Program-made: the position numbers and the translations under genes
Notes under the pieces: generated by a model
What the model was told of the DNA's origin: nothing
What the model saw: only the letters and a program-made list of their open reading frames with translations
The model's database searches: none
Shown here: positions 1 through 64,000 of the stretch, piece by piece
How positions within the stretch are numbered: the stretch's first letter is position 1
Layout: the number at the start of each line of letters is the position of its first letter
Source: Methylomarinum vadi
GTDB taxonomy: Bacteria > Pseudomonadota > Gammaproteobacteria > Methylococcales > Methylomonadaceae
Assembly: GCF_000733935.1 (NCBI RefSeq)
Contig: NZ_JPON01000001.1
Span: 2,650,501-2,714,500 of the forward strand
Reading direction: 5' to 3'
DNA: 64,000 nt

Positions 1-2
1 AC

Positions 3-725
3 AAGGCCCAATTGCAAACCGACGAGGATTCTCCGGTAATACAAGGGGCGGGACTGGAAAAACTGGCGACCGAGTACAGCGAAGTCATGATGGTCATCAA
101 TCGCCAGTCCAGACGTTATGACGATTTGTTCCTGGAGAGGCTGACGTATCTAGACCCTTTGAGCGATGAAATCAAACAGGATCGGGAGAAGTTTCAAGCA
201 TGGCTGGATCGCTTGCAACAACTGTTGCAACAGGGCGATCACAAGGCGGTTTTTACCTTGGAGTTGAATTACAACAATGCCGATGATTTCGATGTCACGG
301 TCAAGAAAAGGCTGCACGGCGTCAGTAAAACTTTTGTATTAACCTCGGCATTTTTCAACAGTTCCGATTACAAGAAGATCGCCAAATACGCCTACGACAC
401 GGTCGGCATGTTCGGCGAGCGGTCTTTCATACGCATGGGCGAGAGACAACACCCGGTCAACAGTTTCAAGCAGGCCTTCGAGTGGATGATGCGCGAAGTC
501 AAAAAAGGCCAGCATATCCAGCGCTACAAAGGGCTGGGCGAAATGAACCCTGAACAATTGTGGGAAACGACGTTGGACGCCAACAGCCGCCGCATGCTGC
601 AAGTGACCATCGAGGACGCCATTGCAGCCGACGAGATCTTCACCACATTGATGGGCGACGTGGTCGAACCAAGGAGGGACTTCATTGTCAAGAACGCGTT
701 GGATGTTTCTAATCTGGATGTGTAA
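3..725 (+). CDS. gyrB: DNA gyrase subunit B, C-terminal part (cut by window edge)
   Basis: This is the C-terminal 240 or so residues of the ATPase subunit of DNA gyrase, the type II topoisomerase that introduces negative supercoils. The frame is open to the left edge, so the gene starts outside the window. The diagnostic block is the [18 protein letters not shown] stretch followed by [24 protein letters not shown] and a terminal EPRRDFI-KNAL segment, which matches the TOPRIM and C-terminal region of gammaproteobacterial GyrB. The preceding part corresponds to the insert typical of proteobacterial GyrB. GyrB is favoured over ParE because of that insert and the exact ending. gyrB usually lies with dnaA-dnaN-recF, which would place the origin just left of this window. 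Confidence 0.95.
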
Positions 726-757
726 TAACAGTCGGATTCAAACATTTTAAATTAAAC

Positions 758-1591
758 ATGCAACAATACCTCGATCTACTGGAAAAAATTCTCAACGAAG
801 GCAATCGGAAAGGCGACCGCACCGGCAGCGGTACCTTGTCGATCTTCGGTCATCAAATGCGCTTCAATCTGCAAGACGGTTTTCCGTTGGTGACGACCAA
901 GAAGGTACATCTGAAATCGATTATTCATGAATTGCTGTGGTTTTTGAACGGCGATACCAATATCGTCTATTTGAATGAAAACGGCGTCAGTATTTGGGAC
1001 GAATGGGCCGACGAGCGGGGCGAGTTGGGGCCGATCTATGGTTATCAATGGCGTTCGTGGCCCGCGCCTGACGGCGGGCATATCGATCAGATTGCGACCG
1101 TGATCAGGCAATTGCAGGAAACGCCGAATAGCCGGCGCATGATCGTCTCGGCCTGGAATGTGGCCGATCTGCCCGACGAGTCGGTCAGTCCGCAACAGAA
1201 CGTCGCCAATGGCAAGATGGCCCTCGCCGCCTGCCACACCTTGTTTCAGTTTTATGTGGCCGACGGCAAGTTGTCCTGTCAGCTCTATCAGCGCAGCTGC
1301 GATACGTTCTTGGGCTTGCCGTTCAATATTGCCAGTTATGCATTATTGACGCATATGGTGGCTCAGCAGGCGAATTTGCAGGTAGGCGACTTTGTCTGGA
1401 CCGGCGGCGATGTGCATTTATATCTGAATCATCTGGAGCAAGCGAAACTGCAATTGAGCCGAAAACCCTATCCGTTACCTAAATTGGTTATCAAAAGGAA
1501 ACCAAAATCGCTATTCGACTATCGCTACGAGGATTTCGAGGTGGCCGACTATCGGTCTCATGCGCATATCAAGGCGCCGATATCGGTTTAG
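758..1591 (+). CDS. thyA: thymidylate synthase
   Basis: Makes dTMP from dUMP using methylene-tetrahydrofolate. The 277-residue protein has the folate/dUMP-binding N-terminus ([18 protein letters not shown]), the catalytic cysteine at about residue 159 in [13 protein letters not shown], and the [20 protein letters not shown] signature. It is about 13 residues longer than the E. coli enzyme. The extra residues ([13 protein letters not shown], 141-153) sit just before the catalytic Cys, where E. coli has a short turn; similar insertions occur in other bacterial ThyA proteins. It follows gyrB by 32 bases on the same strand and ends before a strong hairpin shared with the convergent malic-enzyme locus. 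Confidence 0.97.
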
Positions 1592-1611
1592 TTTGTTCTT
1601 AGGCAACCCCT

Positions 1612-1652
1612 GCATCACGATTGCCGGTAAAAAGATTCGGCAATCGTGGTGC
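1612..1652. terminator. 15-bp hairpin between convergent thyA and malic-enzyme pseudogene
   Basis: Arms 1612-1626 and 1638-1652 pair over 15 bp with a single G-T wobble, around an 11-base loop. The core is CACGATTGCCG paired with CGGCAATCGTG. It lies 20 bases past the thyA stop and 10 bases past the malic-enzyme stop, as expected for a bidirectional terminator. There is no clear T-run on either side, so termination strength is uncertain. Confidence 0.65.
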
Positions 1653-1662
1653 TAACGGAAAA

Positions 1663-3209
1663 TCAAAACGACGTGCGCCGGTAATTGCGGTAGACCGGTT
1701 CCCAGAAATTTTTCTCGATTTTTTCCTCCAGCGCCTCTTCGGAAATCAGGAAGGCGACATTATCGTCCATCGCCTGCAGGGCAACGGCTTTGGCGATTTT
1801 TTTACTGACTTCGCGGATATCCGTTAATGATGGCAACAGACTGTCGCCGGTACCGGTGATCAACGGGGAACAGCGCGCCAAGGCTTCGCTCGACGCCATC
1901 ATCATATTGTCGGTGACCCGGGTGGCTTCGGCGGCAATCACTCCCAGGCCGACGCCGGGGAAAATATAACTGTTGTTGCATTGCGAAATGGGGTAGCGCC
2001 TACCCCGATATTCGATCGGCGCGAACGGACTGCCGGTCGCTACGATGGCCTGGCCGTCGGCCCATTCGATGATTTCTGCCGGGATACCTTCCGCTTTCGA
2101 GGTCGGATTGGACAGCGGCATGATGATGGGTCGGGGGCAATGTGTGAACATCGCTTTGACGATGGTTTCATTGAACTTGTTGGGTTGTCCGCTGACGCCG
2201 ATCAAAACGGTGGGCTTGACGTTTTCGATGACATCCAGCAATTGCGGAATTCCGTTTTGCGGCAACCAGTCCAGCGTGGCCGACTTTTGCGCCAAATTGC
2301 GTTGATAGCCCTGCAGTTCCGGCGAGTTGTCCGTCACCAGTCCCTGGGAATTGAGCAGATAAATATTGCGGCGGGCTTCCGTCTCGCTAACACCCATGCT
2401 GCACATTTTCGCGACGATTTGTTCGGCGATGCCGCAACCGGCCGATCCGGCGCCGAGAAAAACGATACGGTGATCCTTCAATTGCGTGCCGAGATGATGG
2501 CAAGCGGCCAATAACGTGCCGACCGTCACGGCCGCGGTGCCCTGGATATCGTCGTTGAAGCTACAGAGTTCATCGCGATATTTTTCCAACAATGGGTTGG
2601 CGTTTTGCGCGGCAAAATCCTCGAATTGCAACAACGCATCGGGCCAGCGGCGTTTGACCGCCTGGACGAATTCATCGACGAAGGCATAATAGTCATCGCC
2701 GGTGATCCGCTCATGCCGCCTATGCCTTGGTCGCCCAAACCCAGAATACGCTCGCCATCGGTCACGACGATCACTTTGACATTTTGCTTGATGGAGTTTT
2801 GCAACATATCGTCCATTCGCTCACGGTTCGGATAGGATATGAATAGTCCCCGGTTACGGCGATAGATACGGGAAAACTCCTGGCAGGCCTGACCGACCGT
2901 CGGCGTATAAATGATGGGCATCATTTCCTCTAGGTGATCGGTCATCACGCGGTAAAACAGGGTTTCGTTACTGTCCTGAATATTGCGCAGGTAAATGTGC
3001 TTGACCAAGTCATCAGTGAAACTGCTGAACTGCATATAACAACGTTTGACCTGTTCTTCGATGGTCTCGATATTGTGCGGTAGCAAACCTTCCAGATTGA
3101 AGTTTCGCCGTTCCTCTTCGGTAAATGCGCTGCCCTTGTTCAGCAACGAGGTTTCTAATAACACCGGGCCCGCATAGCGGATGTAGAGAGGACGATTTTT
3201 CTGGTTCAT
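1663..3209 (-). pseudogene. maeA: NAD-dependent malic enzyme, disrupted by an internal deletion and frameshift
   Basis: Two adjoining frames together spell a SfcA/MaeA-type malic enzyme (malate to pyruvate plus CO2). The N-terminal frame runs from about 3209 (ATG; a TTG at 3248 is an alternative) through the catalytic-Tyr block [11 protein letters not shown] to [12 protein letters not shown] at about 2712. The C-terminal frame resumes at [14 protein letters not shown] and continues normally through [21 protein letters not shown] and the C-terminal YRRTS. Relative to the E. coli protein, about 47 residues (GIPIGKLSLYTACGG through MGWR) are missing at the junction and the frame changes. The missing part holds the catalytic lysine of the family. 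As written, the product stops after about 45 out-of-frame residues. Either a genuine pseudogene or an assembly error. Confidence 0.85.
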
Positions 3210-3423
3210 AAGTTTATCTACCGAATAATGGATTTGGGTATCAGACAAAATTATCGTGACAGGATCATGTCAAGAAGATGAAATAAAGTTAAGCAAAAAT
3301 CACACCACAATAAAAACTGACTTGGTGGGTGCAAAGCGGGTATTGATCAAACTCCAGGTGTTTAACTTTCTAGGCTTGACAAGTTAATGGTAGAATGAAC
3401 GGTTTCCAATTTAACAGAGAATC

Positions 3424-4359
3424 ATGCAGTTAATCAGGGGGCTAGCTCATCTTGAACCATTGCATCGTGGTTGTGTGTTGACGATAGGAAACTTTGACGG
3501 ACTGCATTTGGGGCACCGGGCGGTTATAGAAAAATTGGCATCGCACGGCGAAAAATTGGGTTTGCCGGCTGTGGTGTTGTTGTTCGAACCGCAACCGTTG
3601 GAATATTTTCTCGGTGAAAATGCCCCTTCCCGGCTGACCCGGTTGCGGGAAAAGGTCATACAATTCTCCTCATTGCCGGTCGACCAATTGCTGGTTTTGG
3701 GGTTTAATCGGCATTTGGCGAATTACCGAGCCGAGGATTTCATCAAGGATATCTTGATTGACAATTTGAACGTCAAATACCTGGTGGTTGGCGACGATTT
3801 TCATTTCGGCAAGGCGCGCCGGGGTAATTTCGCCATGTTGAAGGAGGCTGGGGAACAATACGGTTTTCAGGTCGAGGATACCCGCTCCCTCGAGTTGGAT
3901 GGCATGCGCATTAGCAGCACATTGATACGCGATGCCCTGGGCGAAGGTAATCTGGCTTTGGCGGCTAAGATGTTGGGGCGCGATTATTCGGTTTGCGGCA
4001 GGGTGGCGCATGGTGATAAAAGAGGCAGGACGCTGGGTTTTCCGACCGCCAATATCGAGATGTTCAGGAAGAACACGCCGATTGTCGGCGTCTATGCCGT
4101 CACCATGACCGGTATCGATGGTCGGGAATATGCCGGCGTGGCCAATGTGGGAACTCGTCCGACAGTTGACGGTAGCGCCAAGGTGATTCTGGAGACGCAT
4201 TTATTCGACTTTAATCGCGAGATTTACGGCGCCTATGTCGAGGTGCATTTTAAACGGAAGATTCGCGATGAGATGCGTTTTCATTCGCTGCAACAGTTAC
4301 AACAGCAGATCGATCATGATGTGCGGCAGGCTAAAGAGATTTTTGCTGATTTAAAATAA
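3424..4359 (+). CDS. ribF: bifunctional riboflavin kinase / FAD synthetase
   Basis: Converts riboflavin to FMN and then to FAD. The 311-residue protein has an N-terminal nucleotidyltransferase domain with the TIGNFDGLHLGH motif (residues 20-31) and the SSTLIRDAL motif. A C-terminal riboflavin kinase domain carries GRVAHGDKRGRTLGFPTANI at about 190-210. Full length compared with E. coli RibF. It is followed after 3 bases by ileS and then lspA, the standard gammaproteobacterial ribF-ileS-lspA order, so the three are probably co-transcribed. Confidence 0.97.
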   Translation: MQLIRGLAHLEPLHRGCVLTIGNFDGLHLGHRAVIEKLASHGEKLGLPAVVLLFEPQPLEYFLGENAPSRLTRLREKVIQFSSLPVDQLLVLGFNRHLANYRAEDFIKDILIDNLNVKYLVVGDDFHFGKARRGNFAMLKEAGEQYGFQVEDTRSLELDGMRISSTLIRDALGEGNLALAAKMLGRDYSVCGRVAHGDKRGRTLGFPTANIEMFRKNTPIVGVYAVTMTGIDGREYAGVANVGTRPTVDGSAKVILETHLFDFNREIYGAYVEVHFKRKIRDEMRFHSLQQLQQQIDHDVRQAKEIFADLK

Positions 4360-4362
4360 GAT

Positions 4363-7194
4363 ATGACGATGGACTATAAAAAGACACTCAATTTACCGAA
4401 AACGGCTTTCCCGATGAAGGCAAACCTGGCGCAACGCGAGCCGGAGATGTTGAAGCAATGGAATGAAAATGAACTGTATTGCAAAATCAGGGAAGCGTGT
4501 GCTGGCCGACCCAAATTCATTCTGCATGACGGCCCTCCTTATGCCAATGGCGCGATTCATATCGGCCATGCCGTCAACAAGGTCTTGAAGGATATCGTCA
4601 TTAAATCGAAAACGCTGAGCGGTTTCGATGCCCCCTATGTGCCGGGTTGGGATTGCCATGGCCTGCCGATCGAGCTGATGGTGGAAAAGAAAGTCGGCAA
4701 GGCGGGCGCCAAAGTTTCTCAAGCCGAATTCCGTAAGGAATGCCGAAAATATGCCGGCAAACAGGTCAACATGCAAAAAGAGGAATTCATTCGTTTGGGC
4801 GTATTGGGCGACTGGGACAATCCTTACCTGACCATGGATTTTAAATTCGAGGCCGACATCATTCGCTCGTTGGGCAAGATTGCAGACAAGGGACACCTAA
4901 GCCAGGGCGCCAAACCGGTGCATTGGTGCACCGATTGTGGGTCGGCCTTGGCCGAGGCGGAAGTCGAATATGAAGACAAACATTCGCCCGCCATCGATGT
5001 GCGATTTCAAGTGATCGATGAGGACGCTTTCCTGGAGGGCTTTCATCATGTCCCTGAACACGATGGCGAGGGTCCCCTGTCGGTGGTCATTTGGACCACC
5101 ACCCCATGGACCCTGCCGGCCAACCAGGCGGTCGCGCTCAATCCTGAATTGGAATATGCCGTCGTGCAATGCGACAACGACGGCCAGAAGGAACGCCTGG
5201 TGATTGCCGAGGTATTGCTGAAGGACGCGATGGCGCGTTACGGCATCGACGATTATCATGTAATCGCCTATGGCAAAGGCGCGGCATTGGAAAATCAGTT
5301 ACTGCAACATCCGTTCTACGAACGTCGAGTGCCGGTCATTCTTGGCGATCACGTCACGGTCGATGCCGGTACCGGCGCGGTACACACCGCACCGGGCCAT
5401 GGTCAGGAAGACTACGTAGTGGGTATGAAATACAATCTACCGGTCGACAATCCGGTGGGCGCGAACGGTGTGTTCCTGCCCAACACCGAATTGTTCGCCG
5501 GCGAACATGTGTTCAGCGCCAACGATCATGTCTTGGAAGTCTTGAAGGAACGGGGCAAGCTGCTGCACCACGAAGCCTTGTTGCATAGTTATCCCCATTG
5601 TTGGCGGCATAAGACGCCGATCATCTTCCGGGCCACCGCGCAGTGGTTCATCTCGATGAACAAGAATAACTTGCGCGATACCGCGTTGAATGAAGTCAAG
5701 AAGGTTGATTGGATTCCGGACTGGGGACAGGCGCGCATCGAAGGCATGATGGAAAAACGTCCCGATTGGTGTATTTCCCGGCAACGGACTTGGGGCGTGC
5801 CGATCGCCTTCTTCGTGCATAAGGAAACCGGCGAGTTACACCCCCGCAGCGCCGAATTGATCGAGCAAGTCGCCCAGCGGGTCGAGCAACAAGGTATCGA
5901 TGCCTGGTTCGAATTGGATGCGGCCGAGCTGATCGGCGCCGATGCGGAACAGTACGATAAGATGCAGGATACCCTCGATGTCTGGTTCGATTCCGGCGTC
6001 ACCCATGCCTGCGTGTTGAACCGACGCGAACAATTGGATTTTCCGGCCGATCTCTATCTGGAGGGTTCGGACCAACATCGCGGCTGGTTCCAGTCATCCT
6101 TGCTGGCCTCGACGGCAATGAACGATGTCGCGCCATACAGGGCTGTACTGACTCATGGCTTCACCGTAGACGCTGAAGGCAAGAAGATGTCCAAGTCCCG
6201 CGGTAATGTGGTCGCGCCGCAATCGGTTATGAAATCGTTGGGCGCCGATGTATTGCGCCTCTGGGTGGCGGCGACCGATTACCGCGGCGAAATGAATGTC
6301 TCCGACGAAATCCTGACCCGTACCGCCGATGGTTACCGCCGTTTGCGTAATACCGCTCGCTTTCTGTTGTCGAATCTTAACGGCTTCGACCCGGCGGCGC
6401 ATAAGGTTGGTAAGGACGAGTTGTTGGCCTTGGATCGCTGGGTCGTGGACCGTGCCTGGCGTTTGCAGGAAGAGGTTAAAACCGCTTATGCCAATTATCA
6501 ATTCCAGCTGATCTATCAGAAAGTCCATCATTTCTGCGCGATCGACCTGGGCGGTTTTTACCTCGATATTATCAAGGATCGCCAATATACCGCCAAGGCG
6601 GATGGTCTGGCGCGTCGTTCCGCGCAGACGGCGATGTACCATGTCATCGAGGCCTTGACCCGCTGGTTGGCGCCAATCGTCAGCTATACCGCCGATGAAA
6701 TTTGGCGCTACATTCCTGGCGAGCGCGTCGAGTCGGTCTTCCTGGAAACTTGGTATGACGGTTTGTTTCCTGTGGACGAAGGCGCAGCCATCAACCGGGC
6801 AACCTGGGATAAAGTCATGGCGGTCAGAACCGTGGTCAGCAAGGAAATCGAACAATTGCGTTCCAAGGGCACCATCGGTGCCTCGCTGAATGCCGAAGTG
6901 GCATTGTACTGTAACGATGACTACGCAGTGGCACTTAACCTATTGGACGATGAACTGCGTTTTGTCTTCATCACTTCGGCCGCAGCAGTATTCGCCGAGC
7001 AAGACAGCCCGGCCGATGCCGTATCAACCGAGCTGCCTGGCGTTAAACTGAAAGTGACGGCGTCCGAGCATGCTAAGTGTGTGCGTTGCTGGCATCAGCG
7101 CGCCGATGTTGGCAGCCATGCCGACCATCCGGAATTATGCGGGCGTTGTGTCGAAAACGTTGCCGGCGACGGCGAGGTACGCCGCTTCGCTTAA
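4363..7194 (+). CDS. ileS: isoleucyl-tRNA synthetase
   Basis: Class I aminoacyl-tRNA synthetase charging tRNA-Ile. The 943 residues match the bacterial type. The HIGH signature is in [11 protein letters not shown] (about residue 64), the KMSKS loop in [10 protein letters not shown] (about 607-612), and the CP1 editing domain contains the [13 protein letters not shown] block. The C-terminal zinc finger is complete: Cys906/Cys909 in CVRCWH and Cys926/Cys929 in CGRC. The start begins [22 protein letters not shown], matching family N-termini, and follows the ribF stop by 3 bases. Confidence 0.98.
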
Positions 7195-7247
7195 CTGAAA
7201 GGCATCGGATAAGTGGCTTCGTGCCGCTTGTCCCGGTTGTTTCGAAA

Positions 7248-7760
7248 ATGACTTATGAATTAATCGGACAAGCCAAAAACTTGAATATGTTGAAATGGTT
7301 GTGGTTATCTGTGCTGGCCTTGTTGTTGGATCAAGGCAGTAAACTGTGGGTTGCCGGTTCCATGCGGTTGTATGAATCAATCGCTGTTTTTCCTTATTTT
7401 AACCTGACCTATGTCCACAATACCGGCGCCGCATTCAGTTTGCTCAGTGAGGCGGGTGGTTGGCAACGTTGGTTTTTTGCCGCCTTGGCGGTGGTTATCA
7501 GTACCGCATTGACGATTTGGCTGGCGCGCTTGAAGCGTCATGAAACGCTGCTGGCCATTGCCCTGGCTCTGGTTTTGGGGGGAGCGCTCGGTAATCTGAT
7601 CGATCGTTTGGTTTACGGTTACGTGATCGATTTTCTCGATGTGTATTACCGTCAATGGCATTGGCCGGCCTTCAACATAGCCGACTCGGCGATCACGCTT
7701 GGCGTCTTTTTGATGCTATTAGAAAGTTTTGGTATTGGCCGACAAAAAGACCAAAAATGA
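7248..7760 (+). CDS. lspA: lipoprotein signal peptidase (signal peptidase II)
   Basis: Inner-membrane aspartyl protease that removes signal peptides from prolipoproteins. Four hydrophobic segments are visible, and the catalytic aspartates are Asp119 (NLIDRL) and Asp146 (FNIADSAI), each offset by five from the E. coli residues. The frame is open further upstream into ileS. The ATG at 7248 gives 170 residues with a hydrophilic lead-in much like E. coli LspA; the ATG at 7287 (MLKWLWL) is the alternative. No good Shine-Dalgarno site is seen for either. It is the third gene of the ribF-ileS-lspA run, and a receptor gene scrap begins about 35 bases after its stop. Confidence 0.95.
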   Translation: MTYELIGQAKNLNMLKWLWLSVLALLLDQGSKLWVAGSMRLYESIAVFPYFNLTYVHNTGAAFSLLSEAGGWQRWFFAALAVVISTALTIWLARLKRHETLLAIALALVLGGALGNLIDRLVYGYVIDFLDVYYRQWHWPAFNIADSAITLGVFLMLLESFGIGRQKDQK

Positions 7761-7794
7761 AATCAATTGTCGGGATACTGGCCTTGCTGTGCAA

Positions 7795-7992
7795 TATCTG
7801 AGAACTCCCAGTCCAATCGGTGTTTATCAACGGTTGGATCTTGTTGTGAGAAAATCATTCAAACTATCCGAACACCAGTCCTTGAATCTTGCCTTGATAT
7901 ATAGAAACAATCTGGGATCGAAAGACGAGTTTATTGAGGGTAACTGCTTAAGTGATCGGACATTTTTTGAAATCTGTTATCGATTAATATAG
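7795..7992 (+). pseudogene. C-terminal remnant of a TonB-dependent receptor
   Basis: About 65 codons, from YLRTPSPIGVYQRLDL to the terminal ICYRLI, align without gaps of note to the last strands of the intact receptor at 8242-10143. Shared blocks are QRLDL, KSF-L-E-QSLN, NLGSKDEF and LSD-T-F-I-YR. The terminal aromatic-rich strand of an outer-membrane barrel is kept, but plug and most of the barrel are absent. The frame continues upstream to 7729 through sequence with no similarity and overlaps the end of lspA. I read it as the relic of a tandem or ectopic receptor copy whose 5' part was deleted. The sequence has diverged well from its neighbour, so it is not a recent duplication. Confidence 0.75.
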
Positions 7993-8014
7993 GCAGAAGG
8001 AGGTGAAGCCAGGT

Positions 8015-8239
8015 TCAGTTTTCAGAGGGCTTAAACCCTTCATGTTCTATGGCTATTTTTTTGGCTGTCAGTAAAAGCTTTCTTGCCAGCTTAATAATTT
8101 GCTATTCTTTTCCTTTTAAGCTTATTGAATAATATTCCGGATAGCGTGGTTTTTCCAGCCAATAGTTATGTTTCCCTTTATGTTTCTTTTCAGCGATACG
8201 ATGTCTGTCAAGACTGATATTTTCCGGCTTTGGAAAATA
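8015..8239 (-). pseudogene. possible gene remnant, opposite strand, interrupted by one stop
   Basis: On the minus strand one frame reads FPKPENISLDRHRIAEKKH, then a Lys/Tyr-rich stretch ending SISLKGKE, then a TAG at about 8103, then about 28 more in-frame residues (QIIKLARKLLLTAKKIA, EHEGFKPSEN) to a TGA at 8015. The composition looks like real protein on both sides of the stop, and no start codon is present at the left side because a TGA precedes the segment. I do not recognise the family. It looks like the 3' part of a gene cut off by whatever rearrangement placed the receptor genes here. Low certainty: only composition and frame continuity support it. Confidence 0.35.
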
Positions 8240-8241
8240 TC

Positions 8242-10143
8242 ATGAAACGGGGCGCCGGAGTTTTGCTATTAGTCTGCAGTCAACCGTTGTTGGCCCAGCA
8301 TGCCGAAGATTTTTTTCTCGACGACGCGCCGACCGCGTTAACGGCAACCCGTTTAAAGCAATCATTGTTCACGGCACCGGCCGCCATCACGGTGATCGAC
8401 AAGGCCATGATCAAGGCCAGCGGCGCCAAGGAAATAGTCGAATTGTTTCGTTTGGTGCCGGGCATGCAAGTGGGCTACGAACGTAAAAACCTACCCTCCG
8501 TGACTTATCATGGCATGGCCGATGAATTCTCCCGCGACATGCAGGTATTGATCGATGGCCACTCCATATACAGCGCCAGTTTCGGCGGCGTGCATTGGGA
8601 TGATTATCCGTTGTTGATCGAGGATATCGAAAGAATCGAGGTCATTCGCGGTCCGAATGCCGCCACGTATGGCCCGAATTCATTTTTGGGCGTTATCAAC
8701 ATCATTACCACGCATTCATTGCAAGATCAGGGGGCGAAAGTCTCTTTCCGAGGTGGCAGCAACGACTATTACCGGGCCGCAGCCAGATACGGGGGGAGAT
8801 GGAAGGATTTGAGCTATCGTTTAGCTTATATGCATCAGCAAGAAGATGGGCTCGAAGGCGTTGCCGACGACCAGTTAGTCGATGTGCTGAGTACCCGTTT
8901 CGATTACCGTCTATCTGAGCAAAGCGCCTTGCAATATAACTTCGGCTACAGTGCGGACAAGAGTCAGTCCGGTACTATCGGAAGTCTGACCGATCCGGTC
9001 CGTCATCAACGTTCCCGTCGCATTTCGCAAAATCTTAGTTGGACTTATCAACCGACTTTGGACGAACAACTACTGATTCAGCTCACGCATTTTCGTCGGG
9101 ATAGCGTGGAACCGATCCATTCCGCGCTACGCAATCTCAATAATGATACGATGAGTGAAAGGCTGGATTTTGAGTTACAGCATTCGACTTTACTATTCGA
9201 TGATCTGCGTGTGGCATGGGGAGTAGGTAGTCGTCTCGATAGGATACGTTTGCCTTTTTGGTTAAGCAGCTACGACGATAAAACCAATGTGCTCTACCGG
9301 ATATTTGCCAATTTCGAATGGAAATTTCTGGACGATTTTATTCTCAATTTGGGAGCCTTGCTGGAAAAGAATTCATATCAAGACGCCGATATATCTCCGA
9401 GAATCGCCTTGAATTATTTATGGTCGGATCAGCATAGTTTCCGTTTTATCGCCTCCAGGGCATCGCGTATGCCGACCATTGGCGAACAATATATCGATAT
9501 TCGTAGAACGGTGTCAGCGATTTTGCCTTACCAAGTAAAAACGACGAGTCATTTATTGCCAGAGGAACTTTATACCCTTGAATTGGGCTATCATGGCCAA
9601 TATTTTAACAAGGCTCTGACCGCCGACCTCAAGTTTGCCCATCAACGTTTTCGCCGCCTGACTCAGATCACGGGCTCTCATATCGATCCACAAACGCTGG
9701 AGCCGGTAATGCATTATCAAACCGCGGATGTCGCCACTGCGCTCAATTATGAAATGCAATTGGATTACCGGCCGAACCGGCAAATATTGTTACATCTAGG
9801 GTATTCATGGATCAATATCGATGCGAGTCCTTCTTTTATCGATTACGGCGCTTCGGCTCCGCATCACTCGCTGAATGTGTTGGCTTCCTACCAGTTTCTC
9901 CAACGATGGCAGGCCAGCGTCAGTTATTATTACCAGAGCAAAATGACCTATTTGCGTTCGAGCGAAATCGGGCAATTTCAGCGCTTGGATTTGATGCTGA
10001 ATAAATCCTTCCAACTGAACGAGAACCAATCTCTGAATGTTGCCGTGATTCACCAAAACGTATTGGGATCGAAGGACGAATTCAGCCCGGGCGACCGTCT
10101 ATCCGACCAAACCCTGTTCCAAATCAGTTACCGTTTCGATTAA
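8242..10143 (+). CDS. TonB-dependent outer-membrane receptor
   Basis: A 633-residue receptor for energised uptake of a siderophore, cobalamin or similar ligand. The start at 8242 gives a signal peptide (MKRGAGVLLLVCSQPLLAQ). The plug domain follows, with LTATRLKQSLFTAPAAITVID, the LVPGMQVG block, QVLIDGHSIY and the IERIEVIRGPNAATYGPNSF signature at about residues 130-155. The remainder is a 22-strand-type barrel ending in a C-terminal phenylalanine-containing strand (QISYRFD). The ligand cannot be told from sequence, and no cobalamin riboswitch is apparent in the 250 bases upstream. A TTG at 8230 is an inferior start. The stop overlaps the stop of convergent ampD by 4 bases. Confidence 0.93.
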   Translation: MKRGAGVLLLVCSQPLLAQHAEDFFLDDAPTALTATRLKQSLFTAPAAITVIDKAMIKASGAKEIVELFRLVPGMQVGYERKNLPSVTYHGMADEFSRDMQVLIDGHSIYSASFGGVHWDDYPLLIEDIERIEVIRGPNAATYGPNSFLGVINIITTHSLQDQGAKVSFRGGSNDYYRAAARYGGRWKDLSYRLAYMHQQEDGLEGVADDQLVDVLSTRFDYRLSEQSALQYNFGYSADKSQSGTIGSLTDPVRHQRSRRISQNLSWTYQPTLDEQLLIQLTHFRRDSVEPIHSALRNLNNDTMSERLDFELQHSTLLFDDLRVAWGVGSRLDRIRLPFWLSSYDDKTNVLYRIFANFEWKFLDDFILNLGALLEKNSYQDADISPRIALNYLWSDQHSFRFIASRASRMPTIGEQYIDIRRTVSAILPYQVKTTSHLLPEELYTLELGYHGQYFNKALTADLKFAHQRFRRLTQITGSHIDPQTLEPVMHYQTADVATALNYEMQLDYRPNRQILLHLGYSWINIDASPSFIDYGASAPHHSLNVLASYQFLQRWQASVSYYYQSKMTYLRSSEIGQFQRLDLMLNKSFQLNENQSLNVAVIHQNVLGSKDEFSPGDRLSDQTLFQISYRFD

Positions 10144-10682
10144 TCGAGCGATTGCCTAAAGCGATCCCAGTCGAATGAGGAACCGGGGTCGGTCTTGCGT
10201 TCCGGAGCGATGTTGCTGTGTCCTGTGATGTGTTTTTTATTCAGTTTCGGATAGGTTGCTAGCAATACGCGAGTTACGTCGGCAAGTTGTTGGTATTGCT
10301 GGTCGCTGTATGGGATAGCCTCAGACCCTTCCAGTTCGATACCGATGGAAAAATCGTTACAGCGTTCGCGCCCGTCGAAACAGGAAACTCCGGCATGCCA
10401 GGCCCTTTGGTTAAAGGGTACGAATTGAATAATATCGCCTTCGCGTCGTATCAATAAATGGGCCGAGACTTTGAGCCGGTGAATTTCTTTAAAATATGGA
10501 TCATCGTCGGGATTGAGGCAATTGCAGAACAATTGTTCGATGTAATCGCCGCCGAATTGCCGAGGAGGCAGACTGATGCAATGAATCACCAACAACGAAA
10601 TATCCTCGTCCTCGGGACGAGCATCACAATTGGGCGATGGAATGAAACGTGCGGATTCAAGGCGATGATTTCGAATTTCCAT
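10140..10682 (-). CDS. ampD: 1,6-anhydro-N-acetylmuramyl-L-alanine amidase AmpD
   Basis: Cytoplasmic zinc amidase of peptidoglycan recycling that removes the peptide from anhydro-muropeptides. Using the ATG at 10682 (MEIRNHRLES) gives 180 residues. The zinc ligands are His34, His155 and Asp165, with Glu117 as the general base, each at or one off the E. coli number. Other signatures are SAHLLIRREGDIIQFVPF and RAWHAGVSCFDGRERCNDFSIGIE. The start reached at 10754 would overlap the sulfatase gene and lacks family similarity. It is the last gene of the minus-strand exosortase/sulfatase run, 31 bases after the sulfatase stop, so it may be co-transcribed. Confidence 0.95.
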   Translation of the reverse strand: MEIRNHRLESARFIPSPNCDARPEDEDISLLVIHCISLPPRQFGGDYIEQLFCNCLNPDDDPYFKEIHRLKVSAHLLIRREGDIIQFVPFNQRAWHAGVSCFDGRERCNDFSIGIELEGSEAIPYSDQQYQQLADVTRVLLATYPKLNKKHITGHSNIAPERKTDPGSSFDWDRFRQSLD

Positions 10683-10713
10683 ATTGTAAGGGTTAGGAAG
10701 CGAGAGGGGGCAA

Positions 10714-12726
10714 TCAACGATTGGCTCTTTGGTGCCGAGCATAATCAAATGCATACCATTTCAACGTTTCCCATTCTCTGATCAAGCTGATGATACGATT
10801 GTTTTCAGTGGAATTCTGCAAAAGTTTCCGGTAAGGGTGCCACGAGTGGGAGTCGCTCAGAAACACGCGTTCGGAACGAAAATCGAAGATGGTCCGTTTC
10901 CCCCCATATTTGACATGGCCAATCAATGAAGGAAATTTAAAACTTCCGACTAATTGGAATACGGTCTTATCGGTGTTGAGCCATTGATTGGGCAGACCGA
11001 GAGCGGAACGTATCGCCATTTCCGCGACGTCACTCTGACCTATGGCTTCCTGTACTTGGATGTTGGGATCGTTGAACAGCAAGGGAATATGCGTTTGGGC
11101 GTCATTGAGTGCGTGACCGTGCCCCAAAAAACCGTCTTCGAACAAAGATTCGCCATGATCGCCTAGAATAACCAATGTCGTTTTGTCGTAGAGCCCGTTT
11201 TTTTTCAAGGCATCGACAACCTGTCCTACAGCCCAGTCTGCGCTGGCAATGGCGTTCCAATAGGTATCGGCAACCCAATCGCGATTTTCCGGTTTGATAT
11301 CGGAGCGGGGAATGAATTCCTTTATCAAATGTTTTTTCATATTCGGATGAGAATAAGGAAAATGCGCGGCTTGAAAATTCATGTAAATAAACTGAGGGAC
11401 GGACCAATCGATTTCCTGGAAATGTTTATGAAATTGTTCGACTACCCGTTCCTCGCTGAGCCTAAGGCTACCCGAATCCTTGCTAGGATAAACCCTGTCC
11501 TCTATGGCGGTGCGGGCGTCGAAGTAATAGTTGCCCTTTTTATTCATTCCTGTGTTCGTGGCCACATTACCGAAGGATTCGTCCTGTCCGGACATAATCG
11601 AGATTTGATAACCGGCTTGTGTTAAAAACTCAATCATTTTTATCTTATTGTCGTTATGGATCAATTCACGATTGAACAGCGCGGTTAATGAAGTTGCGGT
11701 GTAACCGGTATGGCTATAGGCATATTCAACCGATGTGCCGGTTTTGGCGATACTCCGTAAAACAGGGGCCACAAACTGACCATTTAATTTGTGTTTAAGC
11801 AGGTCGTAACGCGCGGTTTCCAGAACAATCAAGACAATATGTTTACCTGGCCGGGGTGCAATATTGAGCTGATCTCTTTCCAATGGAAACAAATCTGCGT
11901 CGCCTAAAAAACCGTCTTCATCGATATCGTTATTGGGAATGTCCAATGCCCCCGGATAAATTCGTCCATCGAATAAAGCGGAATCGGGGGGATAACCGAA
12001 AAAACCGTAGCCATCGTCATCGAAATCAGTCAAACGGTTCAAGCCGTCGTTCACTAGACGATAAGCGGTTTTTTTCTGTAGGCCATAGCGAAGAAAGTCT
12101 GACTGATTAATGCCGTAGTTTATCCAAGGGGTCAGAATCACCATCCCTAATAATAACCAGGGATAAATCGGGGGGGATTTTACATGTTGATGATAATCGC
12201 GGACAAATTCATGTTTTTTTAGAAAACGTGTGCTAAACAATACACACAGGATGATGAGAAACATAATCCCGGTAAAAAGGGCGATTTCATTCGAGGCATA
12301 CAATAGCCCATCCTTAAGGCTGCCTCCTCCCAGGTTAGTGATGATCTGATAATTGATCGTATCGTTGAAATAGGTCAGGACCTTGAATCTCAAGCCAAGC
12401 CATATGCCCATCAACAACAGGACGAGAACGGTGAAATTGTAATAAATCAGTACGCCGAATTTGTTTAATCTGTCGGCAATATAAAACCACAGACTAGCGA
12501 ATAATCCACAGAGTAAAAAATCGTACCAAAGAGACAAAAATAGAAATAAAAACCTGTCCGGCCAAGAGCGATAAGAGTAGGGTTGCAGAAATCCGGCAGT
12601 AAAAATTTGGTATTTAATATGCAGTAGTGCCAATTCAAAAAACTGAATGGTCAAAATAGTAATCAATACCACGACGAAGCGCCGATGGCGCCACGTCCAT
12701 TTTTCAATTTCTAAAAAAAAGGCCAT
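10714..12726 (-). CDS. membrane-anchored sulfatase / phosphoethanolamine-transferase-like protein with metal-binding insert
   Basis: A 670-residue alkaline-phosphatase-superfamily enzyme with about five N-terminal transmembrane helices (within residues 15-205), as in LtaS/OpgB-type envelope transferases, then an extracytoplasmic catalytic domain. Catalytic features are VLIVLETARYDLL (about 297-310), the probable nucleophile region SHTGYTATSLTAL (338-350), and the metal-binding GDHGES with GHGHALND (522-542). Between membrane and catalytic parts, residues 233-280 hold an Asp-rich calcium/metal-binding stretch (DFDDDGYG, PGALDIPNNDIDEDGF) resembling the MopE/thrombospondin-3-like motif. The substrate is unknown: a glycan or lipid head group is the likely class. 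It follows an exosortase pair and precedes ampD. Confidence 0.8.
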   Translation of the reverse strand: MAFFLEIEKWTWRHRRFVVVLITILTIQFFELALLHIKYQIFTAGFLQPYSYRSWPDRFLFLFLSLWYDFLLCGLFASLWFYIADRLNKFGVLIYYNFTVLVLLLMGIWLGLRFKVLTYFNDTINYQIITNLGGGSLKDGLLYASNEIALFTGIMFLIILCVLFSTRFLKKHEFVRDYHQHVKSPPIYPWLLLGMVILTPWINYGINQSDFLRYGLQKKTAYRLVNDGLNRLTDFDDDGYGFFGYPPDSALFDGRIYPGALDIPNNDIDEDGFLGDADLFPLERDQLNIAPRPGKHIVLIVLETARYDLLKHKLNGQFVAPVLRSIAKTGTSVEYAYSHTGYTATSLTALFNRELIHNDNKIKMIEFLTQAGYQISIMSGQDESFGNVATNTGMNKKGNYYFDARTAIEDRVYPSKDSGSLRLSEERVVEQFHKHFQEIDWSVPQFIYMNFQAAHFPYSHPNMKKHLIKEFIPRSDIKPENRDWVADTYWNAIASADWAVGQVVDALKKNGLYDKTTLVILGDHGESLFEDGFLGHGHALNDAQTHIPLLFNDPNIQVQEAIGQSDVAEMAIRSALGLPNQWLNTDKTVFQLVGSFKFPSLIGHVKYGGKRTIFDFRSERVFLSDSHSWHPYRKLLQNSTENNRIISLIREWETLKWYAFDYARHQRANR

Positions 12727-12822
12727 TATTCTCTGTTTTATTGATGTGAATTAAGATATTGATTTTGTTGCCGAATTATTGCGTGAATATGAATCTTTTG
12801 CCGTAATGTGTTTCTATCAGGG

Positions 12823-13446
12823 TTAAATATTAGATGAAGACGTAAAATCATCGATGGCCTGCCTGAGAATATGAGCCATGGTCGTTTCCGCAAATAAAGC
12901 CTGACTTTTTTCATTGTCATCCGACACATAAAACAGCGTTAACGGTTTGCGTGGACTAACCAATAAGTTCAGGGAGTTGTTTATCTGATGCAAAATAGGA
13001 TTGGCGATAAATTCGTCTTCATACAATAAAGCATAGGCGGCCATGCCGCGTTTCCCATTAGCGCGCAACAAATAAACGGTGATTTCCGGAGGTAAGGAGA
13101 AATCGATTTTTTCCGCACGCGCCAAATCATTGCCATAAGACAAAGCAAGTTCAGGGTGGTGATAGAGCTTCTTGTGGTCGAATGAACGGCCAACGAACAA
13201 ACGGACGCTATTTCCTTGTTTATCTTTATAGATTCGTTCGAACCAATCGTAACAATCGAAGGTTACCTCTCCCCACTCCGGATTCCGACTGGATGGTTTC
13301 GATTCGAAGTCTGACAAACGATTGCTTATGCGATTAGTGGTTTTTCCATCCGTAACGGTAAGGCCGAAATAATTATGTATGAGGGAAGGGACCAGCGTTA
13401 CTGTCAACAGTAATGCCACGGGAATGGCATAACGAGTGGAAAACAT
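12823..13446 (-). CDS. exosortase-associated EpsI-like protein (DUF3485 type)
   Basis: A 207-residue protein with one N-terminal membrane anchor (YAIPVALLLTVTLVPSLI) and a periplasmic domain containing FDCYDWFERIYKD, RLFVGRSFDHKKLYHHPELAL and a C-terminal LTLFYVSDD block. The overall pattern and its place right behind an exosortase match the EpsI/DUF3485 companions of exosortases, whose exact role is unclear. The ATG at 13446 lies 1 base past the exosortase stop, implying translational coupling. An in-frame upstream start (13488) would overlap that gene and was not used. Family assignment rests on context plus moderate motif resemblance. Confidence 0.65.
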   Translation of the reverse strand: MFSTRYAIPVALLLTVTLVPSLIHNYFGLTVTDGKTTNRISNRLSDFESKPSSRNPEWGEVTFDCYDWFERIYKDKQGNSVRLFVGRSFDHKKLYHHPELALSYGNDLARAEKIDFSLPPEITVYLLRANGKRGMAAYALLYEDEFIANPILHQINNSLNLLVSPRKPLTLFYVSDDNEKSQALFAETTMAHILRQAIDDFTSSSNI

Positions 13447-13447
13447 A

Positions 13448-14314
13448 TTAATTCTCGGCAGATTGAGGTTGTTCCGGATTGCGGCCAATATAGAAAATGA
13501 TCGGCAAGGCCACCATGAAAGTCAGCAGACCCGATAACTCGTGCGCCGAGGTGGCTAAAACATCCAGACCGAACCAATTGACCAATAAGATTAGCAGCAT
13601 AACTCTGGCGATGTTGACCACAATCGCCAGGGGGGCGGCAATCAAAAGCACCACGATTCGGCGTGTAACACTATGACAAAAATAAGCGGTCAAAATAGCA
13701 ATGGTAATCGCGGCGTAAAGGGTGGAAAAACCGCTGCAAGCGTCGGCTACTTGCAGGGTGCCATGTTCTACCTGCAGAGTGGTTCCCGTCGCATAGACGG
13801 GAACGTTCGACAGTTTGAGCAGCCAAGCGACACTATCGGTGGCGATTACTCTCAAGGCAAAGTGGATCGACTCGGTAAAAACGAGGGGAATCGGCAAAGT
13901 CAAAAAAAGCGAAAACAGAGGAAACAATAACGGTTTGGTTCTGGCAGACCCCAAGAAAATAAACGCCAAGCCGGGAAGAGCTAAAAACAGGGCGATCGCG
14001 GAGAGAATTTGCGAATGCATGCCGGTATCCAGCATATGCATTAACAATGCTGGAACTAAAAAGAGAAACCCGACTGGGCTGGAGTCGCGCGCCAGATCTT
14101 GGGTTTTTTTCAATTCCCCGCGGAGCAGATAAATGACCAAAAGCGTGACAAGAATGCCATGACCGTTTTGCCAAACGCTCATCGTCCAACGTTGATATAG
14201 CCAGACCGTTGTCGGACCGAATACCAACAGGAATAAACTTAAAACCAAATATAACAACCAAGGTTGTTGGGGTTCTGAATATGAATCCGATGTTTGTAAA
14301 GTCTCTTCGCTCAT
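13448..14314 (-). CDS. exosortase (transpeptidase-like membrane protease)
   Basis: A 288-residue polytopic membrane protein with about eight hydrophobic segments. The exosortase/archaeosortase catalytic residues are visible: Cys193 in ADACSGFSTLY, Arg237 in VNIARVMLL and His258 in TSAHELSG. Exosortases recognise C-terminal PEP-CTERM-like signals and cleave or transfer the protein to an envelope acceptor, often with exopolysaccharide genes. Here neither a polysaccharide cluster nor a protein with an evident PEP-CTERM tail is in the window. The subtype cannot be named with certainty. It is the first gene of a run with an EpsI-like protein, a membrane sulfatase and ampD. Confidence 0.85.
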   Translation of the reverse strand: MSEETLQTSDSYSEPQQPWLLYLVLSLFLLVFGPTTVWLYQRWTMSVWQNGHGILVTLLVIYLLRGELKKTQDLARDSSPVGFLFLVPALLMHMLDTGMHSQILSAIALFLALPGLAFIFLGSARTKPLLFPLFSLFLTLPIPLVFTESIHFALRVIATDSVAWLLKLSNVPVYATGTTLQVEHGTLQVADACSGFSTLYAAITIAILTAYFCHSVTRRIVVLLIAAPLAIVVNIARVMLLILLVNWFGLDVLATSAHELSGLLTFMVALPIIFYIGRNPEQPQSAEN

Positions 14315-14511
14315 TTATTTAACCCTGATTGTTTTTTATTCGATTAATACAATAGACGAGCATCTGAGGAAAGGCAAAAAAGCGGTCTATCCGAACGTTT
14401 TTAATTGTCTATACTGTCACAAACGATGAGTTGGCATTTTGGCAGCTCGCCCGTATCAAAACAGAGTAGTGATCGGTTAAACTAGTTCCTGAAGAACGTA
14501 TCCACCGACAA

Positions 14512-15381
14512 TTATAATGATGCTATATCCGGTTCTTCGATAACAGGGTTGGCCAACTCGCCGATTTTTTCTATTTCGATCCTAACCGTTTGTCCGGGTT
14601 TTAGATAGCCGCGCGGTTTCATCTTAACGCCAACGCCACTAGGCGTTCCCGTGGCGATAACATCGCCCGGTTCCAACGTCATCGCCTGGCTCAGGTAAGC
14701 GACCATTTCGAAACAATTAAAAATCATGTGCCGGGTATTGGAATTTTGCCGTAGTTCATCATCGACCCAGGTTTTCAGGTCGAGATTATGGGGGTCGGCA
14801 ATTTCATCGGCGGTCACCAGCCAAGGGCCCAGCGGACCGTGCGTGTCGAACGATTTACCCAGTGTCCAGGTCGGCGAGCGGATTTGCCAGTCGCGTACCG
14901 AAACGTCGTTGGCGATAGTGTAGCCGGCGATGACTTCCTGCGCCTTTTCCACAGGGACATGGCGGCAGCGTTTGCCGATGACAAAGGCCAATTCGCCCTC
15001 GTAATCGACTTTTTCCGAGACTTTAGGGCGATGGATGGAATCGCCGTGAGCGATCACGCAGCTCGATTGTTTAGTGAAGAAGGTCGGATATTCCGGTTTC
15101 TCCAGGCCGGTTTCGCCGATATGGTCGGCATAATTCAAGCTGATGCCGAGAAATTTTCCGGGCCTGGGTATCGGCGCCAGCAGTTTGGCTGCCGTCAAAG
15201 GAATGCGATTTTGGCCGCTGTCGATCAGCTGTTGCATGGCCTTTTTGGCCCGCTTCCCGGCAGCCAGAAAATCTATCATATTGCCAGGAATTTCGTCATG
15301 GCCCGAAGCATCGACGATAAAGTCGCCTTCGACGGCGCCAATGCCTATATGTTGTTGATAAAGAAAAGTGACCAGTTTCAT
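14512..15381 (-). CDS. fumarylacetoacetate hydrolase family protein
   Basis: A 289-residue member of the FAH superfamily, metal-dependent hydrolases or decarboxylases of 2-oxo acids and acylpyruvates. The core motifs are FLGISLNYADHIGETGLEKP, VDYEGELAFVIGKRC (metal-binding Glu pair), ANDVSVRDWQ, and VIATGTPSGVGV. The ATG at 15381 (MKLVTFLYQQ) begins the usual small N-terminal domain; the longer frame to 15429 has no similarity. Similar proteins are annotated as ureidoglycolate lyase or 2-hydroxyhepta-2,4-diene-1,7-dioate isomerase, but the substrate cannot be set from sequence. It is transcribed away from trpE across about 160 bases. Confidence 0.9.
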   Translation of the reverse strand: MKLVTFLYQQHIGIGAVEGDFIVDASGHDEIPGNMIDFLAAGKRAKKAMQQLIDSGQNRIPLTAAKLLAPIPRPGKFLGISLNYADHIGETGLEKPEYPTFFTKQSSCVIAHGDSIHRPKVSEKVDYEGELAFVIGKRCRHVPVEKAQEVIAGYTIANDVSVRDWQIRSPTWTLGKSFDTHGPLGPWLVTADEIADPHNLDLKTWVDDELRQNSNTRHMIFNCFEMVAYLSQAMTLEPGDVIATGTPSGVGVKMKPRGYLKPGQTVRIEIEKIGELANPVIEEPDIASL

Positions 15382-15445
15382 GGGTAACGTGGTGAATCGT
15401 GCAAACATTACATTGTATAACGAACACAAATAGCGCTGAACTGTA

Positions 15446-15474
15446 TTTAGTTAACCGCCATGAAAAGATATAAT
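15446..15474 (+). promoter_or_regulatory. candidate promoter of trpE
   Basis: A perfect TATAAT lies at 15469-15474, about 70 bases before the trpE start. The matching -35 (TTTAGT at 15446-15451, 17-base spacer) is poor. No Trp-rich leader peptide with an attenuator was evident in the leader. Confidence 0.35.
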
Positions 15475-15545
15475 GAAGCACTTTATTCATCATGATGTCA
15501 GGCAAGGCGGTAATTAGGCTGCCAAACAACCCTTGAATAACAATA

Positions 15546-17033
15546 ATGACACCAGAGCAATTCAATCGCTACGCCCGGCAAGGCTATAACCGTATCCCTG
15601 TCAGCAGGGAAGTGTTAGCAGACCTGGACACACCGCTCAGCGCCTACATTAAATTGGCGGATGGGCCTTATTCCTATTTGTTCGAATCGGTGCACGGCGG
15701 TGAGCAATGGGGACGATATTCGATTATTGGTTTGCCGTGCAAAACGCTGGTCAAAGTGCATGGACAGCAAATTACCCTGGAGCAGGACGGGGAGATCAGG
15801 CAAAGTTTGCAGCATCCCCAACCGCTACAATGGATCGAACAATTCCGGCAACAGTACAAGGTGCCGGACGTCGAGGATTTGCCGAGGTTCAATGGCGGCC
15901 TGGTCGGCTATTTCGGTTACGAAACCATAGGCTATATCGAAAAACGGCTGCAATCGACGGGTAAACCCGATCCGATAGGCAATCCCGATATCTTGCTGAT
16001 GGTGTCGGAGGAGATGCTGGTATTCGACAACTTGTCCGGCAAGGTATTGTTGCTGACCCATGCCGATCCGAGCGAGGACGATGCCTACGACAAAGCCGTG
16101 GCGCGTTTGGAGAATCTGATCGTCAGACTGCGGGAATTGAAGGCCAAGCCCGACACCCATGCTTCGCCGAAACATGTCACCGAAGCCGATTTCGTTTCCG
16201 GTTTCACCCAGGAAGGTTTCGAAAACGCGGTACTGAAAGCCAAGGACTATATTATCGCCGGCGATATCATGCAGGTCGTGTTGTCGCAGCGCTTGTCGAT
16301 TCCCTATGCCGCGGCGCCGTTGAATCTATATCGTGCGTTGCGCTGCCTGAATCCATCGCCTTACATGTATTTCCTCAATCTAGACGATTTCCACATCGTC
16401 GGTTCGTCGCCGGAGATTCTGGTTCGGCTGGAGGATAATACCGTCACGGTCAGGCCGATCGCCGGCACCCGGCCGCGGGGCGCCAGCGTCGAACAGGATT
16501 TGCAGCTCGAGCAGGAGTTGCTGGCCGATCCGAAAGAGCTGGCCGAGCATTTGATGTTGATCGACCTGGGCCGCAACGACACCGGCCGGGTGGCGAAGAT
16601 CGGTACGGTCAAATTGACCGACAAGATGATCATCGAGCGTTATTCGCATGTCATGCATATCGTCTCCAACGTCACCGGCGAACTGCAGGCGGGAAAGGAT
16701 GCCTTCGACGTGCTGGCGGCGACCTTCCCGGCCGGCACCGTTAGCGGCGCGCCGAAAATCCGGGCAATGGAAATCATCGACGAACTGGAACCGGTCAAAC
16801 GCGGCGTTTATTCCGGCGCGGTCGGTTACATTTCCTGGTCGGGCAACCTCGATACCGCGATAGCGATCAGAACCGCAGTGATTAAAGATCAAACCTTACA
16901 TATACAAGCCGGTGCCGGCATCGTTTACGATTCGGTGCCACGGAACGAATGGGACGAAACCATGAACAAAGGCCGGGCGATTTTCCGTGCTGTCAGTATG
17001 GCCGAAGCTGGTCTGGAAGGAGAGCAATCATGA
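15546..17033 (+). CDS. trpE: anthranilate synthase component I
   Basis: Chorismate-using subunit of anthranilate synthase, the first step of tryptophan synthesis. The 495 residues include the N-terminal feedback domain ([22 protein letters not shown]) and the chorismate-binding core: [59 protein letters not shown] and [21 protein letters not shown]. The stop overlaps the trpG start as ATGA at 17030-17033, so the two subunits are translationally coupled. The isolated chorismate-family alternatives (PabB) are less likely because trpG and trpD follow directly. Confidence 0.97.
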
Positions 17034-17620
17034 CCGCAGTTAAAGTCGTCATGGTCGACAACTACGACTCGTTTACCTATAACCTGGTGCAATATTTGGG
17101 TGAGCTGGGGGCGGATGTGAGCGTGGTGCGTAACGATGAAGTCACGGTCGAGCAAATAGAGGCGATGCACCCCGATAAGATCGTCATTTCTCCAGGTCCT
17201 TGCACGCCGAAAGAGGCGGGCATTTCGGTAGAAGCCATTCTCAAGTTCGCCGGTAAATATCCGATCCTTGGCGTTTGTTTGGGCCATCAAAGCATTGGTT
17301 ATGCCTTCGGCGGCAAAATAATCCATGCCAAGAGCATCATGCATGGCAAAACTTCCCCCGTCTTTCATCATGATACCGGCGTATTCAAAGGCTTGAGCAA
17401 TCCCTTTACCGCGACCCGTTATCATTCGCTGGTGATCGACCAGGCGACTTTGCCGGATTGTCTGGAAATCACCGCCTGGACCCAGGACGAAGCCGGCAAC
17501 ATCGACGAAATCATGGGCGTGCGCCATAAAACGCTGGATGTCGAAGGCGTGCAGTTCCATCCTGAATCGATTCTGACCGAGTACGGTCATGACCTGCTGC
17601 GTAATTTCCTGGAACGTTGA
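17030..17620 (+). CDS. trpG: anthranilate synthase component II (glutamine amidotransferase)
   Basis: Supplies ammonia from glutamine to TrpE. With the ATG at 17030 it is 196 residues. It begins [18 protein letters not shown], has the nucleophilic Cys83 in [17 protein letters not shown] and the His/Glu pair in [11 protein letters not shown] near the C-terminus. The same subunit often also serves para-aminobenzoate synthesis in bacteria. Its start overlaps the trpE stop by 4 bases, and trpD begins 2 bases past its stop. Confidence 0.97.
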
Positions 17621-17622
17621 GC

Positions 17623-18639
17623 ATGACGATGCAACAAGCGATTCAGCGTTTGCTGGACAGAAATGATCTGAATGGCGAGGAAATGCGTCAGGTGATGCAA
17701 ACCATCATGACCGGCGGCGCCAGCGATGCCCAGATTGGCGGCTTTTTGATTGCTTTGCGTTGCAAAGGCGAGACAGTCGACGAAATTGCGGCCGCTGCCT
17801 CGGTGATGCGGGATTTGGCCACTAAGGTCCCGGTACGCGGCGAGCATATCATCGATACTTGCGGCACCGGCGGCGACGGCGCCAATACCTTCAATATTTC
17901 CACCACCTGCGCCTTCGTCGTCGCCGCAGCCGGAGGGCGGGTGGCCAAACACGGCAATCGCTCGGTGTCCAGCAGTTGCGGCAGCGCCGATGTTCTGGAG
18001 GCGGCCGGCGTCAATCTGGATTTATCCGCCGAACAGGTTGGCCAATGCGTCGACGAAATCGGTGTCGGCTTTTTGTTCGCACCGAAACATCACGGCGCGA
18101 TGAAATACGCGATCGGGCCACGTAAGGAAATGGGGGTCAGAACCTTGTTCAACCTGCTCGGGCCTTTATCTAATCCGGCCGCAGCGCCCAATCAACTGAT
18201 CGGCGTATTCGCCGAACAATGGTTGGAGCCTCTGGCCCAGGTCTTGAAAAAGCTGGGCAGCGAGCATGTGTTGGTGGTCAATGCCGAAGATGGCCTGGAT
18301 GAAATCAGCATCGCCGCGCCGACCCATGTTGCCGAGTTGAAGAGTGGAGAAGTTACCAACTACACCATTACGCCGGATCAATTTGGCCTGCAGACGCAAA
18401 GCCTGGCCAGCCTGGCCGTCGATGATGCGGCATCCAGCCTGGCGATGGTCAAGTCGGTTTTGAATAATCAGCCGGGTCCGGCCCGTGATATCGTCTTGCT
18501 GAATGCCGGCGCGGCGATTTATGCGGCCAATTTGACCGAGAGCATGGGCGACGGCATCGCCAGGGCCCGGCAGGTGTTGGCCGATGGTTCGGCCTTACGC
18601 AAATTGGAAGAGTTGATCGCTTTTTCACAAAAACATTAA
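17623..18639 (+). CDS. trpD: anthranilate phosphoribosyltransferase
   Basis: Joins anthranilate to PRPP in the second committed step of tryptophan synthesis. The 338-residue protein starts at the ATG at 17623; a TTG six bases earlier is possible. It has the PRPP-binding [17 protein letters not shown] block (Gly-rich loop at 81-86), [19 protein letters not shown], and the [21 protein letters not shown] and [14 protein letters not shown] motifs. Third gene of trpEGD. A hairpin repeat follows immediately before trpC. Confidence 0.97.
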
Positions 18640-18644
18640 TTGAT

Positions 18645-18673
18645 GTTGGGTTACGGCTTTCGCCTAACCCAAC
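18645..18673. repeat. hairpin repeat between trpD and trpC
   Basis: GTTGGGTTA at 18645-18653 pairs exactly with TAACCCAAC at 18665-18673, and GGC/GCC inside extends the stem around a TTTC loop after a one-base bulge. It resembles the hairpin at 37346-37373 (GTTGGGCT/AGCCCAAC), so it is probably a dispersed REP-like element rather than a dedicated terminator. It could still attenuate readthrough from trpD into trpC, which starts 77 bases further on. Confidence 0.7.
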
Positions 18674-18749
18674 TTACTAACTAATTTTAATAAACGTAGA
18701 ATGGGTAGAACGTCGTGAAACCCATCGATAAAAAATCACTAATTCAATC

Positions 18750-19547
18750 ATGACAGACACACCCGATATCCTGAAGAAAATTCTTGAAACCAAGGCCGAA
18801 GAAGTCGAACGGCGCAAGGCGAAAAACTCCGTCGAAATGTTGCGGGAAATCGCCGCCGGAATCGAAGCGCCGCGCGGTTTTTTTCAGGCATTGCACAACA
18901 AGGCTTTGGCGAAACAACCGGCCATTATTGCCGAAGTCAAGAAGGCCTCTCCCAGCAAAGGCGTGATTCGCGAGGATTTTCGCCCGGTCGACATCGCCCA
19001 GGACTATGCGATGAACGGGGCGACTTGCCTTTCGGTCTTGACCGATAAGGATTATTTCCAAGGTTCGGAAGTCTATTTGCAAATGATTCATGACCGCTGT
19101 CCGCTCCCGGTATTGCGCAAGGATTTCATGATCGATCCGTATCAGGTGCATGAGGCGCGTGCCTTGGGCGCCGATTGCATCCTGTTGATCGTGGCGGCGT
19201 TGGCCGACACGCAAATGCGGGAGCTGTCCGAGGTAGCCACGCAATTGGGCATGGATGTGTTGGTCGAAGTGCACGATGCAGAGGAAATGGAAAGAGCGCT
19301 GCAGCTGGACAGCAAATTGATCGGCGTCAACAACCGTAATTTGCGTACCTTCGAAACCACGCTGAAAACCACGCTGGAGCTGATGCATATGGTGCCGGAA
19401 GATCGCTTGCTGGTTACCGAAAGCGGCATCCATACTCCGGACGATGTGAAGTTGATGACCGATAACGGCATCTATACCTTTTTGATTGGCGAAGCCTTCA
19501 TGCGCGCCGCACATCCGGGACAGAAAATGCGGGAACTGTTTTTTTAG
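18750..19547 (+). CDS. trpC: indole-3-glycerol phosphate synthase
   Basis: Closes the indole ring in tryptophan synthesis. The 265-residue TIM-barrel protein is monofunctional, with no TrpF domain fused. Signatures are [17 protein letters not shown] at the start, [21 protein letters not shown] (lysine in the active site), [35 protein letters not shown] and [14 protein letters not shown]. It is separated from trpD by 110 bases holding a hairpin, so it may have its own promoter or be expressed by readthrough. Confidence 0.97.
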
Positions 19548-19605
19548 CCAAAATCTGTCGAAAGCGTTTGTTGGACCTGAAGCTTAACGATTCCAGTAAA
19601 GTCGG

Positions 19606-21456
19606 TTACGGAATGTCTTTTTTCGTTCGGTAAGCTTGTTGAGAATGAGTATGTTTTATCGGATATTTTAATTCCAATAAACCGTCTTTCAACATCGGAT
19701 TAATATAGTGGATCCGAAGAGTATCGGGTGCGCGATCTAATAATTTCGCCAATGTTCGGAGTGGTAAAAAATCATCGCCACATAATTTCAAAATAATTGC
19801 TTTCACTTGCGCCGGTGAAACTCTTTTTTTAGATCTAACAGGCTCCGCAATTTTTAATAAGTCTGCATAATGTTCGGAGCTAAGTTTGTTATGTTCGGAG
19901 CTAAGTTTGTTATGTTCGGAGCTAAGTTTGTTATGTTCGGAGCTAATATTCGGATTGCTGAATAAATCGGGCTCAATTTTGCCTTGCAAGGAATAACGAG
20001 TTCCTCTTCCATGCCCTGAGGATTTTAACAATCCTTGTTGCACCAAGTATTTTAAGCGCTCGCCAATCTCCCTGGGATGTTCTTCGCGATGCAGTTTAAT
20101 ATCAGCATTGCTAATGCTATCAAAACGATGCGCCAGAACCAGAATAAATCGGTCAAATTCGGATAGATGATTATAAGTACTTCCGACAATATTTTTAATT
20201 TCCCGGTCAATTTCGTCCGGTATTAAACTAATAAGGGGTAAGGTCATTTGCGTCATGTCCAGATCGAGATTTTCACTGACCAAAGGCTTCAGCCAGGATT
20301 GCTCCCGCCAGGCGCGAAGTATTTTGGGCATGCCAGAGCCCGATTTTTCACCTAAACCCAATAGTTGAAACATTTTTAATATAGTTGGATTACGTGGATC
20401 ACTGATCCCGCCTTCATAAAGTTGAATCAGAGAAATGCGAAGACGGCCGGGATTCAAAAACTCAATCCGATCTCGCCGTTTTATGATTTTGATCGGACGC
20501 GAAGAATGGTGGTCAGCGTGGACCAGGCAATTGATCAACGCTTCCCGTAATGCCTCGTGGACATGAGTTTCGCCTTGCCTAATACCAAGCTTATCAAGCT
20601 TGAACGGTACTTCTAAATCGTCGGTTAAACGCCTATAAACCCGTGCATAAAAATTAAAAATATTGCTTTCCCAGCGGCCGTCGAGAGATAAACGAAAAGT
20701 CCACCGAACTTCGGGGTCGTCAGACAAATGCTCTTGATAATCCACAAGATATCGGGGAAATGCTTCAAGTATGCTTTTTTCCTTTCCAAACATAAGCAAT
20801 CCAGCCGTGGTTAGTCCGAAACGTCCCGATTTTCGATCGGACCGCCAACCACCCAGTTTTTCCAGTAAATTTTGATCATCCAAAGCTAAAAAAGGGTGAT
20901 CGGGTTCTCTTGAAGCAAACCGGTTGCGATAAGCCTTAAAGGTTTCTGTATCCAGATCATCAAGCGTGAAATTTTCAAGAATATTTCCATCTTGTGGCTC
21001 ATCTCCCGCATCACGCAACATTTGGCGAATTTCTGCCTCAGGGCAGTGATAGTCTCCTTCGAAGTTGCGCTTGTAAGTGCCGGTTAAAGGGTTTCCGTTG
21101 ATATAAATTGGGCGCTGTGTACGGGAAGCTTGCGGAATGTGGATCAACAAAAGGGTTTTTTCTTGGACTGTCAAGATTTGCACGTCATTTTCACGACATA
21201 ACGGGCGACTTAGTTTATTAGCATCGTTATGACCATCCCAAAATGCTTTGCGTTGAAGTTCCGGGTTCGTGATACCGGTAATGTGGTACTGACCGCCTTT
21301 TTCTTTAACTCCTAAAATCAGGTACCCGCCTTCGGTATTGGCGAATGATGAAACAGTCTCCCAAATCGACCTGGGCAAGCCTCCTTCGGCTGATTTGAAT
21401 TCAACCTCCTGGTCTTCGCCGAGATCAAGCAGATTGAGTAATTCCATTTCGTTCAT
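19606..21456 (-). CDS. AlbA_2 (Schlafen-like) domain ATP-binding protein with heptapeptide repeats
   Basis: A 616-residue protein. The N-terminus is an AlbA_2/Schlafen-type nucleic-acid-binding domain (EDQEVEFKSAEGGLPRSIWE, SSFANTEGGYLILGVKEK). The centre is the RecG-like or GHKL-type ATP-binding module with HEALREALINCLVHADHH and GLGEKSGSGMPKILRAW. The C-terminal third has winged-helix segments, separated by 3.6 copies of SSEHNKL (encoded at 19871-19946). The ATG at 21456 is preferred because a GAGAAG ribosome-binding site precedes it; the frame is open to 21507. Such proteins are usually called putative transcriptional regulators; some sit in defence islands. It stands alone between trpC (convergent) and the MetF-like gene. 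Function unknown. Confidence 0.75.
   Translation of the reverse strand: MNEMELLNLLDLGEDQEVEFKSAEGGLPRSIWETVSSFANTEGGYLILGVKEKGGQYHITGITNPELQRKAFWDGHNDANKLSRPLCRENDVQILTVQEKTLLLIHIPQASRTQRPIYINGNPLTGTYKRNFEGDYHCPEAEIRQMLRDAGDEPQDGNILENFTLDDLDTETFKAYRNRFASREPDHPFLALDDQNLLEKLGGWRSDRKSGRFGLTTAGLLMFGKEKSILEAFPRYLVDYQEHLSDDPEVRWTFRLSLDGRWESNIFNFYARVYRRLTDDLEVPFKLDKLGIRQGETHVHEALREALINCLVHADHHSSRPIKIIKRRDRIEFLNPGRLRISLIQLYEGGISDPRNPTILKMFQLLGLGEKSGSGMPKILRAWREQSWLKPLVSENLDLDMTQMTLPLISLIPDEIDREIKNIVGSTYNHLSEFDRFILVLAHRFDSISNADIKLHREEHPREIGERLKYLVQQGLLKSSGHGRGTRYSLQGKIEPDLFSNPNISSEHNKLSSEHNKLSSEHNKLSSEHYADLLKIAEPVRSKKRVSPAQVKAIILKLCGDDFLPLRTLAKLLDRAPDTLRIHYINPMLKDGLLELKYPIKHTHSQQAYRTKKDIP
19871..19946. 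repeat. 21-bp tandem repeat, 3.6 copies, in frame
   Basis: The 21-base unit TGTTCGGAGCTAAGTTTGTTA occurs three times exactly (19871-19891, 19892-19912, 19913-19933) and then partly (to 19946). On the minus strand each unit encodes the heptapeptide SSEHNKL. Perfect identity between copies suggests recent slippage or selection for copy-number change that always keeps the frame. Confidence 0.95.
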
Positions 21457-21653
21457 TATGCTTCTCAGAATTTGTTCACTTGTTTCTTCTGAACTAATCC
21501 AGACCATCTTGCCGGCAATAGTAGGTCTGTATATTATTCCAGTAGTTTCAGAGGCCGAAGACTATCGATCTGCGCCGGTCGCATGGATGGCAAATATCGT
21601 TTTTGTCATTGATTTGAAACGATGCGTAGTCAAATTACATCCTGGAATATTTG

Positions 21654-22400
21654 TTATTCATTAGGAAAGGCAATTTTACCGAAATATTTTTCCAGATCGA
21701 TCCGGATCGGCATGAAATAGATGTTCATGCCGGCCTCCTGGGCCAGCTTGATCGCCTGGTTGGCGAATTCGATATTCCATTCGTAATCCGTCTTGAAATT
21801 GGCCGGAAATTGCACCTTGTTTTTAACTTCCCAATATTTCATCGATGACTCGGTGGTGATCGGGCTTAGGCCGATAAAGGTTTCCAGGCCCTGCATCTGT
21901 TCCGCGTAAATCTCGATCATACGCATGTCGTAAAAAGGTTGCGAGAAAAAACCGCAGGCACCGGCGTCGGCTTTTCGTTTGATGTAATTGCACTCGTCTT
22001 GGACGCCGTTTCGATGCGAGTCGAAGCCGGCATAGACAGAAATCTTGGGGAAGCGTAGCGTGACGGCACGAATCAAATCGACGACATTGGTTTTGTAGAA
22101 ACTGCGTTTCAAGCCTTCCGGCGGGTCTCCGGAAACGAGCAGAACGTGATCCAACTCGTATTGTTCGATGATATGGAAAATATCTCCGGATTTAAGATCG
22201 AAATCGATGGCCCGGAAATGCGGAATAAACTGGTGTCTGCTGCGATCGATATGTTTGACCGTCTCCCAGCTACGGGTGGAAAAACGCTGTATATCCGGTA
22301 CATTGATCAAGTCGATCGATGATCCTAATGTTTGCACGAACTGATATTGTTCCGCGAACGCCTGTTCGCTACGGGGAACAATCTCGAAAGAAATTTTCAT
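21654..22400 (-). CDS. methylenetetrahydrofolate reductase family protein (short)
   Basis: A 248-residue TIM-barrel protein of the MetF superfamily. It opens MKISFEIVPRS like MetF (FEFFPP position), then NVPDIQR, HFRAIDFD, ELDHVLLVSGDPPEG (the family's GGDPP block), VYAGFDSHR and GACGFFSQPFYD (corresponding to the TQ-FFD segment). It is about 45 residues shorter than E. coli MetF, and the conserved catalytic Glu near the start is matched by Glu6. It may be a true reductase making 5-methyl-THF or a divergent paralogue acting in C1 metabolism. It is monocistronic in appearance, with 197 bases before the next minus-strand gene. Confidence 0.75.
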   Translation of the reverse strand: MKISFEIVPRSEQAFAEQYQFVQTLGSSIDLINVPDIQRFSTRSWETVKHIDRSRHQFIPHFRAIDFDLKSGDIFHIIEQYELDHVLLVSGDPPEGLKRSFYKTNVVDLIRAVTLRFPKISVYAGFDSHRNGVQDECNYIKRKADAGACGFFSQPFYDMRMIEIYAEQMQGLETFIGLSPITTESSMKYWEVKNKVQFPANFKTDYEWNIEFANQAIKLAQEAGMNIYFMPIRIDLEKYFGKIAFPNE

Positions 22401-22559
22401 GAATGTGAAATAATTATAGGTTCAAATGCTGTTATTGTATCGGATTCGGTCGCGATTAGGTTAGTATCGCGGGAGTTTACATTGTTAGAATTGACGGCAA
22501 GTTTTGAGCAATATTGATCATCGTCTGTAAAGACTTGAGAAATAAAGGGGATATCCATC

Positions 22560-22691
22560 ATGACTTTTGCAACACTGGCCAAGATAGTCTTATTGCTGAT
22601 TTGGCCGCTGCTTTTTTTAGCGATAAGTTATTACAGGGATAAGGAAAAATTCAAGCAGCGGTTAAAACAATTTAAGTGGAAGGATTGGTAA
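22560..22691 (+). CDS. 43-residue single-span membrane protein
   Basis: A small frame, MTFATLAKIVLLLIWPLLFL followed by AISYYRDKEKFKQRLKQ and FKWKDW. It has one clear hydrophobic helix (about residues 5-23) and a strongly basic, amphipathic C-terminal tail. An AAGGGG ribosome-binding site lies 9 bases before the ATG. Its stop (22691) abuts the stop of the convergent sensor kinase (22692). I do not recognise the family. Coding is inferred from the ribosome-binding site, composition and the tidy fit between neighbours. Confidence 0.6.
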   Translation: MTFATLAKIVLLLIWPLLFLAISYYRDKEKFKQRLKQFKWKDW

Positions 22692-24143
22692 TTAAAGCTG
22701 TGATTTTTTTCTGAAAAAATACGATTTTCGCCGGTTAATCGCAACCGGACGAATAATGGGCAAATCAAAGACAACCAACACCATCAGGCCGCCCATGCTC
22801 GATCTGGAAAAATGGATTTCCGCTTCGTGTATGGCGGCAATTCGTTGTACGATAGATAGCCCGAGTCCACAGCCTTCCGCGCTATTGGCCGTTTCGACGC
22901 AGCGATAGAAACGCTGGGTCAAGCGGTCGTAATCCTGTTCATCGATGCCGGGGCCGTTATCTTCAACACTGAACCAAACCTTGTTTTTTTCGCGCAAGGT
23001 GCGGATCTTAACCTTGCCGTTCAGTGGCGAATATTTGACCGCATTTTCAATCAGGTTTCTGATCAAAATATTGATTAACTGCATGTTCCCGGAAATAGTC
23101 AGGGTTTCTCCGCTTTGAAATTCGATATCGATATTTTTGTTGCGGGCTAAGGACTGGATATCGCTGATGACACTGATAATTTCCCGGTTGATGTCGATGG
23201 CGATTCGCGTCAGATTTTCGTTTTGATTCTGCACTCGAGACAAGGTCAATAATTGCTGCACCATGCGGGTCATTCTCAATACGGCTTGTTGCGCCTTGGC
23301 CAAAGCCTGAGCGCGCATGGTTTCGTCTTTCGCTTTTTGCGCCACCTGAATTTGGGTCAACAGACCGGCCAGCGGCGTGCGTAATTCATGCGATGCGTCC
23401 GAGGTGAAATTGCGTTCGTTTTCAAAAGCCTGTTCCAATTGGCTAAATAAGGTATTGAGTTCCTCGACGAGCGGCAAAATTTCTTCCGGCAATCCGTTAA
23501 GCGGTAAGGATTCCAAATAACCGGCTTCGCGCTTGGAGAGTTGCTCCTTAAGGTGGCTGATCGGCGATAAAGTATGGCTGACGATGATCCAGATCGCGAT
23601 CCCCAATACTGGGAGTCCCAGCAAGAAGTTTTGCATTAATTGCCTGGCTATGTCGATGGTAATCGCTTCCCTGACATCTTCCCGCTGGCCGACATGGATG
23701 ATGTATTCGCCGTTGTGGTTGGCGATGCTGAATACATACCAGCGGTGTTCGTCGATTGTCGTCAGGCTATAGCCGTTGCGCAGTTGGGATAAGGCAAACT
23801 TGGGCGCGCTTTCCGAGCGCAGAATCAGGCCGTCTTCCACCGACCAAAGTTGAAAAGCGATTTTACCGGCATATTGATATGTCAATTCATGGGTGTGCAA
23901 CAGATTGGAGGTATGGTCTACATCCCAATGTTCCGATAGCGATCCTTCATGTAGCATACTTTCGACGAAGGCGTGCAAAACGCCGGCGGATTGGGCCAGT
24001 TCGGCCTTGAACAACTTGGTGACTTCGTTCTGCGATTCCTTATAGCTGATGAAGGCAGTCAACCCCCAAATGATGACCGTAACCAGCAGTAGAAAAAACA
24101 ACAGCTTTTTCTTTAGCGAATTTGGCAACAGTCGTATTTTCAT
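22692..24143 (-). CDS. sensor histidine kinase (QseC/PhoQ-like class)
   Basis: A 483-residue membrane kinase. TM1 is at about 13-34 and TM2 at about 172-190 around a periplasmic sensor of about 135 residues. A HAMP-like linker precedes the phosphoacceptor His252 in ASHELRTPLAGLL. The catalytic domain shows NLIENAVKYS (N box), VEDNGPGIDEQD (G1) and GCGLGLSIVQRIAAIHEAEI (G2). It is 23 bases downstream of its response regulator, so the pair forms an operon. The stimulus is unknown; similarity of layout to QseBC/BasRS is only a class resemblance. Confidence 0.9.
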   Translation of the reverse strand: MKIRLLPNSLKKKLLFFLLLVTVIIWGLTAFISYKESQNEVTKLFKAELAQSAGVLHAFVESMLHEGSLSEHWDVDHTSNLLHTHELTYQYAGKIAFQLWSVEDGLILRSESAPKFALSQLRNGYSLTTIDEHRWYVFSIANHNGEYIIHVGQREDVREAITIDIARQLMQNFLLGLPVLGIAIWIIVSHTLSPISHLKEQLSKREAGYLESLPLNGLPEEILPLVEELNTLFSQLEQAFENERNFTSDASHELRTPLAGLLTQIQVAQKAKDETMRAQALAKAQQAVLRMTRMVQQLLTLSRVQNQNENLTRIAIDINREIISVISDIQSLARNKNIDIEFQSGETLTISGNMQLINILIRNLIENAVKYSPLNGKVKIRTLREKNKVWFSVEDNGPGIDEQDYDRLTQRFYRCVETANSAEGCGLGLSIVQRIAAIHEAEIHFSRSSMGGLMVLVVFDLPIIRPVAINRRKSYFFRKKSQL

Positions 24144-24166
24144 GGCGATCTGGAGAAATTGAACAA

Positions 24167-24826
24167 TCAGTCTTCGTCAATGATATAACCGACGCCACGA
24201 ATGGTTCTGATCAATTTGTTGTCCAGCTTTTTGCGTAAATGATGGATATGGACTTCAACCGTATTGCTTTCGACTTCGGAATTCCAGGCGTACAAAGTCT
24301 CTTCCAGGCGGGTGCGCGAGGAAACCTGGCCGATGTGGTTCATCAGAAAGCTGAGTATTTCAAATTCCTTCTGCGACAACTCGATCGGTTGACCGTGGTA
24401 AAAAACCTGATGCGACGCGGGGTCCAATTTAACGCCTTTGTGTTCGATTACCGGTAGCTTCCCGTTACCGCAGCGGCGGTAAAGGGCCCGGAGCCGGGCG
24501 CAAATTTCGGCCAGATCGCAGGGTTTGACGACAAAATCATCGGCGCCGCTGTCCAGTCCCAATACTTTGTCGTTAAGGGTATCCTTGGCGGTCAATACCA
24601 GTACCGGGGTGTGATCCCTGCGCTTACGCATTTCCTCCAACAGCGTAATTCCATTCATCCTGGGCAGGTTCAAGTCCAGGACGACCAGTTCATAAAGATT
24701 GGTTCTCAGGGCTTCGTCGGCCAGTTTGCCATCTTTCACCCAATCGACGGCGTAGCCTTCCAACGATAAGCCGGTTTGCAGGCCGTCACCGAGAATTTCA
24801 TCATCTTCAATCAGTAATAAACGCAT
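24167..24826 (-). CDS. OmpR/PhoB-family response regulator
   Basis: A 219-residue transcription factor. The receiver domain has the acidic pocket (LLLIEDDE), phosphoacceptor Asp51 in ELVVLDLNLPRMNG, and VLVLTAKD. The C-terminal winged helix has FEILSFLMNHIGQVSSRTRLEE and the VEVHIHHLRKKLDNKLIRTIRGVGY signature. It is the partner of the histidine kinase just downstream. Gene targets are not apparent; the divergent or neighbouring small membrane protein genes are possible but unproven. Confidence 0.93.
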   Translation of the reverse strand: MRLLLIEDDEILGDGLQTGLSLEGYAVDWVKDGKLADEALRTNLYELVVLDLNLPRMNGITLLEEMRKRRDHTPVLVLTAKDTLNDKVLGLDSGADDFVVKPCDLAEICARLRALYRRCGNGKLPVIEHKGVKLDPASHQVFYHGQPIELSQKEFEILSFLMNHIGQVSSRTRLEETLYAWNSEVESNTVEVHIHHLRKKLDNKLIRTIRGVGYIIDED

Positions 24827-24916
24827 GTTTGTATCGAAGTACGTTCAACAAAGGAACTCTAATAGTTGCCGATTGAAGATATAGAAGAAAAATTAAGGAT
24901 TTCTTAAGACAGGCGG

Positions 24917-25360
24917 TTAATCAATTTTTTCTACTTTAAAAACGGTTCCTTCGACAGCGGTGACTTTGACTTTTGCTCCTTGAGGGCAGTCTTCGCCATA
25001 GACTTTCCAGATGCTGTCACCGGTCTTGATTTTGCCTTGGCCGTTTTCGATGGCCTCGATCAAGGTAAAGGTTCTGCCGACATATTGAGCGCCGCGTTTG
25101 TTCAGCAAAGGATGGTCGGTTTGTTCGGGGTGTTTACCGACATAGCGGCGCCACACCACGACAGAGGCGAAGGATAGTACCGAGAAAATCAGTAATTGGA
25201 TTTCAAAACCGGTACTGGGAACAAGGAAGAGGACGATGCCGGTAATTAGCCCCGCAATCGCCATCCAGAGAAAAAAAAAGCCGGGTGCCAGAATTTCTAT
25301 CCCTAATAAAACCAGCGCCAGTACCCACCAATACCAAAAGATAAGTTCGATTTCGGCCAT
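24917..25360 (-). CDS. NfeD-family membrane protein
   Basis: A 147-residue protein with two or three N-terminal hydrophobic segments (YWWVLALVLLGIEILAPGFFFLWMAI and ITGIVLFLVP) and a C-terminal OB-fold-like soluble domain (GQGKIKTGDSIWKVYGEDCPQG). This is the short NfeD type without the ClpP-like protease domain. NfeD proteins pair with stomatin/SPFH proteins in membrane-domain organisation or membrane-protein quality control. Its ATG overlaps the SPFH gene stop by 1 base (TAATG), so they are coupled. Confidence 0.9.
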   Translation of the reverse strand: MAEIELIFWYWWVLALVLLGIEILAPGFFFLWMAIAGLITGIVLFLVPSTGFEIQLLIFSVLSFASVVVWRRYVGKHPEQTDHPLLNKRGAQYVGRTFTLIEAIENGQGKIKTGDSIWKVYGEDCPQGAKVKVTAVEGTVFKVEKID

Positions 25361-26283
25361 TATTTTTCCCTTTTAGCCATCGCCTCTTTGGCCAGTTCGG
25401 TGATGCCACCCAGCGCGCCGATTACGCTCGATGCTTCCAGCGGCATCAGAACGACTTTACTGTTATCCGCCGCGGCGACCTCCTTCAAAGATTCGACGTA
25501 TTTTTGGGCGACGAAATAATTGATCGCCTGAATATCGCCCTTGGCGATTGCCTCCGATACCATCGTGGTGGCGCGCGCTTCAGCCTCGGCCAAGCGTTCT
25601 CTGGCCTCGGCGTCGCGAAAGGCGGATTCCCGGCGTCCCTCGGCATCGAGGATCGCGGCCTGTTTTTCGCCGTCGGCGCGAAGAATTTCGGCTTGTTTAT
25701 GGCCTTCGGCTTCCAAAATGGCGGCACGTTTTTCCCGCTCCGCCTTCATTTGCCGGGCCATCGACTCGACCAGGTCGCGAGGCGGTTCGATATCTTTTAT
25801 TTCGATACGGGTGACCTTGATGCCCCAGGGTGTCGTCGCGTCATCGACTACACTCAACAATTTGGCGTTGATGTCGTCACGGCGCGATAACAACTCGTCG
25901 AGATCCATCGACCCCATCACAGTCCGGATATTGGTCATGACCAGGTTGACGATGGCGTGATCCAGGTTGTTGACTTCGTAGGCCGCCTTGGGCGAATCCA
26001 TGATCTGGTAAAACACCACGCCGTCGACCCGGACCATGGCGTTGTCCTTGGTGATGACTTCCTGCGAAGGCACGTCCAGGACTTGTTCCATGACGTTTAA
26101 TTTGCGGCCGATTCGATCGATGATCGGCACGATGATGTTCAAACCGGGGGTGAGGGTGCCGGTATAACGGCCGAAACGTTCTACGGTATATTCCATGCCT
26201 TGCGGTACCGATTTGACGCTCATGATTACCATCAACACCGCAAAGATCAACAAGGCGGTGACAAATATACCAAAGCCGGTCAT
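25360..26283 (-). CDS. SPFH/stomatin-family protein (QmcA-like)
   Basis: A 307-residue protein with one N-terminal membrane helix (FVTALLIFAVLMVIMSV), then the SPFH/band-7 domain beginning VPQGMEYTVERFGRY and including TPGLNIIVPIIDRI and DVPSQEVITKDNAMVRVDG. A long Ala/Glu/Arg-rich coiled coil follows (about residues 185-245). It closely matches the stomatin/paraslipin class such as E. coli QmcA (YbbK). Expected to oligomerise at the inner membrane with the NfeD protein encoded next. The start codon ATG at 26283 fits the family N-terminus. Confidence 0.92.
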   Translation of the reverse strand: MTGFGIFVTALLIFAVLMVIMSVKSVPQGMEYTVERFGRYTGTLTPGLNIIVPIIDRIGRKLNVMEQVLDVPSQEVITKDNAMVRVDGVVFYQIMDSPKAAYEVNNLDHAIVNLVMTNIRTVMGSMDLDELLSRRDDINAKLLSVVDDATTPWGIKVTRIEIKDIEPPRDLVESMARQMKAEREKRAAILEAEGHKQAEILRADGEKQAAILDAEGRRESAFRDAEARERLAEAEARATTMVSEAIAKGDIQAINYFVAQKYVESLKEVAAADNSKVVLMPLEASSVIGALGGITELAKEAMAKREK

Positions 26284-26398
26284 AACAACTCTCCGTTAGT
26301 CGCCTAACTTAAAATAAAAAAGGAATGCGTATTGCAAACACCCAGCTATCTAATAATAATGTATATTTTTTTAATTGTAAGGTAACGGTCGCAAACTC

Positions 26399-26680
26399 AT
26401 GATAACGGCAGGTATCAATTTACTTATTATCTCGTTGCTAGTTTTGATCATTGGGTTGATCAACCCTAAATGGTTGCTGGTTTGGGTTGAAAAACCGGGC
26501 AGAATGCCGATCGTCATGATAGCGGTCGCATTGTTCATGATCGCCATGGTATTGTTCGGCGAAGGCACCAAGCGCAAGCAGGAAGCTTTGACGGCGCAAA
26601 GCGAGCAACCGGCACAGCAGGCCGAGCAGAAACCGGCAAAAAAAGTTAAAATCGTTCCCGCGCAGGAACTGATCAAATAG
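26399..26680 (+). CDS. small membrane protein of unknown function
   Basis: A 93-residue protein with two hydrophobic helices (INLLIISLLVLIIGLI, about 5-21, and PIVMIAVALFMIAMVLFG, about 37-54) and a charged, Gln/Lys-rich C-terminal tail (SEQPAQQAEQKPAKKVK). I do not recognise a family name. It is divergent from the SPFH gene by 115 bases and convergent with the transglutaminase gene, ending 8 bases before that gene's stop. Composition, defined helices and lack of a better frame support it as real. Confidence 0.7.
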   Translation: MITAGINLLIISLLVLIIGLINPKWLLVWVEKPGRMPIVMIAVALFMIAMVLFGEGTKRKQEALTAQSEQPAQQAEQKPAKKVKIVPAQELIK

Positions 26681-26688
26681 TATCGGGC

Positions 26689-28644
26689 TTAGCGCTTGGG
26701 GATTTGAAATTTTCGGACTTGTCGCTTGAATTGCCGCAGGTCTGTTTCCTCGGCATCGGCCTGATAACGCAGTTTGATGAATAGGCCGGTTATGTCGTCG
26801 ATTCGTCCGGCCATTTCGGGATGCCGCCGTTTGACTCGCTGGGCAAAATGGCGCGCCCCTTCACCGGTTCTGATTTGCAGGCCCGCCTGCTTGGCCAGTT
26901 TGGCGCAGAAATTTTGATACAGCGCCATAACCGGATCGGCTCTAGGCCGGTTGTTTCTGAGCAGCAGCCAGGCCAGCAGCAGCGATACCGAGGTTACCGA
27001 GCCGATCAGCCAATAAAGCAATCGTTCGATATTGTCTATGCCCAGAGCGGCCAGTAAATTGGATTGGTTGGTATTGCTGTAATTGATGACCCAGCGTTGC
27101 CATTGGTAATCGAGGCTGTTCCACAATTGCCGGCCGCGTTTTAGCCAGCTCATCGCCGCGCCGATTTCGACCGGGGTGAAATTGACCTCGCCACTGGCGA
27201 TTTGCAAATCGATATTGACATCCTGTTCCACCCGTTCCGGCGCGACGGCGGCCGTCGGATCGAACCGTACCCAACCTTTGCCGCTCAGCCATACTTCGGC
27301 CCAGGCATGGGCGTTGGCCTGGCGAACTTCTATAAATCCGCCGACTTTGTTCAATTCCCCGCCCTGATAACCGCCGACCACCCGTGCCGGGATATTGGCG
27401 ACCCGCATCAGGTAAACGAAGGCGGTCGCATAATGGCTGCAAAAGCCGTAGCGACTTTCGAACAGGAAGGTTTCGATCGGGTTGTCCTTCATGACGTCGG
27501 GCATCAGGGTGTAATAAAATTGTTCTTCGCGGAAAAATTTAAGCAGTTGCCGGATGAACGCTTCCGGTTCGCCATCGAAACCGTGTAGACGTCTTACCAG
27601 CGACGTGATGCGGGATGAAGGTTCACCGGGCAGCTGCAGATTATCGTGATGTTCGGTTTTCGTCAGATATCCGGTGTTATAGTGCGGATAAGAGACAATT
27701 CGATATTCCGCCCGTTCCTCCGGCGTGCTAGGAGTGACCAACTGGTAAAAACTCGTGCGTTGCAACGGATCGTTGTATTCGGCCGCCAGGTCCAATGCGT
27801 AAACCCAATGGTGTTTCTGGGGCTCCATGAGCAATTTGTAACGATAAGGAGTGCCCAAGAAACGGGGCCGGTCCATGAAACGACGGAAAAAACGGTTCGG
27901 ACTTTCCGTCCAGCGTTTACCGTCCGTGTAGGAATACACCGGGCCGCGCCAATAGCGTTGCTCGGGAGGCGGGATGTCGCCGTCGAATTTCACTCGGAAA
28001 GCCAGCTCGTCGGATAAACCCAGGCGGCTGATGCTGCCCGGTTCCAACGTGTCGCTGAGACCCGACCTGGCTTGCTGTTTGTCTTCGAACAACATCCAAC
28101 GCGGCGCTTCGATACGGGGGAAAAGAAGAAACAAGACGATGGCAAGCGGCAACGCTTGCATGATGATCAGCGCTGCGATTTTTAGCGCGGTCAGCGCATT
28201 TTGCAGACGGCTGTTAATCGTGACCAGGGTGGCCAATAGAACGCAACAGACCGATAAGATGTAAACGGCCATCCACATGCTTTGTTGATAAAGGAACAGC
28301 GTACTGGCGACGATGAAGGCCAAATAATTGGTCAGGTAAATATCGCGAGAGGATTTGACTTCCAGCAGCTTCAGCCCCAAGGCCGTGATAAATAACGAGG
28401 TTCCTGCATCTCGACCTAAAATGCCCTGATGTTGACTGTACAGCAAAGCAATGCCGGACACGGTTAAAAATAACACCAAAAATTTGTTCGGCAGCCAGGC
28501 CGGTTTCCATAACGCGATGAAGCGCCAACCCAGCAACAGATAAAAAAAGCCGAACAACGGCAAAGGGATGTTGTTGAAATGGGGAAGCGCGATCAGGCCG
28601 ATCGAGACTAACAAAAAAATGAAAATCCGTTTGTCCGTTGCCAT
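26689..28644 (-). CDS. transglutaminase-like membrane protein (TgpA type)
   Basis: A 651-residue protein. The first 180 residues hold about six membrane helices, then a periplasmic transglutaminase-like domain, and another helix near 560 before a short cytoplasmic tail. The papain-like triad is complete: Cys402 (YGFCSHYATAF), His446 (ANAHAWAEVW) and Asp462 (VRFDPTAA). The ATG at 28644 is chosen; the frame runs on to 28785 but overlaps the DUF58 gene with no membrane-protein character. It is third in the moxR-DUF58-tgpA operon, the arrangement known from Pseudomonas TgpA. The substrate is unknown. Confidence 0.92.
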   Translation of the reverse strand: MATDKRIFIFLLVSIGLIALPHFNNIPLPLFGFFYLLLGWRFIALWKPAWLPNKFLVLFLTVSGIALLYSQHQGILGRDAGTSLFITALGLKLLEVKSSRDIYLTNYLAFIVASTLFLYQQSMWMAVYILSVCCVLLATLVTINSRLQNALTALKIAALIIMQALPLAIVLFLLFPRIEAPRWMLFEDKQQARSGLSDTLEPGSISRLGLSDELAFRVKFDGDIPPPEQRYWRGPVYSYTDGKRWTESPNRFFRRFMDRPRFLGTPYRYKLLMEPQKHHWVYALDLAAEYNDPLQRTSFYQLVTPSTPEERAEYRIVSYPHYNTGYLTKTEHHDNLQLPGEPSSRITSLVRRLHGFDGEPEAFIRQLLKFFREEQFYYTLMPDVMKDNPIETFLFESRYGFCSHYATAFVYLMRVANIPARVVGGYQGGELNKVGGFIEVRQANAHAWAEVWLSGKGWVRFDPTAAVAPERVEQDVNIDLQIASGEVNFTPVEIGAAMSWLKRGRQLWNSLDYQWQRWVINYSNTNQSNLLAALGIDNIERLLYWLIGSVTSVSLLLAWLLLRNNRPRADPVMALYQNFCAKLAKQAGLQIRTGEGARHFAQRVKRRHPEMAGRIDDITGLFIKLRYQADAEETDLRQFKRQVRKFQIPKR

Positions 28645-28655
28645 CGATCCGTTTC

Positions 28656-29606
28656 CTAAAACAATGCCAGTGCTTCCAGACATTTTTCGTAGTGCAAGCG
28701 GCCGTGGGCCGGCGCGATTTTGGTGCCGGGCAGCATCAGCCCGTATGGCAAGCCGGCATGTTCCGCATCGATAACCCAGCGGCATAATTGACTCAGTCTT
28801 TCTTCCAGGCTATGGCCCGGTGTCGTTGCGTAATCCAGCCATAGTTGGCTGGCCGTAGTACCGGCGTATTCCTTGCTATAGAGTCCCTGGCCCTTGGCGA
28901 AGGCTTTCCAGTGTATCTGCCTGATCGGGTCTCCCCTTTCGTAGTTTTTGATTCCGTAAAAATCCTCGTGACCTCTTCCGCCCTGTCCTAGTTCTCCATT
29001 GCCGCCATCGCTTTCCGGGAACGGTAATTCAACATTGCTGGGTTTCGGATAGACCAATGCTTGCAGATTAAACCGTAAAGGGGACCAGGCCCGAAAGAAA
29101 CCCAGTGGGTAGGTGCTCGATAATGTGACGGTAGGGCAAGCCAGCCAGCCGCGTTGCCGGGTCTCGACATAAAGAACAAGCGATTTTTGTTCCATGGCGG
29201 CCAATTCGATGCTCTGTTCCGTTTGTATTGAAACGCTTAGATTATTTCGCGGTTGCCGGAGCGGATTATGGATAGTGAAAGTGAAACCGGCCGCCTCGCC
29301 GGCAAAGGCGGGCTGGCTGTGCGTCGATTTCATCACCAAGCCCGCCAGAGTTTTGAAGCTGTGGAGTATCGTAACGAAAAAGACGCTGGCCAGGATAAAA
29401 GCCAACAAATAAGCCAGGTTATTGTTATAAATAAAAGCGATCAACAATAACAAGGCGATCAACGATACGAAACCAAGGCCGCGGCCGGTGGGTAAAATGA
29501 AGATACGCCGGTGAGTCAGTCTGACCGGTTGGTCGACCGGTTTCTCGCCGCGCAAAAAACGGCTGAGTCGAAATCGCTCTCTGAGGCTTAAGCCGGCTTC
29601 GCTCAA
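28656..29606 (-). CDS. DUF58 domain protein
   Basis: A 316-residue protein with two adjacent hydrophobic helices (GLGFVSLIALLLLIAFIY and AYLLAFILASVFFVTIL, about 43-81) and a soluble part with the DUF58 signature: DFYGIKNYERGDPIRQIHWKA and the following KGQGLYSKEY. DUF58 proteins carry a von Willebrand-A-like fold and occur with MoxR ATPases, probably as substrates or adaptors for metal insertion or assembly. Its ATG overlaps the moxR stop by 4 bases, and tgpA begins 11 bases after its stop. Confidence 0.92.
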   Translation of the reverse strand: MSEAGLSLRERFRLSRFLRGEKPVDQPVRLTHRRIFILPTGRGLGFVSLIALLLLIAFIYNNNLAYLLAFILASVFFVTILHSFKTLAGLVMKSTHSQPAFAGEAAGFTFTIHNPLRQPRNNLSVSIQTEQSIELAAMEQKSLVLYVETRQRGWLACPTVTLSSTYPLGFFRAWSPLRFNLQALVYPKPSNVELPFPESDGGNGELGQGGRGHEDFYGIKNYERGDPIRQIHWKAFAKGQGLYSKEYAGTTASQLWLDYATTPGHSLEERLSQLCRWVIDAEHAGLPYGLMLPGTKIAPAHGRLHYEKCLEALALF

Positions 29607-30508
29607 GGGATAGCCACTTGATTCAGTATCGGGGCCACGATCGCTTCCGAATCGGTACTTCCTGAGCGGATGCGGTGGCCGGCGACGGAAGCCAGCACTG
29701 CCTGAACGTCTTCCGGGATCACCGCGTTACGCTTGTCCATGAAGGCCCAGGCCTTGGCGGCACTCAGTAGAGCTAGGCCGGCACGGGGCGACAGACCGCA
29801 GTGGTATTCGCCGGATTGGCGGGTGAAGGCGATAATGGCCTGCAGATAATCCAGCAAGGCCGGAGACGCATAGACTTCCCCTGCCGCCTGCTGCATGGCT
29901 TCGAGTCGTTCCGGTGGCAGTTGAACCGATAACGAATCTATCAGGGCATAGCGCTGTTTACCGGTCAACAATTCCCGCTCCGCCTGTGGACTGGGATAGC
30001 CCAGCTCGATACGCATCAGGAACCGGTCCAATTGCGATTCGGGAAGCGGAAAGGTACCGATTTGATGGGAAGGGTTTTGCGTGGCGATGACGAAGAAAGG
30101 CTTCGGCAAGGCATAGGTTTTCCCTTCGACGGTGACCTGATGCTCCTCCATCGCCTCCAATAATGCGCTTTGCGCTTTCGGCGTCGAGCGGTTGATTTCG
30201 TCGGCCAGGATCATTTGATTGAAAATCGGCCCCTGATGAAAGGTGAATCGATGATTTTCCGCATCGAATACCGACGAACCGATAATGTCGGCGGGTAGAA
30301 TATCGCTGGTAAACTGAATGCGCTGATAATTCATTCCGAATAATCGGGCCAGCGTATGGGAAAGCGTCGTCTTGCCGACGCCTGGAATATCCTCGATCAG
30401 CAGGTGTCCCTTGGCTAACAGGCAGCATACCGCCAGGCGGATTTGTTGGTGTTTGCCGAGAATGATTCGATTGGCCGATTCGAGTAATTGATTGAGTGAA
30501 CTGTCCAT
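29603..30508 (-). CDS. MoxR-family AAA+ ATPase
   Basis: A 301-residue AAA+ ATPase. Walker A is in IEDIPGVGKTTLSHTLA (about residue 40), Walker B in QMILADEINRSTPKAQSALLEAMEE, sensor 1 in FFVIATQNPSHQIGTFPLPE, and the arginine region in SQLDRFLMRIELGYP. The C-terminal lid has GLSPRAGLALLSAAKAWA and VIPEDVQAVL. MoxR ATPases act as chaperones for assembly of metal-dependent or envelope complexes. First gene of moxR-DUF58-tgpA. It is divergent from the DksA-like gene by about 165 bases, where the promoter must lie. Confidence 0.95.
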   Translation of the reverse strand: MDSSLNQLLESANRIILGKHQQIRLAVCCLLAKGHLLIEDIPGVGKTTLSHTLARLFGMNYQRIQFTSDILPADIIGSSVFDAENHRFTFHQGPIFNQMILADEINRSTPKAQSALLEAMEEHQVTVEGKTYALPKPFFVIATQNPSHQIGTFPLPESQLDRFLMRIELGYPSPQAERELLTGKQRYALIDSLSVQLPPERLEAMQQAAGEVYASPALLDYLQAIIAFTRQSGEYHCGLSPRAGLALLSAAKAWAFMDKRNAVIPEDVQAVLASVAGHRIRSGSTDSEAIVAPILNQVAIP

Positions 30509-30673
30509 AATCGAGCAGATTAATTTCCGTTAGAAGTATCGCTAGACAATTGTGTTAACGGTGCATGGGTTTAGTTGCCAAAACCAAGTATAGTTCAATA
30601 AACTGATTGTTTGACGATGACAAACGGCACCAGTTGAGGCATCATTGCCCAGGTTGTAAAAGCTGAAGAGGGA

Positions 30674-31009
30674 GTGGTTTTGACTCAATACGACGACGTG
30701 CGCAGCAATTTAATCGACATGCTGGAAGACTTGGATGAACGCTTGAAAAAGATAACCGGCGATGTCAGGCAGTCGCCGGCTCGGGATTTCTTAGAGCGGG
30801 CCGAGGAAACGGATAACGATCTGGAGTTTAATGCGTCTGGCGATGCGACGAGGGACGAGATCGATAAAGTCAAGCAGGCCATTTCCCGGATCGATAGCGG
30901 AACCTATGGTATCTGCCTAGTCTGCGGCCAGCCGATAAAAAAGGAACGTCTACAAGCCATGCCCTATTCTTTCCAATGTACTCATTGCGCCAGGAAAAGC
31001 GAAGATTGA
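30674..31009 (+). CDS. DksA/TraR-family zinc-finger protein
   Basis: A 111-residue protein with an N-terminal helical coiled coil (about 1-80) and a four-cysteine zinc finger: CLVCGQPIKKERLQAMPYS followed by CTHC. This is the size and layout of short DksA-like RNA-polymerase secondary-channel binders. The acidic tip of DksA (D-x-x-D-x-A) is replaced here by SGDATRDEIDK, containing an Asp-Ala pair, so activity on polymerase is possible but not certain. The start is a GTG at 30674 or a TTG at 30680; the GAGGGAG sequence just before fits the TTG spacing better. Confidence 0.85.
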   Translation: MVLTQYDDVRSNLIDMLEDLDERLKKITGDVRQSPARDFLERAEETDNDLEFNASGDATRDEIDKVKQAISRIDSGTYGICLVCGQPIKKERLQAMPYSFQCTHCARKSED

Positions 31010-31206
31010 GCGGTTCGGCCGAAACCTTTTCCGGTGAATTCACGTGACTTCATCGGAAAAGGCTCCTGGCCTTTATGTTTCGCTTTACGGTTATATTTGC
31101 TTTTATCTTTGAAAATCGCCGCTTTATTGAATTGGCGGGCGAATTTCGCCACCGGATTGTTCGGCACCGCAGCCGGCAAGGCTGTTGATTTCTTACGTTT
31201 TTTCAT
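30982..31206 (-). CDS. small basic protein (DUF7230-like)
   Basis: A 74-residue, Lys/Arg-rich protein beginning MKKRKKSTALPAAVPNNPVA, with KFARQFNKAAIFKDKSKYNR and KAKHKG in the middle. Short proteins with this VAKFA-x-x-FNKA-x-x-F-D-K-KY pattern are common beside housekeeping genes in gammaproteobacteria; I associate it with DUF7230, with moderate certainty. No function is known; binding to RNA or ribosomes is a guess from charge. It overlaps the last 28 bases of the DksA-like gene, tail to tail, and its start is 55 bases from the divergent mnmG start. The longer frame up to 31497 is antisense to mnmG and is not used. Confidence 0.65.
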   Translation of the reverse strand: MKKRKKSTALPAAVPNNPVAKFARQFNKAAIFKDKSKYNRKAKHKGQEPFPMKSREFTGKGFGRTAQSSLFLAQ

Positions 31207-31261
31207 GATTTTTTCTCTGTAAACCAGTAATATACACGTTTTATTTGACCATAGTTTGCAC

Positions 31262-33130
31262 GTGAAATTCCAGAAAGAGTTTGATGTTATTGTTGTCGGC
31301 GGCGGCCATGCCGGTACCGAGGCGGCCTTGGCCGCCGCGCGTTGCGGCGCGAGAACATTATTGTTGACCCAGAATATCGAGACGTTGGGACAGATGAGTT
31401 GTAATCCGGCGATCGGCGGTATCGGCAAGGGGCATCTGGTCAAGGAAATCGATGCCTTGGGCGGCGTGATGGCCCAAGCGATAGACCGGGCCGGCATTCA
31501 ATTCCGTGTGCTCAATGCCAGCAAGGGGCCTGCCGTACGCGCGACCCGCGCCCAAGCCGATCGCAGCCTGTATAAACAAGCCGTTAGAAGCGCACTGGAA
31601 AACCAAGCCAATCTGTCGCTGTTCCAACAAACCGTGGCCGACCTGATCGTGCAAGGAGAGCGCGTTATTGGCGTCAAGACCTTGATGGGGCTGGAGTTTT
31701 ACGCCCGTGCCGTGGTTCTGACCACCGGCACCTTTCTGGGCGGCAGAATCCATATCGGCCTGGAAAATTACAGCGGCGGACGGGCCGGCGATCCGGCTTC
31801 GACCGCACTGGCGGACAGATTGCGGGAACTGCCGTTCAGGGTCGACCGCCTGAAAACCGGCACGCCGCCGCGCATCGACGGCCGCACCATCGACTATAGC
31901 AAGCTGGAAGTGCAGCATGGCGACGATCCGGTGCCGGTGTTTTCTTTTTTGGGCAAACGGGAGGACCATCCTCGGCAAATCCCCTGTCATATCACCCGCA
32001 CCAACAGCGAGACTCACGACATTATCCGTTCCGGACTGGACCGTTCGCCGATGTACACCGGCGTGATCGAGGGCATCGGACCGCGTTATTGTCCGTCGAT
32101 CGAAGATAAGATCATGCGTTTTGCCGAACGCGACTCGCATCAGATTTTTGTCGAGCCGGAAGGCCTCAATACCAACGAGATTTATCCGAACGGCATTTCC
32201 ACCAGTCTGCCGTTCGATATTCAGTACCGTTTCGTGCGTTCGATGCTCGGTTTCGAACAGGCGGAGATCGTTCGTCCCGGCTATGCGATCGAGTATGATT
32301 TTTTCGATCCGCGCGATTTGAAGGCTTCGCTGGAAACCAAACACATGGAAGCGCTGTTTTTCGCCGGGCAAATCAACGGTACCACCGGCTACGAGGAAGC
32401 GGCGGCGCAGGGTTTGATTGCCGGTCTCAATGCCGCGCTTTTGGTCTCTGGGCAGGAAAGCTGGTGTCCGGGGCGTGACGAGGCCTATATGGGCGTCATG
32501 ATCGACGATTTGATTACCCGCGGTACCCAGGAACCCTATCGCATGTTTACCAGTCGCGCCGAATACCGCTTGATGTTGCGCGAGGACAATGCCGACCTGC
32601 GTTTGACCGAGAAAGGCCGGGAATTGGGTCTGGTTGACGACGAACGCTGGCGCCTGTTCGAGCAAAAGCGCGAGGGGATCTCCCGTCTTCAGGGCGAACT
32701 GGCGAAAACCTGGGTCCGAGTCGGCAGCGGCGAAGCCGAAATGGCGGAACAATTCTGGGGTAAAAAAATACAGAAGGAAGCCAGTGCGCTGGACTTGCTG
32801 CGGCGTCCGGAAGTCGATATCGAGCGTCTGCTGCAACTGTCCGGTAACCGAGAGATACCCGAACCAGTGGCCGAGCAAGTGGCGATTCAAGCCAAGTATG
32901 CCGGTTACATCGATCGCCAGCAGAGCGAAATCAATCGCTCGCGCCGCTACGACCACCTGCGCCTGCCGGAGGATGTCGACTACCGTAACGTATCCGGTTT
33001 ATCCAATGAAGTGTGCGAGAAATTGCGCCTGCAAAAGCCGGAAACCTTGGGCCAGGCTTCGCGCATTCCGGGGGTGACGCCGGCCGCCATTTCATTGTTG
33101 CTGGTACATCTTAAGAAGAAAAGCGCCTGA
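31262..33130 (+). CDS. mnmG: tRNA uridine 5-carboxymethylaminomethyl modification enzyme MnmG (GidA)
   Basis: FAD-dependent enzyme that with MnmE forms cmnm5U34 in certain tRNAs. The 622 residues start at GTG 31262 ([18 protein letters not shown]), matching the spacing to the FAD-binding [10 protein letters not shown] loop in E. coli; TTG at 31256 is an alternative. Signatures include [60 protein letters not shown] and [16 protein letters not shown]. First of mnmG-rsmG-parA-parB. Its usual partner mnmE is not adjacent but lies 15 kb away on the other strand. Confidence 0.97.
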
Positions 33131-33759
33131 TGGAAGTATGTCGCGACATCCTGCGGCAAGGGCTGCAGCAGCTGGCATTGCCGTATGACGAGAACCAGAT
33201 AGAAAAATTGCTGGCATTCATCAAACTGATCGAAAAATGGAATAAGGCTTATAATCTGACCGCGGTGCGCGACCGGCAAGACATGGCGCGGTTGCATCTT
33301 CTGGATAGTCTGGCCATCCTGCCCTATGTGCAGGGCGACAGGGTGGCCGATATCGGCACGGGCGCCGGACTGCCGGGCATACCGCTGGCGATTTTTCTGC
33401 CGCAGGCGGCATTTACTTTGCTGGACTCCAATTCCAAGAAAACCCGCTTCGTGCAACAGGCAGCCTTGGAGTTGCAGCTGAATAATATTACGGTGCAACA
33501 TTGCCGGGTCGAGCAATTTAAACCGGATCGACCCTTTTCGACCGTGATCATGCGGGCCTTTGCCAGCATGGAAAATATCATCGATCTGACCGGCCATCTA
33601 TTGGCCGATAACGCGGTTTTATTGGCCATGAAAGGCCAGGTTCCAGAGCAGGAATTAATGCAATTAACTGAAAACTACACTGTAATACCGATCGAAGTGC
33701 CGGGAATAACGGCGCAGCGATGTTTGGTGCAAATTAAGAGGCAAGGCGATCATGGCTAA
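33130..33759 (+). CDS. rsmG: 16S rRNA (guanine527-N7)-methyltransferase RsmG (GidB)
   Basis: Methylates G527 of 16S rRNA. The 209-residue SAM-dependent methyltransferase has KWNKAYNLTAVRDRQDM, HLLDSLAILPYV, the SAM-binding VADIGTGAGLPGIPLAI, and STVIMRAFASMENII. Loss of this gene gives low-level streptomycin resistance in other bacteria. Its ATG overlaps the mnmG stop by 1 base, and its own stop overlaps the parA start by 8 bases, so expression of the set is coupled. Confidence 0.97.
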   Translation: MEVCRDILRQGLQQLALPYDENQIEKLLAFIKLIEKWNKAYNLTAVRDRQDMARLHLLDSLAILPYVQGDRVADIGTGAGLPGIPLAIFLPQAAFTLLDSNSKKTRFVQQAALELQLNNITVQHCRVEQFKPDRPFSTVIMRAFASMENIIDLTGHLLADNAVLLAMKGQVPEQELMQLTENYTVIPIEVPGITAQRCLVQIKRQGDHG

Positions 33760-34522
33760 GATTATTGCGGTAACCAACCAAAAAGGCGGGGTCGGCAAGA
33801 CCACCACCAGCGTGAATCTGGCCGCCTCGTTGGCTGCGGCCAAGCGCAAAGTGTTGCTGATCGACTTGGATCCGCAGGGCAACGCGGCGATGGGCTGTGG
33901 CGTCGTGAAAGACGAAATCGAACATTCCAGTTGCGAGCTGTTGCTGGAAGAAGTGCCGGTGCCGGAAACGGTGATCAGCAATCAAGTGATCGGTTTCGAC
34001 ATCATACCCGGCAATGCCGATCTGACCGCCGCCGAAGTGCAACTGATGAACGCCCCCCATCGCGAACGGCGCCTGGCGGATGCTATGTTGCAGATCAAAA
34101 ATGAATACGATTACATCCTGATCGACTGCCCGCCCTCCTTGAACATGTTGACCTTGAATGCGATGGTCGCGGCCAACAGCGTGCTGATTCCGATGCAATG
34201 CGAATATTATGCCCTGGAAGGTTTGACCGCACTGATGGCGACGCTGCGCAACATTCAAGAGTCGGTCAATCCGGGGCTGCATCTGGAAGGTATTTTGCGT
34301 ACGATGTACGATAACCGCAGCCGCCTGACCAAGGACGTATCCGATCAATTGGTCGAATATTTCGGCGACAAAGTATTCAGAACCTGCATTCCGCGTAATA
34401 TTCGGTTGGCGGAAGCGCCCAGTCACGGTGTTCCGGTCATCATGTATGACAAGGCGTCACGGGGAGCCGTCGCTTATATTGCACTGGCCGGTGAAATGAT
34501 CAGAAAAGAGAAAGAGAAGTAA
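33752..34522 (+). CDS. parA: chromosome-partitioning ATPase ParA (Soj)
   Basis: A 256-residue deviant-Walker ATPase that moves ParB-parS complexes. The N-terminus KIIAVTNQKGGVGKTTTSVN holds the signature lysine and P-loop; LLIDLDPQGNAAMGCG and DYILIDCPPSLNMLTLNAM complete the nucleotide site. The short N-terminus without a DNA-binding extension marks it as the chromosomal Soj type. Second-last gene of the mnmG-rsmG-parA-parB block, 8 bases before parB. Confidence 0.96.
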   Translation: MAKIIAVTNQKGGVGKTTTSVNLAASLAAAKRKVLLIDLDPQGNAAMGCGVVKDEIEHSSCELLLEEVPVPETVISNQVIGFDIIPGNADLTAAEVQLMNAPHRERRLADAMLQIKNEYDYILIDCPPSLNMLTLNAMVAANSVLIPMQCEYYALEGLTALMATLRNIQESVNPGLHLEGILRTMYDNRSRLTKDVSDQLVEYFGDKVFRTCIPRNIRLAEAPSHGVPVIMYDKASRGAVAYIALAGEMIRKEKEK

Positions 34523-34530
34523 TAGACGCT

Positions 34531-35406
34531 ATGGCTGTCAAAAAAAGAGGTTTGGGGCGCGGACTGGATGCGCTGCTGGGGGATGTAGCTCCGCCGGCGG
34601 CCGCCACGCCCGAGCAAAAAAAGCAACAGGATGTGCAGACATTACCGATAGAGTTCTTGCGGCGCGGTAAGTATCAACCGCGCAAGGACATGGACCCCGA
34701 AAAATTACGCGAACTGGCCGATTCGATCGCCGCCCAAGGCATCATTCAGCCGATCATCGTCCGTAATCTGGAAGGCGATAATTACGAAATCATCGCCGGC
34801 GAACGGCGCTGGCGCGCGGCGCAACTGGCCGAATTGCATGAAGTGCCGGTGATCGTCAAAGACATCGACGACCAGTCGGTGATGGCGATCGCCTTGATCG
34901 AAAATATCCAACGCGAAGATTTGAATCCGCTGGAAGAGTCGGAAGCGCTGAAAAGATTGTTGGATGAATTCGGTTTGACCCATCAGCAGATCGCCACGGC
35001 GGTCGGCAAGTCCAGGGCCACGGTATCCAACTTGCTACGCTTGCTCGATTTGCACGGCGAAGTCAAAAACCTGCTGGCCAAGGGGCTGCTGGAAATGGGC
35101 CATGCACGCGCCCTGCTCAGCCTGGAAGGCCAGCAACAGGTCGATATCGCCTACAAGGCCGTGAAGCAAGGTTTGTCGGTGCGCGCGGTGGAAAGACTGG
35201 TCAAGGAAACTCAGCAGCCTCCAGCCGAAATTAAAAAAGCCGAAAAATCCGAAAAAGATCCGGACACCTTGAGGCTGCAGGAAGATTTAAGCGGAAAAAT
35301 CGGCGCCAAGGTCGAAATCAATCACCAGCCGAGCGGCAAGGGAAAACTGGTGATCAGCTATACCAGCCTGGAGGAATTGGATGGCATCGTCGAGAGACTG
35401 GGGTAA
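34531..35406 (+). CDS. parB: chromosome-partitioning protein ParB (Spo0J)
   Basis: A 291-residue CTP-dependent DNA clamp that loads at parS. It starts with the chromosomal ParB tail KKRGLGRGLDALLGD, which stimulates ParA. The nuclease-like CTP-binding domain has YEIIAGERRWRAAQLAEL and ALIENIQREDLNPLEE. The helix-turn-helix has THQQIATAVGKSRATVSNLLRLL, and a C-terminal dimerisation domain follows. I could not find a convincing parS palindrome in the window; sites may lie nearer the origin. Confidence 0.96.
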   Translation: MAVKKRGLGRGLDALLGDVAPPAAATPEQKKQQDVQTLPIEFLRRGKYQPRKDMDPEKLRELADSIAAQGIIQPIIVRNLEGDNYEIIAGERRWRAAQLAELHEVPVIVKDIDDQSVMAIALIENIQREDLNPLEESEALKRLLDEFGLTHQQIATAVGKSRATVSNLLRLLDLHGEVKNLLAKGLLEMGHARALLSLEGQQQVDIAYKAVKQGLSVRAVERLVKETQQPPAEIKKAEKSEKDPDTLRLQEDLSGKIGAKVEINHQPSGKGKLVISYTSLEELDGIVERLG

Positions 35407-35467
35407 ACGGAATGTTGTGTCTCATAGGAAGCTGAACGAGTGCGCTTGATGCGCCCAAACTTATTTA

Positions 35468-36853
35468 TTAACCGACCAAAGGCCAGAAGCTCCGTTTTCG
35501 TCCATGTTGTTGGCGCAATTGCTGCTCGTAGAGCAAATGTGAAATTAATGGGTCATATTCCGGTTTTTGCTCGTCCAATTTACGCAGAGCCTTCAGATAA
35601 TCCGCGGCATAACGATAGGCTTGGGACTTGCCTCGGTTTAGAATGTCGTCAAGTAGACATCGCTGTAACACGACACGGAGGAGCACCGAGTTCGCCGGTG
35701 TAATTCCCAGCAAATGACTCAGCGTCATATAATGACACTGTGCTAATTCTTCTCTATCCGCCACGGCACTCTGTTGCGCCAGATCGAACTCTTCCAATTT
35801 GAGTAACAATTCCAGTTTGGCGGCGGAATCTTTTTGCATGGCCAAGTCGATTGCCATTTGGCGTAGTCTCTCTGCTTCGTCCTTCGCGACCAAGGGCAGT
35901 AGCGACTGGAGATTTTCGTAAGTAGGACTGAGTTCGAGGCGCGCCCTTAGCGCATCCCGTTGTTGCTGCGGTTGGTTTAGCGCTTCGTAGCATTGCGCCA
36001 GCAAGGTCAAGCGTTCGCAATTGGAATCTCGCCAACCCGTCGTTGGCCAAGGTTCCGTCAACCACTGCAACGCCCCTTTATAATCGTCGCATAGCATATA
36101 GAAGCGCGCCAGGCTATCGAGTTGCATCTGGTTAGGTTGCGGGCTGACTAGTACTATCGAGCGTCGGTACAACTCCGTATCTTTTAAGGCTTCGGCGACC
36201 CCTTGGAGATTGACTTTCCAGCTCAAATAACGTGAGTCGTTAGCATGTTGAGCCAACGTCTTGCGTAGTCCCGTTTCATAGAAAAAAGCCAGTTGTCGCA
36301 ACTCCTCTTGACTCAAGAGCAGATGGGCATTAGGCAGCAAGGGGTCGAAAACGGCGTAATCGTTGTTTTCGGCCATGTCTTTGACGCGCTCCAACCATCC
36401 TCCCGATGGTGCCGGGCAGCGTTTGGCCGCTTGCAACCATAACAGACAGGCTTGCTGATACAGACCACCGACATAACCGTCGGAATCATCACACCGTTCC
36501 AGGCTGTTGGCTGCGGTATCCAGAAGCGCATCTAGCAGAGCAAGTGCACGCTCTGGGGAGTTTGGTAGAATATGATGCTCGATCTCGGCAAGCAATTGTT
36601 GAATCTCATCGCCAAAGGCGTCGGTTTCGTAGTAGTCGTAAAACGTTCTCCCTCGTTTCAGGTTTTCAATTTGTTGTCGCGACAAATCCACCAAGGCCTC
36701 GCTGTCTTCGCTCAACAGTAGTCGCTCGATGCGCTGGTCGATTCTGGTATCAAATTCGCCATATAAACTGGCGATGAATTCAACCAGCGCGTCTTTTTTC
36801 AGTTCGGCCAAGCCGGCTGCTAATTGATTTTCCTCATTCATCGGTATTTTCAT
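35468..36853 (-). CDS. helical-repeat protein, DUF6880-like
   Basis: A roughly 461-residue soluble protein made of short amphipathic helices, Leu/Ala/Glu-rich, with no signal peptide or membrane span. It starts LAAGLAELKKDALVEFIASL and ends in ALRKLDEQKPEYDPLISHLL. The N-terminal pattern and TPR-like helices resemble DUF6880 proteins, sometimes called SWIM-associated; the match is from memory and modest. The start is unclear: ATG at 36853 or 36841, or GTG at 36883, none with a clear ribosome-binding site. Its 5' end (36837-36883) is duplicated at 37190-37236. It stands alone behind parB, convergent, and next to the repeat-rich gap. Confidence 0.65.
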   Translation of the reverse strand: MKIPMNEENQLAAGLAELKKDALVEFIASLYGEFDTRIDQRIERLLLSEDSEALVDLSRQQIENLKRGRTFYDYYETDAFGDEIQQLLAEIEHHILPNSPERALALLDALLDTAANSLERCDDSDGYVGGLYQQACLLWLQAAKRCPAPSGGWLERVKDMAENNDYAVFDPLLPNAHLLLSQEELRQLAFFYETGLRKTLAQHANDSRYLSWKVNLQGVAEALKDTELYRRSIVLVSPQPNQMQLDSLARFYMLCDDYKGALQWLTEPWPTTGWRDSNCERLTLLAQCYEALNQPQQQRDALRARLELSPTYENLQSLLPLVAKDEAERLRQMAIDLAMQKDSAAKLELLLKLEEFDLAQQSAVADREELAQCHYMTLSHLLGITPANSVLLRVVLQRCLLDDILNRGKSQAYRYAADYLKALRKLDEQKPEYDPLISHLLYEQQLRQQHGRKRSFWPLVG

Positions 36854-36883
36854 TTGCGTCGCAGACTGTCGATGTTCCAGCAC
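36837..36883. repeat. direct repeat copy 1 (5' end of DUF6880-like gene)
   Basis: These 47 bases, covering the start region of the DUF6880-like gene, match 37190-37236 at 42 of 47 positions in the same orientation. Both contain the ATG-AAA-ATA-CCG-ATG start segment on the minus strand. Confidence 0.85.
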
Positions 36884-37064
36884 TTTTTCTATTGTATAGT
36901 CAGCTTTTTTTTAACAATAGTTTGTATTAAGACCTGACATTGATAAATCTCTGATCAGCCAAAAAAAGCTACAAACACAGTAAACAATTGAATGTCGAGT
37001 CAGTTTCTGAGAGCATTCTGCCATACTTAAGACTAATGGTCATGGCAAAACTACAGCCCGTAGC

Positions 37065-37088
37065 GTGCGGTGAGGTAACGAACCGCAC
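37065..37088. repeat. inverted repeat, GTGCGGT / ACCGCAC
   Basis: GTGCGGT at 37065-37071 pairs with ACCGCAC at 37082-37088 over a 10-base loop. A related sequence, GGTGCGGTTCGCAAGCTCCC, follows at 37116-37135. Together they look like a REP-type palindrome pair. Confidence 0.7.
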
Positions 37089-37115
37089 GGAACGTGGTTA
37101 AAACGTTTCGCGAAC

Positions 37116-37146
37116 GGTGCGGTTCGCAAGCTCCCCAGCACCCTAC
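37116..37146. repeat. second REP-like element
   Basis: GGTGCGGTTCGCAAGCTCCC then CAGCACCCTAC. It resembles, with a degenerate right arm, the element 40 bases to its left in reverse orientation. The left arm GGTGC can pair with GCACC at 37138-37142. Confidence 0.55.
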
Positions 37147-37189
37147 ATCAGCGCATGTTACGAGTTGCATTAAGGAAAAAAGATATTCT

Positions 37190-37236
37190 TTCATCGGTAT
37201 TTTCATTTGTGTCGCAGACAATCGATGTTCAAGAAC
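37190..37236. repeat. direct repeat copy 2, orphan 5' gene fragment
   Basis: Second copy of 36837-36883, with 5 mismatches in 47. After the shared start segment the minus-strand frame has no resemblance to the DUF6880-like protein, so this is an orphan start region left by duplication or recombination rather than a gene. Confidence 0.8.
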
Positions 37237-37345
37237 TCTTGCCCATCATTCGATAAATCTTCTACAGCTTGCCAAGTACCGATAGTGATAGTCTTTGAAT
37301 GCCATTGTCTTTTAAGGCTTGCCGTTATACACAAGTATGTCGTAG

Positions 37346-37373
37346 GTTGGGCTGAGCGATAGTGAAGCCCAAC
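37346..37373. repeat. hairpin repeat, GTTGGGCT / AGCCCAAC
   Basis: GTTGGGCT at 37346-37353 pairs exactly with AGCCCAAC at 37366-37373, loop 12 bases. Same type as the hairpin between trpD and trpC (18645-18673). Confidence 0.75.
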
Positions 37374-37604
37374 ATTTGGCTGTAAAAATCTGGAGTTTTA
37401 AATCAAATGGCTGTCAAATGAAATTCCAAGACGACCAGTCGACTATTTTGGTTAATAGCCCTCTTTTCAAGAACAATCTTTCGAGCAAAATCAAGTACTC
37501 AATCAAATGAAGAAGTTCTTTAAGCCGTTGTTTTTAAATACAGATCGAGTGTAAAAATGCAAAATTAATTGCGTTTGTCAAATGACCGTCAAATGAAAAC
37601 GCTG

Positions 37605-37868
37605 TCATGCCCAGAATGGCACATAGCGATAAGCTTTTCTATTTGCCTTAGGATCGTATAAACGGATTAGTCCGGCTTCGACAGTTTGCTTGATAACGCA
37701 GCTTGCAATAGCACTGTTGCTTTCATCAATATTCAAACGCTCTCTTAACGAAGTATTGTTCATCGGCACTCGATTGACATACTTTAAGCAGCAATGTTGA
37801 TAACAAGCTCGAATTCGATCTTCGGTATCCATTTCGTTGCCTGCATACCGTTTAAATGCTTGAGCCAA
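37605..37868 (-). pseudogene. winged-helix C-terminal fragment of an AlbA_2/RecG-like regulator
   Basis: An 87-codon frame. The part from DRIRACYQHCCLKYVNR through TSLRERLNIDESNSA, ASCVIKQTVEAGLIRLYDP and the final YVPFWA matches the C-terminal winged helix of AlbA_2-type ATP-binding regulators, which are normally about 450-600 residues. The AlbA and ATPase parts are missing. The first residues overlap the 3' end of darG by 17 bases, so the fragment could be expressed with that operon. I read it as a leftover of a longer gene cut away when darG arrived, though a free-standing small DNA-binding protein cannot be excluded. Confidence 0.6.
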
Positions 37869-38898
37869 TCCAATGTTCTCGTTCTAAAACATTTAGCGCT
37901 AATTTAATTTGTCTAGGCGTAAATTGCTTCTTTCGTTGATTCCAGGTATGGGTTGCCTTAACTACATCTTCGATGGTTTTTGCCTTTTCGTGTCTTTTGA
38001 GCCAATGGACAGTAGCAAGCAATTCTAAGCCGAATGGCGATTCGAAGCCCTCAACCAGTTTAGACACTTTAATAAATCGATCACGCGTATCAGGATGTTG
38101 ATCAAGGAAAGAATTGGCTTCTTCAATAGCTCCGGGGATCAAATTCAGAGATTTATCAGGCGCATCACCGCCATCGGCATAGCACGATAAATAATGCCCT
38201 TCGATGGCATTAAGCACATGACGAAGATTTTCCGCATAAGGACCATAATGCGCTTTTTTAAACTTCAAACGTAAAGGTTCTCCAGCTTCTTGCATAAAAT
38301 AGAGCAGCTTATGCACTTCTATCAGCGAGACGGTTGGGTCCAAGAGGCCGCTCAAGTAGCGCTGTATTAATTCAATTAACACGGCGCGACCTGCAGTCAT
38401 TTTAGGCACGGCGCGATTGTGTGCCATTGTATCGTTACTGGGTGAACCTTTGGGCTCATAAATCAGCACTCGAACGTCCGATAGAACACTAAGATTTTTC
38501 TCAATTAGTTGCCTAACCTGGTTCCAGTCCAAACCACCTAGTCCACTACCTAAAGGAGGAATGGCAATGGATTGAATATTTTTTTCCTTAATTGTTTGAA
38601 CCAAGGCTTCAAGACCAGCCTCAATATCTTCCATACGACTAGCCCCACGCCAATGCCGCTTGGTTGGAAAATTAATGATATAGCGAGGATTAACAAGCTG
38701 ACCCGTATCAAAAACAAACATCTTACCCGGTTGTACCTGCTTGTTTTTACAGGCAATCGCATATGCCGTAAAGTTTTCCGGCCAGGCCTTTTTAAACTGC
38801 AGGGCGATACCACGGCCCATTACCCCGACACAATTAACGGTATTCACAATCGCCTCGGCATCGGCACGTAAAATATCGCCAGATGTAAATTCAATCAT
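37852..38898 (-). CDS. darG: DarG macrodomain antitoxin (DNA ADP-ribosyl glycohydrolase)
   Basis: A 348-residue protein. Residues 1-155 form a macrodomain that removes ADP-ribose from thymidine in DNA: GDILRADAEAIVNTVN, GVMGRGIALQFKKAWPENF, Lys80 in NFPTKRHWRG (the position of the catalytic Lys in Thermus DarG), and IAIPPLGSGLGGLDW. Residues about 165-348 form the helical C-terminal domain that binds and neutralises DarT (LIELIQRYLSGLLDPTVSL, LRLKFKKAHYGPYAENLRH). It starts 13 bases after darT and is co-oriented, the normal darT-darG order. Part of the hsd-dar transcription unit. Confidence 0.93.
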   Translation of the reverse strand: MIEFTSGDILRADAEAIVNTVNCVGVMGRGIALQFKKAWPENFTAYAIACKNKQVQPGKMFVFDTGQLVNPRYIINFPTKRHWRGASRMEDIEAGLEALVQTIKEKNIQSIAIPPLGSGLGGLDWNQVRQLIEKNLSVLSDVRVLIYEPKGSPSNDTMAHNRAVPKMTAGRAVLIELIQRYLSGLLDPTVSLIEVHKLLYFMQEAGEPLRLKFKKAHYGPYAENLRHVLNAIEGHYLSCYADGGDAPDKSLNLIPGAIEEANSFLDQHPDTRDRFIKVSKLVEGFESPFGLELLATVHWLKRHEKAKTIEDVVKATHTWNQRKKQFTPRQIKLALNVLEREHWIGSSI

Positions 38899-38911
38899 AC
38901 TGACGCCCCCT

Positions 38912-39553
38912 TTAGTAGTACCATTCTGGTTTTATTGTAGTAGTTGGACGATGATTCGCCTCTTGTAATATATTCATCACCTGCTGATAAGTGGAATGCG
39001 AGTACACACCAATACATTCCACTAACTGCCAAGGAAAACTCAATTCCATTAAGAACTCTGCTTGCTTCCCCTCCTTGCAACTCTGCCACTGCTTGGTCTG
39101 AATCGCCTGCCAGTCTAGTTCATCAAGCTGAGCCAAATCACAGCGGTCTTCAAAATAGTAAGACCCTGCATTAGACAAGGTAAATACCCAACGCCGTTGA
39201 TGTTGCCGGGCCCACTCGACAGAGGCATACAAGTCCGCTTGCAAATGCAGTATTTTGGCCTGCCCTCCTCGATACGCCAGTTCCGGGTGATTGGCTTGAT
39301 GAATAAGATATAACATGATCGAGCGAGGGCAGAAATAAAACGGTACGCATTCCCCCACATGTAAATCCGGGTAATTGTCCAGTGTCAATTCCTGCAAGCG
39401 ACGCTGTTTGATGCTATTCATGCCAATGGTTGTACCAGTGGCATTGTATGACACGATTTGCGCATCAGACAATAATCCACCAGACGCAATTATTGCCTCC
39501 AACCTATCCATATGAACAATATGATAAATCTTGGGCTGTGCAGGTACGATCAT
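38912..39553 (-). CDS. darT: DarT toxin (DNA thymidine ADP-ribosyltransferase)
   Basis: A 213-residue DUF4433-type toxin that ADP-ribosylates thymidines in single-stranded DNA using NAD. Family features are YHIVHMDRLEAIIASGGL at the start, the NAD-site Arg51 in NSIKQRRLQEL, VPFYFCPRSIMLYLIH, and the catalytic Glu166 in KQAEFLMELSFPW. All catalytic positions appear intact, so it should be toxic without DarG. Its ATG overlaps the TGA of a 45-codon ORF (ATGA at 39550-39553), so translation is tied to what was read upstream. DarTG systems act in phage defence and growth control. Confidence 0.93.
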   Translation of the reverse strand: MIVPAQPKIYHIVHMDRLEAIIASGGLLSDAQIVSYNATGTTIGMNSIKQRRLQELTLDNYPDLHVGECVPFYFCPRSIMLYLIHQANHPELAYRGGQAKILHLQADLYASVEWARQHQRRWVFTLSNAGSYYFEDRCDLAQLDELDWQAIQTKQWQSCKEGKQAEFLMELSFPWQLVECIGVYSHSTYQQVMNILQEANHRPTTTIKPEWYY

Positions 39554-39687
39554 TCATGCCTCCTTTTTGCCGTGGCGGCAGGAAACGTGTTATCAACGAA
39601 ACAATCCGCTTTGGCCTTGCGATAGGCCACTACTAAATCTTCGAGGGTAAGGTTTTGCCAGCCGGTAAAGTTTGCCTGATAGCCCAC
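39550..39687 (-). CDS. 45-codon truncated ORF coupled to darT
   Basis: From GTG at 39687, preceded by AAAGGA 6 bases upstream, the frame reads MGYQANFTGWQNLTLEDLVV, then AYRKAKADCFVDNTFPAATA and KRRHE. It begins 13 bases after the hsdS stop and its TGA overlaps the darT ATG. The first 35 residues look like a normal protein N-terminus and the last ten look like out-of-frame tail, which suggests the rest of a longer gene was deleted. I have a weak recollection of this N-terminus on reverse-transcriptase-like proteins beside type I restriction genes, but I cannot confirm it. Confidence 0.5.
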   Translation of the reverse strand: MGYQANFTGWQNLTLEDLVVAYRKAKADCFVDNTFPAATAKRRHE

Positions 39688-39700
39688 TACATTCCTTTGA

Positions 39701-40981
39701 TTATTTCACCATGACCTGGCCGTTCATTAGCATGGGGAGTAACCAGTCCCTTAATGCTTCAAGATATTTATTTTCTTTTAAAACAATATCTCTCTGTTTA
39801 AATAGTGACTTGCAATGCTGCTCGTATTTTTCAAGTAATTTATTTGGTGGTTGATAAGTTTTAAACCACTTCACACCGTTTAAATCTAAGTGAAGAACCA
39901 GAGTCCCAGAAGCGTAGTGTTTTATATATTTATGGTAGCTTTCCGAATTAAATAACTGCTCCAAGTAGGCTGTGCCGAATGTCTTGGAAGATAGGCATGC
40001 TACATCGCAGGAAATCAGAGGAGTTTCATCAAAAATATCAGGAATAACAAATGCTTTGCCGATTATATCCGCGTTCCTTGTGACGTCAGTAATGGCAATA
40101 ACCAACTCTCCGGCATCTAGCTTACTTTCAGGCTTGAACTTCCCGTTATAGTATTTGGTGCCTTCCAATTTAAATTCACCGGATAATGAAAACGAGTTCA
40201 AGTTAATGAATGGTACGCCATCATCCTGGATGTCGCCGCTTTTGTATGATATTCCACGTCTAAATGTAATGTGACCTCCAAGCTGGCAGTCAGCCCACCC
40301 CTCCGGTATTTCCCGTTTTAGGGTTGGGTTGTAGACCATTTTGCCGCCGGAGGTTTTGTAGGGTTTGCCGTCGGCATCGGGAAAATCGAACTGTACAAAC
40401 CAGTAGTCGTAGAGGGTTTTCGCCATCGCTTCCAGCTCCGCGTTGATGCGGTTGTTGAGTTCGATTTTTTCATCAAGGGCAGAAAGTACGTTAACAATTT
40501 TTTTCTGCTCATCAGTACTCGGCAGAGGAACTTTAACATCACATATCCGTTCAGGAGAGGTATGTTTTACCTTTGACCCAGATGAAGTTAGACGAATTTG
40601 ATCACGGACGGTTTTGGTCTTGAATAGGTGGTATATAAATTCTTTTACAACTTCTTTCTCATTAACGGTAATGAGCCCTAACCGCTGATTATGCAAATAA
40701 ACACCACTTGCTGGTACTATTGCACAACTACCAAGCAAGCCAGCAGCCTGCTCAGTCATTGCAACGATGAGATCTCCTTCTCTATGTAGATAATCCTCTG
40801 GCACCTCTCCAATGTAAAACTTCTCTTTGCCTCCTTGTCGTTTAAACCCCCCTTCCTCGTAAAAATTTCCAGGAGTTAAGACAATATATTCGCCCTCATC
40901 GGAAAAAAATTCACTTTTAAAGGGAAATCCATGCTTTATAAAAATTTTGCCACGCAGTTGCTTAACTGGCCACTTACTCAT
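39701..40981 (-). CDS. hsdS: type I restriction-modification specificity subunit HsdS
   Basis: A 426-residue subunit that picks the DNA target for the HsdRMS complex. Two target-recognition domains are visible. The first spans about 1-150 (KIFIKHGFPFKSEFFSDEGE, VPLPSTDEQKKIVNVLSALD), followed by a conserved helical spacer (KIELNNRINAELEAMAKTLYDYWFVQFDFP). The second spans about 230-390 (PEGWADCQLGGHITFRRGIS), followed by a final helix (LEALRDWLLPMLMNGQV). The recognition domains are more AT-rich than hsdM and hsdR, as usual for exchanged specificity modules. The target sequence cannot be predicted. Start overlaps the hsdM stop by 8 bases. Confidence 0.93.
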   Translation of the reverse strand: MSKWPVKQLRGKIFIKHGFPFKSEFFSDEGEYIVLTPGNFYEEGGFKRQGGKEKFYIGEVPEDYLHREGDLIVAMTEQAAGLLGSCAIVPASGVYLHNQRLGLITVNEKEVVKEFIYHLFKTKTVRDQIRLTSSGSKVKHTSPERICDVKVPLPSTDEQKKIVNVLSALDEKIELNNRINAELEAMAKTLYDYWFVQFDFPDADGKPYKTSGGKMVYNPTLKREIPEGWADCQLGGHITFRRGISYKSGDIQDDGVPFINLNSFSLSGEFKLEGTKYYNGKFKPESKLDAGELVIAITDVTRNADIIGKAFVIPDIFDETPLISCDVACLSSKTFGTAYLEQLFNSESYHKYIKHYASGTLVLHLDLNGVKWFKTYQPPNKLLEKYEQHCKSLFKQRDIVLKENKYLEALRDWLLPMLMNGQVMVK

Positions 40982-42608
40982 GTATTAACCCCGCCAACTG
41001 CTTTTTGATTTCCACTTCCAGTTCACGTGATTGGCTAAACAAGCTATCCAGATTGCTGCTAAAGCCCTGCATTTTTTCGGCAAACTGCTCCGGGGTAATA
41101 TCCACATATTCGATTTTGACATCAAAATACTGGCCGGCGCTGAGCGAGTAATTCTTACCTGCAATCTCGTCATAACCGATCGCCACCGAAAAATCCTCTT
41201 CGGCCCGCTTGCCGTTAAAGACATCGATAATGCGCTGTTCTTCCTCGGCTCTAAGAACGGTTTTCTGGTTTTTGCCGTCTTTGACTTTTTGGCCCAAGCC
41301 GGATGCATCGATCAAGACCACGTCGCCTTTGTTGCTGTCGTCGATGAACAGGATGGAAACGTTGGTGCCGGTGGTCGCGAAAATATTGCTGGGCATGGAT
41401 ACCACGCCGGCAAGCATTTTTTCATCGACCAGTTTTTGACGGATTTTTTTATCGATACCGGACTGCGCGGTAATAAAGCCGGTGGGTACCACGACCGCCG
41501 CCTTACCGCCCGGTTTCAATGAGTGAATAATGTGCTGCAAGAACAATTGGTAGATTTCCATCTTGTCCTTGGCTTTGGCCTTGATTTTCGGAATACCGGC
41601 AAAGAAACGCGCTTTGTTTTCCTTGGAATCCAATTCGTCGCGGAAGTCGCTGAAATCCATCTTGAACGGCGGATTGGAGACGATGTAATCGAAACGCTTC
41701 AACTCCTTGCCATCCTTGTGATAGGGGTGCAATAAGGTGTTGCCCTGGATCACATTGGGGATGGAATGCACCAGGGTATTCAGAATCAGGTTCAAGCGCA
41801 GCAGGTTGGAGGATTTTTGCGAAATATCCTGGGTGAAGATCGTGCAACGCTTCTCGCCGATGGCATGAGCGACGTTCATCAACAACGTACCCGAGCCGGC
41901 CGACGGGTCATAACAGGTGACGTTTTTAATCTTCCCTTGTTGCTCCTGAGGAACCAGAATGGCCGCCATGATGCGGGCGACGGCATGCGGCGTGTAATAT
42001 TCGGCGTATTTACCGCCGCTGTTGCTGTTGTAATCCTTGATCAGATATTCGAAGATCGTGGCGTAAAAGTCGTATTTTTGGTTGAAGATGCGCTCGAAGC
42101 TGAACTCGACCAGCTTGTTGATGATGGCGCGGCAGAAAGCGTCGCGCTTGGATTCGTCGGCGATGTATTGACTGAGGCGGTCGAACAAGACCACCTTGGC
42201 GCCGCCGTCGGTTTTTATTGCATATACATCGTTATTGCTGATGGCGATGTCCATCAAGGTATCGTCAAACAGTTTGGCGAAATCGGGCGCGTTCTGTTGG
42301 CTAAACAACGAAGCGATAAAGTGCGACGGTTTCAACTTTGCACTGTTCACGCCCATTCTCAATTGCAGCATTTCCAGGTTTTCTTCGCTCATCGCGGCAA
42401 GCGCTTCTTCCCACTTTTCCGCGTTGGCGATAGCTTCATCGCGCTTTTTGGCCTCGTAGGCGAACTTGTCATTCAGAAATTTATAGAGAAATACCTGAGT
42501 GATGATCTTGAATTCATTGCCGTCATTGCCCAGACCATAGTTGGCGCAAATGCCTTTCAGGCTATCGATCAGTTCTTTGGTTTTTTGTTGAAATTCCAGC
42601 TCTACCAC
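40974..42608 (-). CDS. hsdM: type I restriction-modification DNA methyltransferase HsdM
   Basis: A 544-residue N6-adenine methyltransferase. The N-terminal helical domain is present (LKGICANYGLGNDGNEFKII). SAM motif I is VTCYDPSAGSGTLLMNVAHA (about 225-245), the catalytic NPPF is in YIVSNPPFKMDFSD (about 310), and the QLFLQHIIHSLKPGGKAAVVV segment follows. It is intact and full length. Its start overlaps the hsdR stop by 7 bases and its own stop overlaps hsdS, giving an R-M-S gene order. With HsdS it protects host DNA and with HsdR it forms the restriction complex. Confidence 0.96.
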   Translation of the reverse strand: MVELEFQQKTKELIDSLKGICANYGLGNDGNEFKIITQVFLYKFLNDKFAYEAKKRDEAIANAEKWEEALAAMSEENLEMLQLRMGVNSAKLKPSHFIASLFSQQNAPDFAKLFDDTLMDIAISNNDVYAIKTDGGAKVVLFDRLSQYIADESKRDAFCRAIINKLVEFSFERIFNQKYDFYATIFEYLIKDYNSNSGGKYAEYYTPHAVARIMAAILVPQEQQGKIKNVTCYDPSAGSGTLLMNVAHAIGEKRCTIFTQDISQKSSNLLRLNLILNTLVHSIPNVIQGNTLLHPYHKDGKELKRFDYIVSNPPFKMDFSDFRDELDSKENKARFFAGIPKIKAKAKDKMEIYQLFLQHIIHSLKPGGKAAVVVPTGFITAQSGIDKKIRQKLVDEKMLAGVVSMPSNIFATTGTNVSILFIDDSNKGDVVLIDASGLGQKVKDGKNQKTVLRAEEEQRIIDVFNGKRAEEDFSVAIGYDEIAGKNYSLSAGQYFDVKIEYVDITPEQFAEKMQGFSSNLDSLFSQSRELEVEIKKQLAGLIHE

Positions 42609-45600
42609 GTACGCGTTCCAGTATTAAATTCGTTCAGATATTCGGCGACGACCAGGTTATTGATATAACGCGAGGCGTCGGGATTGAGTTTGATATGTTG
42701 TTGGTCCATAAAGCGGTTGATGACCAGCGGCATCATCATGCGTTCAAAATAACTTTCATTGTCCAGTAATTGGGTGTTTTGCAGGACCTGCTCGTCGGCG
42801 TCTTGCTTTACGCCCGTTAAGGCCTCGAAAATTTTGTGCTCGGAATCGGAGACATTGCCGCGCTCGGTCAAACGCTTGTGAATTCGGGTGTATTTAACAT
42901 CACCATCGTATTTTTGGCGCATTTGATTGTTTTGGCGATTAAGCGCCTTGACACGTTCATGAATTTTGTTGAGTGCGTCGATGTTTTGTTTCATTTCATC
43001 CTGAGTGACTTCGCTGAGGTTTTTCTTCTTGAAAAGCCGCTCCAGCTCTTCTTTCAGGGTAATGAATTTGGGGTCTTGCTGGTCAAAATTGCTGGCCAGT
43101 GCCTCGCGTGTCTGGCGTAAGGTATTCTTCAGCTTGTCCGCCAGTATCAATTCTTCCTCGCTGATTTTGGCGAATTTGAAGATAACCTCTTCCAGCGCGA
43201 CATTTAGCAGATTCGTCGTATCACTGCCTTGTTCGATGTTCTCTTTTAGGTTTAGCAGATCCAGATGATTGCTGGTTTCGCGATACAACAGATTGAGCTT
43301 TTGAAAATCCAGGTGCTCGAGAAAATCGTAATCGCCTTGCAAGCGGATCAGATTGTATAGACTCTTGGCGTCCGCCAGGGCCTTTTTCAGCGCCAGCACG
43401 GTTTCGCGATCCTGAATTTCGTTGATCTGCTGAGAGAAAATCTCGGCATTTTTAGTGTCGAAGTGAAACAGCGTTTCCTTGATTTGATCGATTTCCGCGA
43501 TGATCTCGTCTTGCGACTTGAACAAGTTGGAGTAATGCTCCATTTCGTCGCCCAGCTCGGACTGCAGTTCATCAAAGTAGGCTTTATTGGTGGCGTCAAA
43601 CTCTTTGCGGATGTCGGCGAAGTCCACTACGTATCCGTAGCGGAAGTCTTTGTAGGTCCTGTTGACGCGAGTCAGCGCCTGAAGCAAGTTGTGTTTGCGG
43701 ATCACCCGGCCCAGATACAATTTTTTAAGGCGTTTGGCGTCAAAACCGGTGAGCAGCATGTTATAGACAAACAGAAAGTCTATTTTGCCCGCTTTGAAGT
43801 CTTCCACCCATTCCTTGCGCTCTTCTTTACTGCCGATGTCGTGCAGAATCAGGGCGGCCGTTTTAACCTTGTTGGCCTGTTTGATTTTTTCGCTATAGCT
43901 TGTTTTAGGTTCCGCTATTTCGGGTTGTTGTGCTTGGCCGGGAATGAATGCAGGCGGCACGCTTTCAGCATAAATGGCGTTGAAAATTTCGAACATCTCC
44001 TTGGCTTGTTCGGAGCTGTCGCAGATCACCATGCCGCCGATCGAGGCATCATTCATCGCTCCGCGACTCTTTTCGAAATCGGTGATGATGTACTCCAGCA
44101 TTGGTTCGACAAAACGAGGATGCGCGAAGACCGCTTTCTTGTCGAGTTCGCCCTGCTGAATTTCCACTTCTTCCAGCGCCTGCTGCAGCATGATTTTGTA
44201 GTTGGAGGCGATCTCTTCGCGGATCAAACGCAAGGTGTAGCCGTCCGCGATTGAAGCGTTGTAATAATATTTATGGATATAGTCGCCGAACAACAAGCGC
44301 GAGTTATAGTCGTCGCCTAAAAGCGGCGTGCCCGTCAGCCCGATCTTGATGGCGTTGCGGTCCGACTGATCCAGGTTCGCCAGAAAGCTGCCTCTGGGGT
44401 TATAGCTGCGGTGCACCTCATCGAGAAAATACACGCGCTGGATGGATACATCGTAGTCCTTTGTTTGCAGGACATCCGGGTCGTCTTTGAATTTTTGAAT
44501 ATTGACGACGGTGATTTCCGGTTTGCCGGTGTTGTTGTGAATGACCTTGGTCGCTTTGATGTCCTGCGTGAAGGCTTCGCGTGAGTTGATGGTATGCACA
44601 ACCAAGCCACGACCAGTAAATTCCCGGTGCGCCTGAGTCAACAGGTCCAAGCGGTCGACAATAAAATAGAATTTGGGAATGACTTGCTGGTGTTGGAAAT
44701 AGTCGGTCAGGAAGCGGACGTTATAGTAAGCCAGTGCTGTTTTGCCGCTACCCTGGGTATGCCAGATAATGCCTTTTTTTACCCCTTCATTCAGTTTTTG
44801 CTCAATCGCCTTGGTGGCAAACAATTGCGGGTAACGCATGACATGCTTTTGGATGCCGTCTGTTTCCAATACATAGGTCAGCGCATACTGAAGCACAAAT
44901 GCCAGACGGTCCTGACTGAGCAGTGACGTGCAAAGCCGGTTCGTTGGCCTGTCCGGCGCTTTGTTGGTAACGAACTCCGGGTTGCTTTTGATGACCTCCA
45001 GATTGTTATCCTTGAGCACCGCGTTTTCCTGCTCGTCACTGATTGGCTTCAATAACGCGGTCAGGTTCAGTATCTCTTCTTCCCGGAAATAGTTAAATAT
45101 TGGCTCATGATAAGAAGGGCTGGCGTAAAACGCCCCTTGAATAGGCTGCGGCGAGCCATCGTCATATTCCATATTGTTGGAAAACAACATTAACTGGGTC
45201 ATATTCACAAAGCGCTTGAATTTGGGATTCTGAAAGCGTTTGTTAATGCGATCCCTCTCGGCTAGTACGCCATCGTGATTGTTGGGCTTTTTTACCTCGA
45301 TAAAGACCAGCGGCATGCCATTGATCAGCAAAATGATGTCCGGCCTGAACTCGTCGTCACCATTCTGGTAAGTCAATTCCGTGACGACATGAAAAGTGTT
45401 TTTATCGAAATTTTCAAAATCTATGAGTTTAGTGCCAGAGCGCTCTGTGAGCTTTTCGTAGAAGGCTTTACCGAGGTCCTCGTTATCCAGGGTCAACTTG
45501 ACCTCATCCAGCAAACGCCCAATATCATCCGGCTCAATGCCTTCGTTGATGCCGGTAATCGCCTTATGGAACAAGTCGGGGAAAATATTGGTTTCGATGT

Positions 45601-45697
45601 CCCATGTCGCCTCTTTCAGAGATAGGTATTCGTAACCCAGCCGAACAAGATGCAGAATGGTAGGGATTTTAACGCGAGAGTCTTCATTGAATGACAT
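42602..45697 (-). CDS. hsdR: type I restriction endonuclease subunit HsdR
   Basis: A 1031-residue motor and nuclease subunit. The N-terminal nuclease domain has the PD-(D/E)xK residues Asp120 (RPDIILL), Glu134 and Lys136 (VFIEVKKP). Two RecA-like helicase domains follow, with IIWHTQGSGKTALAYYNVRF (Walker A near residue 315), a DEVH-type Walker B in VYFLDEVHRSYNPRG, and KIGLTGTPLLGDD. The C-terminal part is helical for complex assembly. No frameshift or missing motif is seen, so restriction should be active. It begins 25 bases after the small HTH gene and leads the hsdR-hsdM-hsdS order. Confidence 0.96.
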   Translation of the reverse strand: MSFNEDSRVKIPTILHLVRLGYEYLSLKEATWDIETNIFPDLFHKAITGINEGIEPDDIGRLLDEVKLTLDNEDLGKAFYEKLTERSGTKLIDFENFDKNTFHVVTELTYQNGDDEFRPDIILLINGMPLVFIEVKKPNNHDGVLAERDRINKRFQNPKFKRFVNMTQLMLFSNNMEYDDGSPQPIQGAFYASPSYHEPIFNYFREEEILNLTALLKPISDEQENAVLKDNNLEVIKSNPEFVTNKAPDRPTNRLCTSLLSQDRLAFVLQYALTYVLETDGIQKHVMRYPQLFATKAIEQKLNEGVKKGIIWHTQGSGKTALAYYNVRFLTDYFQHQQVIPKFYFIVDRLDLLTQAHREFTGRGLVVHTINSREAFTQDIKATKVIHNNTGKPEITVVNIQKFKDDPDVLQTKDYDVSIQRVYFLDEVHRSYNPRGSFLANLDQSDRNAIKIGLTGTPLLGDDYNSRLLFGDYIHKYYYNASIADGYTLRLIREEIASNYKIMLQQALEEVEIQQGELDKKAVFAHPRFVEPMLEYIITDFEKSRGAMNDASIGGMVICDSSEQAKEMFEIFNAIYAESVPPAFIPGQAQQPEIAEPKTSYSEKIKQANKVKTAALILHDIGSKEERKEWVEDFKAGKIDFLFVYNMLLTGFDAKRLKKLYLGRVIRKHNLLQALTRVNRTYKDFRYGYVVDFADIRKEFDATNKAYFDELQSELGDEMEHYSNLFKSQDEIIAEIDQIKETLFHFDTKNAEIFSQQINEIQDRETVLALKKALADAKSLYNLIRLQGDYDFLEHLDFQKLNLLYRETSNHLDLLNLKENIEQGSDTTNLLNVALEEVIFKFAKISEEELILADKLKNTLRQTREALASNFDQQDPKFITLKEELERLFKKKNLSEVTQDEMKQNIDALNKIHERVKALNRQNNQMRQKYDGDVKYTRIHKRLTERGNVSDSEHKIFEALTGVKQDADEQVLQNTQLLDNESYFERMMMPLVINRFMDQQHIKLNPDASRYINNLVVAEYLNEFNTGTRTW

Positions 45698-45722
45698 GAC
45701 AGTCCTTGTTTGTATTTTCGTT

Positions 45723-45932
45723 TTAGTTGTTTTCCGGTGCTATTTCCAGCAAATCGCCGACCTGGCATTTAAACAGCAAACACAGCTTGTCTATGGCTTC
45801 CAAGTCCACTTTTTGCGCAGTTTCTTTATAGAGCAGTGTAACGGTGTTTCGGCTAAGTCCCGTTTCTCTGACCACATCGGCTATTCGTAATTTATGTTCG
45901 CCCATCATGCGAGCAAGGTGGCAACGAATCAT
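45723..45932 (-). CDS. small XRE-type HTH regulator
   Basis: A 69-residue protein that is almost all helix-turn-helix: MIRCHLARMMGEHKLRIADV, RETGLSRNTVTLLYKE, VDLEAIDKLCLLFKCQVGDL. This is the YozG/HipB-like short Cro/CI type. It is the first gene of the minus-strand unit leading into hsdR. A 6-bp inverted repeat lies 47 bases upstream of its start. It likely controls its own operon, in the manner of the C proteins that time restriction after modification, but here with hsdR placed ahead of hsdM. Confidence 0.85.
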   Translation of the reverse strand: MIRCHLARMMGEHKLRIADVVRETGLSRNTVTLLYKETAQKVDLEAIDKLCLLFKCQVGDLLEIAPENN

Positions 45933-45978
45933 TGATTTCTCCAGTCAGTTTGAAGACAAGGGTGACAAACTAACATTA

Positions 45979-45994
45979 TTGATTGAAAAATCAA
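45979..45994. promoter_or_regulatory. candidate operator upstream of HTH-hsd-dar operon
   Basis: TTGATT at 45979-45984 pairs exactly with AATCAA at 45989-45994 around GAAA, in an AT-rich segment 47-62 bases before the start of the HTH gene. It is well placed for binding by that gene's dimeric product. Promoter hexamers around it are not convincing. Confidence 0.45.
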
Positions 45995-46121
45995 ATTTTT
46001 TCAGATGAACTTAAATTGCGGGGGGGCTGGAAGGAACCGGGGCCGCCGTAGGCAAGAGTTAACGCGTCATTTTTGCCGCTTGATTGGGCCTGGGGTGCCT
46101 AAAACAAGTTTTCGCAAAGGT

Positions 46122-47468
46122 TCACTTTCCAATACAAAACGAGCTGAAAATCTTGCCGAGCAGGTCGTCGGAGGTGAATTCGCCGGTGATTTCGGCGAGG
46201 TGGTTTTGGGCCTGGCGCAGGTCTTCGGCGACCAGTTCGCCGGACTGGTGTTGCAGTTGGCCTATGGCGCTGGCGATGAAGTGTTCGGCCTTGACCAGCG
46301 CTTCGATATGGCGCCTTCTGGCGATGAAGACGTCGTCTGCCGCATCGTTGTAGCCGACGCTTTTTTTCAGGTGTTCGGTCAACAGTTCCATGCCGGCGCC
46401 GGTTTTGATCGACAGATAAATAGAAGCGCTGTGTTCCGTTTCGACGATTTCCGGTTCGATGCCGAGCAGATCGATTTTGTTGTAGACCTTGGTGATGTCG
46501 ATATTGGCCGGCAGGGATTTGAGAACCGATTCCGATTCCGGCTCGTGGCTGTCGATCAATAGCAGTATTTTGTCGGCCTTCTCTATCTCGGCATGAGCGC
46601 GGCGAACGCCTTCCTGTTCCACGGCGTTGTCGCTGTCGCGCAGGCCGGCGGTATCGATGATATGCAGCGGCATACCGTCGATTTGGATACGCTCCCTGAG
46701 AACATCCCGCGTGGTGCCGGCGATGTCGGTGACAATGGCCGCCTCGTGGCCGGCCAGGGCGTTGAGCAGGCTGGATTTGCCGGCGTTCGGCTTGCCGGCC
46801 AATACGACGGTCATGCCGTCGCGCAATAATCTGCCCTGCCGAGCGGTTTTCAGTATTTCATGTATCTTTTCCTGCAAGGAACGGATGCGGCTTTCGACGA
46901 CGCCGTCGCTCAAAAAGTCGATTTCCTCGTCGACGAAATCGATGGCCGCTTCCACGTAAATTCGCAGTTCGGTCAGTTCATCGACCAACGAGTGTATCTG
47001 GTTGGAGAATACGCCTTGCAGCGATTTTTGCGCCGAACGTACCGATTGTTCGGTGCCGCTTTCGATCAGGTCGGCCACGGCTTCCGCCTGGGCCAGATCG
47101 AGCTTGTTATTGAGAAACGCTCTCTCGCTGAATTCGCCGGGACGTGCCAGGCGCGCGCCCAGTTCCAGAACTCTTCTCAATAACATATCCAATACCACGG
47201 CGCCGCCATGCCCCTGAAGTTCCAGGATGTCTTCGCCGGTATAGGAATGGGGGGCGGGAAAATAGATCATCAAGCCCGAATCGATGATTTCGCCTGCGCC
47301 ATCAAGGAACGGGGTATAGCAGGCATGGCGCGGTTTTAACGGGGGTTTTCTGCCGATTTGCCCGGCGATGTTTTTCACCGCCGGGCCGGAGAGCCGTACG
47401 ATACCGACACCGCCGTTGCCGGGCGGTGTCGCGATGGCCGCGATGGTATCGTTGTCCAGATGGGTCAC
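46122..47468 (-). CDS. mnmE: tRNA modification GTPase MnmE (TrmE)
   Basis: A 448-residue GTPase that works with MnmG on tRNA wobble uridines. The N-terminal folate-binding domain begins [20 protein letters not shown]. The G domain has [24 protein letters not shown] and [10 protein letters not shown]. The C-terminus ends in the conserved FSSFCIGK with the catalytic Cys. It is the last gene of rpmH-rnpA-yidD-yidC-mnmE on the minus strand, 2 bases after yidC. mnmG, usually next, is 13-15 kb away on the other strand. Confidence 0.97.
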
Positions 47469-47470
47469 GG

Positions 47471-49162
47471 CTATTTTTTATCGCCCGCTTCGATCTGACG
47501 GGTGATATGCCACTGTTGCAGGATGGACAGCGAGTTGTTCCATACCCAATACAGAACAAGGCCGGACGGGAAGAACAGGAAGAAGACGGTGAAAATGATC
47601 GGGAACATTTTCATCACTTTCGCCTGTAGTGGATCGACCGGAGCCGGGTTCAGGCTTTGCTGGATCTTCATGGTCACGCCGTACAGAATAGGCAGCAGGT
47701 AGAAAGGATCTTGCGCCGACAAGTCCTGTATCCACAAGTAAAATTCCGCCTGCCGCAATTCGACGGTTTCGATCAACACCCAGTATAGCGAGATAAAGAC
47801 CGGTATTTGTACCAGTATCGGTAGACAACCGCCCAGCGGATTGACTTTTTCCCGCTTGTACATGGCCATCATTTCGGTATTGAATTTCTGTCTGTCGTCC
47901 TTGAATTTGTCCTGCAGTTCTTTCAATTTGGGCTGAATCTTACGCATCTTGGCCATTGAGGTGTAACTGGATTTGGACAAGCGGTAAAACAACAGTTTGA
48001 TGACCAGAGTGACGCCCATGATCGCCAATCCCCAGTTGCCGATATAGCCGTGGATCTGGTTCAACAGCCAGTAAATCGGTTTGGCAATGATGGTCAGCCA
48101 GCTGTAATCGACGGTCAGCTCCAGGCCTTTGGCAACCGCTTCCATTTGCGGTTGGATTTTGGGGCCGACAAACAATTGCGCTTTGAAGACCGATTCTGCA
48201 TTGGGGGCGATCTCGCGCGCTGGTGAGTAGGAACCGATCACATAACGCCAATCCTTCAGTTCCTTTGTATAGAAATGGTTTTCCTGATCCTGCGGCGGAA
48301 TCCAGGCGGAAGCGAAATAATGCTGAATCATCGCGGTCCAGCCGCCGACGGTTTTGACGTTCAGGTTTTCTTCGGCCATGTCCTCGAAATCGACTTTCTG
48401 GTATTTCTCTTCGTTGGTATAGACCACGCCGCCGGCGTAGGTGCGGATGAAGTTGTTGCTGTTTCTTTCCGAGAAAGGCTTGCGTAACAGTTGGTTATAT
48501 TGTCTGCCGGACCAGACCGAGCCGCTGTTGTTGCTAATTTTGTGTTCGAGGTGAACATCGTAGCTGCCGCGTTTGAAGGTGTAAGTCTTGGTGATCGTAA
48601 TCCCTTGGTCATCGCTCCAAGTCAAGGGCACGGTCAGAGTGTCCGCGCCTTCCGCCAATTCGTAACTGTCTTGCTTGGCGGCATAAACGGCATGATGGTC
48701 GGGTGCGCTGGAACCGTTAGCGCCAACTAGGCCGCTTTGCGCCAGAAATAGTTTATCTTCGCTGCTGTCGAACAATCTGACCGGTGAGGTATCGACTGCA
48801 TCCGGTTCCAGTCCGACCATCTTGTATAGCTTGTTGACGACGGTATTGGGTTTTTCCTTCGGATATTGCAGCAAATCCAGGTTGCTCAGGGTGCCGCCTT
48901 GGGTATCGATTTCCAGTGCGTAAACATCGGTCTTGACACGGATAATTCTGCCCGAACCGTCACTCGCCAACGGCGCGGTTTCTTTTTGAGGGGTGCCCAG
49001 TTCACCACCGGCAGCGGGTGCATCCGCGCCGCCGCTAGTTACAACCGGCGTATCGGAAACGGGTAACTGAGGTTTGGGGCCGTAATCGAATTGCCAGGCT
49101 TCCCACAGCATGTAAGAAATCATCACGAATGCCATGATGAGTACGAATCTAAGATTATCCAT
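47471..49162 (-). CDS. yidC: membrane protein insertase YidC
   Basis: A 563-residue inner-membrane insertase. It has TM1 ([21 protein letters not shown]), the large periplasmic P1 domain typical of Gram-negative YidC (about 25-340), and the conserved five-helix core: [59 protein letters not shown] and [18 protein letters not shown] conserved basic loop ([20 protein letters not shown]) is present. It follows the degenerate yidD by 2 bases. Confidence 0.97.
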
Positions 49163-49164
49163 TA

Positions 49165-49386
49165 TTATCTACCAGTTATTTGGAACAGGGTGAACGTCAC
49201 CGGAGTAAAAAGGTGGCATTTTATCAGTCGCAGGAGAGTGATGTAAGAATCTTTGCCGGCTGCGGGAAGCGGAATCGCTTCTAAGCCATAACGTAGAAAG
49301 GCCCGAAAAGCGGTGGAGTTCTTTTCGGGCCGACGATTTATAAAGCGTTTATAAATCCATGTGCGGGTTATGAGTAGGAATCGCAT
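49165..49386 (-). CDS. yidD: degenerate YidD (membrane insertion factor) remnant or divergent homologue
   Basis: A 73-residue frame in exactly the place of yidD, overlapping rnpA by 19 bases. It keeps the YidD outline without gaps: MRFLLI at the start, YKRFI (Y-x-x-x-I-S position), YGLEAI for YALEAI, then LLRLIKCH for the R-I-L-R-CH block. The signature between them, normally C-R-F-x-P-T-C-S, is replaced by STAFRAFL, so both conserved cysteines are lost, and the final HP-x-x-P-G-G is LFTPV. The frame remains open over its whole length, pointing to slow divergence or a changed function rather than simple decay. YidD helps YidC-dependent insertion but is not essential in E. coli. Confidence 0.6.
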   Translation of the reverse strand: MRFLLITRTWIYKRFINRRPEKNSTAFRAFLRYGLEAIPLPAAGKDSYITLLRLIKCHLFTPVTFTLFQITGR

Positions 49387-49736
49387 CGATTTACCAGTTT
49401 AAGCCAATGCCTTTCCAATGACTTTCTCAAAACAGCCGGGGGCGCATCGGCTGCGTCCCTACGCGCTAATACAACAATATCAATATTGATTAATTTTTGT
49501 TGCCGTAACCGAAAGCTTTCCCTGGCAGTTCTTTTGATCAGGTTCCTTGTGACTGCCTTTTTTATATTTTTTTTTGCAATCGCCAGGCCCAGGCGGGGAT
49601 GATCGAGATCGTTCCTGATGGCCAGCAGAGTAAAAAATTTATCCGTCGACCTGGCTGGGTTGGCAAAGACTTTTTTATAATCAGCCGGCGTCCGTAACCT
49701 TAGCTGTACGGGAAAACTGTGTTTTTCCGCCGACAA
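49368..49736 (-). CDS. rnpA: ribonuclease P protein component
   Basis: A 122-residue basic protein that joins the RNase P RNA in tRNA 5' maturation. Signatures are RLRTPADYKKVF, FTLLAIRNDLDHPRLGLAIA (phenylalanine and substrate-binding strand) and the RNR-like motif KKAVTRNLIKRTARESFR. The start is a TTG at 49736, directly next to the rpmH stop (49737). No ATG alternative precedes the conserved part. The low-efficiency start next to the strong rpmH promoter fits the known need to make little RnpA relative to L34. Confidence 0.95.
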   Translation of the reverse strand: MSAEKHSFPVQLRLRTPADYKKVFANPARSTDKFFTLLAIRNDLDHPRLGLAIAKKNIKKAVTRNLIKRTARESFRLRQQKLINIDIVVLARRDAADAPPAVLRKSLERHWLKLVNRCDSYS

Positions 49737-49871
49737 TTAAACCGACAGTGAAGCGCGGCCTTTCGCTCTGCGCGCGTTAATCACCTTGCGGCCACCTTTG
49801 GTCGCCATTCTGGCGCGAAAACCATGAGTTCTGGCACGTTTGATTTTGCTTGGTTGATAAGTTCTTTTCAT
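49737..49871 (-). CDS. rpmH: 50S ribosomal protein L34
   Basis: A 44-residue, very basic ribosomal protein: [20 protein letters not shown], then [20 protein letters not shown] and SLSV. The sequence is nearly invariant across proteobacteria. It leads the minus-strand rpmH-rnpA-yidD-yidC-mnmE operon. A near-consensus promoter is centred about 70 bases upstream. In most relatives rpmH is next to dnaA; here tesA is its neighbour instead. Confidence 0.97.
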
Positions 49872-49926
49872 TTGCTTACAGCCTGATTGAATTAAATTAC
49901 GAGAAAACCGATAAAAAAGACACCGG

Positions 49927-49956
49927 ATAATACGGTAAATAGCTGTATTCTGTCAA
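49927..49956 (-). promoter_or_regulatory. promoter of the rpmH operon
   Basis: On the minus strand TTGACA (49956-49951) is followed after 18 bases by TATTAT (49932-49927). The -35 is a perfect consensus and the -10 differs at one position. It is about 55 bases before the rpmH start, as expected for a strong ribosomal-protein promoter. Confidence 0.7.
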
Positions 49957-50000
49957 TTGATATTCGACTTCGATGCGTGTCCAGGCTGGTCCTACGGCCG

Positions 50001-50600
50001 TCATAATAAAGGTTGCAGATATTGCCAGACCTTGTCGGCGATCATGGCTTGGGCCTTGTGGTTCGGATGCAGACCGTCACGCTGCATCAGCTCCCGGACC
50101 AGCGCCACGTCCTGCAGAATGAAAGGAACATAGGTGACTTTCATTTCTTCGGCCAGTTGCGGATAGACATTATAAAACATTTCGGTATAACGTTTACCGT
50201 AGTTTGGCGGAATGCGCATGCTCAATAACAGAACATGACTACCGACGTCTTGGGCGCGCTTGATGATCTGGGCCAGATTCGCTTTCATGATCTTCGGCGA
50301 TAGGCCGCGCAGGCCATCGTTGGCCCCCAATTCCAGTATCAACACCGACGGCTTGTATTGAGTCAGCGCGCGATCGATACGCGCCAGCCCGCCGGCCGTG
50401 GTATCGCCGCTGATACTTTCGTTGAATACATTGTAACTGCTGTCATGTCGATCCAGGCGCTGTTGCAGCAACGCCACCCAGCCCTGTTGAACTTCCATGC
50501 CGTAACCGGCACTAATACTATCTCCCAGCACGACAATTGATTTAGCCGCCAGCGTGGCCGAAAATAAACAAAGCATTGACGCTATTAATATTCTGAACAT
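50001..50600 (-). CDS. tesA: periplasmic arylesterase / acyl-CoA thioesterase I (TesA)
   Basis: A 199-residue SGNH hydrolase. It has a signal peptide (MFRILIASMLCLFSATLAA) and nucleophile Ser28 in VVLGDSISAGYGM. The oxyanion blocks are SISGDTTAGG and LELGANDGLRG, and the Asp/His pair is in RDGLHPNHKAQ. Similar to E. coli TesA in length and motifs. The ATG at 50600 shares the CATG with the divergent ybbA start. The longer frame up to 50870 is antisense to ybbA and is not used. Confidence 0.95.
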   Translation of the reverse strand: MFRILIASMLCLFSATLAAKSIVVLGDSISAGYGMEVQQGWVALLQQRLDRHDSSYNVFNESISGDTTAGGLARIDRALTQYKPSVLILELGANDGLRGLSPKIMKANLAQIIKRAQDVGSHVLLLSMRIPPNYGKRYTEMFYNVYPQLAEEMKVTYVPFILQDVALVRELMQRDGLHPNHKAQAMIADKVWQYLQPLL

Positions 50601-51282
50601 GTCCAATATTTCATCCGAGCAAGCAATCATTAAAACCGAAAACCTGGGCAAGACCGTTACCACCGTCGATGGCCCGTTGCATATCTTGTCATCTGTCGAC
50701 CTGACAATCAAACCCGGCGACAGTCTGGCTATCCTCGGCGCCTCCGGCTCCGGCAAGTCGACCTTGTTGAGTTTGCTGGCGGGGTTAGACACGCCCAGCA
50801 CCGGCAGCATCCTGTTGGACGGTCGGGAACTGACCACGATGGACGAGGACGGCCGGGCCGAGATCCGCAATCAGCTGATCGGTTTCGTATTCCAGTCGTT
50901 TCAACTGTTGCCGGGGTTGACGGCGCTGGAAAACGTCATGTTGCCGTTGGAATTGGCCGGCGACGCCCGGGCCCGGGACAAAGCCAAGGCATTGCTCGAT
51001 CGAGTCGGTTTGAGCGAACGCTTATCACACACGCCGAAGCAATTGTCCGGCGGCGAGCAACAACGGGTGGCCCTGGCGCGCGCCTTCGTCACCGAACCGG
51101 CGATCTTGTTCGCCGACGAGCCGACCGGCAATCTGGACAGCAGGACCGGTGCGAAAATCATCGACCTGCTGTTTCAACTGAACCAGGAAAAAAGCACGAC
51201 GCTGGTGTTGGTCACGCACGATAACGCGCTGGCCGAACGTTGCCAAAGTACCGTCAGGTTGGAAGCGGGACGGCTGTTATGA
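50599..51282 (+). CDS. ybbA: ABC transporter ATP-binding protein (YbbA/LolD-like)
   Basis: A 227-residue ATPase of the MacB/LolD-type extraction family. Walker A is in AILGASGSGKSTLLSLLAGL, the signature in QLSGGEQQRVALARAF, Walker B in ILFADEPTGNLDSRTG, and the H loop in LVLVTHDN. It is divergent from tesA, the same arrangement as in E. coli, and is followed by its permease gene with an ATGA overlap. The YbbAP pair may remove or transport lipids or hydrophobic compounds; the substrate is not known. Confidence 0.94.
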   Translation: MSNISSEQAIIKTENLGKTVTTVDGPLHILSSVDLTIKPGDSLAILGASGSGKSTLLSLLAGLDTPSTGSILLDGRELTTMDEDGRAEIRNQLIGFVFQSFQLLPGLTALENVMLPLELAGDARARDKAKALLDRVGLSERLSHTPKQLSGGEQQRVALARAFVTEPAILFADEPTGNLDSRTGAKIIDLLFQLNQEKSTTLVLVTHDNALAERCQSTVRLEAGRLL

Positions 51283-53762
51283 ACAGGATGCATTTGGCCC
51301 TGCGTTTATTGTGGCGCGACGCCCGCTCCGGCGAGTTAGGCATATTGTTGCTGGCCCTGATCATCGCGGTGACCAGTTCGACGGCGATCAGCCTGTTTGC
51401 CGATCGTTTGCATCGGACGATGACGAACCAAGCCGCCGAATTTCTCGCCGCCGATTTGGTCGTTACCAGCCCGCGGCCAATCCCTGAACATTGGCTAAAA
51501 AAAGCGCGCGAACTGAATTTAAGGGAAGCCAATACGGCGGAGTTCTCCAGCGTTTTGATCGAGAACGACGAAATGCTGTTGGCCGGCGTCAAGGCCGTAA
51601 CCGACAGTTATCCGCTTAGGGGCTACTTGAAAACCATCACCGACGACTACATGACGGAAACGATTCGTCACCAAGGGCCGTCTCCCGGCAAGGCTTGGGT
51701 GGAAAAACGCGTGTTGTCGGCCTTGAAACTGCAGCTGGGCGACCCTCTGACGGTGGGCGAAAAACGACTGACCATCGAACGAATCGTCACCTACGAACCG
51801 GATAAGCGAGGTGACCTGTACAGCCTGTCGCCCCGGGTCATGATCAACGCCGCCGACTTGGCGGCGACCCGCGTCATTCAGCCCGGCAGTCACGTGCATT
51901 ATTTCTTTCAGTTTAGCGGCGCCGCGCCCGCGTTGCTGGAATATAACCGCTGGCTCAAACCGCTGTTGAATCCGTCGCAACGGCTAATGGACATACACGA
52001 GGACCGCCCGGAGCTGGGCAATGCGTTGAGCAGGGCCGAGCGTTATCTGGGACTGTCCAGTATCGTCGTCATCGTCATTGCCGGGGTCGCCATCGCCATG
52101 ACCACGCGCCGTTACAGCGAACGTCATTTCGATGCGACCGCCATTCTGCGTTGCCTGGGTTGCAAACAGCACGAAGTGCTGTGGTTGTATCTGTGTCAGT
52201 TTCTGCTACTGGGCATCGTCGCCAGCGTCATCGCTTGCGGCCTCGGCTGGCTGGCCCAGGAAGTCCTGTTTCATTTACTCCGCAACTTATTACCCGCGCA
52301 AGTCGCCGCTCCCGGATTTTTTGCCGTCATTTTCGGTTTCATGACCGGGTTGGCGATTCTGTTCGGTTTTGCCCTGCCCCCCTTGCTGAGGCTGAAAAAC
52401 GTTCCGCCGCTGCGCGTTTTGCGCCGCGACCTGCAACCCTTGCCAGCCAGCGCCTGGCTGGTCTATGGCTTGGCGTTGTTGCTGATCGCGGTATTGATCT
52501 GGCGTTACACCGAGGATTTGAAAATGACCGCCACGATCATCGGCGGCGGTTTGCTCGCGACTTTGTTGTTGGGATTATTGGTCTATGCCGTACTGGTGCA
52601 GCTGCGCCGCTTGTTGCCCAAGCTGAGATTAAGCTGGCGTTTCGGACTGCAAAACCTGATTCGCCATGCCCGCTCGACCACCAACCAAGTCTTGGCTTTC
52701 AGTATCACCTTGGTGGCGATGATATTGAGTCTGACCGTGCGCACCGACTTGCTCAACGACTGGCAACGGCAATTACCGGACAATGCCCCCAATCATTTTG
52801 CCTTGAATATTTTTCCCGAACAGAAAGACGCGCTGAAGCGGGAATTGGAGGAACAGAATATCGACGGCAGCCGTTTTTATCCGGTCGTGCGCGGCAGATT
52901 GGTCAAGATCAACGGCGTCGCCGTGCAACGGATCGTTTCCAAGGAGTCTGAAGGCGAACGCGCCACGCATCGCGATCTGAGCCTGACCTGGGCGGAAACC
53001 ATGCCCGAGGAGAACAAACTGATCGCAGGGCAATGGTGGGACTCGGTCAAAACCGGCCTGGTATCGATCGAAGCCAAGCTGGCGAAAAGCCTCAAGGTCG
53101 GCATGGGCGACCAACTGACCTTCACGATCGGCAGCCGCCAAATGACCGCGACGGTCAGCAGCATCAGGGAGGTGCAATGGGATACGATGAAGCCCAATTT
53201 CTATATGATTTTTTCGCCCGGCACGCTGGACGGCTTTGCCAGCACCTACATCACCAGCTTCTATTTGCCCGAGGAAAAGAAGAATTACCTGAATACGTTG
53301 GTGAAGAACCATCCCGGCACGACGATACTCGAGGTCGACCTGATCCTGAAACAGTTTAAGAGTATATTGGCCCAGTTGACCGAGGCGGTCAATTTTCTGT
53401 TGTATTTCGCGCTGGCGGCCGGCTTTACCGTGCTGTTCGCGGCCATTTACTCGACGTTGGACAACCGGATTTATGAAGGTGCCTTGATGCGCACCTTGGG
53501 CGCCAACCGCCGCTTATTGCGCAAGGCCCATTTGCTGGAGTTTGCCGCGTTGGGCCTAATCTCCGCAATGTTGTCCATCGTCATGTCGGAAGGATTGTTG
53601 CTGTCTTTATATCATTTCGTGCTGCACCTCGATTATCGTCCGGACGTGTTGCAATGGGCAGTTACTTTGCTGAGTGGCGGGCTTTTTATTGCGTTGGCCG
53701 GTTATTGGGGCGTGCGTGAAGTGGTTAGAAAATCCCCTATGCGGATTTTTCGCGAGCTGTAG
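51279..53762 (+). CDS. ybbP: ABC transporter permease (YbbP-like, FtsX family)
   Basis: A 827-residue inner-membrane permease with ten or so helices arranged as two FtsX/MacB-type halves. A first helix near 20-40 (GILLLALIIAVTSSTAISLF) precedes a periplasmic domain. Core helices lie at about 255-420, including IVVIVIAGVAIAMTTRRYSE and FDATAILRCLGCKQHEVL. A second half begins about 465 and ends with LLYFALAAGFTVLFAAIYST, GALMRTLGANRRLLRKAHLL and the C-terminal SPMRIFREL. The start at 51279 overlaps the ybbA stop (ATGA). Confidence 0.94.
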   Translation: MNRMHLALRLLWRDARSGELGILLLALIIAVTSSTAISLFADRLHRTMTNQAAEFLAADLVVTSPRPIPEHWLKKARELNLREANTAEFSSVLIENDEMLLAGVKAVTDSYPLRGYLKTITDDYMTETIRHQGPSPGKAWVEKRVLSALKLQLGDPLTVGEKRLTIERIVTYEPDKRGDLYSLSPRVMINAADLAATRVIQPGSHVHYFFQFSGAAPALLEYNRWLKPLLNPSQRLMDIHEDRPELGNALSRAERYLGLSSIVVIVIAGVAIAMTTRRYSERHFDATAILRCLGCKQHEVLWLYLCQFLLLGIVASVIACGLGWLAQEVLFHLLRNLLPAQVAAPGFFAVIFGFMTGLAILFGFALPPLLRLKNVPPLRVLRRDLQPLPASAWLVYGLALLLIAVLIWRYTEDLKMTATIIGGGLLATLLLGLLVYAVLVQLRRLLPKLRLSWRFGLQNLIRHARSTTNQVLAFSITLVAMILSLTVRTDLLNDWQRQLPDNAPNHFALNIFPEQKDALKRELEEQNIDGSRFYPVVRGRLVKINGVAVQRIVSKESEGERATHRDLSLTWAETMPEENKLIAGQWWDSVKTGLVSIEAKLAKSLKVGMGDQLTFTIGSRQMTATVSSIREVQWDTMKPNFYMIFSPGTLDGFASTYITSFYLPEEKKNYLNTLVKNHPGTTILEVDLILKQFKSILAQLTEAVNFLLYFALAAGFTVLFAAIYSTLDNRIYEGALMRTLGANRRLLRKAHLLEFAALGLISAMLSIVMSEGLLLSLYHFVLHLDYRPDVLQWAVTLLSGGLFIALAGYWGVREVVRKSPMRIFREL

Positions 53763-53833
53763 CAACCATTCACGGAATATTCACTCTATTTCGTCTACAT
53801 TTATTAGTGTTTTTTCGAACTGGGTTTTAAGCG

Positions 53834-54229
53834 ATGAAGAAAACAAATTCGATCAAGATAATGGCGGCAGGCTTGTTATTGACCGGTTGCGCCAGCCAAA
53901 CCGGTTGGACTCCGACGGTCGATCCCTATGGCGATCCCAACGCTTACCGCTTGCAACAGGACATGGCCGAATGCCAGCAACTGGCCAGACAGGCGGCCGG
54001 CGGCCTGGCCACGGAAACGGGCAAGGGCGCGCTGGTGGGCGGTGCGCTCGGTGCGGCCACGGGTGCGGCGATCGGCGCCATTTCCGGCGATGCCGGCACG
54101 GGCGCCGCTTATGGCGCGGCCGCCGGCGGCATAGGCGGCGGCGCCAAGCAGGGGTTTCAGTCGGAAGATCAATATAAAAGGGCTTATATCAACTGCATGC
54201 GACATCGTGGTCACTATGTGGTCGATTGA
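53834..54229 (+). CDS. glycine-zipper outer-membrane lipoprotein
   Basis: A 131-residue predicted lipoprotein. The lipobox LLTGC places Cys at residue 19 after KKTNSIKIMAAGLLLTG. The middle has a glycine zipper (GKGALVGGALGAATGAAIGA then ISGDAGTGAAYGAAAGGIGG), and the C-terminal part (YKRAYINCMRHRGH) contains a Cys and ends VVD. The layout is typical of glycine-zipper proteins of the outer membrane in gammaproteobacteria. Function unknown; possibly envelope integrity. Not in an evident operon; ends before a hairpin-rich gap. Confidence 0.85.
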   Translation: MKKTNSIKIMAAGLLLTGCASQTGWTPTVDPYGDPNAYRLQQDMAECQQLARQAAGGLATETGKGALVGGALGAATGAAIGAISGDAGTGAAYGAAAGGIGGGAKQGFQSEDQYKRAYINCMRHRGHYVVD

Positions 54230-54270
54230 GGCCAGTCAAAAGATTAACTTTTTTCAATAATGGATGCCTC

Positions 54271-54297
54271 TAGGCGGGTGGTATCTCACCCCGCCTA
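54271..54297. terminator. hairpin after lipoprotein gene
   Basis: TAGGCGGG at 54271-54278 pairs with CCCGCCTA at 54290-54297; TG/CA inside can lengthen the stem with a one-base bulge. It lies 42 bases after the lipoprotein stop. No T-run follows, so it may be a Rho-type or processing hairpin. Confidence 0.5.
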
Positions 54298-54315
54298 ATA
54301 CCCTGATTATCAAAT

Positions 54316-54348
54316 ATCGGAATTCGCCAATTTCGGCCGAATTCCGAT
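54316..54348. repeat. 11-bp perfect inverted repeat
   Basis: ATCGGAATTCG at 54316-54326 pairs with CGAATTCCGAT at 54338-54348 over an 11-base loop (CCAATTTCGGC). It contains two EcoRI-like GAATTC cores. It may be a second terminator or a protein-binding palindrome upstream of the chemosensory genes. Confidence 0.6.
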
Positions 54349-54584
54349 CGAACAAATAATTATTAGCTCCTCCTGTGTCTATTACGGTTATCAAAGAGCT
54401 ATCAAGTTCGTTTGGTCCCGGTCGATAACTTAAGTTAATGTCTATAATTTCCTACAAAAGTACAACGTTAGTATTTGCTATCCGGTTTGTTTTCCTATTG
54501 ATGCCGGCGATATATGGGCACGGTACATGACTATGCGGATAGCAGCGTATTTGGATGGAATTTAACTATAAAAGGTAATCATGC

Positions 54585-55127
54585 ATGAAACCCAAGATTA
54601 CGCCGAACAATAACGAAAAGCGGCTTGGCGACGAGGACTTTATCGTTTCGAAAACCGACCCCACTGGCCGCATCACTTATGCCAACCGCATTTTTATGAA
54701 CATAGCCGGTTACCCGGAACACGAGCTGTTGGGTGTGCAACACAATATCATTCGACATCCCGAAATGCCGCGTGGCGTTTTTCGCTTCATGTGGGATACA
54801 TTGAAATCCGGCGATGAATTTTTCGGTTTTGCCAAAAATCTCTGTGCCGACGGCGGCTTTTACTGGGTGTTCGCCAACATTACTCCCGATTACGACAAGC
54901 AAGGCAAATTGCAAGGCTATTACTCGGTAAGACGCAAGCCGCCTCAATCGGCGTTGGATGTATTGATTCCGGTTTACCGGGAGATGCTGGCGATAGAAAA
55001 ACGCAGTTCGGCTAAGGAGGCGCCTGACAAGTCCCTGGCTTATTTGTTCGATGTCGTCCAGCAAAGTGGCGCCAAGAGCTATAACAATCTCGTGCTGGAT
55101 CTGTATAAACCGAATGATGTGATATGA
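54585..55127 (+). CDS. PAS-domain redox sensor (Aer-like), stand-alone
   Basis: A 180-residue cytoplasmic protein. A PAS domain covers about 17-120 in the Aer style: [60 protein letters not shown] and YWVFANITP, which in Aer bind FAD. A helical tail of about 50 residues follows. No membrane span or signalling domain is present; these are in the next gene, a chemoreceptor that starts within its last codons (4-base overlap at 55124-55127). I infer an aerotaxis or redox sensor split into two polypeptides. Flavin binding is by family resemblance only. Confidence 0.85.
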
Positions 55128-56590
55128 AAAATTCCAACGCCAACATTCCATTCCTGAGCGACAAAGTCACATACGCCGTTAGCGCTATTGTCCTGTTCAG
55201 CTTGGCCGTATTCGGCTATTGCACTTTTTTCTACGGATTTTCCTGGGTAGTTTTGCTGTTAACGGTTCCATTGCCGGTCATCGCGATTTTAATAAAACGG
55301 CAAATGACACAATATCTACTGGTGTTGGATCAACTGCAAAAGGTATTGCTGCGCACCAATCAAGGCGAGCTTTATCACCGGATCACGCGCACCAGGGGCA
55401 TGGGCGAAGTCGGCAAGGTGGCATGGGAATTGAATGAGATGCTCGATATCATGGAATCCTATTTTAAGGAAATCAATACCTGTTTCAGCCAGGCGGCAAA
55501 AGGCAACCATGATCGTTATGCCTTGGCAGACGGTTTTCCGGGGCTATTAAAGACCTCGGCCCTTAACATCAATATCGCGCTGCAACACATGAATGAAAAT
55601 GAAATGAATATGACCAAAAACCGCTTGTCCGCCGGTCTGCATAATCTGAATACCAGGAATTTATTGGATAACCTTAAATCCAACCAAGACGATTTGCTCA
55701 ACATCACCGAACAAATGCGCAAGGTCGAGGAGATCGCGACCGAAACCGGCGAGAACGCGGAAGCGAGCCTGTCGACGGTCGAAGAGATCGGTAGTTCGTT
55801 GACCAACATCAACGACAATATTCATGGCGTGACGGATGTCATCACGGCGTTGATCAACGACAGCAAGAAAGTCACCGAATCCTTGTCGATGATAACCGGC
55901 ATTGCCGATCAGACCAATTTGCTGGCATTGAATGCCTCCATCGAGGCGGCTCGGGCCGGCGAGCATGGCCGCGGTTTCGCCGTCGTGGCCGACGAAGTGA
56001 AGAATTTGTCGGAACATACCAAAGATGCCGCGTTGGAAGTCTCCAAGACGTTGACATCCTTCAATCAACGGGTCGAGCAGATGCACCAGGAAGCGGAAAA
56101 TTCGGCAAATTTGTCTCAGGAGGTAATGGAGCAGGTCAATTCATTCCGCCATCAGTTTTCCGGTTTGTCGGAATCGGCCCAGGATTCGATCGGCTATATT
56201 TCCTATGCCACGGACAAATGTTTTGCTTTGTTGACCAAGCTGGATCATATCGTTTACAAGCAAAACGCCTATATCGCAATCGAGAATCCGGACGATTGTC
56301 CCCAACATGAGGCTATCATGGTCGACTGTCATCACTGCCGTCTGGGGCAATGGTACGACAGCGGCACCGGCTATGAGGCTTTTCGTCATACCGTGGCCTA
56401 TGCCAAGCTGGCCGCGCCGCACGCCGATGTACATCAGTACACTCAGCAAGCCTACGCCGTATCCCGGCAAAACTGGCAGGAAAATCCCGATTTGCTCGAC
56501 AATATTCTTTCCTGTATGCAACAGACGGAGGACGCCAGCGCCGACGTCATGAATTATATCGACGCCATGGTCGAGGAAAAGCACCGGTAA
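55124..56590 (+). CDS. methyl-accepting chemotaxis protein with C-terminal CZB domain
   Basis: A 488-residue chemoreceptor. Two helices near the start ([20 protein letters not shown] and [17 protein letters not shown]) leave little periplasmic sequence, so it has no ligand-binding domain outside. A HAMP-like stretch follows, then the signalling hairpin ([40 protein letters not shown], about 262-305). The end is a chemoreceptor zinc-binding (CZB) domain with [25 protein letters not shown] and PHADVH carrying the His/Cys ligands. It is translationally coupled to the Aer-like PAS gene. Confidence 0.92.
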
Positions 56591-56600
56591 CTTGTCGAGC

Positions 56601-56636
56601 GCCGCTAACGCCGTTTGCTTGTCTGGCGTTAGCGGC
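56601..56636. terminator. 12-bp perfect hairpin between convergent genes
   Basis: GCCGCTAACGCC at 56601-56612 pairs exactly with GGCGTTAGCGGC at 56625-56636 around a 12-base loop. It starts 11 bases after the chemoreceptor stop and 44 bases before the stop of the convergent large gene. Good candidate for a bidirectional terminator, though with no T-run. Confidence 0.65.
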
Positions 56637-56679
56637 ACACGGCATAAGATTCGGTCATTGGTCTTTCATCCGGAGTTTT

Positions 56680-59600
56680 TTAATTCGTCTCTTGCTTTTT
56701 TTCTTCCCGCTTTTTCCATAATCCGCCGCTGGAGAAACATTGCCAGCCCCATTTCAACCAGTCGAGCAGGGACACGGCGAGCCATAACGACCACAGCAGC
56801 ATCAAGATGCGATAGACGAACAAGGGGGCCGAAACTACGGTGGCGGTCGGCAACGTCGAGGCATTGCGGTCCTGATACCAATTCAAATTGAACGCCGTGG
56901 ACTGGTTGCCGGCAATCTGCATGTCGGGGGAGCCCAACAAACCTTGTTGCACGGCATAAAATAGAAGTAATAGGGCGATCAGGCTGAGTCCGGCCAGCGT
57001 TACCTGCATGAAATTGAAATTACCCGGATTCTGCAGCGGTTTTTCCTTTCTGATGCCGAGAGCCATCAGCCAGAATACGACCAGCAAGCCGGCCGCGACC
57101 GGAATCTGGCTAAGGCCGACCAACAGCAAAAACCATTGCCAATGTTTTAACGGCGTCCAACGGACCTTGCCCAGGCCGAACGAGAGCAAAGCGAGTACGA
57201 TCAACACGCCCCAGATCAAGGCGGCCGGTCCGAATTTGGGTCCGAACGTAAACAGCACCCAGCGGTCGTGCCCCACGATGACGCGAATATGACTGTTGAC
57301 GCTGCCGAGATTCAGATTGACCTTCGGTGTCGTCAGCCAATTTTCCTGTTCCTTGTTTTCATGCCATTTGAGTGTGATTTGCTGGGTTCCCGGCTGAATG
57401 GGTAACGTGACGATTCTTCCCTGTTGCCGAATCGGTTGGGTGATAGCGTTGATCATCACCGACTGCAACACGGCATCGCCGGGTAATTCGACGTTATGTT
57501 GCGTTCCTTTCGAGCTTCTGACATGCAGTTGCAGTTGCGCCTCCTGAGAACGTTTACCGGGTTTGATTTGCAGCTCGGTTTTGTCGATGGTCAGCGTCTC
57601 GCCGGCGACGGCTTCAGGGCGGGTGATGAGCAGGCCGACCTTTTCGCCTGGCCAGGGCCGCCATTCGGGTAGCCAGCGGCCCCGGTCCTGATGATGGACC
57701 ACGGCGATGCCGGAAGTCTCGAGATGCCAGATGGGACTGACATCGGCGCGCCACACCTCGGTCCAAAGTTCATTGCTTGCCGCTTGCAGTTCGATCCGCT
57801 CCGATTTTTCCAACGCCGATTGCCAGGACAGGGTCCCCTGCCCGGCCGGCATGTTGACCAAGACGCGCCGGTCCTTGACTCGTATATTGGCGCTAGTTAC
57901 GGACTCGCCCGGCAATAGCGGATATTCAAGCACGACCGGCGCTTCGCTTTGTTCCACGCGTATGACCCGGGTGTCGATGCGCCAGTCCAATCCCAAGCGC
58001 AACGTTCTTTCGATGCGGATAAACGGCGGCAGTATGCTGGGCTGTAAAGCGGTCAATTCCTTGTGTTGTTTGTTTTGTATGCGCGTGAACTGCAATTGGT
58101 CGGCCGTTTGGCCGTTTTCGTGCAGGCCTTCCACGCTCCAGCCTTTGCTCTCCAGTTCGACCCGGTGCGGTTTCAAGGGCAATGGCAAGGTAAATTGATG
58201 ATTTAACGGATTCAGGCCCTGCATTTCCACCTCATGCCGGCCTTGCGGCAGGCTCAGCCACAACTTGCCGTCGCCGTGTTGCATCAATGCCTGCGCTTGC
58301 TCGCCATCGACCTTCACGCGGGCCGGATACCATTGTTCGTATTGCGCCGGTAACGGCACCGCGCTATCTGCCTCGGCATGAACCTGCAGACGGATGCTCA
58401 TCGTTTGTTCTTCGATGTCGATAAGCATATCCGCTATTTGCGCACACGACGGCACGCAATCGGGCGCTTGCAGTAACCGGCTTTTCAATTCGTTCAGCAT
58501 TTGCTCGCTGGGAAATCCCGCATAAGCCGGTTTCTCTGGCAAGCCAACCAACGTGGCGAGCAATAGCAGGCTCAAGGTCGGCATGGAAAGTTTCAATTGG
58601 TTATTCAGCATGCCAAACATCAACAAGCTTAATAGCAGCAACAAGGCCACTCGGACAAAGTTCAGCAACATCGTGACTGCAGGCGGCAACAGCCATAATT
58701 CCAGTTGCTGCGACCGGTCGACCCGCCCGTTCCAGGACAACTGGATTTTATGCCATTGCCATTGCGGCAGCCCAGGACCGGTCTGCAACTTGGCGTCCGG
58801 ATCGATGCGGTCGAACTCCACGGCTTTTTCTTGCTCGCGCAGGGCTTGCGGCGCGTAAGACTTGCGCGCCACGGACGCGGACTTGCCGGCCATTCTGATA
58901 CTGTCGGCGGCCGTTTCGGCGACTTCCTGCGCCGTATCGGTCACGGACAGCAGCGTGGGTTGCGGCGAGATGGGCAACCATTGTTTCTCCAACTGCGGAT
59001 ACAACCCGACCCTGACCTGGTCGACCATGAAGGGAATCGCAATCAGCAGCAGAGCCAGCCAACTGATATTGCGGTACCATTTGATGAAATGGTGCATGCG
59101 CCCGGCCGGCAATACTCTAAGCAATGCCACGGCGGCCAGAATATTCAACCAGACGAAACGCGGCGCATCGGGTTCATGCCAGATCAATGCCAGGGAGAAC
59201 AGCGCGAACAGGCCCCAATAAAGATTCCACAGGCGACTGATTGCTAATGCGGCAATCAATACCAGGAACAGGTCTAGCAAGGTCCAGCGGGAAATCCAAC
59301 TATTCGGGTCGTTGTCGACGCCGCCGGCCGCCAACAAGCGCCAACCCGGCGGCAGGTTCAATTCGGCCCTGACCTGCTGGAAATCCTGTTGCCAACCCAC
59401 CGCATTGAGCTGCCCGATTCTGCCGGTGAGACGACTGTCGGCCTTGATTTGCAAGGCGCCCTTGCGGACCTCGATACCCTCCTGCTCGGAATCTTGCAAA
59501 CGGGTAATCAATTGATTCTGGCCATTCATCTGTACTTGACCGAGTTGCATGTCGGGTCGCGCATTCAGGCGCCAGCCGCTGGTCATCTTGCCGTTGATTT

Positions 59601-60705
59601 TGTCTTCGACGCTATAGCCGCCGCCGTCGAAATCCAGCCACAGCGTGCGAAACAAGCTGAGCTGATTCGGCTCCGGTTCCGGGTCGCCGCGGCGGATCAC
59701 CTTGAAAACCATGCTGTCGCCCTGGTTGACCCGGTAAGCGGGTAAATTCCGCCATTGTCCAGGCAAATTGGTTTGGCTGGGGTCGATGGCGGTCAAGTTT
59801 TCGATTTCGACCAAGCGAAGATGGGGTTGCGCCTGGAAAACCCAGATTTCCGCTTCCGGCCAGCCGGCATCGTTCACCGCGAAGGTGAGTTTTGTCAGCG
59901 GTTCGGGATGGCGGGCATTGAGTTCGACATGCCAGCGTCCAGGCCTGACTTGCAGCAACAAACTGCCGTCGCCTTCGAGCCGGGCCGGCAAGGGGCTGTT
60001 CAGGGCAATCGGGATAAAGGATTTTAGCAGGGCATGGGATAGCTTGATTTCTCGCTGTTCGCCGGAGACTTCCAATTCCAGATAAGTGATCAATTGTAGC
60101 GGCACGCCATCGAAAACTTCCCTGAAAACCTGTAAATCCAACCGGTTTTGCACGCTTTCCGGCTTTTTTCGGCCGGTATCGCTGTCCTTCAGCCACACGG
60201 CCCCTTTTTTCAGCGAGGGGAAAGAAATGATTTTGCCGTTCACCGTCAGACTGAGCAAGCCGGTTTCCCCAGGTATCGCCAGATTGTCGGGAATACGGTC
60301 CCAGAAGAATTGCCCGGTGATTCGATATTCGCCGGGCTCGAGCCTCAGGACCGGTTTGCCGTGACGTTTCATGACCGCCACCGGCTTGTCGTTAGCCTTT
60401 ACATTCTGGGGCCAGTGCTTATCGTTGCCCGGCAAGGTGATCCAGTCTTGCCGATAAACGTGCCAGCCGCTGTCGAAATGACCTTGCTGGTCGTCGATTT
60501 CCAATTGTAAACGGCCGGGCCAACTACAGTGTTTTTGTTGAAAATTATTATGGAAAAAAGGGCATTGGTAGTCTTTTTCATCCTGCAACACCCAGCCGGT
60601 CCACGGTTTCAAGGGCTCGGGCACTTGTTCGACGGTTAATGGCGCGGCGTGCAGAACGCTACCAAGACACAGCGACAACAAAAACAGTAGGCATGGAAGA
60701 CGCAT
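56680..60705 (-). CDS. very large envelope protein of unknown function, two periplasmic domains and three membrane clusters
   Basis: A 1341-residue protein. A signal peptide (MRLPCLLFLLSLCLGSVLHA) is followed by a beta-rich periplasmic region to about 475. A membrane cluster at about 475-590 (WTLLDLFLVLIAALAISRLW, FVWLNILAAVALLRVL, ISWLALLLIAIPFMVDQ) is next. A soluble loop and two helices (about 690-750) precede a second beta-rich periplasmic region to about 1170 (DIEEQTMSIRLQVHAEADS). At least four final helices and a basic tail (WKKREEKKQE) close it. No enzyme motif is seen. It stands alone, convergent with the chemoreceptor. I do not recognise a named family. Confidence 0.85.
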   Translation of the reverse strand: MRLPCLLFLLSLCLGSVLHAAPLTVEQVPEPLKPWTGWVLQDEKDYQCPFFHNNFQQKHCSWPGRLQLEIDDQQGHFDSGWHVYRQDWITLPGNDKHWPQNVKANDKPVAVMKRHGKPVLRLEPGEYRITGQFFWDRIPDNLAIPGETGLLSLTVNGKIISFPSLKKGAVWLKDSDTGRKKPESVQNRLDLQVFREVFDGVPLQLITYLELEVSGEQREIKLSHALLKSFIPIALNSPLPARLEGDGSLLLQVRPGRWHVELNARHPEPLTKLTFAVNDAGWPEAEIWVFQAQPHLRLVEIENLTAIDPSQTNLPGQWRNLPAYRVNQGDSMVFKVIRRGDPEPEPNQLSLFRTLWLDFDGGGYSVEDKINGKMTSGWRLNARPDMQLGQVQMNGQNQLITRLQDSEQEGIEVRKGALQIKADSRLTGRIGQLNAVGWQQDFQQVRAELNLPPGWRLLAAGGVDNDPNSWISRWTLLDLFLVLIAALAISRLWNLYWGLFALFSLALIWHEPDAPRFVWLNILAAVALLRVLPAGRMHHFIKWYRNISWLALLLIAIPFMVDQVRVGLYPQLEKQWLPISPQPTLLSVTDTAQEVAETAADSIRMAGKSASVARKSYAPQALREQEKAVEFDRIDPDAKLQTGPGLPQWQWHKIQLSWNGRVDRSQQLELWLLPPAVTMLLNFVRVALLLLLSLLMFGMLNNQLKLSMPTLSLLLLATLVGLPEKPAYAGFPSEQMLNELKSRLLQAPDCVPSCAQIADMLIDIEEQTMSIRLQVHAEADSAVPLPAQYEQWYPARVKVDGEQAQALMQHGDGKLWLSLPQGRHEVEMQGLNPLNHQFTLPLPLKPHRVELESKGWSVEGLHENGQTADQLQFTRIQNKQHKELTALQPSILPPFIRIERTLRLGLDWRIDTRVIRVEQSEAPVVLEYPLLPGESVTSANIRVKDRRVLVNMPAGQGTLSWQSALEKSERIELQAASNELWTEVWRADVSPIWHLETSGIAVVHHQDRGRWLPEWRPWPGEKVGLLITRPEAVAGETLTIDKTELQIKPGKRSQEAQLQLHVRSSKGTQHNVELPGDAVLQSVMINAITQPIRQQGRIVTLPIQPGTQQITLKWHENKEQENWLTTPKVNLNLGSVNSHIRVIVGHDRWVLFTFGPKFGPAALIWGVLIVLALLSFGLGKVRWTPLKHWQWFLLLVGLSQIPVAAGLLVVFWLMALGIRKEKPLQNPGNFNFMQVTLAGLSLIALLLLFYAVQQGLLGSPDMQIAGNQSTAFNLNWYQDRNASTLPTATVVSAPLFVYRILMLLWSLWLAVSLLDWLKWGWQCFSSGGLWKKREEKKQETN

Positions 60706-60834
60706 GGCTATTTCCCCAGGGCAACGGACAATTTCTTAATTGTAGCCGTTATAGAATCAATTATTTAGCCGCCTTGCCTTTTTCTATTCAATCAAACAGT
60801 TACCGTTCCGTATGAGATATTCAACTATGTTCCG

Positions 60835-62205
60835 CTAGAGTTCATTTTTCAAGCGTTGATAAATGCCGCCGAAACCGCCGTTGCTCATCAATAGAGCATG
60901 GACGCCGGCCTTTTTTTCCGATTTAAGCCGGGCGATGATGGCTTCGAGAGTCGTGCATATTTCGATATTGTCGGCATACTGCCGCAATAAACTTAAATCC
61001 CAACCCAGATTCTCCGGTTGATAAATGAGCGCGAGATCGGCTTGCGTCAACGATTGCGCCAGCGATTGCGTATGGATGCCCATGCGCATGGTGTTGGAAC
61101 GGGGCTCGACGACGGCGATGATTTTTTCCTGGCCGACTCGTTTGCGCAAGCCGTCCAGCGTCGTTTTGATCGCGGTCGGATGGTGGGCAAAATCGTCGTA
61201 CAGGGTCATGCCGTCGATTTCGGCGATCACTTCCATGCGCCGCTTGACGTTCTTAAACTGTTTCAGCGCGGCGATGGCGTCCGCCGGCAGGATGCCGATA
61301 TGTCTGGCCGCAGCGATGGCGGACAGGGCGTTATAGACATTATGTTCGCCGGTCAAAGGCCAGCTTACCGTTCCCTGCGGTCGGTTTTCGAACAATACCG
61401 AAAATTGGCTGCCGTCGGCGTTGAGCAAATCGGCCCGCCAAAGGGCGTCGCTATCGACAGCTGTTTTCTGTACCGGCGTCCAGCAGCCCTTGTTCAAGAC
61501 GTCGGCGATAGTGTTATCCTGTTGCGGCGTGATGATCAAGCCTTCGCCGGGTATGGTGCGGATCAGGTGGTGGAACTGTGTTTTGATCGCCTCCAGGTCG
61601 GGAAAAATGTCGGCATGGTCGAACTCCAAGTTGTTTAAAATCGCTGTTCGGGGGCGGTAATGAATAAACTTGGAGCGTTTGTCGAAAAAAGCCGAATCGT
61701 ACTCATCCGCTTCGATGACGAAGAAGTCGGATTCGCCCAACCTGGCGGAAATGCCGAAGTTCAAGGGAATACCGCCGATCAGAAAGCCCGGTTTGAAACC
61801 TTGATACTCCAGTATCCAGCTGAGCATGCCAGTGGTGGTCGTTTTGCCGTGGGTGCCGGCAACACCCAACACCCAGCGGTTTTGCAGCACATGCTCGGCC
61901 AACCATTGCGGGCCGGAAACATAAGGCAGGCCTTGGTTCAATACCGCCTCGACCTCGGGATTTCCGCGCGATAGTGCGTTGCCGATGACGACCAGGTCCG
62001 GGTTGCCATCCAGGTTTTCCGGATTATAACCCTGCATAAGTTCGATACCTTGTTGCTCCAACTGAGTGCTCATCGGCGGATAGACATTCTGATCGGAACC
62101 GCTGACTTGGTAACCCATTTGCCGGGCGATTACCGCCAGGCCGCCCATGAAAGTGCCGCAGATGCCGAGAATATGTATATGCAGGGGGTGTTCCTTATTG
62201 GTCAT
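60835..62205 (-). CDS. mpl: UDP-N-acetylmuramate:murein-tripeptide ligase Mpl
   Basis: Reattaches recovered L-Ala-gamma-D-Glu-meso-Dap tripeptide to UDP-MurNAc in peptidoglycan recycling. From the ATG at 62205 it has 456 residues: HIHILGICGTFMGGLAVIAR at the start, the P-loop GVAGTHGKTTTTGMLSWIL, FFVIEADEYDSAFFDKRSKF, ILNNLEFDHADIFPDL, GEHNVYNALSAIAAA and YDDFAHHPTAIKTTLDGL. The ending IYQRLKNEL fits the family. Its start lies inside the last codons of the ankyrin gene (11-base overlap). It complements ampD at 10.1 kb in the same pathway. Confidence 0.96.
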   Translation of the reverse strand: MTNKEHPLHIHILGICGTFMGGLAVIARQMGYQVSGSDQNVYPPMSTQLEQQGIELMQGYNPENLDGNPDLVVIGNALSRGNPEVEAVLNQGLPYVSGPQWLAEHVLQNRWVLGVAGTHGKTTTTGMLSWILEYQGFKPGFLIGGIPLNFGISARLGESDFFVIEADEYDSAFFDKRSKFIHYRPRTAILNNLEFDHADIFPDLEAIKTQFHHLIRTIPGEGLIITPQQDNTIADVLNKGCWTPVQKTAVDSDALWRADLLNADGSQFSVLFENRPQGTVSWPLTGEHNVYNALSAIAAARHIGILPADAIAALKQFKNVKRRMEVIAEIDGMTLYDDFAHHPTAIKTTLDGLRKRVGQEKIIAVVEPRSNTMRMGIHTQSLAQSLTQADLALIYQPENLGWDLSLLRQYADNIEICTTLEAIIARLKSEKKAGVHALLMSNGGFGGIYQRLKNEL

Positions 62206-62731
62206 TGGTTGAAGTTTCCTGTTGCTTATCTGGTGCTGGTCCGGCTTGCTTCGCCGCATCGACGGTTTCGGGAGCGGCCGGTGCCGCTTCTTCCTTGGCG
62301 CCGGCCTGTTCCAACATCTGTACGATGTGAGGATGAGAATTTTTTTTCGCCCGCGCCAGCACGGTCACGTTTTGTTTATCGAAGGCATTGATATCGGCGC
62401 CGGCGGCAAGTAATAATGTGACGATTTCCGTATCGCCGAATACCAGGGCGTCCATCAACGCGGTCGTGCCGGAGTTGTCGGCCACATTGACATCGGCGCC
62501 GTAGCCGAGTAATACCTTGACGGCCCGGACATTGCCGTTAAAACTGGCCGCCATCAATGCGGTTCTGCCGCCGGCGGTGGTGGCATTGACATCGACTCCT
62601 TGCGCCAGCAGCGACGCCAGGCGTTCGGGTTTGCCGGCCAGGGCGGCGGCGAATAAATCGTTGCCATCCTCTGCCATTGCCAGGGAGACATGAGCTAGCA
62701 GAATCAATAAAGGCAATGTTTTCAGTGACAT
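62195..62731 (-). CDS. periplasmic ankyrin-repeat protein
   Basis: A 178-residue protein. It has a signal peptide (MSLKTLPLLILLAHVSLAMA) and about four ankyrin repeats (for example GRTALMAASFNGNVRAVKVL, GYGADVNVADNSGTTALMDA, AAGADINAFDKQ), then an Ala/Pro/Gln-rich tail (about 145-178). Ankyrin repeats bind proteins; the partner is unknown. The gene overlaps mpl by 11 bases on the same strand, so the two may share a transcript and be coupled. The upstream 145 bases to apaG must hold both divergent promoters. Confidence 0.88.
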   Translation of the reverse strand: MSLKTLPLLILLAHVSLAMAEDGNDLFAAALAGKPERLASLLAQGVDVNATTAGGRTALMAASFNGNVRAVKVLLGYGADVNVADNSGTTALMDALVFGDTEIVTLLLAAGADINAFDKQNVTVLARAKKNSHPHIVQMLEQAGAKEEAAPAAPETVDAAKQAGPAPDKQQETSTNDQ

Positions 62732-62876
62732 GGAATAGTTGCTTGCGTTTAGGTGTCAGTTACGATGAAATAGCCGCAAAATTTGTTAACTACATCGCAC
62801 ATAAAATGTCCTTTCCAGGTCGAAAAACTTCCAAAAATCGGCATTTTAGTGTGTAAACACTGTACACCATGACTCG

Positions 62877-63254
62877 ATGAGCGAAAAAAATAAAATTATA
62901 GTCGAAGCCAAACCCCAATACATTGAAGCACAATCCTCGCCCGAAGACGACCGTTATGTGTTCGCCTATACCATCACGATCACCAATGTCGGCACCGTTC
63001 CGGCCACGTTGTTGACCCGGCATTGGTTGATCACCGACGCCAACGGCAAAATCCAGGAAGTCACCGGCGAAGGCGTTATCGGAGAACAGCCTTACTTGAA
63101 GCCGGGCGAATCCTTTCGCTACACCAGTGGCGCGATGATCGAAACACCGGTGGGGGTCATGCAGGGTAAATATTCGATGATTTCCGACGAGGGTGAAAAC
63201 TTCAAAGCTCTCGTTCCCAAGTTCACTTTATCTATCCCCAGGACATTGCACTAA
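62877..63254 (+). CDS. apaG: ApaG protein
   Basis: A 125-residue beta-sandwich protein of the ApaG/DUF525 family: YIEAQSSPEDDRYVFAYTIT at the start, LLTRHWLITDANGKIQEVTG with GVIGEQPYLKPGESFRYTSG, then VGVMQGKYSMISDEGENF. The role in bacteria is unclear; the human relative Polymerase delta-interacting protein and F-box proteins carry the same fold. Its TAA overlaps the apaH ATG (TAATG), the order seen in E. coli apaGH. Confidence 0.95.
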   Translation: MSEKNKIIVEAKPQYIEAQSSPEDDRYVFAYTITITNVGTVPATLLTRHWLITDANGKIQEVTGEGVIGEQPYLKPGESFRYTSGAMIETPVGVMQGKYSMISDEGENFKALVPKFTLSIPRTLH

Positions 63255-64000
63255 TGTCGATTTATGCCATAGGCGACATCCAGGGCTGTTACGACGAGTT
63301 GTTAAAATTATTGGATGTCGTCGAATTCGACGAAAACAGCGACCGTCTTTGGTTTGCCGGTGACTTGGTTAACCGCGGGCCGAAATCGCTGGAAACCTTG
63401 CGCTTCGTTAAATCGCTCGGCGAAACGGCGGTTACGGTGTTGGGGAACCATGATTTGCATTTGCTGGCCACGGCCTTGAAGCAGCGCAAAGCCGGTAAAA
63501 AAGATTCGCTCACGCCGATTCTGGAAGCGCCGGACCGTGACGAACTGCTGCATTGGCTTAGACACCGCCCCTTATTTCATCACGACGGCGATTTTTGCCT
63601 GGTCCATGCCGGATTGCCGCCGCAATGGGACTTCGCCATGACCGAAAAAATGGCCAGGCAAGTCGAGACATTGCTGCAAGGACCCGGTTACATGGATTTT
63701 TTCCGGTCCATGTATGGCGACAAGCCTTCGCAGTGGTCCGAACGGCTGAACCCGTTCGAACAGGCCCGCTTCACCGTCAACTGCTTCACCCGCATGCGAT
63801 ATTGCGATTTAGACGGTAAATTGGATTTCAGCCAGAAGGGGCCGCTGGGATCGCAACCGGAACACCTGCTGCCTTGGTTCGCCGTGCCCGGCCGTAAAAG
63901 CGCCGATATGAAAATCATCTTCGGCCACTGGTCCACGCTGGGCTATCACGAAAGCCATAATTGCTATGCCATCGACACCGGCTGTTTATGGGGCGGCGAA
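63254..64000 (+). CDS. apaH: bis(5'-nucleosyl)-tetraphosphatase ApaH, 3' end outside window
   Basis: Symmetrical Ap4A hydrolase, also known to remove Np4 caps from RNA. 249 codons are present and no stop is reached. The metallophosphatase motifs are complete: MSIYAIGDIQGCYDEL, WFAGDLVNRGPKSLE, VTVLGNHDLHLLA, CLVHAGLPPQWD and IIFGHWSTLGYH. The ATG overlaps the apaG stop. The right edge of the window cuts about 20-30 residues from the usual length (around 270-280). Confidence 0.96.
   Translation, partial: MSIYAIGDIQGCYDELLKLLDVVEFDENSDRLWFAGDLVNRGPKSLETLRFVKSLGETAVTVLGNHDLHLLATALKQRKAGKKDSLTPILEAPDRDELLHWLRHRPLFHHDGDFCLVHAGLPPQWDFAMTEKMARQVETLLQGPGYMDFFRSMYGDKPSQWSERLNPFEQARFTVNCFTRMRYCDLDGKLDFSQKGPLGSQPEHLLPWFAVPGRKSADMKIIFGHWSTLGYHESHNCYAIDTGCLWGGE

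Follow-up and report, generated by a model that had tools for sequence, protein, structure and literature searches.

DarTG toxin-antitoxin pairs inside type I restriction operons are called frequent in a 2016 paper, whose accessible text also proposes an addiction role for DarTG and names a Glu-to-Ala (E160A) toxin mutant (PMC5179494). In the accessible sections of a 2025 paper, an E. coli island with DarTG, RptR-RMS-DarTG-M48 (RRDM), is linked to phage defence and to a repressor encoded by its first gene (PMC12255303). The pairing of DarTG with type I restriction is thus already known, and the anti-phage role of both systems, on which the original prediction for the present locus drew, is established in the literature. 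Here, we describe such a locus in a 64,000-nucleotide stretch of the Methylomarinum vadi genome (hereafter the window). Since the pairing itself is known, the value of this locus lies in its scars. As judged from sequence comparison, the position behind hsdS is probably an exchange slot for defence cargo where DarTG would have replaced a reverse transcriptase (RT), because stumps of two genes flank the DarTG pair.

As listed in Table 1, all eight ORFs found between 37605 and 45932 lie on the minus strand, with the HTH gene first and the fragment ORF last. Gaps of 25 bp (HTH-hsdR) and 13 bp (hsdS-ORF45 and darT-darG) occur beside overlaps of 7 bp (hsdR/hsdM), 8 bp (hsdM/hsdS), 4 bp (ORF45/darT) and 17 bp (darG/fragment), and the gaps and overlaps predicted for this run checked out. 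The 17-bp overlap holds as an ORF call; as an overlap of genes it is an artefact of the TTG ORF rule, because homology of the fragment starts at 37838/37835, past the darG stop. The common strand, the tight gaps and the lack of a terminator-like site between hsdS and darT agree with the proposed single-operon layout, and transcription probably runs through the whole set of genes from a putative promoter ahead of the HTH gene. A strong promoter and terminator between hsdS and darT had been named as the finding that would speak against this layout; no minus-strand promoter-like or terminator-like site was listed in that interval by a scan that performed at the level of shuffled sequence (16 promoter-like matches vs. 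14.1 in shuffled sequence, and 11 terminator-like matches vs. 11.0). Promoter-like hexamers were seen ahead of the HTH gene (46004-45975) in the same scan, at a frequency not above chance.

Table 1. Features of the hsd-darTG gene run, with positions in the window.
Feature	Position	Strand	Evidence or remark
HTH_26 Cro/C1-type gene, 69 aa	45723..45932	-	Pfam HTH_26 E 4.9e-20
hsdR, type I restriction subunit, 1031 aa	42602..45697	-	Pfam HSDR_N, SWI2_SNF2, ResIII; motifs
hsdM, type I methyltransferase subunit, 544 aa	40974..42608	-	Pfam N6_Mtase; PADLOC PDLC03033 E 2.5e-292
hsdS, specificity subunit, 426 aa	39701..40981	-	Pfam Methylase_S E 4.6e-19
ORF45, 45 codons, RT gene stump	39550..39687	-	PADLOC PDLC03780 E 3.6e-9
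darT toxin gene, 213 aa, open throughout	38912..39553	-	Pfam DarT E 1.7e-61; PADLOC DarT E 1.6e-66
darG antitoxin gene, 348 aa, macro domain and C-terminal half	37852..38898	-	PADLOC DarG E 8.7e-145
Fragment ORF, 87 aa	37605..37868	-	AlbA_2 remnant at 37605..37838, last 76 aa
Putative darTG cassette, about 1.73 kb	37839..39572	-	Span between two alignment limits

The search for darT shortly after hsdS in other genomes, suggested along with the prediction, was positive. In 17 of 53 DarT loci, darT lies directly behind hsdS, in eight of them with a 4-nt overlap, and the pairing is therefore not confined to this genome, which was the second finding named as a possible refutation. These 17 loci comprise 16 upstream matches within 120 bp, obtained with an iterated HsdS model, and L052, which was added by hand since its match was flagged as inside because of a frameshifted darT; Pfam confirmed HsdS in 16 of the 17 at E 0.001. 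Four further DarT loci, counted outside the 17, have hsdS 1.1-3.6 kb upstream. The recurrent adjacency, the 13-bp gaps and the hsdS-darT interval free of listed promoter-like or terminator-like sites argue against chance neighbours, that is, unrelated systems lying side by side in a defence-rich stretch under separate promoters. Such an arrangement would fit the occurrence of DarT relatives on plasmids (29 records) and a 10-of-12 promoter-like match inside hsdS (40089-40062; chance-level scan), but we consider it very improbable.

The type I system is represented by HsdR, HsdM and HsdS, with the motifs PD...EVK (119), DEVH (426) and TQGSGKT (read from the translation) in HsdR, and DPSAGSG (234) and NPPF (312) in HsdM. 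DarT carries KQAE with the conserved Glu (Glu166) and is followed by DarG, which carries FPTK (Lys80); the macro domain of DarG matches PDB 5m3i (E 4.8e-56) and its residues 167-335 match PDB 7yk3_B (E 8e-23). Intact catalytic residues had been noted, and the expected motifs were indeed found in all four proteins, whose motif residues we take to be the catalytic ones.

The HTH protein, whose best PDB match is an XRE-family HTH protein (E 2.6e-4), is a probable autoregulator on sequence grounds. The proposal that it is needed for safe establishment, since hsdR comes first, was weakened: a tblastn search up to E 10 found the gene in only one (L004, Agitococcus) of eight testable close relatives and gave no match in the other seven, where testable means an HsdM identity of 83-86%, a near-complete hsdR match and DNA ahead of hsdR. 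In G002, a genome of the same genus, a homologue of the HTH gene also precedes a type I locus distinct from this one. The sequence TAGCTA was absent from the 240 bp before the window HTH gene and occurred once each before the homologues of L004 and L076. A candidate conserved operator, TTAGT-N19-ACTGA, was shared by the window and L004 but not by L076, and was rejected.

ORF45 had been listed as an ORF of the operon. Alignment identifies it instead as a remnant of a UG5-nitrilase RT gene: over residues 3-38, which form the N-terminal head, it is 75% identical to the E. coli UG5-nitrilase RT, and its identity to other RT N-termini is 58-73%, with 42% to L114. About 38 of about 1070 RT residues are left, so that the window holds the N-terminal head only and not the RT and nitrilase regions that define this DRT system. 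The frame of ORF45 is open and its stop overlaps the darT start by the 4 nt noted above, as would suit a functional leader coupling translation from hsdS to darT rather than a scar. Consistent with a leader, the window and the corresponding stretch of the close relative G510 show 5 amino-acid-changing and 12 silent differences over 36 codons; this resembles some intact RT pairs, and the window count alone cannot separate decay from constraint, because 5.5 changing and 11.5 silent differences separate the RT head of G510 from that of G010. On the other hand, the stump in L002, the only other genome seen with an RT head followed by DarTG, lacks one codon, does not reach the darT start and differs from G510 by 12.3 changing vs. 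11.7 silent differences over 33 codons, while between G510 and G468 the RT heads show 0 changing and 11 silent differences. Together with the GTG start codon of the window ORF45, these features make a leader improbable.

The other stump lies behind darG. The fragment had been read as a winged-helix fragment; alignment shows it to be the tail of an AlbA_2/Schlafen ATP-binding protein gene. A Providencia protein of 490 aa, which carries SLFN_AlbA_2 and HATPase_c_4 domains, is matched at 68% over its residues 415-490, and only this part is represented in the window. The fragment has no Pfam match. Its DNA is 88% identical to a stump in G002. AlbA_2 genes are present in four other hsd loci (G015, G659, G618 and L022); a search of the window's own genome with the 87-aa query gave no second AlbA-type tail at E 0.01. 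The limits of the DarTG cassette were then placed by DNA alignment. On the hsdS side, alignments to five loci all stop at 39573; on the other side, the limit is 37838 in four loci, 37835 in one (L169) and 37824 in one (L165). The limits 39573 and 37838 fall 14-20 bp outside darT and darG. An unoccupied site between mnmE and parB was sought in the five further genomes of the genus, but none could be defined: all five have mnmE, and the roughly 9-11 kb behind it gave no match to hsd, parAB or the DUF6880 gene.

We compared what sits behind hsdS in relatives. Among 13 relatives of the same order with HsdM 82-86% identical to that of the window, an RT lies behind hsdS in four and another defence-like gene in two, and the remaining seven have no recognised defence gene there, no intact hsdS, or a contig edge. 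In G510, a complete RT (1078 aa, no internal stop) begins no more than 14 bp from the end of hsdS; this is the only relative with a whole RT continuous with intact hsdRMS. In G468, a tail of hsdS survives and the RT that follows it is truncated where the contig ends. In G049 and G010, the RT follows a KwaB-like gene; it is truncated by a contig end in G049, whereas in G010 it is spread over two contigs and a stop stands where they break. A complete RT in G604 lies behind an hsdS-tail remnant. Other occupants are KwaA and KwaB (Kiwa) in the close relative G526, an AriA-AriB-like (PARIS-like) gene in the distant relative G351, HEPN plus nucleotidyltransferase in G137, and PDC-S06 plus DarTG in L004. 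The ORF behind hsdS in G654, the one scanned among seven order relatives at 66-69%, belongs to no known defence family. The 3' tail of hsdS (about 39697-39755) is kept in relatives with other cargo or none, with a DNA identity of 81-87% over 45-59 bp in four loci (L142, L148, L070 and L073). RT-bearing rows do not cluster in the HsdM tree.

Because relatives hold unrelated systems or nothing at this place, the specific link between DarT and restriction that had been proposed (action on exposed single strands, or a penalty for hsd loss) is unnecessary. DarG is the known inhibitor of DarT, and DarT relatives occur away from hsd, as on an 8.3-kb Citrobacter plasmid and at L003, whose 20.6 kb of examined sequence gave no match to Hsd proteins. 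All three observations stand against functional coupling, by which DarTG would be freed when a phage inhibits HsdRMS or would act on single strands opened by HsdR; by analogy, such coupling has a precedent in PrrC/EcoprrI (PMC12707154) and would suit the 17 hsdS-darT loci with their eight 4-nt overlaps, but here it appears unlikely. Similarly, the tight linkage and the published addiction proposal (PMC5179494) would be compatible with a toxin-antitoxin pair whose main effect is to keep the restriction locus in place by penalising cells that lose it; close hsdRMS operons kept with other cargo or none, such as those of G510 and G625, make this quite unlikely.

The history of the scar was traced through L002 (Nitrosomonas communis). 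A single alignment between the window and L002 covers the hsdS tail, the stump, darT and part of darG; in L002, darT has a stop at codon 185 and the sequence ends inside darG. The DarT tree, built from 23 of the 53 DarT loci, the plasmid locus L069 and the window, places both within one six-row clade (100/99); note that the 23 loci were hand-picked for hsd-linked and other contexts with no fixed rule. The HsdM tree (18 loci and the window; G604, which is partial, G098, which lies at a contig edge, and the seven relatives with 66-69% identity were left out) does not make the two sisters. The HsdM tree thus speaks against a single RT-to-DarTG event common to both, which the spanning alignment and the DarT clade would suit, and recombination or two events are possible. 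In a wider form of the exchange-slot reading, for which we see the balance as even, the conserved hsdS tail would anchor a slot where UG5-nitrilase RT, Kiwa, PARIS-like gene, PDC-S06, HEPN-nucleotidyltransferase and DarTG swap whole, and the present RT-to-DarTG scar would then have moved as a unit between distant proteobacteria (the window genome and Nitrosomonas).

According to the exchange-slot reading, the slot of the hsdR-hsdM-hsdS operon in this lineage would once have held a UG5-nitrilase RT. A compact DarTG cassette would have taken its place, leaving the first 38 or so RT codons on one side and, on the other, the tail of an AlbA_2 ATP-binding gene, a type of gene that other hsd loci carry as well; the RT gene may already have been disrupted when DarTG arrived. 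HsdRMS would cut unmodified incoming DNA, and DarTG, if active at present, would form a second, independent layer. DarT action on single-stranded DNA during infection is described in the literature on the DarTG family; when DarG is lost or outpaced in infection, DarT would ADP-ribosylate single-stranded DNA, probably at thymidine, and phage replication would stop.

The scars, with junctions placed to a few bases, suggest cargo turnover in restriction operons and suggest that a DRT-type RT and DarTG can occupy the same place. Comparing such natural swaps offers a way to test what an hsd-linked gene does, and genes beginning right behind hsdS become candidate defence systems. The scars also call for caution, as adjacency alone is no proof of a specific biochemical partnership.

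Among described systems, the RRDM island of enteropathogenic E. coli resembles the locus in that it begins with a small regulator gene, includes all parts of a type I system and carries DarTG behind hsdS. However, as described in the accessible sections of that paper, its DarTG2 is embedded between hsdS and hsdR, its island is flanked downstream by an M48 peptidase gene and its regulator RptR has TAGCTA sites, whereas in the window hsdR is the second gene, upstream of hsdM, DarTG comes last, the cassette lies between the remains of two other genes and the predicted regulator is an HTH_26 protein (PMC12255303). The DarTG pairs in type I operons of the 2016 paper represent the same pairing, and the accessible text mentions neither RT or AlbA_2 remnants nor cargo turnover (PMC5179494). 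EcoprrI-PrrC likewise places a toxin gene within a type I restriction locus, but PrrC, according to the accessible text, is a tRNA nuclease activated upon inhibition of the restriction enzyme, whereas DarT has its own antitoxin (PMC12707154). Finally, the UG5-nitrilase RTs (PADLOC PDLC03780, class DRT) are matched in their N-terminal head by ORF45, and G510 carries its RT in the same place.

ORF listing of the window confirmed the predicted run of eight minus-strand ORFs, with all of the claimed gaps and overlaps. Six ORFs were named HTH_26, HsdR, HsdM, HsdS, DarT and DarG by Pfam and PADLOC (HTH_26 by Pfam alone), and neither small ORF, namely the 45-codon ORF (ORF45) and the fragment first described as winged-helix, had a Pfam match. 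The catalytic motifs that we checked by motif search were all found, in agreement with the original prediction that they are intact. Promoter-like and terminator-like matches in the operon region were at chance level in our scan, which listed no such minus-strand sites between hsdS and darT and one promoter-like match inside hsdS. The genome has a single DarT match. G+C content was 43.2% in 36500-40999 and 48.2% in 41000-45932, and 53.6% and 53.5% on the two flanking sides. The operon neighbors are mnmE on one side and a DUF6880 gene adjoining parB on the other; the names mnmE, parA and parB are assigned from the translations. Additional repeats and matches in this region are listed with the features below.

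Positions of the operon genes and other features (L, loci compared; G, genomes compared)
Feature	Sequence	Position	Remark
TTAGT-N19-ACTGA	window	45933-45980	upstream of HTH gene; also in L004
HTH gene	window, minus	45723-45932	
hsdR	window, minus	42602-45697	
hsdM	window, minus	40974-42608	
hsdS	window, minus	39701-40981	
ORF45	window, minus	39550-39687	
darT	window, minus	38912-39553	
darG	window, minus	37852-38898	
fragment	window, minus	37605-37868	
39-bp match	window	37339-37377	behind operon; 97% identical in G002
own-genome matches	window	within 36880-37604	parts match other places, E 2e-11 to 1.8e-5
54-nt direct repeat	window	36834-36887, 37187-37240	87%; one copy overlaps DUF6880 gene start
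AlbA_2 tail	L164 (G002)	9755-10057	lone 100-aa ORF
darT in-frame stop	L002	3630-3632	codon 185
HTH homologue, type I locus	L076 (G002)	4894-10995	HTH 73%
complete UG5-nitrilase reverse transcriptase, AbiE pair	L066	6996-12210	E. coli plasmid NZ_CP146678.1

ORF45 matched the N-terminal part of UG5-nitrilase reverse transcriptases (RT; family PDLC03780, E 3.6e-9), and aligned at 75% to residues 3-38 of a 1069-aa E. coli plasmid protein that matches this family over its full length. DNA alignments of the window with five RT loci (L112, L113, L116, L117 and L118) all stopped at base 39573, which leaves 20 bases to the start of darT. Note that changing versus silent differences alone do not show decay of this RT stump. 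In L066, phage tail genes lie farther along from the complete RT. For the fragment ORF, the match was a 490-aa AlbA_2/HATPase_c_4 protein, aligned over its residues 415-490 at 68%. In DNA alignments of the fragment, the first aligned base was 37838 for L164, L166, L167 and L168, 37835 for L169 and 37824 for L165; the short L170 aligned only from 37718. The tail in G002, a genome of the same genus, was 88% identical in DNA to that of the window, including the sequence behind it, and no hsd match was found near it in the fetched 19 kb. With the RT head aligning up to 39573 and the AlbA_2 tail from 37838, DarTG thus forms a cassette of ~1.73 kb between the two.

The position behind hsdS was then compared among relatives. 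HsdM searches of 311 genomes of the order, the own one included, gave matches at 82-86% in 13 other genomes and at 66-69% in 7 more; the sole one scanned of these 7, G654, has an ORF with PRiA4_ORF3 and SEC-C and no defense family behind hsdS. Class-wide, HsdM was found at 69-71% in 5 of 368 other genomes. The table below gives first the 13 genomes of the order with 82-86% (G510 to G604), then the five class-wide ones (G351 to G098), and last two loci that carry DarTG.

Occupants of the position behind hsdS
Genome or locus	Found behind hsdS
G510	complete RT directly behind intact hsdS
G468 (L116)	RT cut by contig end, behind hsdS tail; hsdS body and hsdR broken
G049 (L117)	KwaB-like gene, then RT cut by contig end
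G010 (L118)	KwaB-like gene, then RT split over two contigs; stop at break
G526	KwaA and KwaB
G498	AAA ATPase, cut by contig end
G519	hsdS broken
G508	CxxCxxCC-family gene
G625	nothing on the strand
G455	aldehyde-dehydrogenase-like gene
G036	hsdS tail alone
G008	contig end
G604	hsd broken; other contig, complete RT behind hsdS-tail remnant
G351	AriA-AriB (PARIS)-like gene
G137	HEPN and nucleotidyltransferase gene
G202	weak Mrr-like match, under cut-off
G379	ORF without Pfam match
G098	contig edge
Agitococcus (L004)	HTH-hsdR-hsdM-hsdS-PDC-S06-small ORF-darT-darG
Nitrosomonas communis (L002)	hsdM-hsdS-RT stump-darT-darG; contig ends in darG

In three different draft genomes (L116, L117 and L118) the RT gene breaks off or splits where a contig ends, a possible sign of repeats or insertions within the gene. 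Against the reading that DarTG replaced an RT, a complete RT behind intact hsdRMS was seen in only one relative, the two stump-bearing loci were not joined in the HsdM tree, and the second of them, L002, is possibly decayed; the stop in darT of this N. communis MAG could be real decay or an assembly error. The occupant counts are also small.

The hsdS-darT pairing of the original prediction exists in other genomes: among 53 loci gathered by DarT similarity alone, with those having too little upstream DNA to judge kept in the denominator, 17 (L052 added) had a same-strand HsdS match ending ≤120 bp from darT. Pfam Methylase_S confirmed 16 of these 17 neighbors, and a 4-nt hsdS/darT overlap was printed for 8 of the loci. 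HsdR matches lay behind darG in 14/53 loci, at distances of up to 3.5 kb; HsdM was mostly ~680-780 aa in loci with both hsdS before darT and HsdR behind darG, and 544 aa in the window. In the DarT tree, the window fell into a six-row clade (100/99) with L002, L004, L003, L006 and a Citrobacter plasmid, and a second clade (97/95) comprised L017, L019, L020, L023, L030 and L031, all with the 4-nt overlap. From these positions we infer that DarTG would have been recruited to hsd loci at least twice. Further hsd-linked rows lay outside both clades and 11 of 22 forks were weak; a single old DarTG-hsd link, later lost in places, may also account for the tree. The Citrobacter plasmid (L069, NZ_CP056352.1) is mobilizable and 8.3 kb long, and is a possible vehicle of the DarTG cassette.

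The HTH gene had been proposed to be important for safe establishment. However, a homologue before hsdR was present in L004 and not found in L113, L118, L141, L142, L143, L144 and L148, so that the gene is optional in the hsd family of the window. In L076 the homologue fronts a different type I locus, also with a distant DarTG. TAGCTA, the RptR site of PMC12255303, occurs within 240 bp before the HTH gene once each in L004 and L076, and is absent from the corresponding 240 bp of the window.

In the best-supported model, the locus probably comprises two stacked, independent defenses under one promoter, with a tail position open to exchange. Restriction would cut unmodified DNA as the first layer, and DarTG would block replication of phages escaping restriction as the second. 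Our literature search, mostly at listing level, found no account of a UG5-nitrilase RT resident behind hsdS, or of DarTG having replaced such an RT and left a scar on either side. The presence of DarTG in type I operons is already known (PMC5179494, PMC12255303). For the E. coli island (2025), the latter paper reports phage defense, an hsdM transcript increase of >15-fold in the first hour after infection, and a first-gene regulator that acts as a repressor; by analogy, the HTH protein of the window may be a repressor like this regulator.
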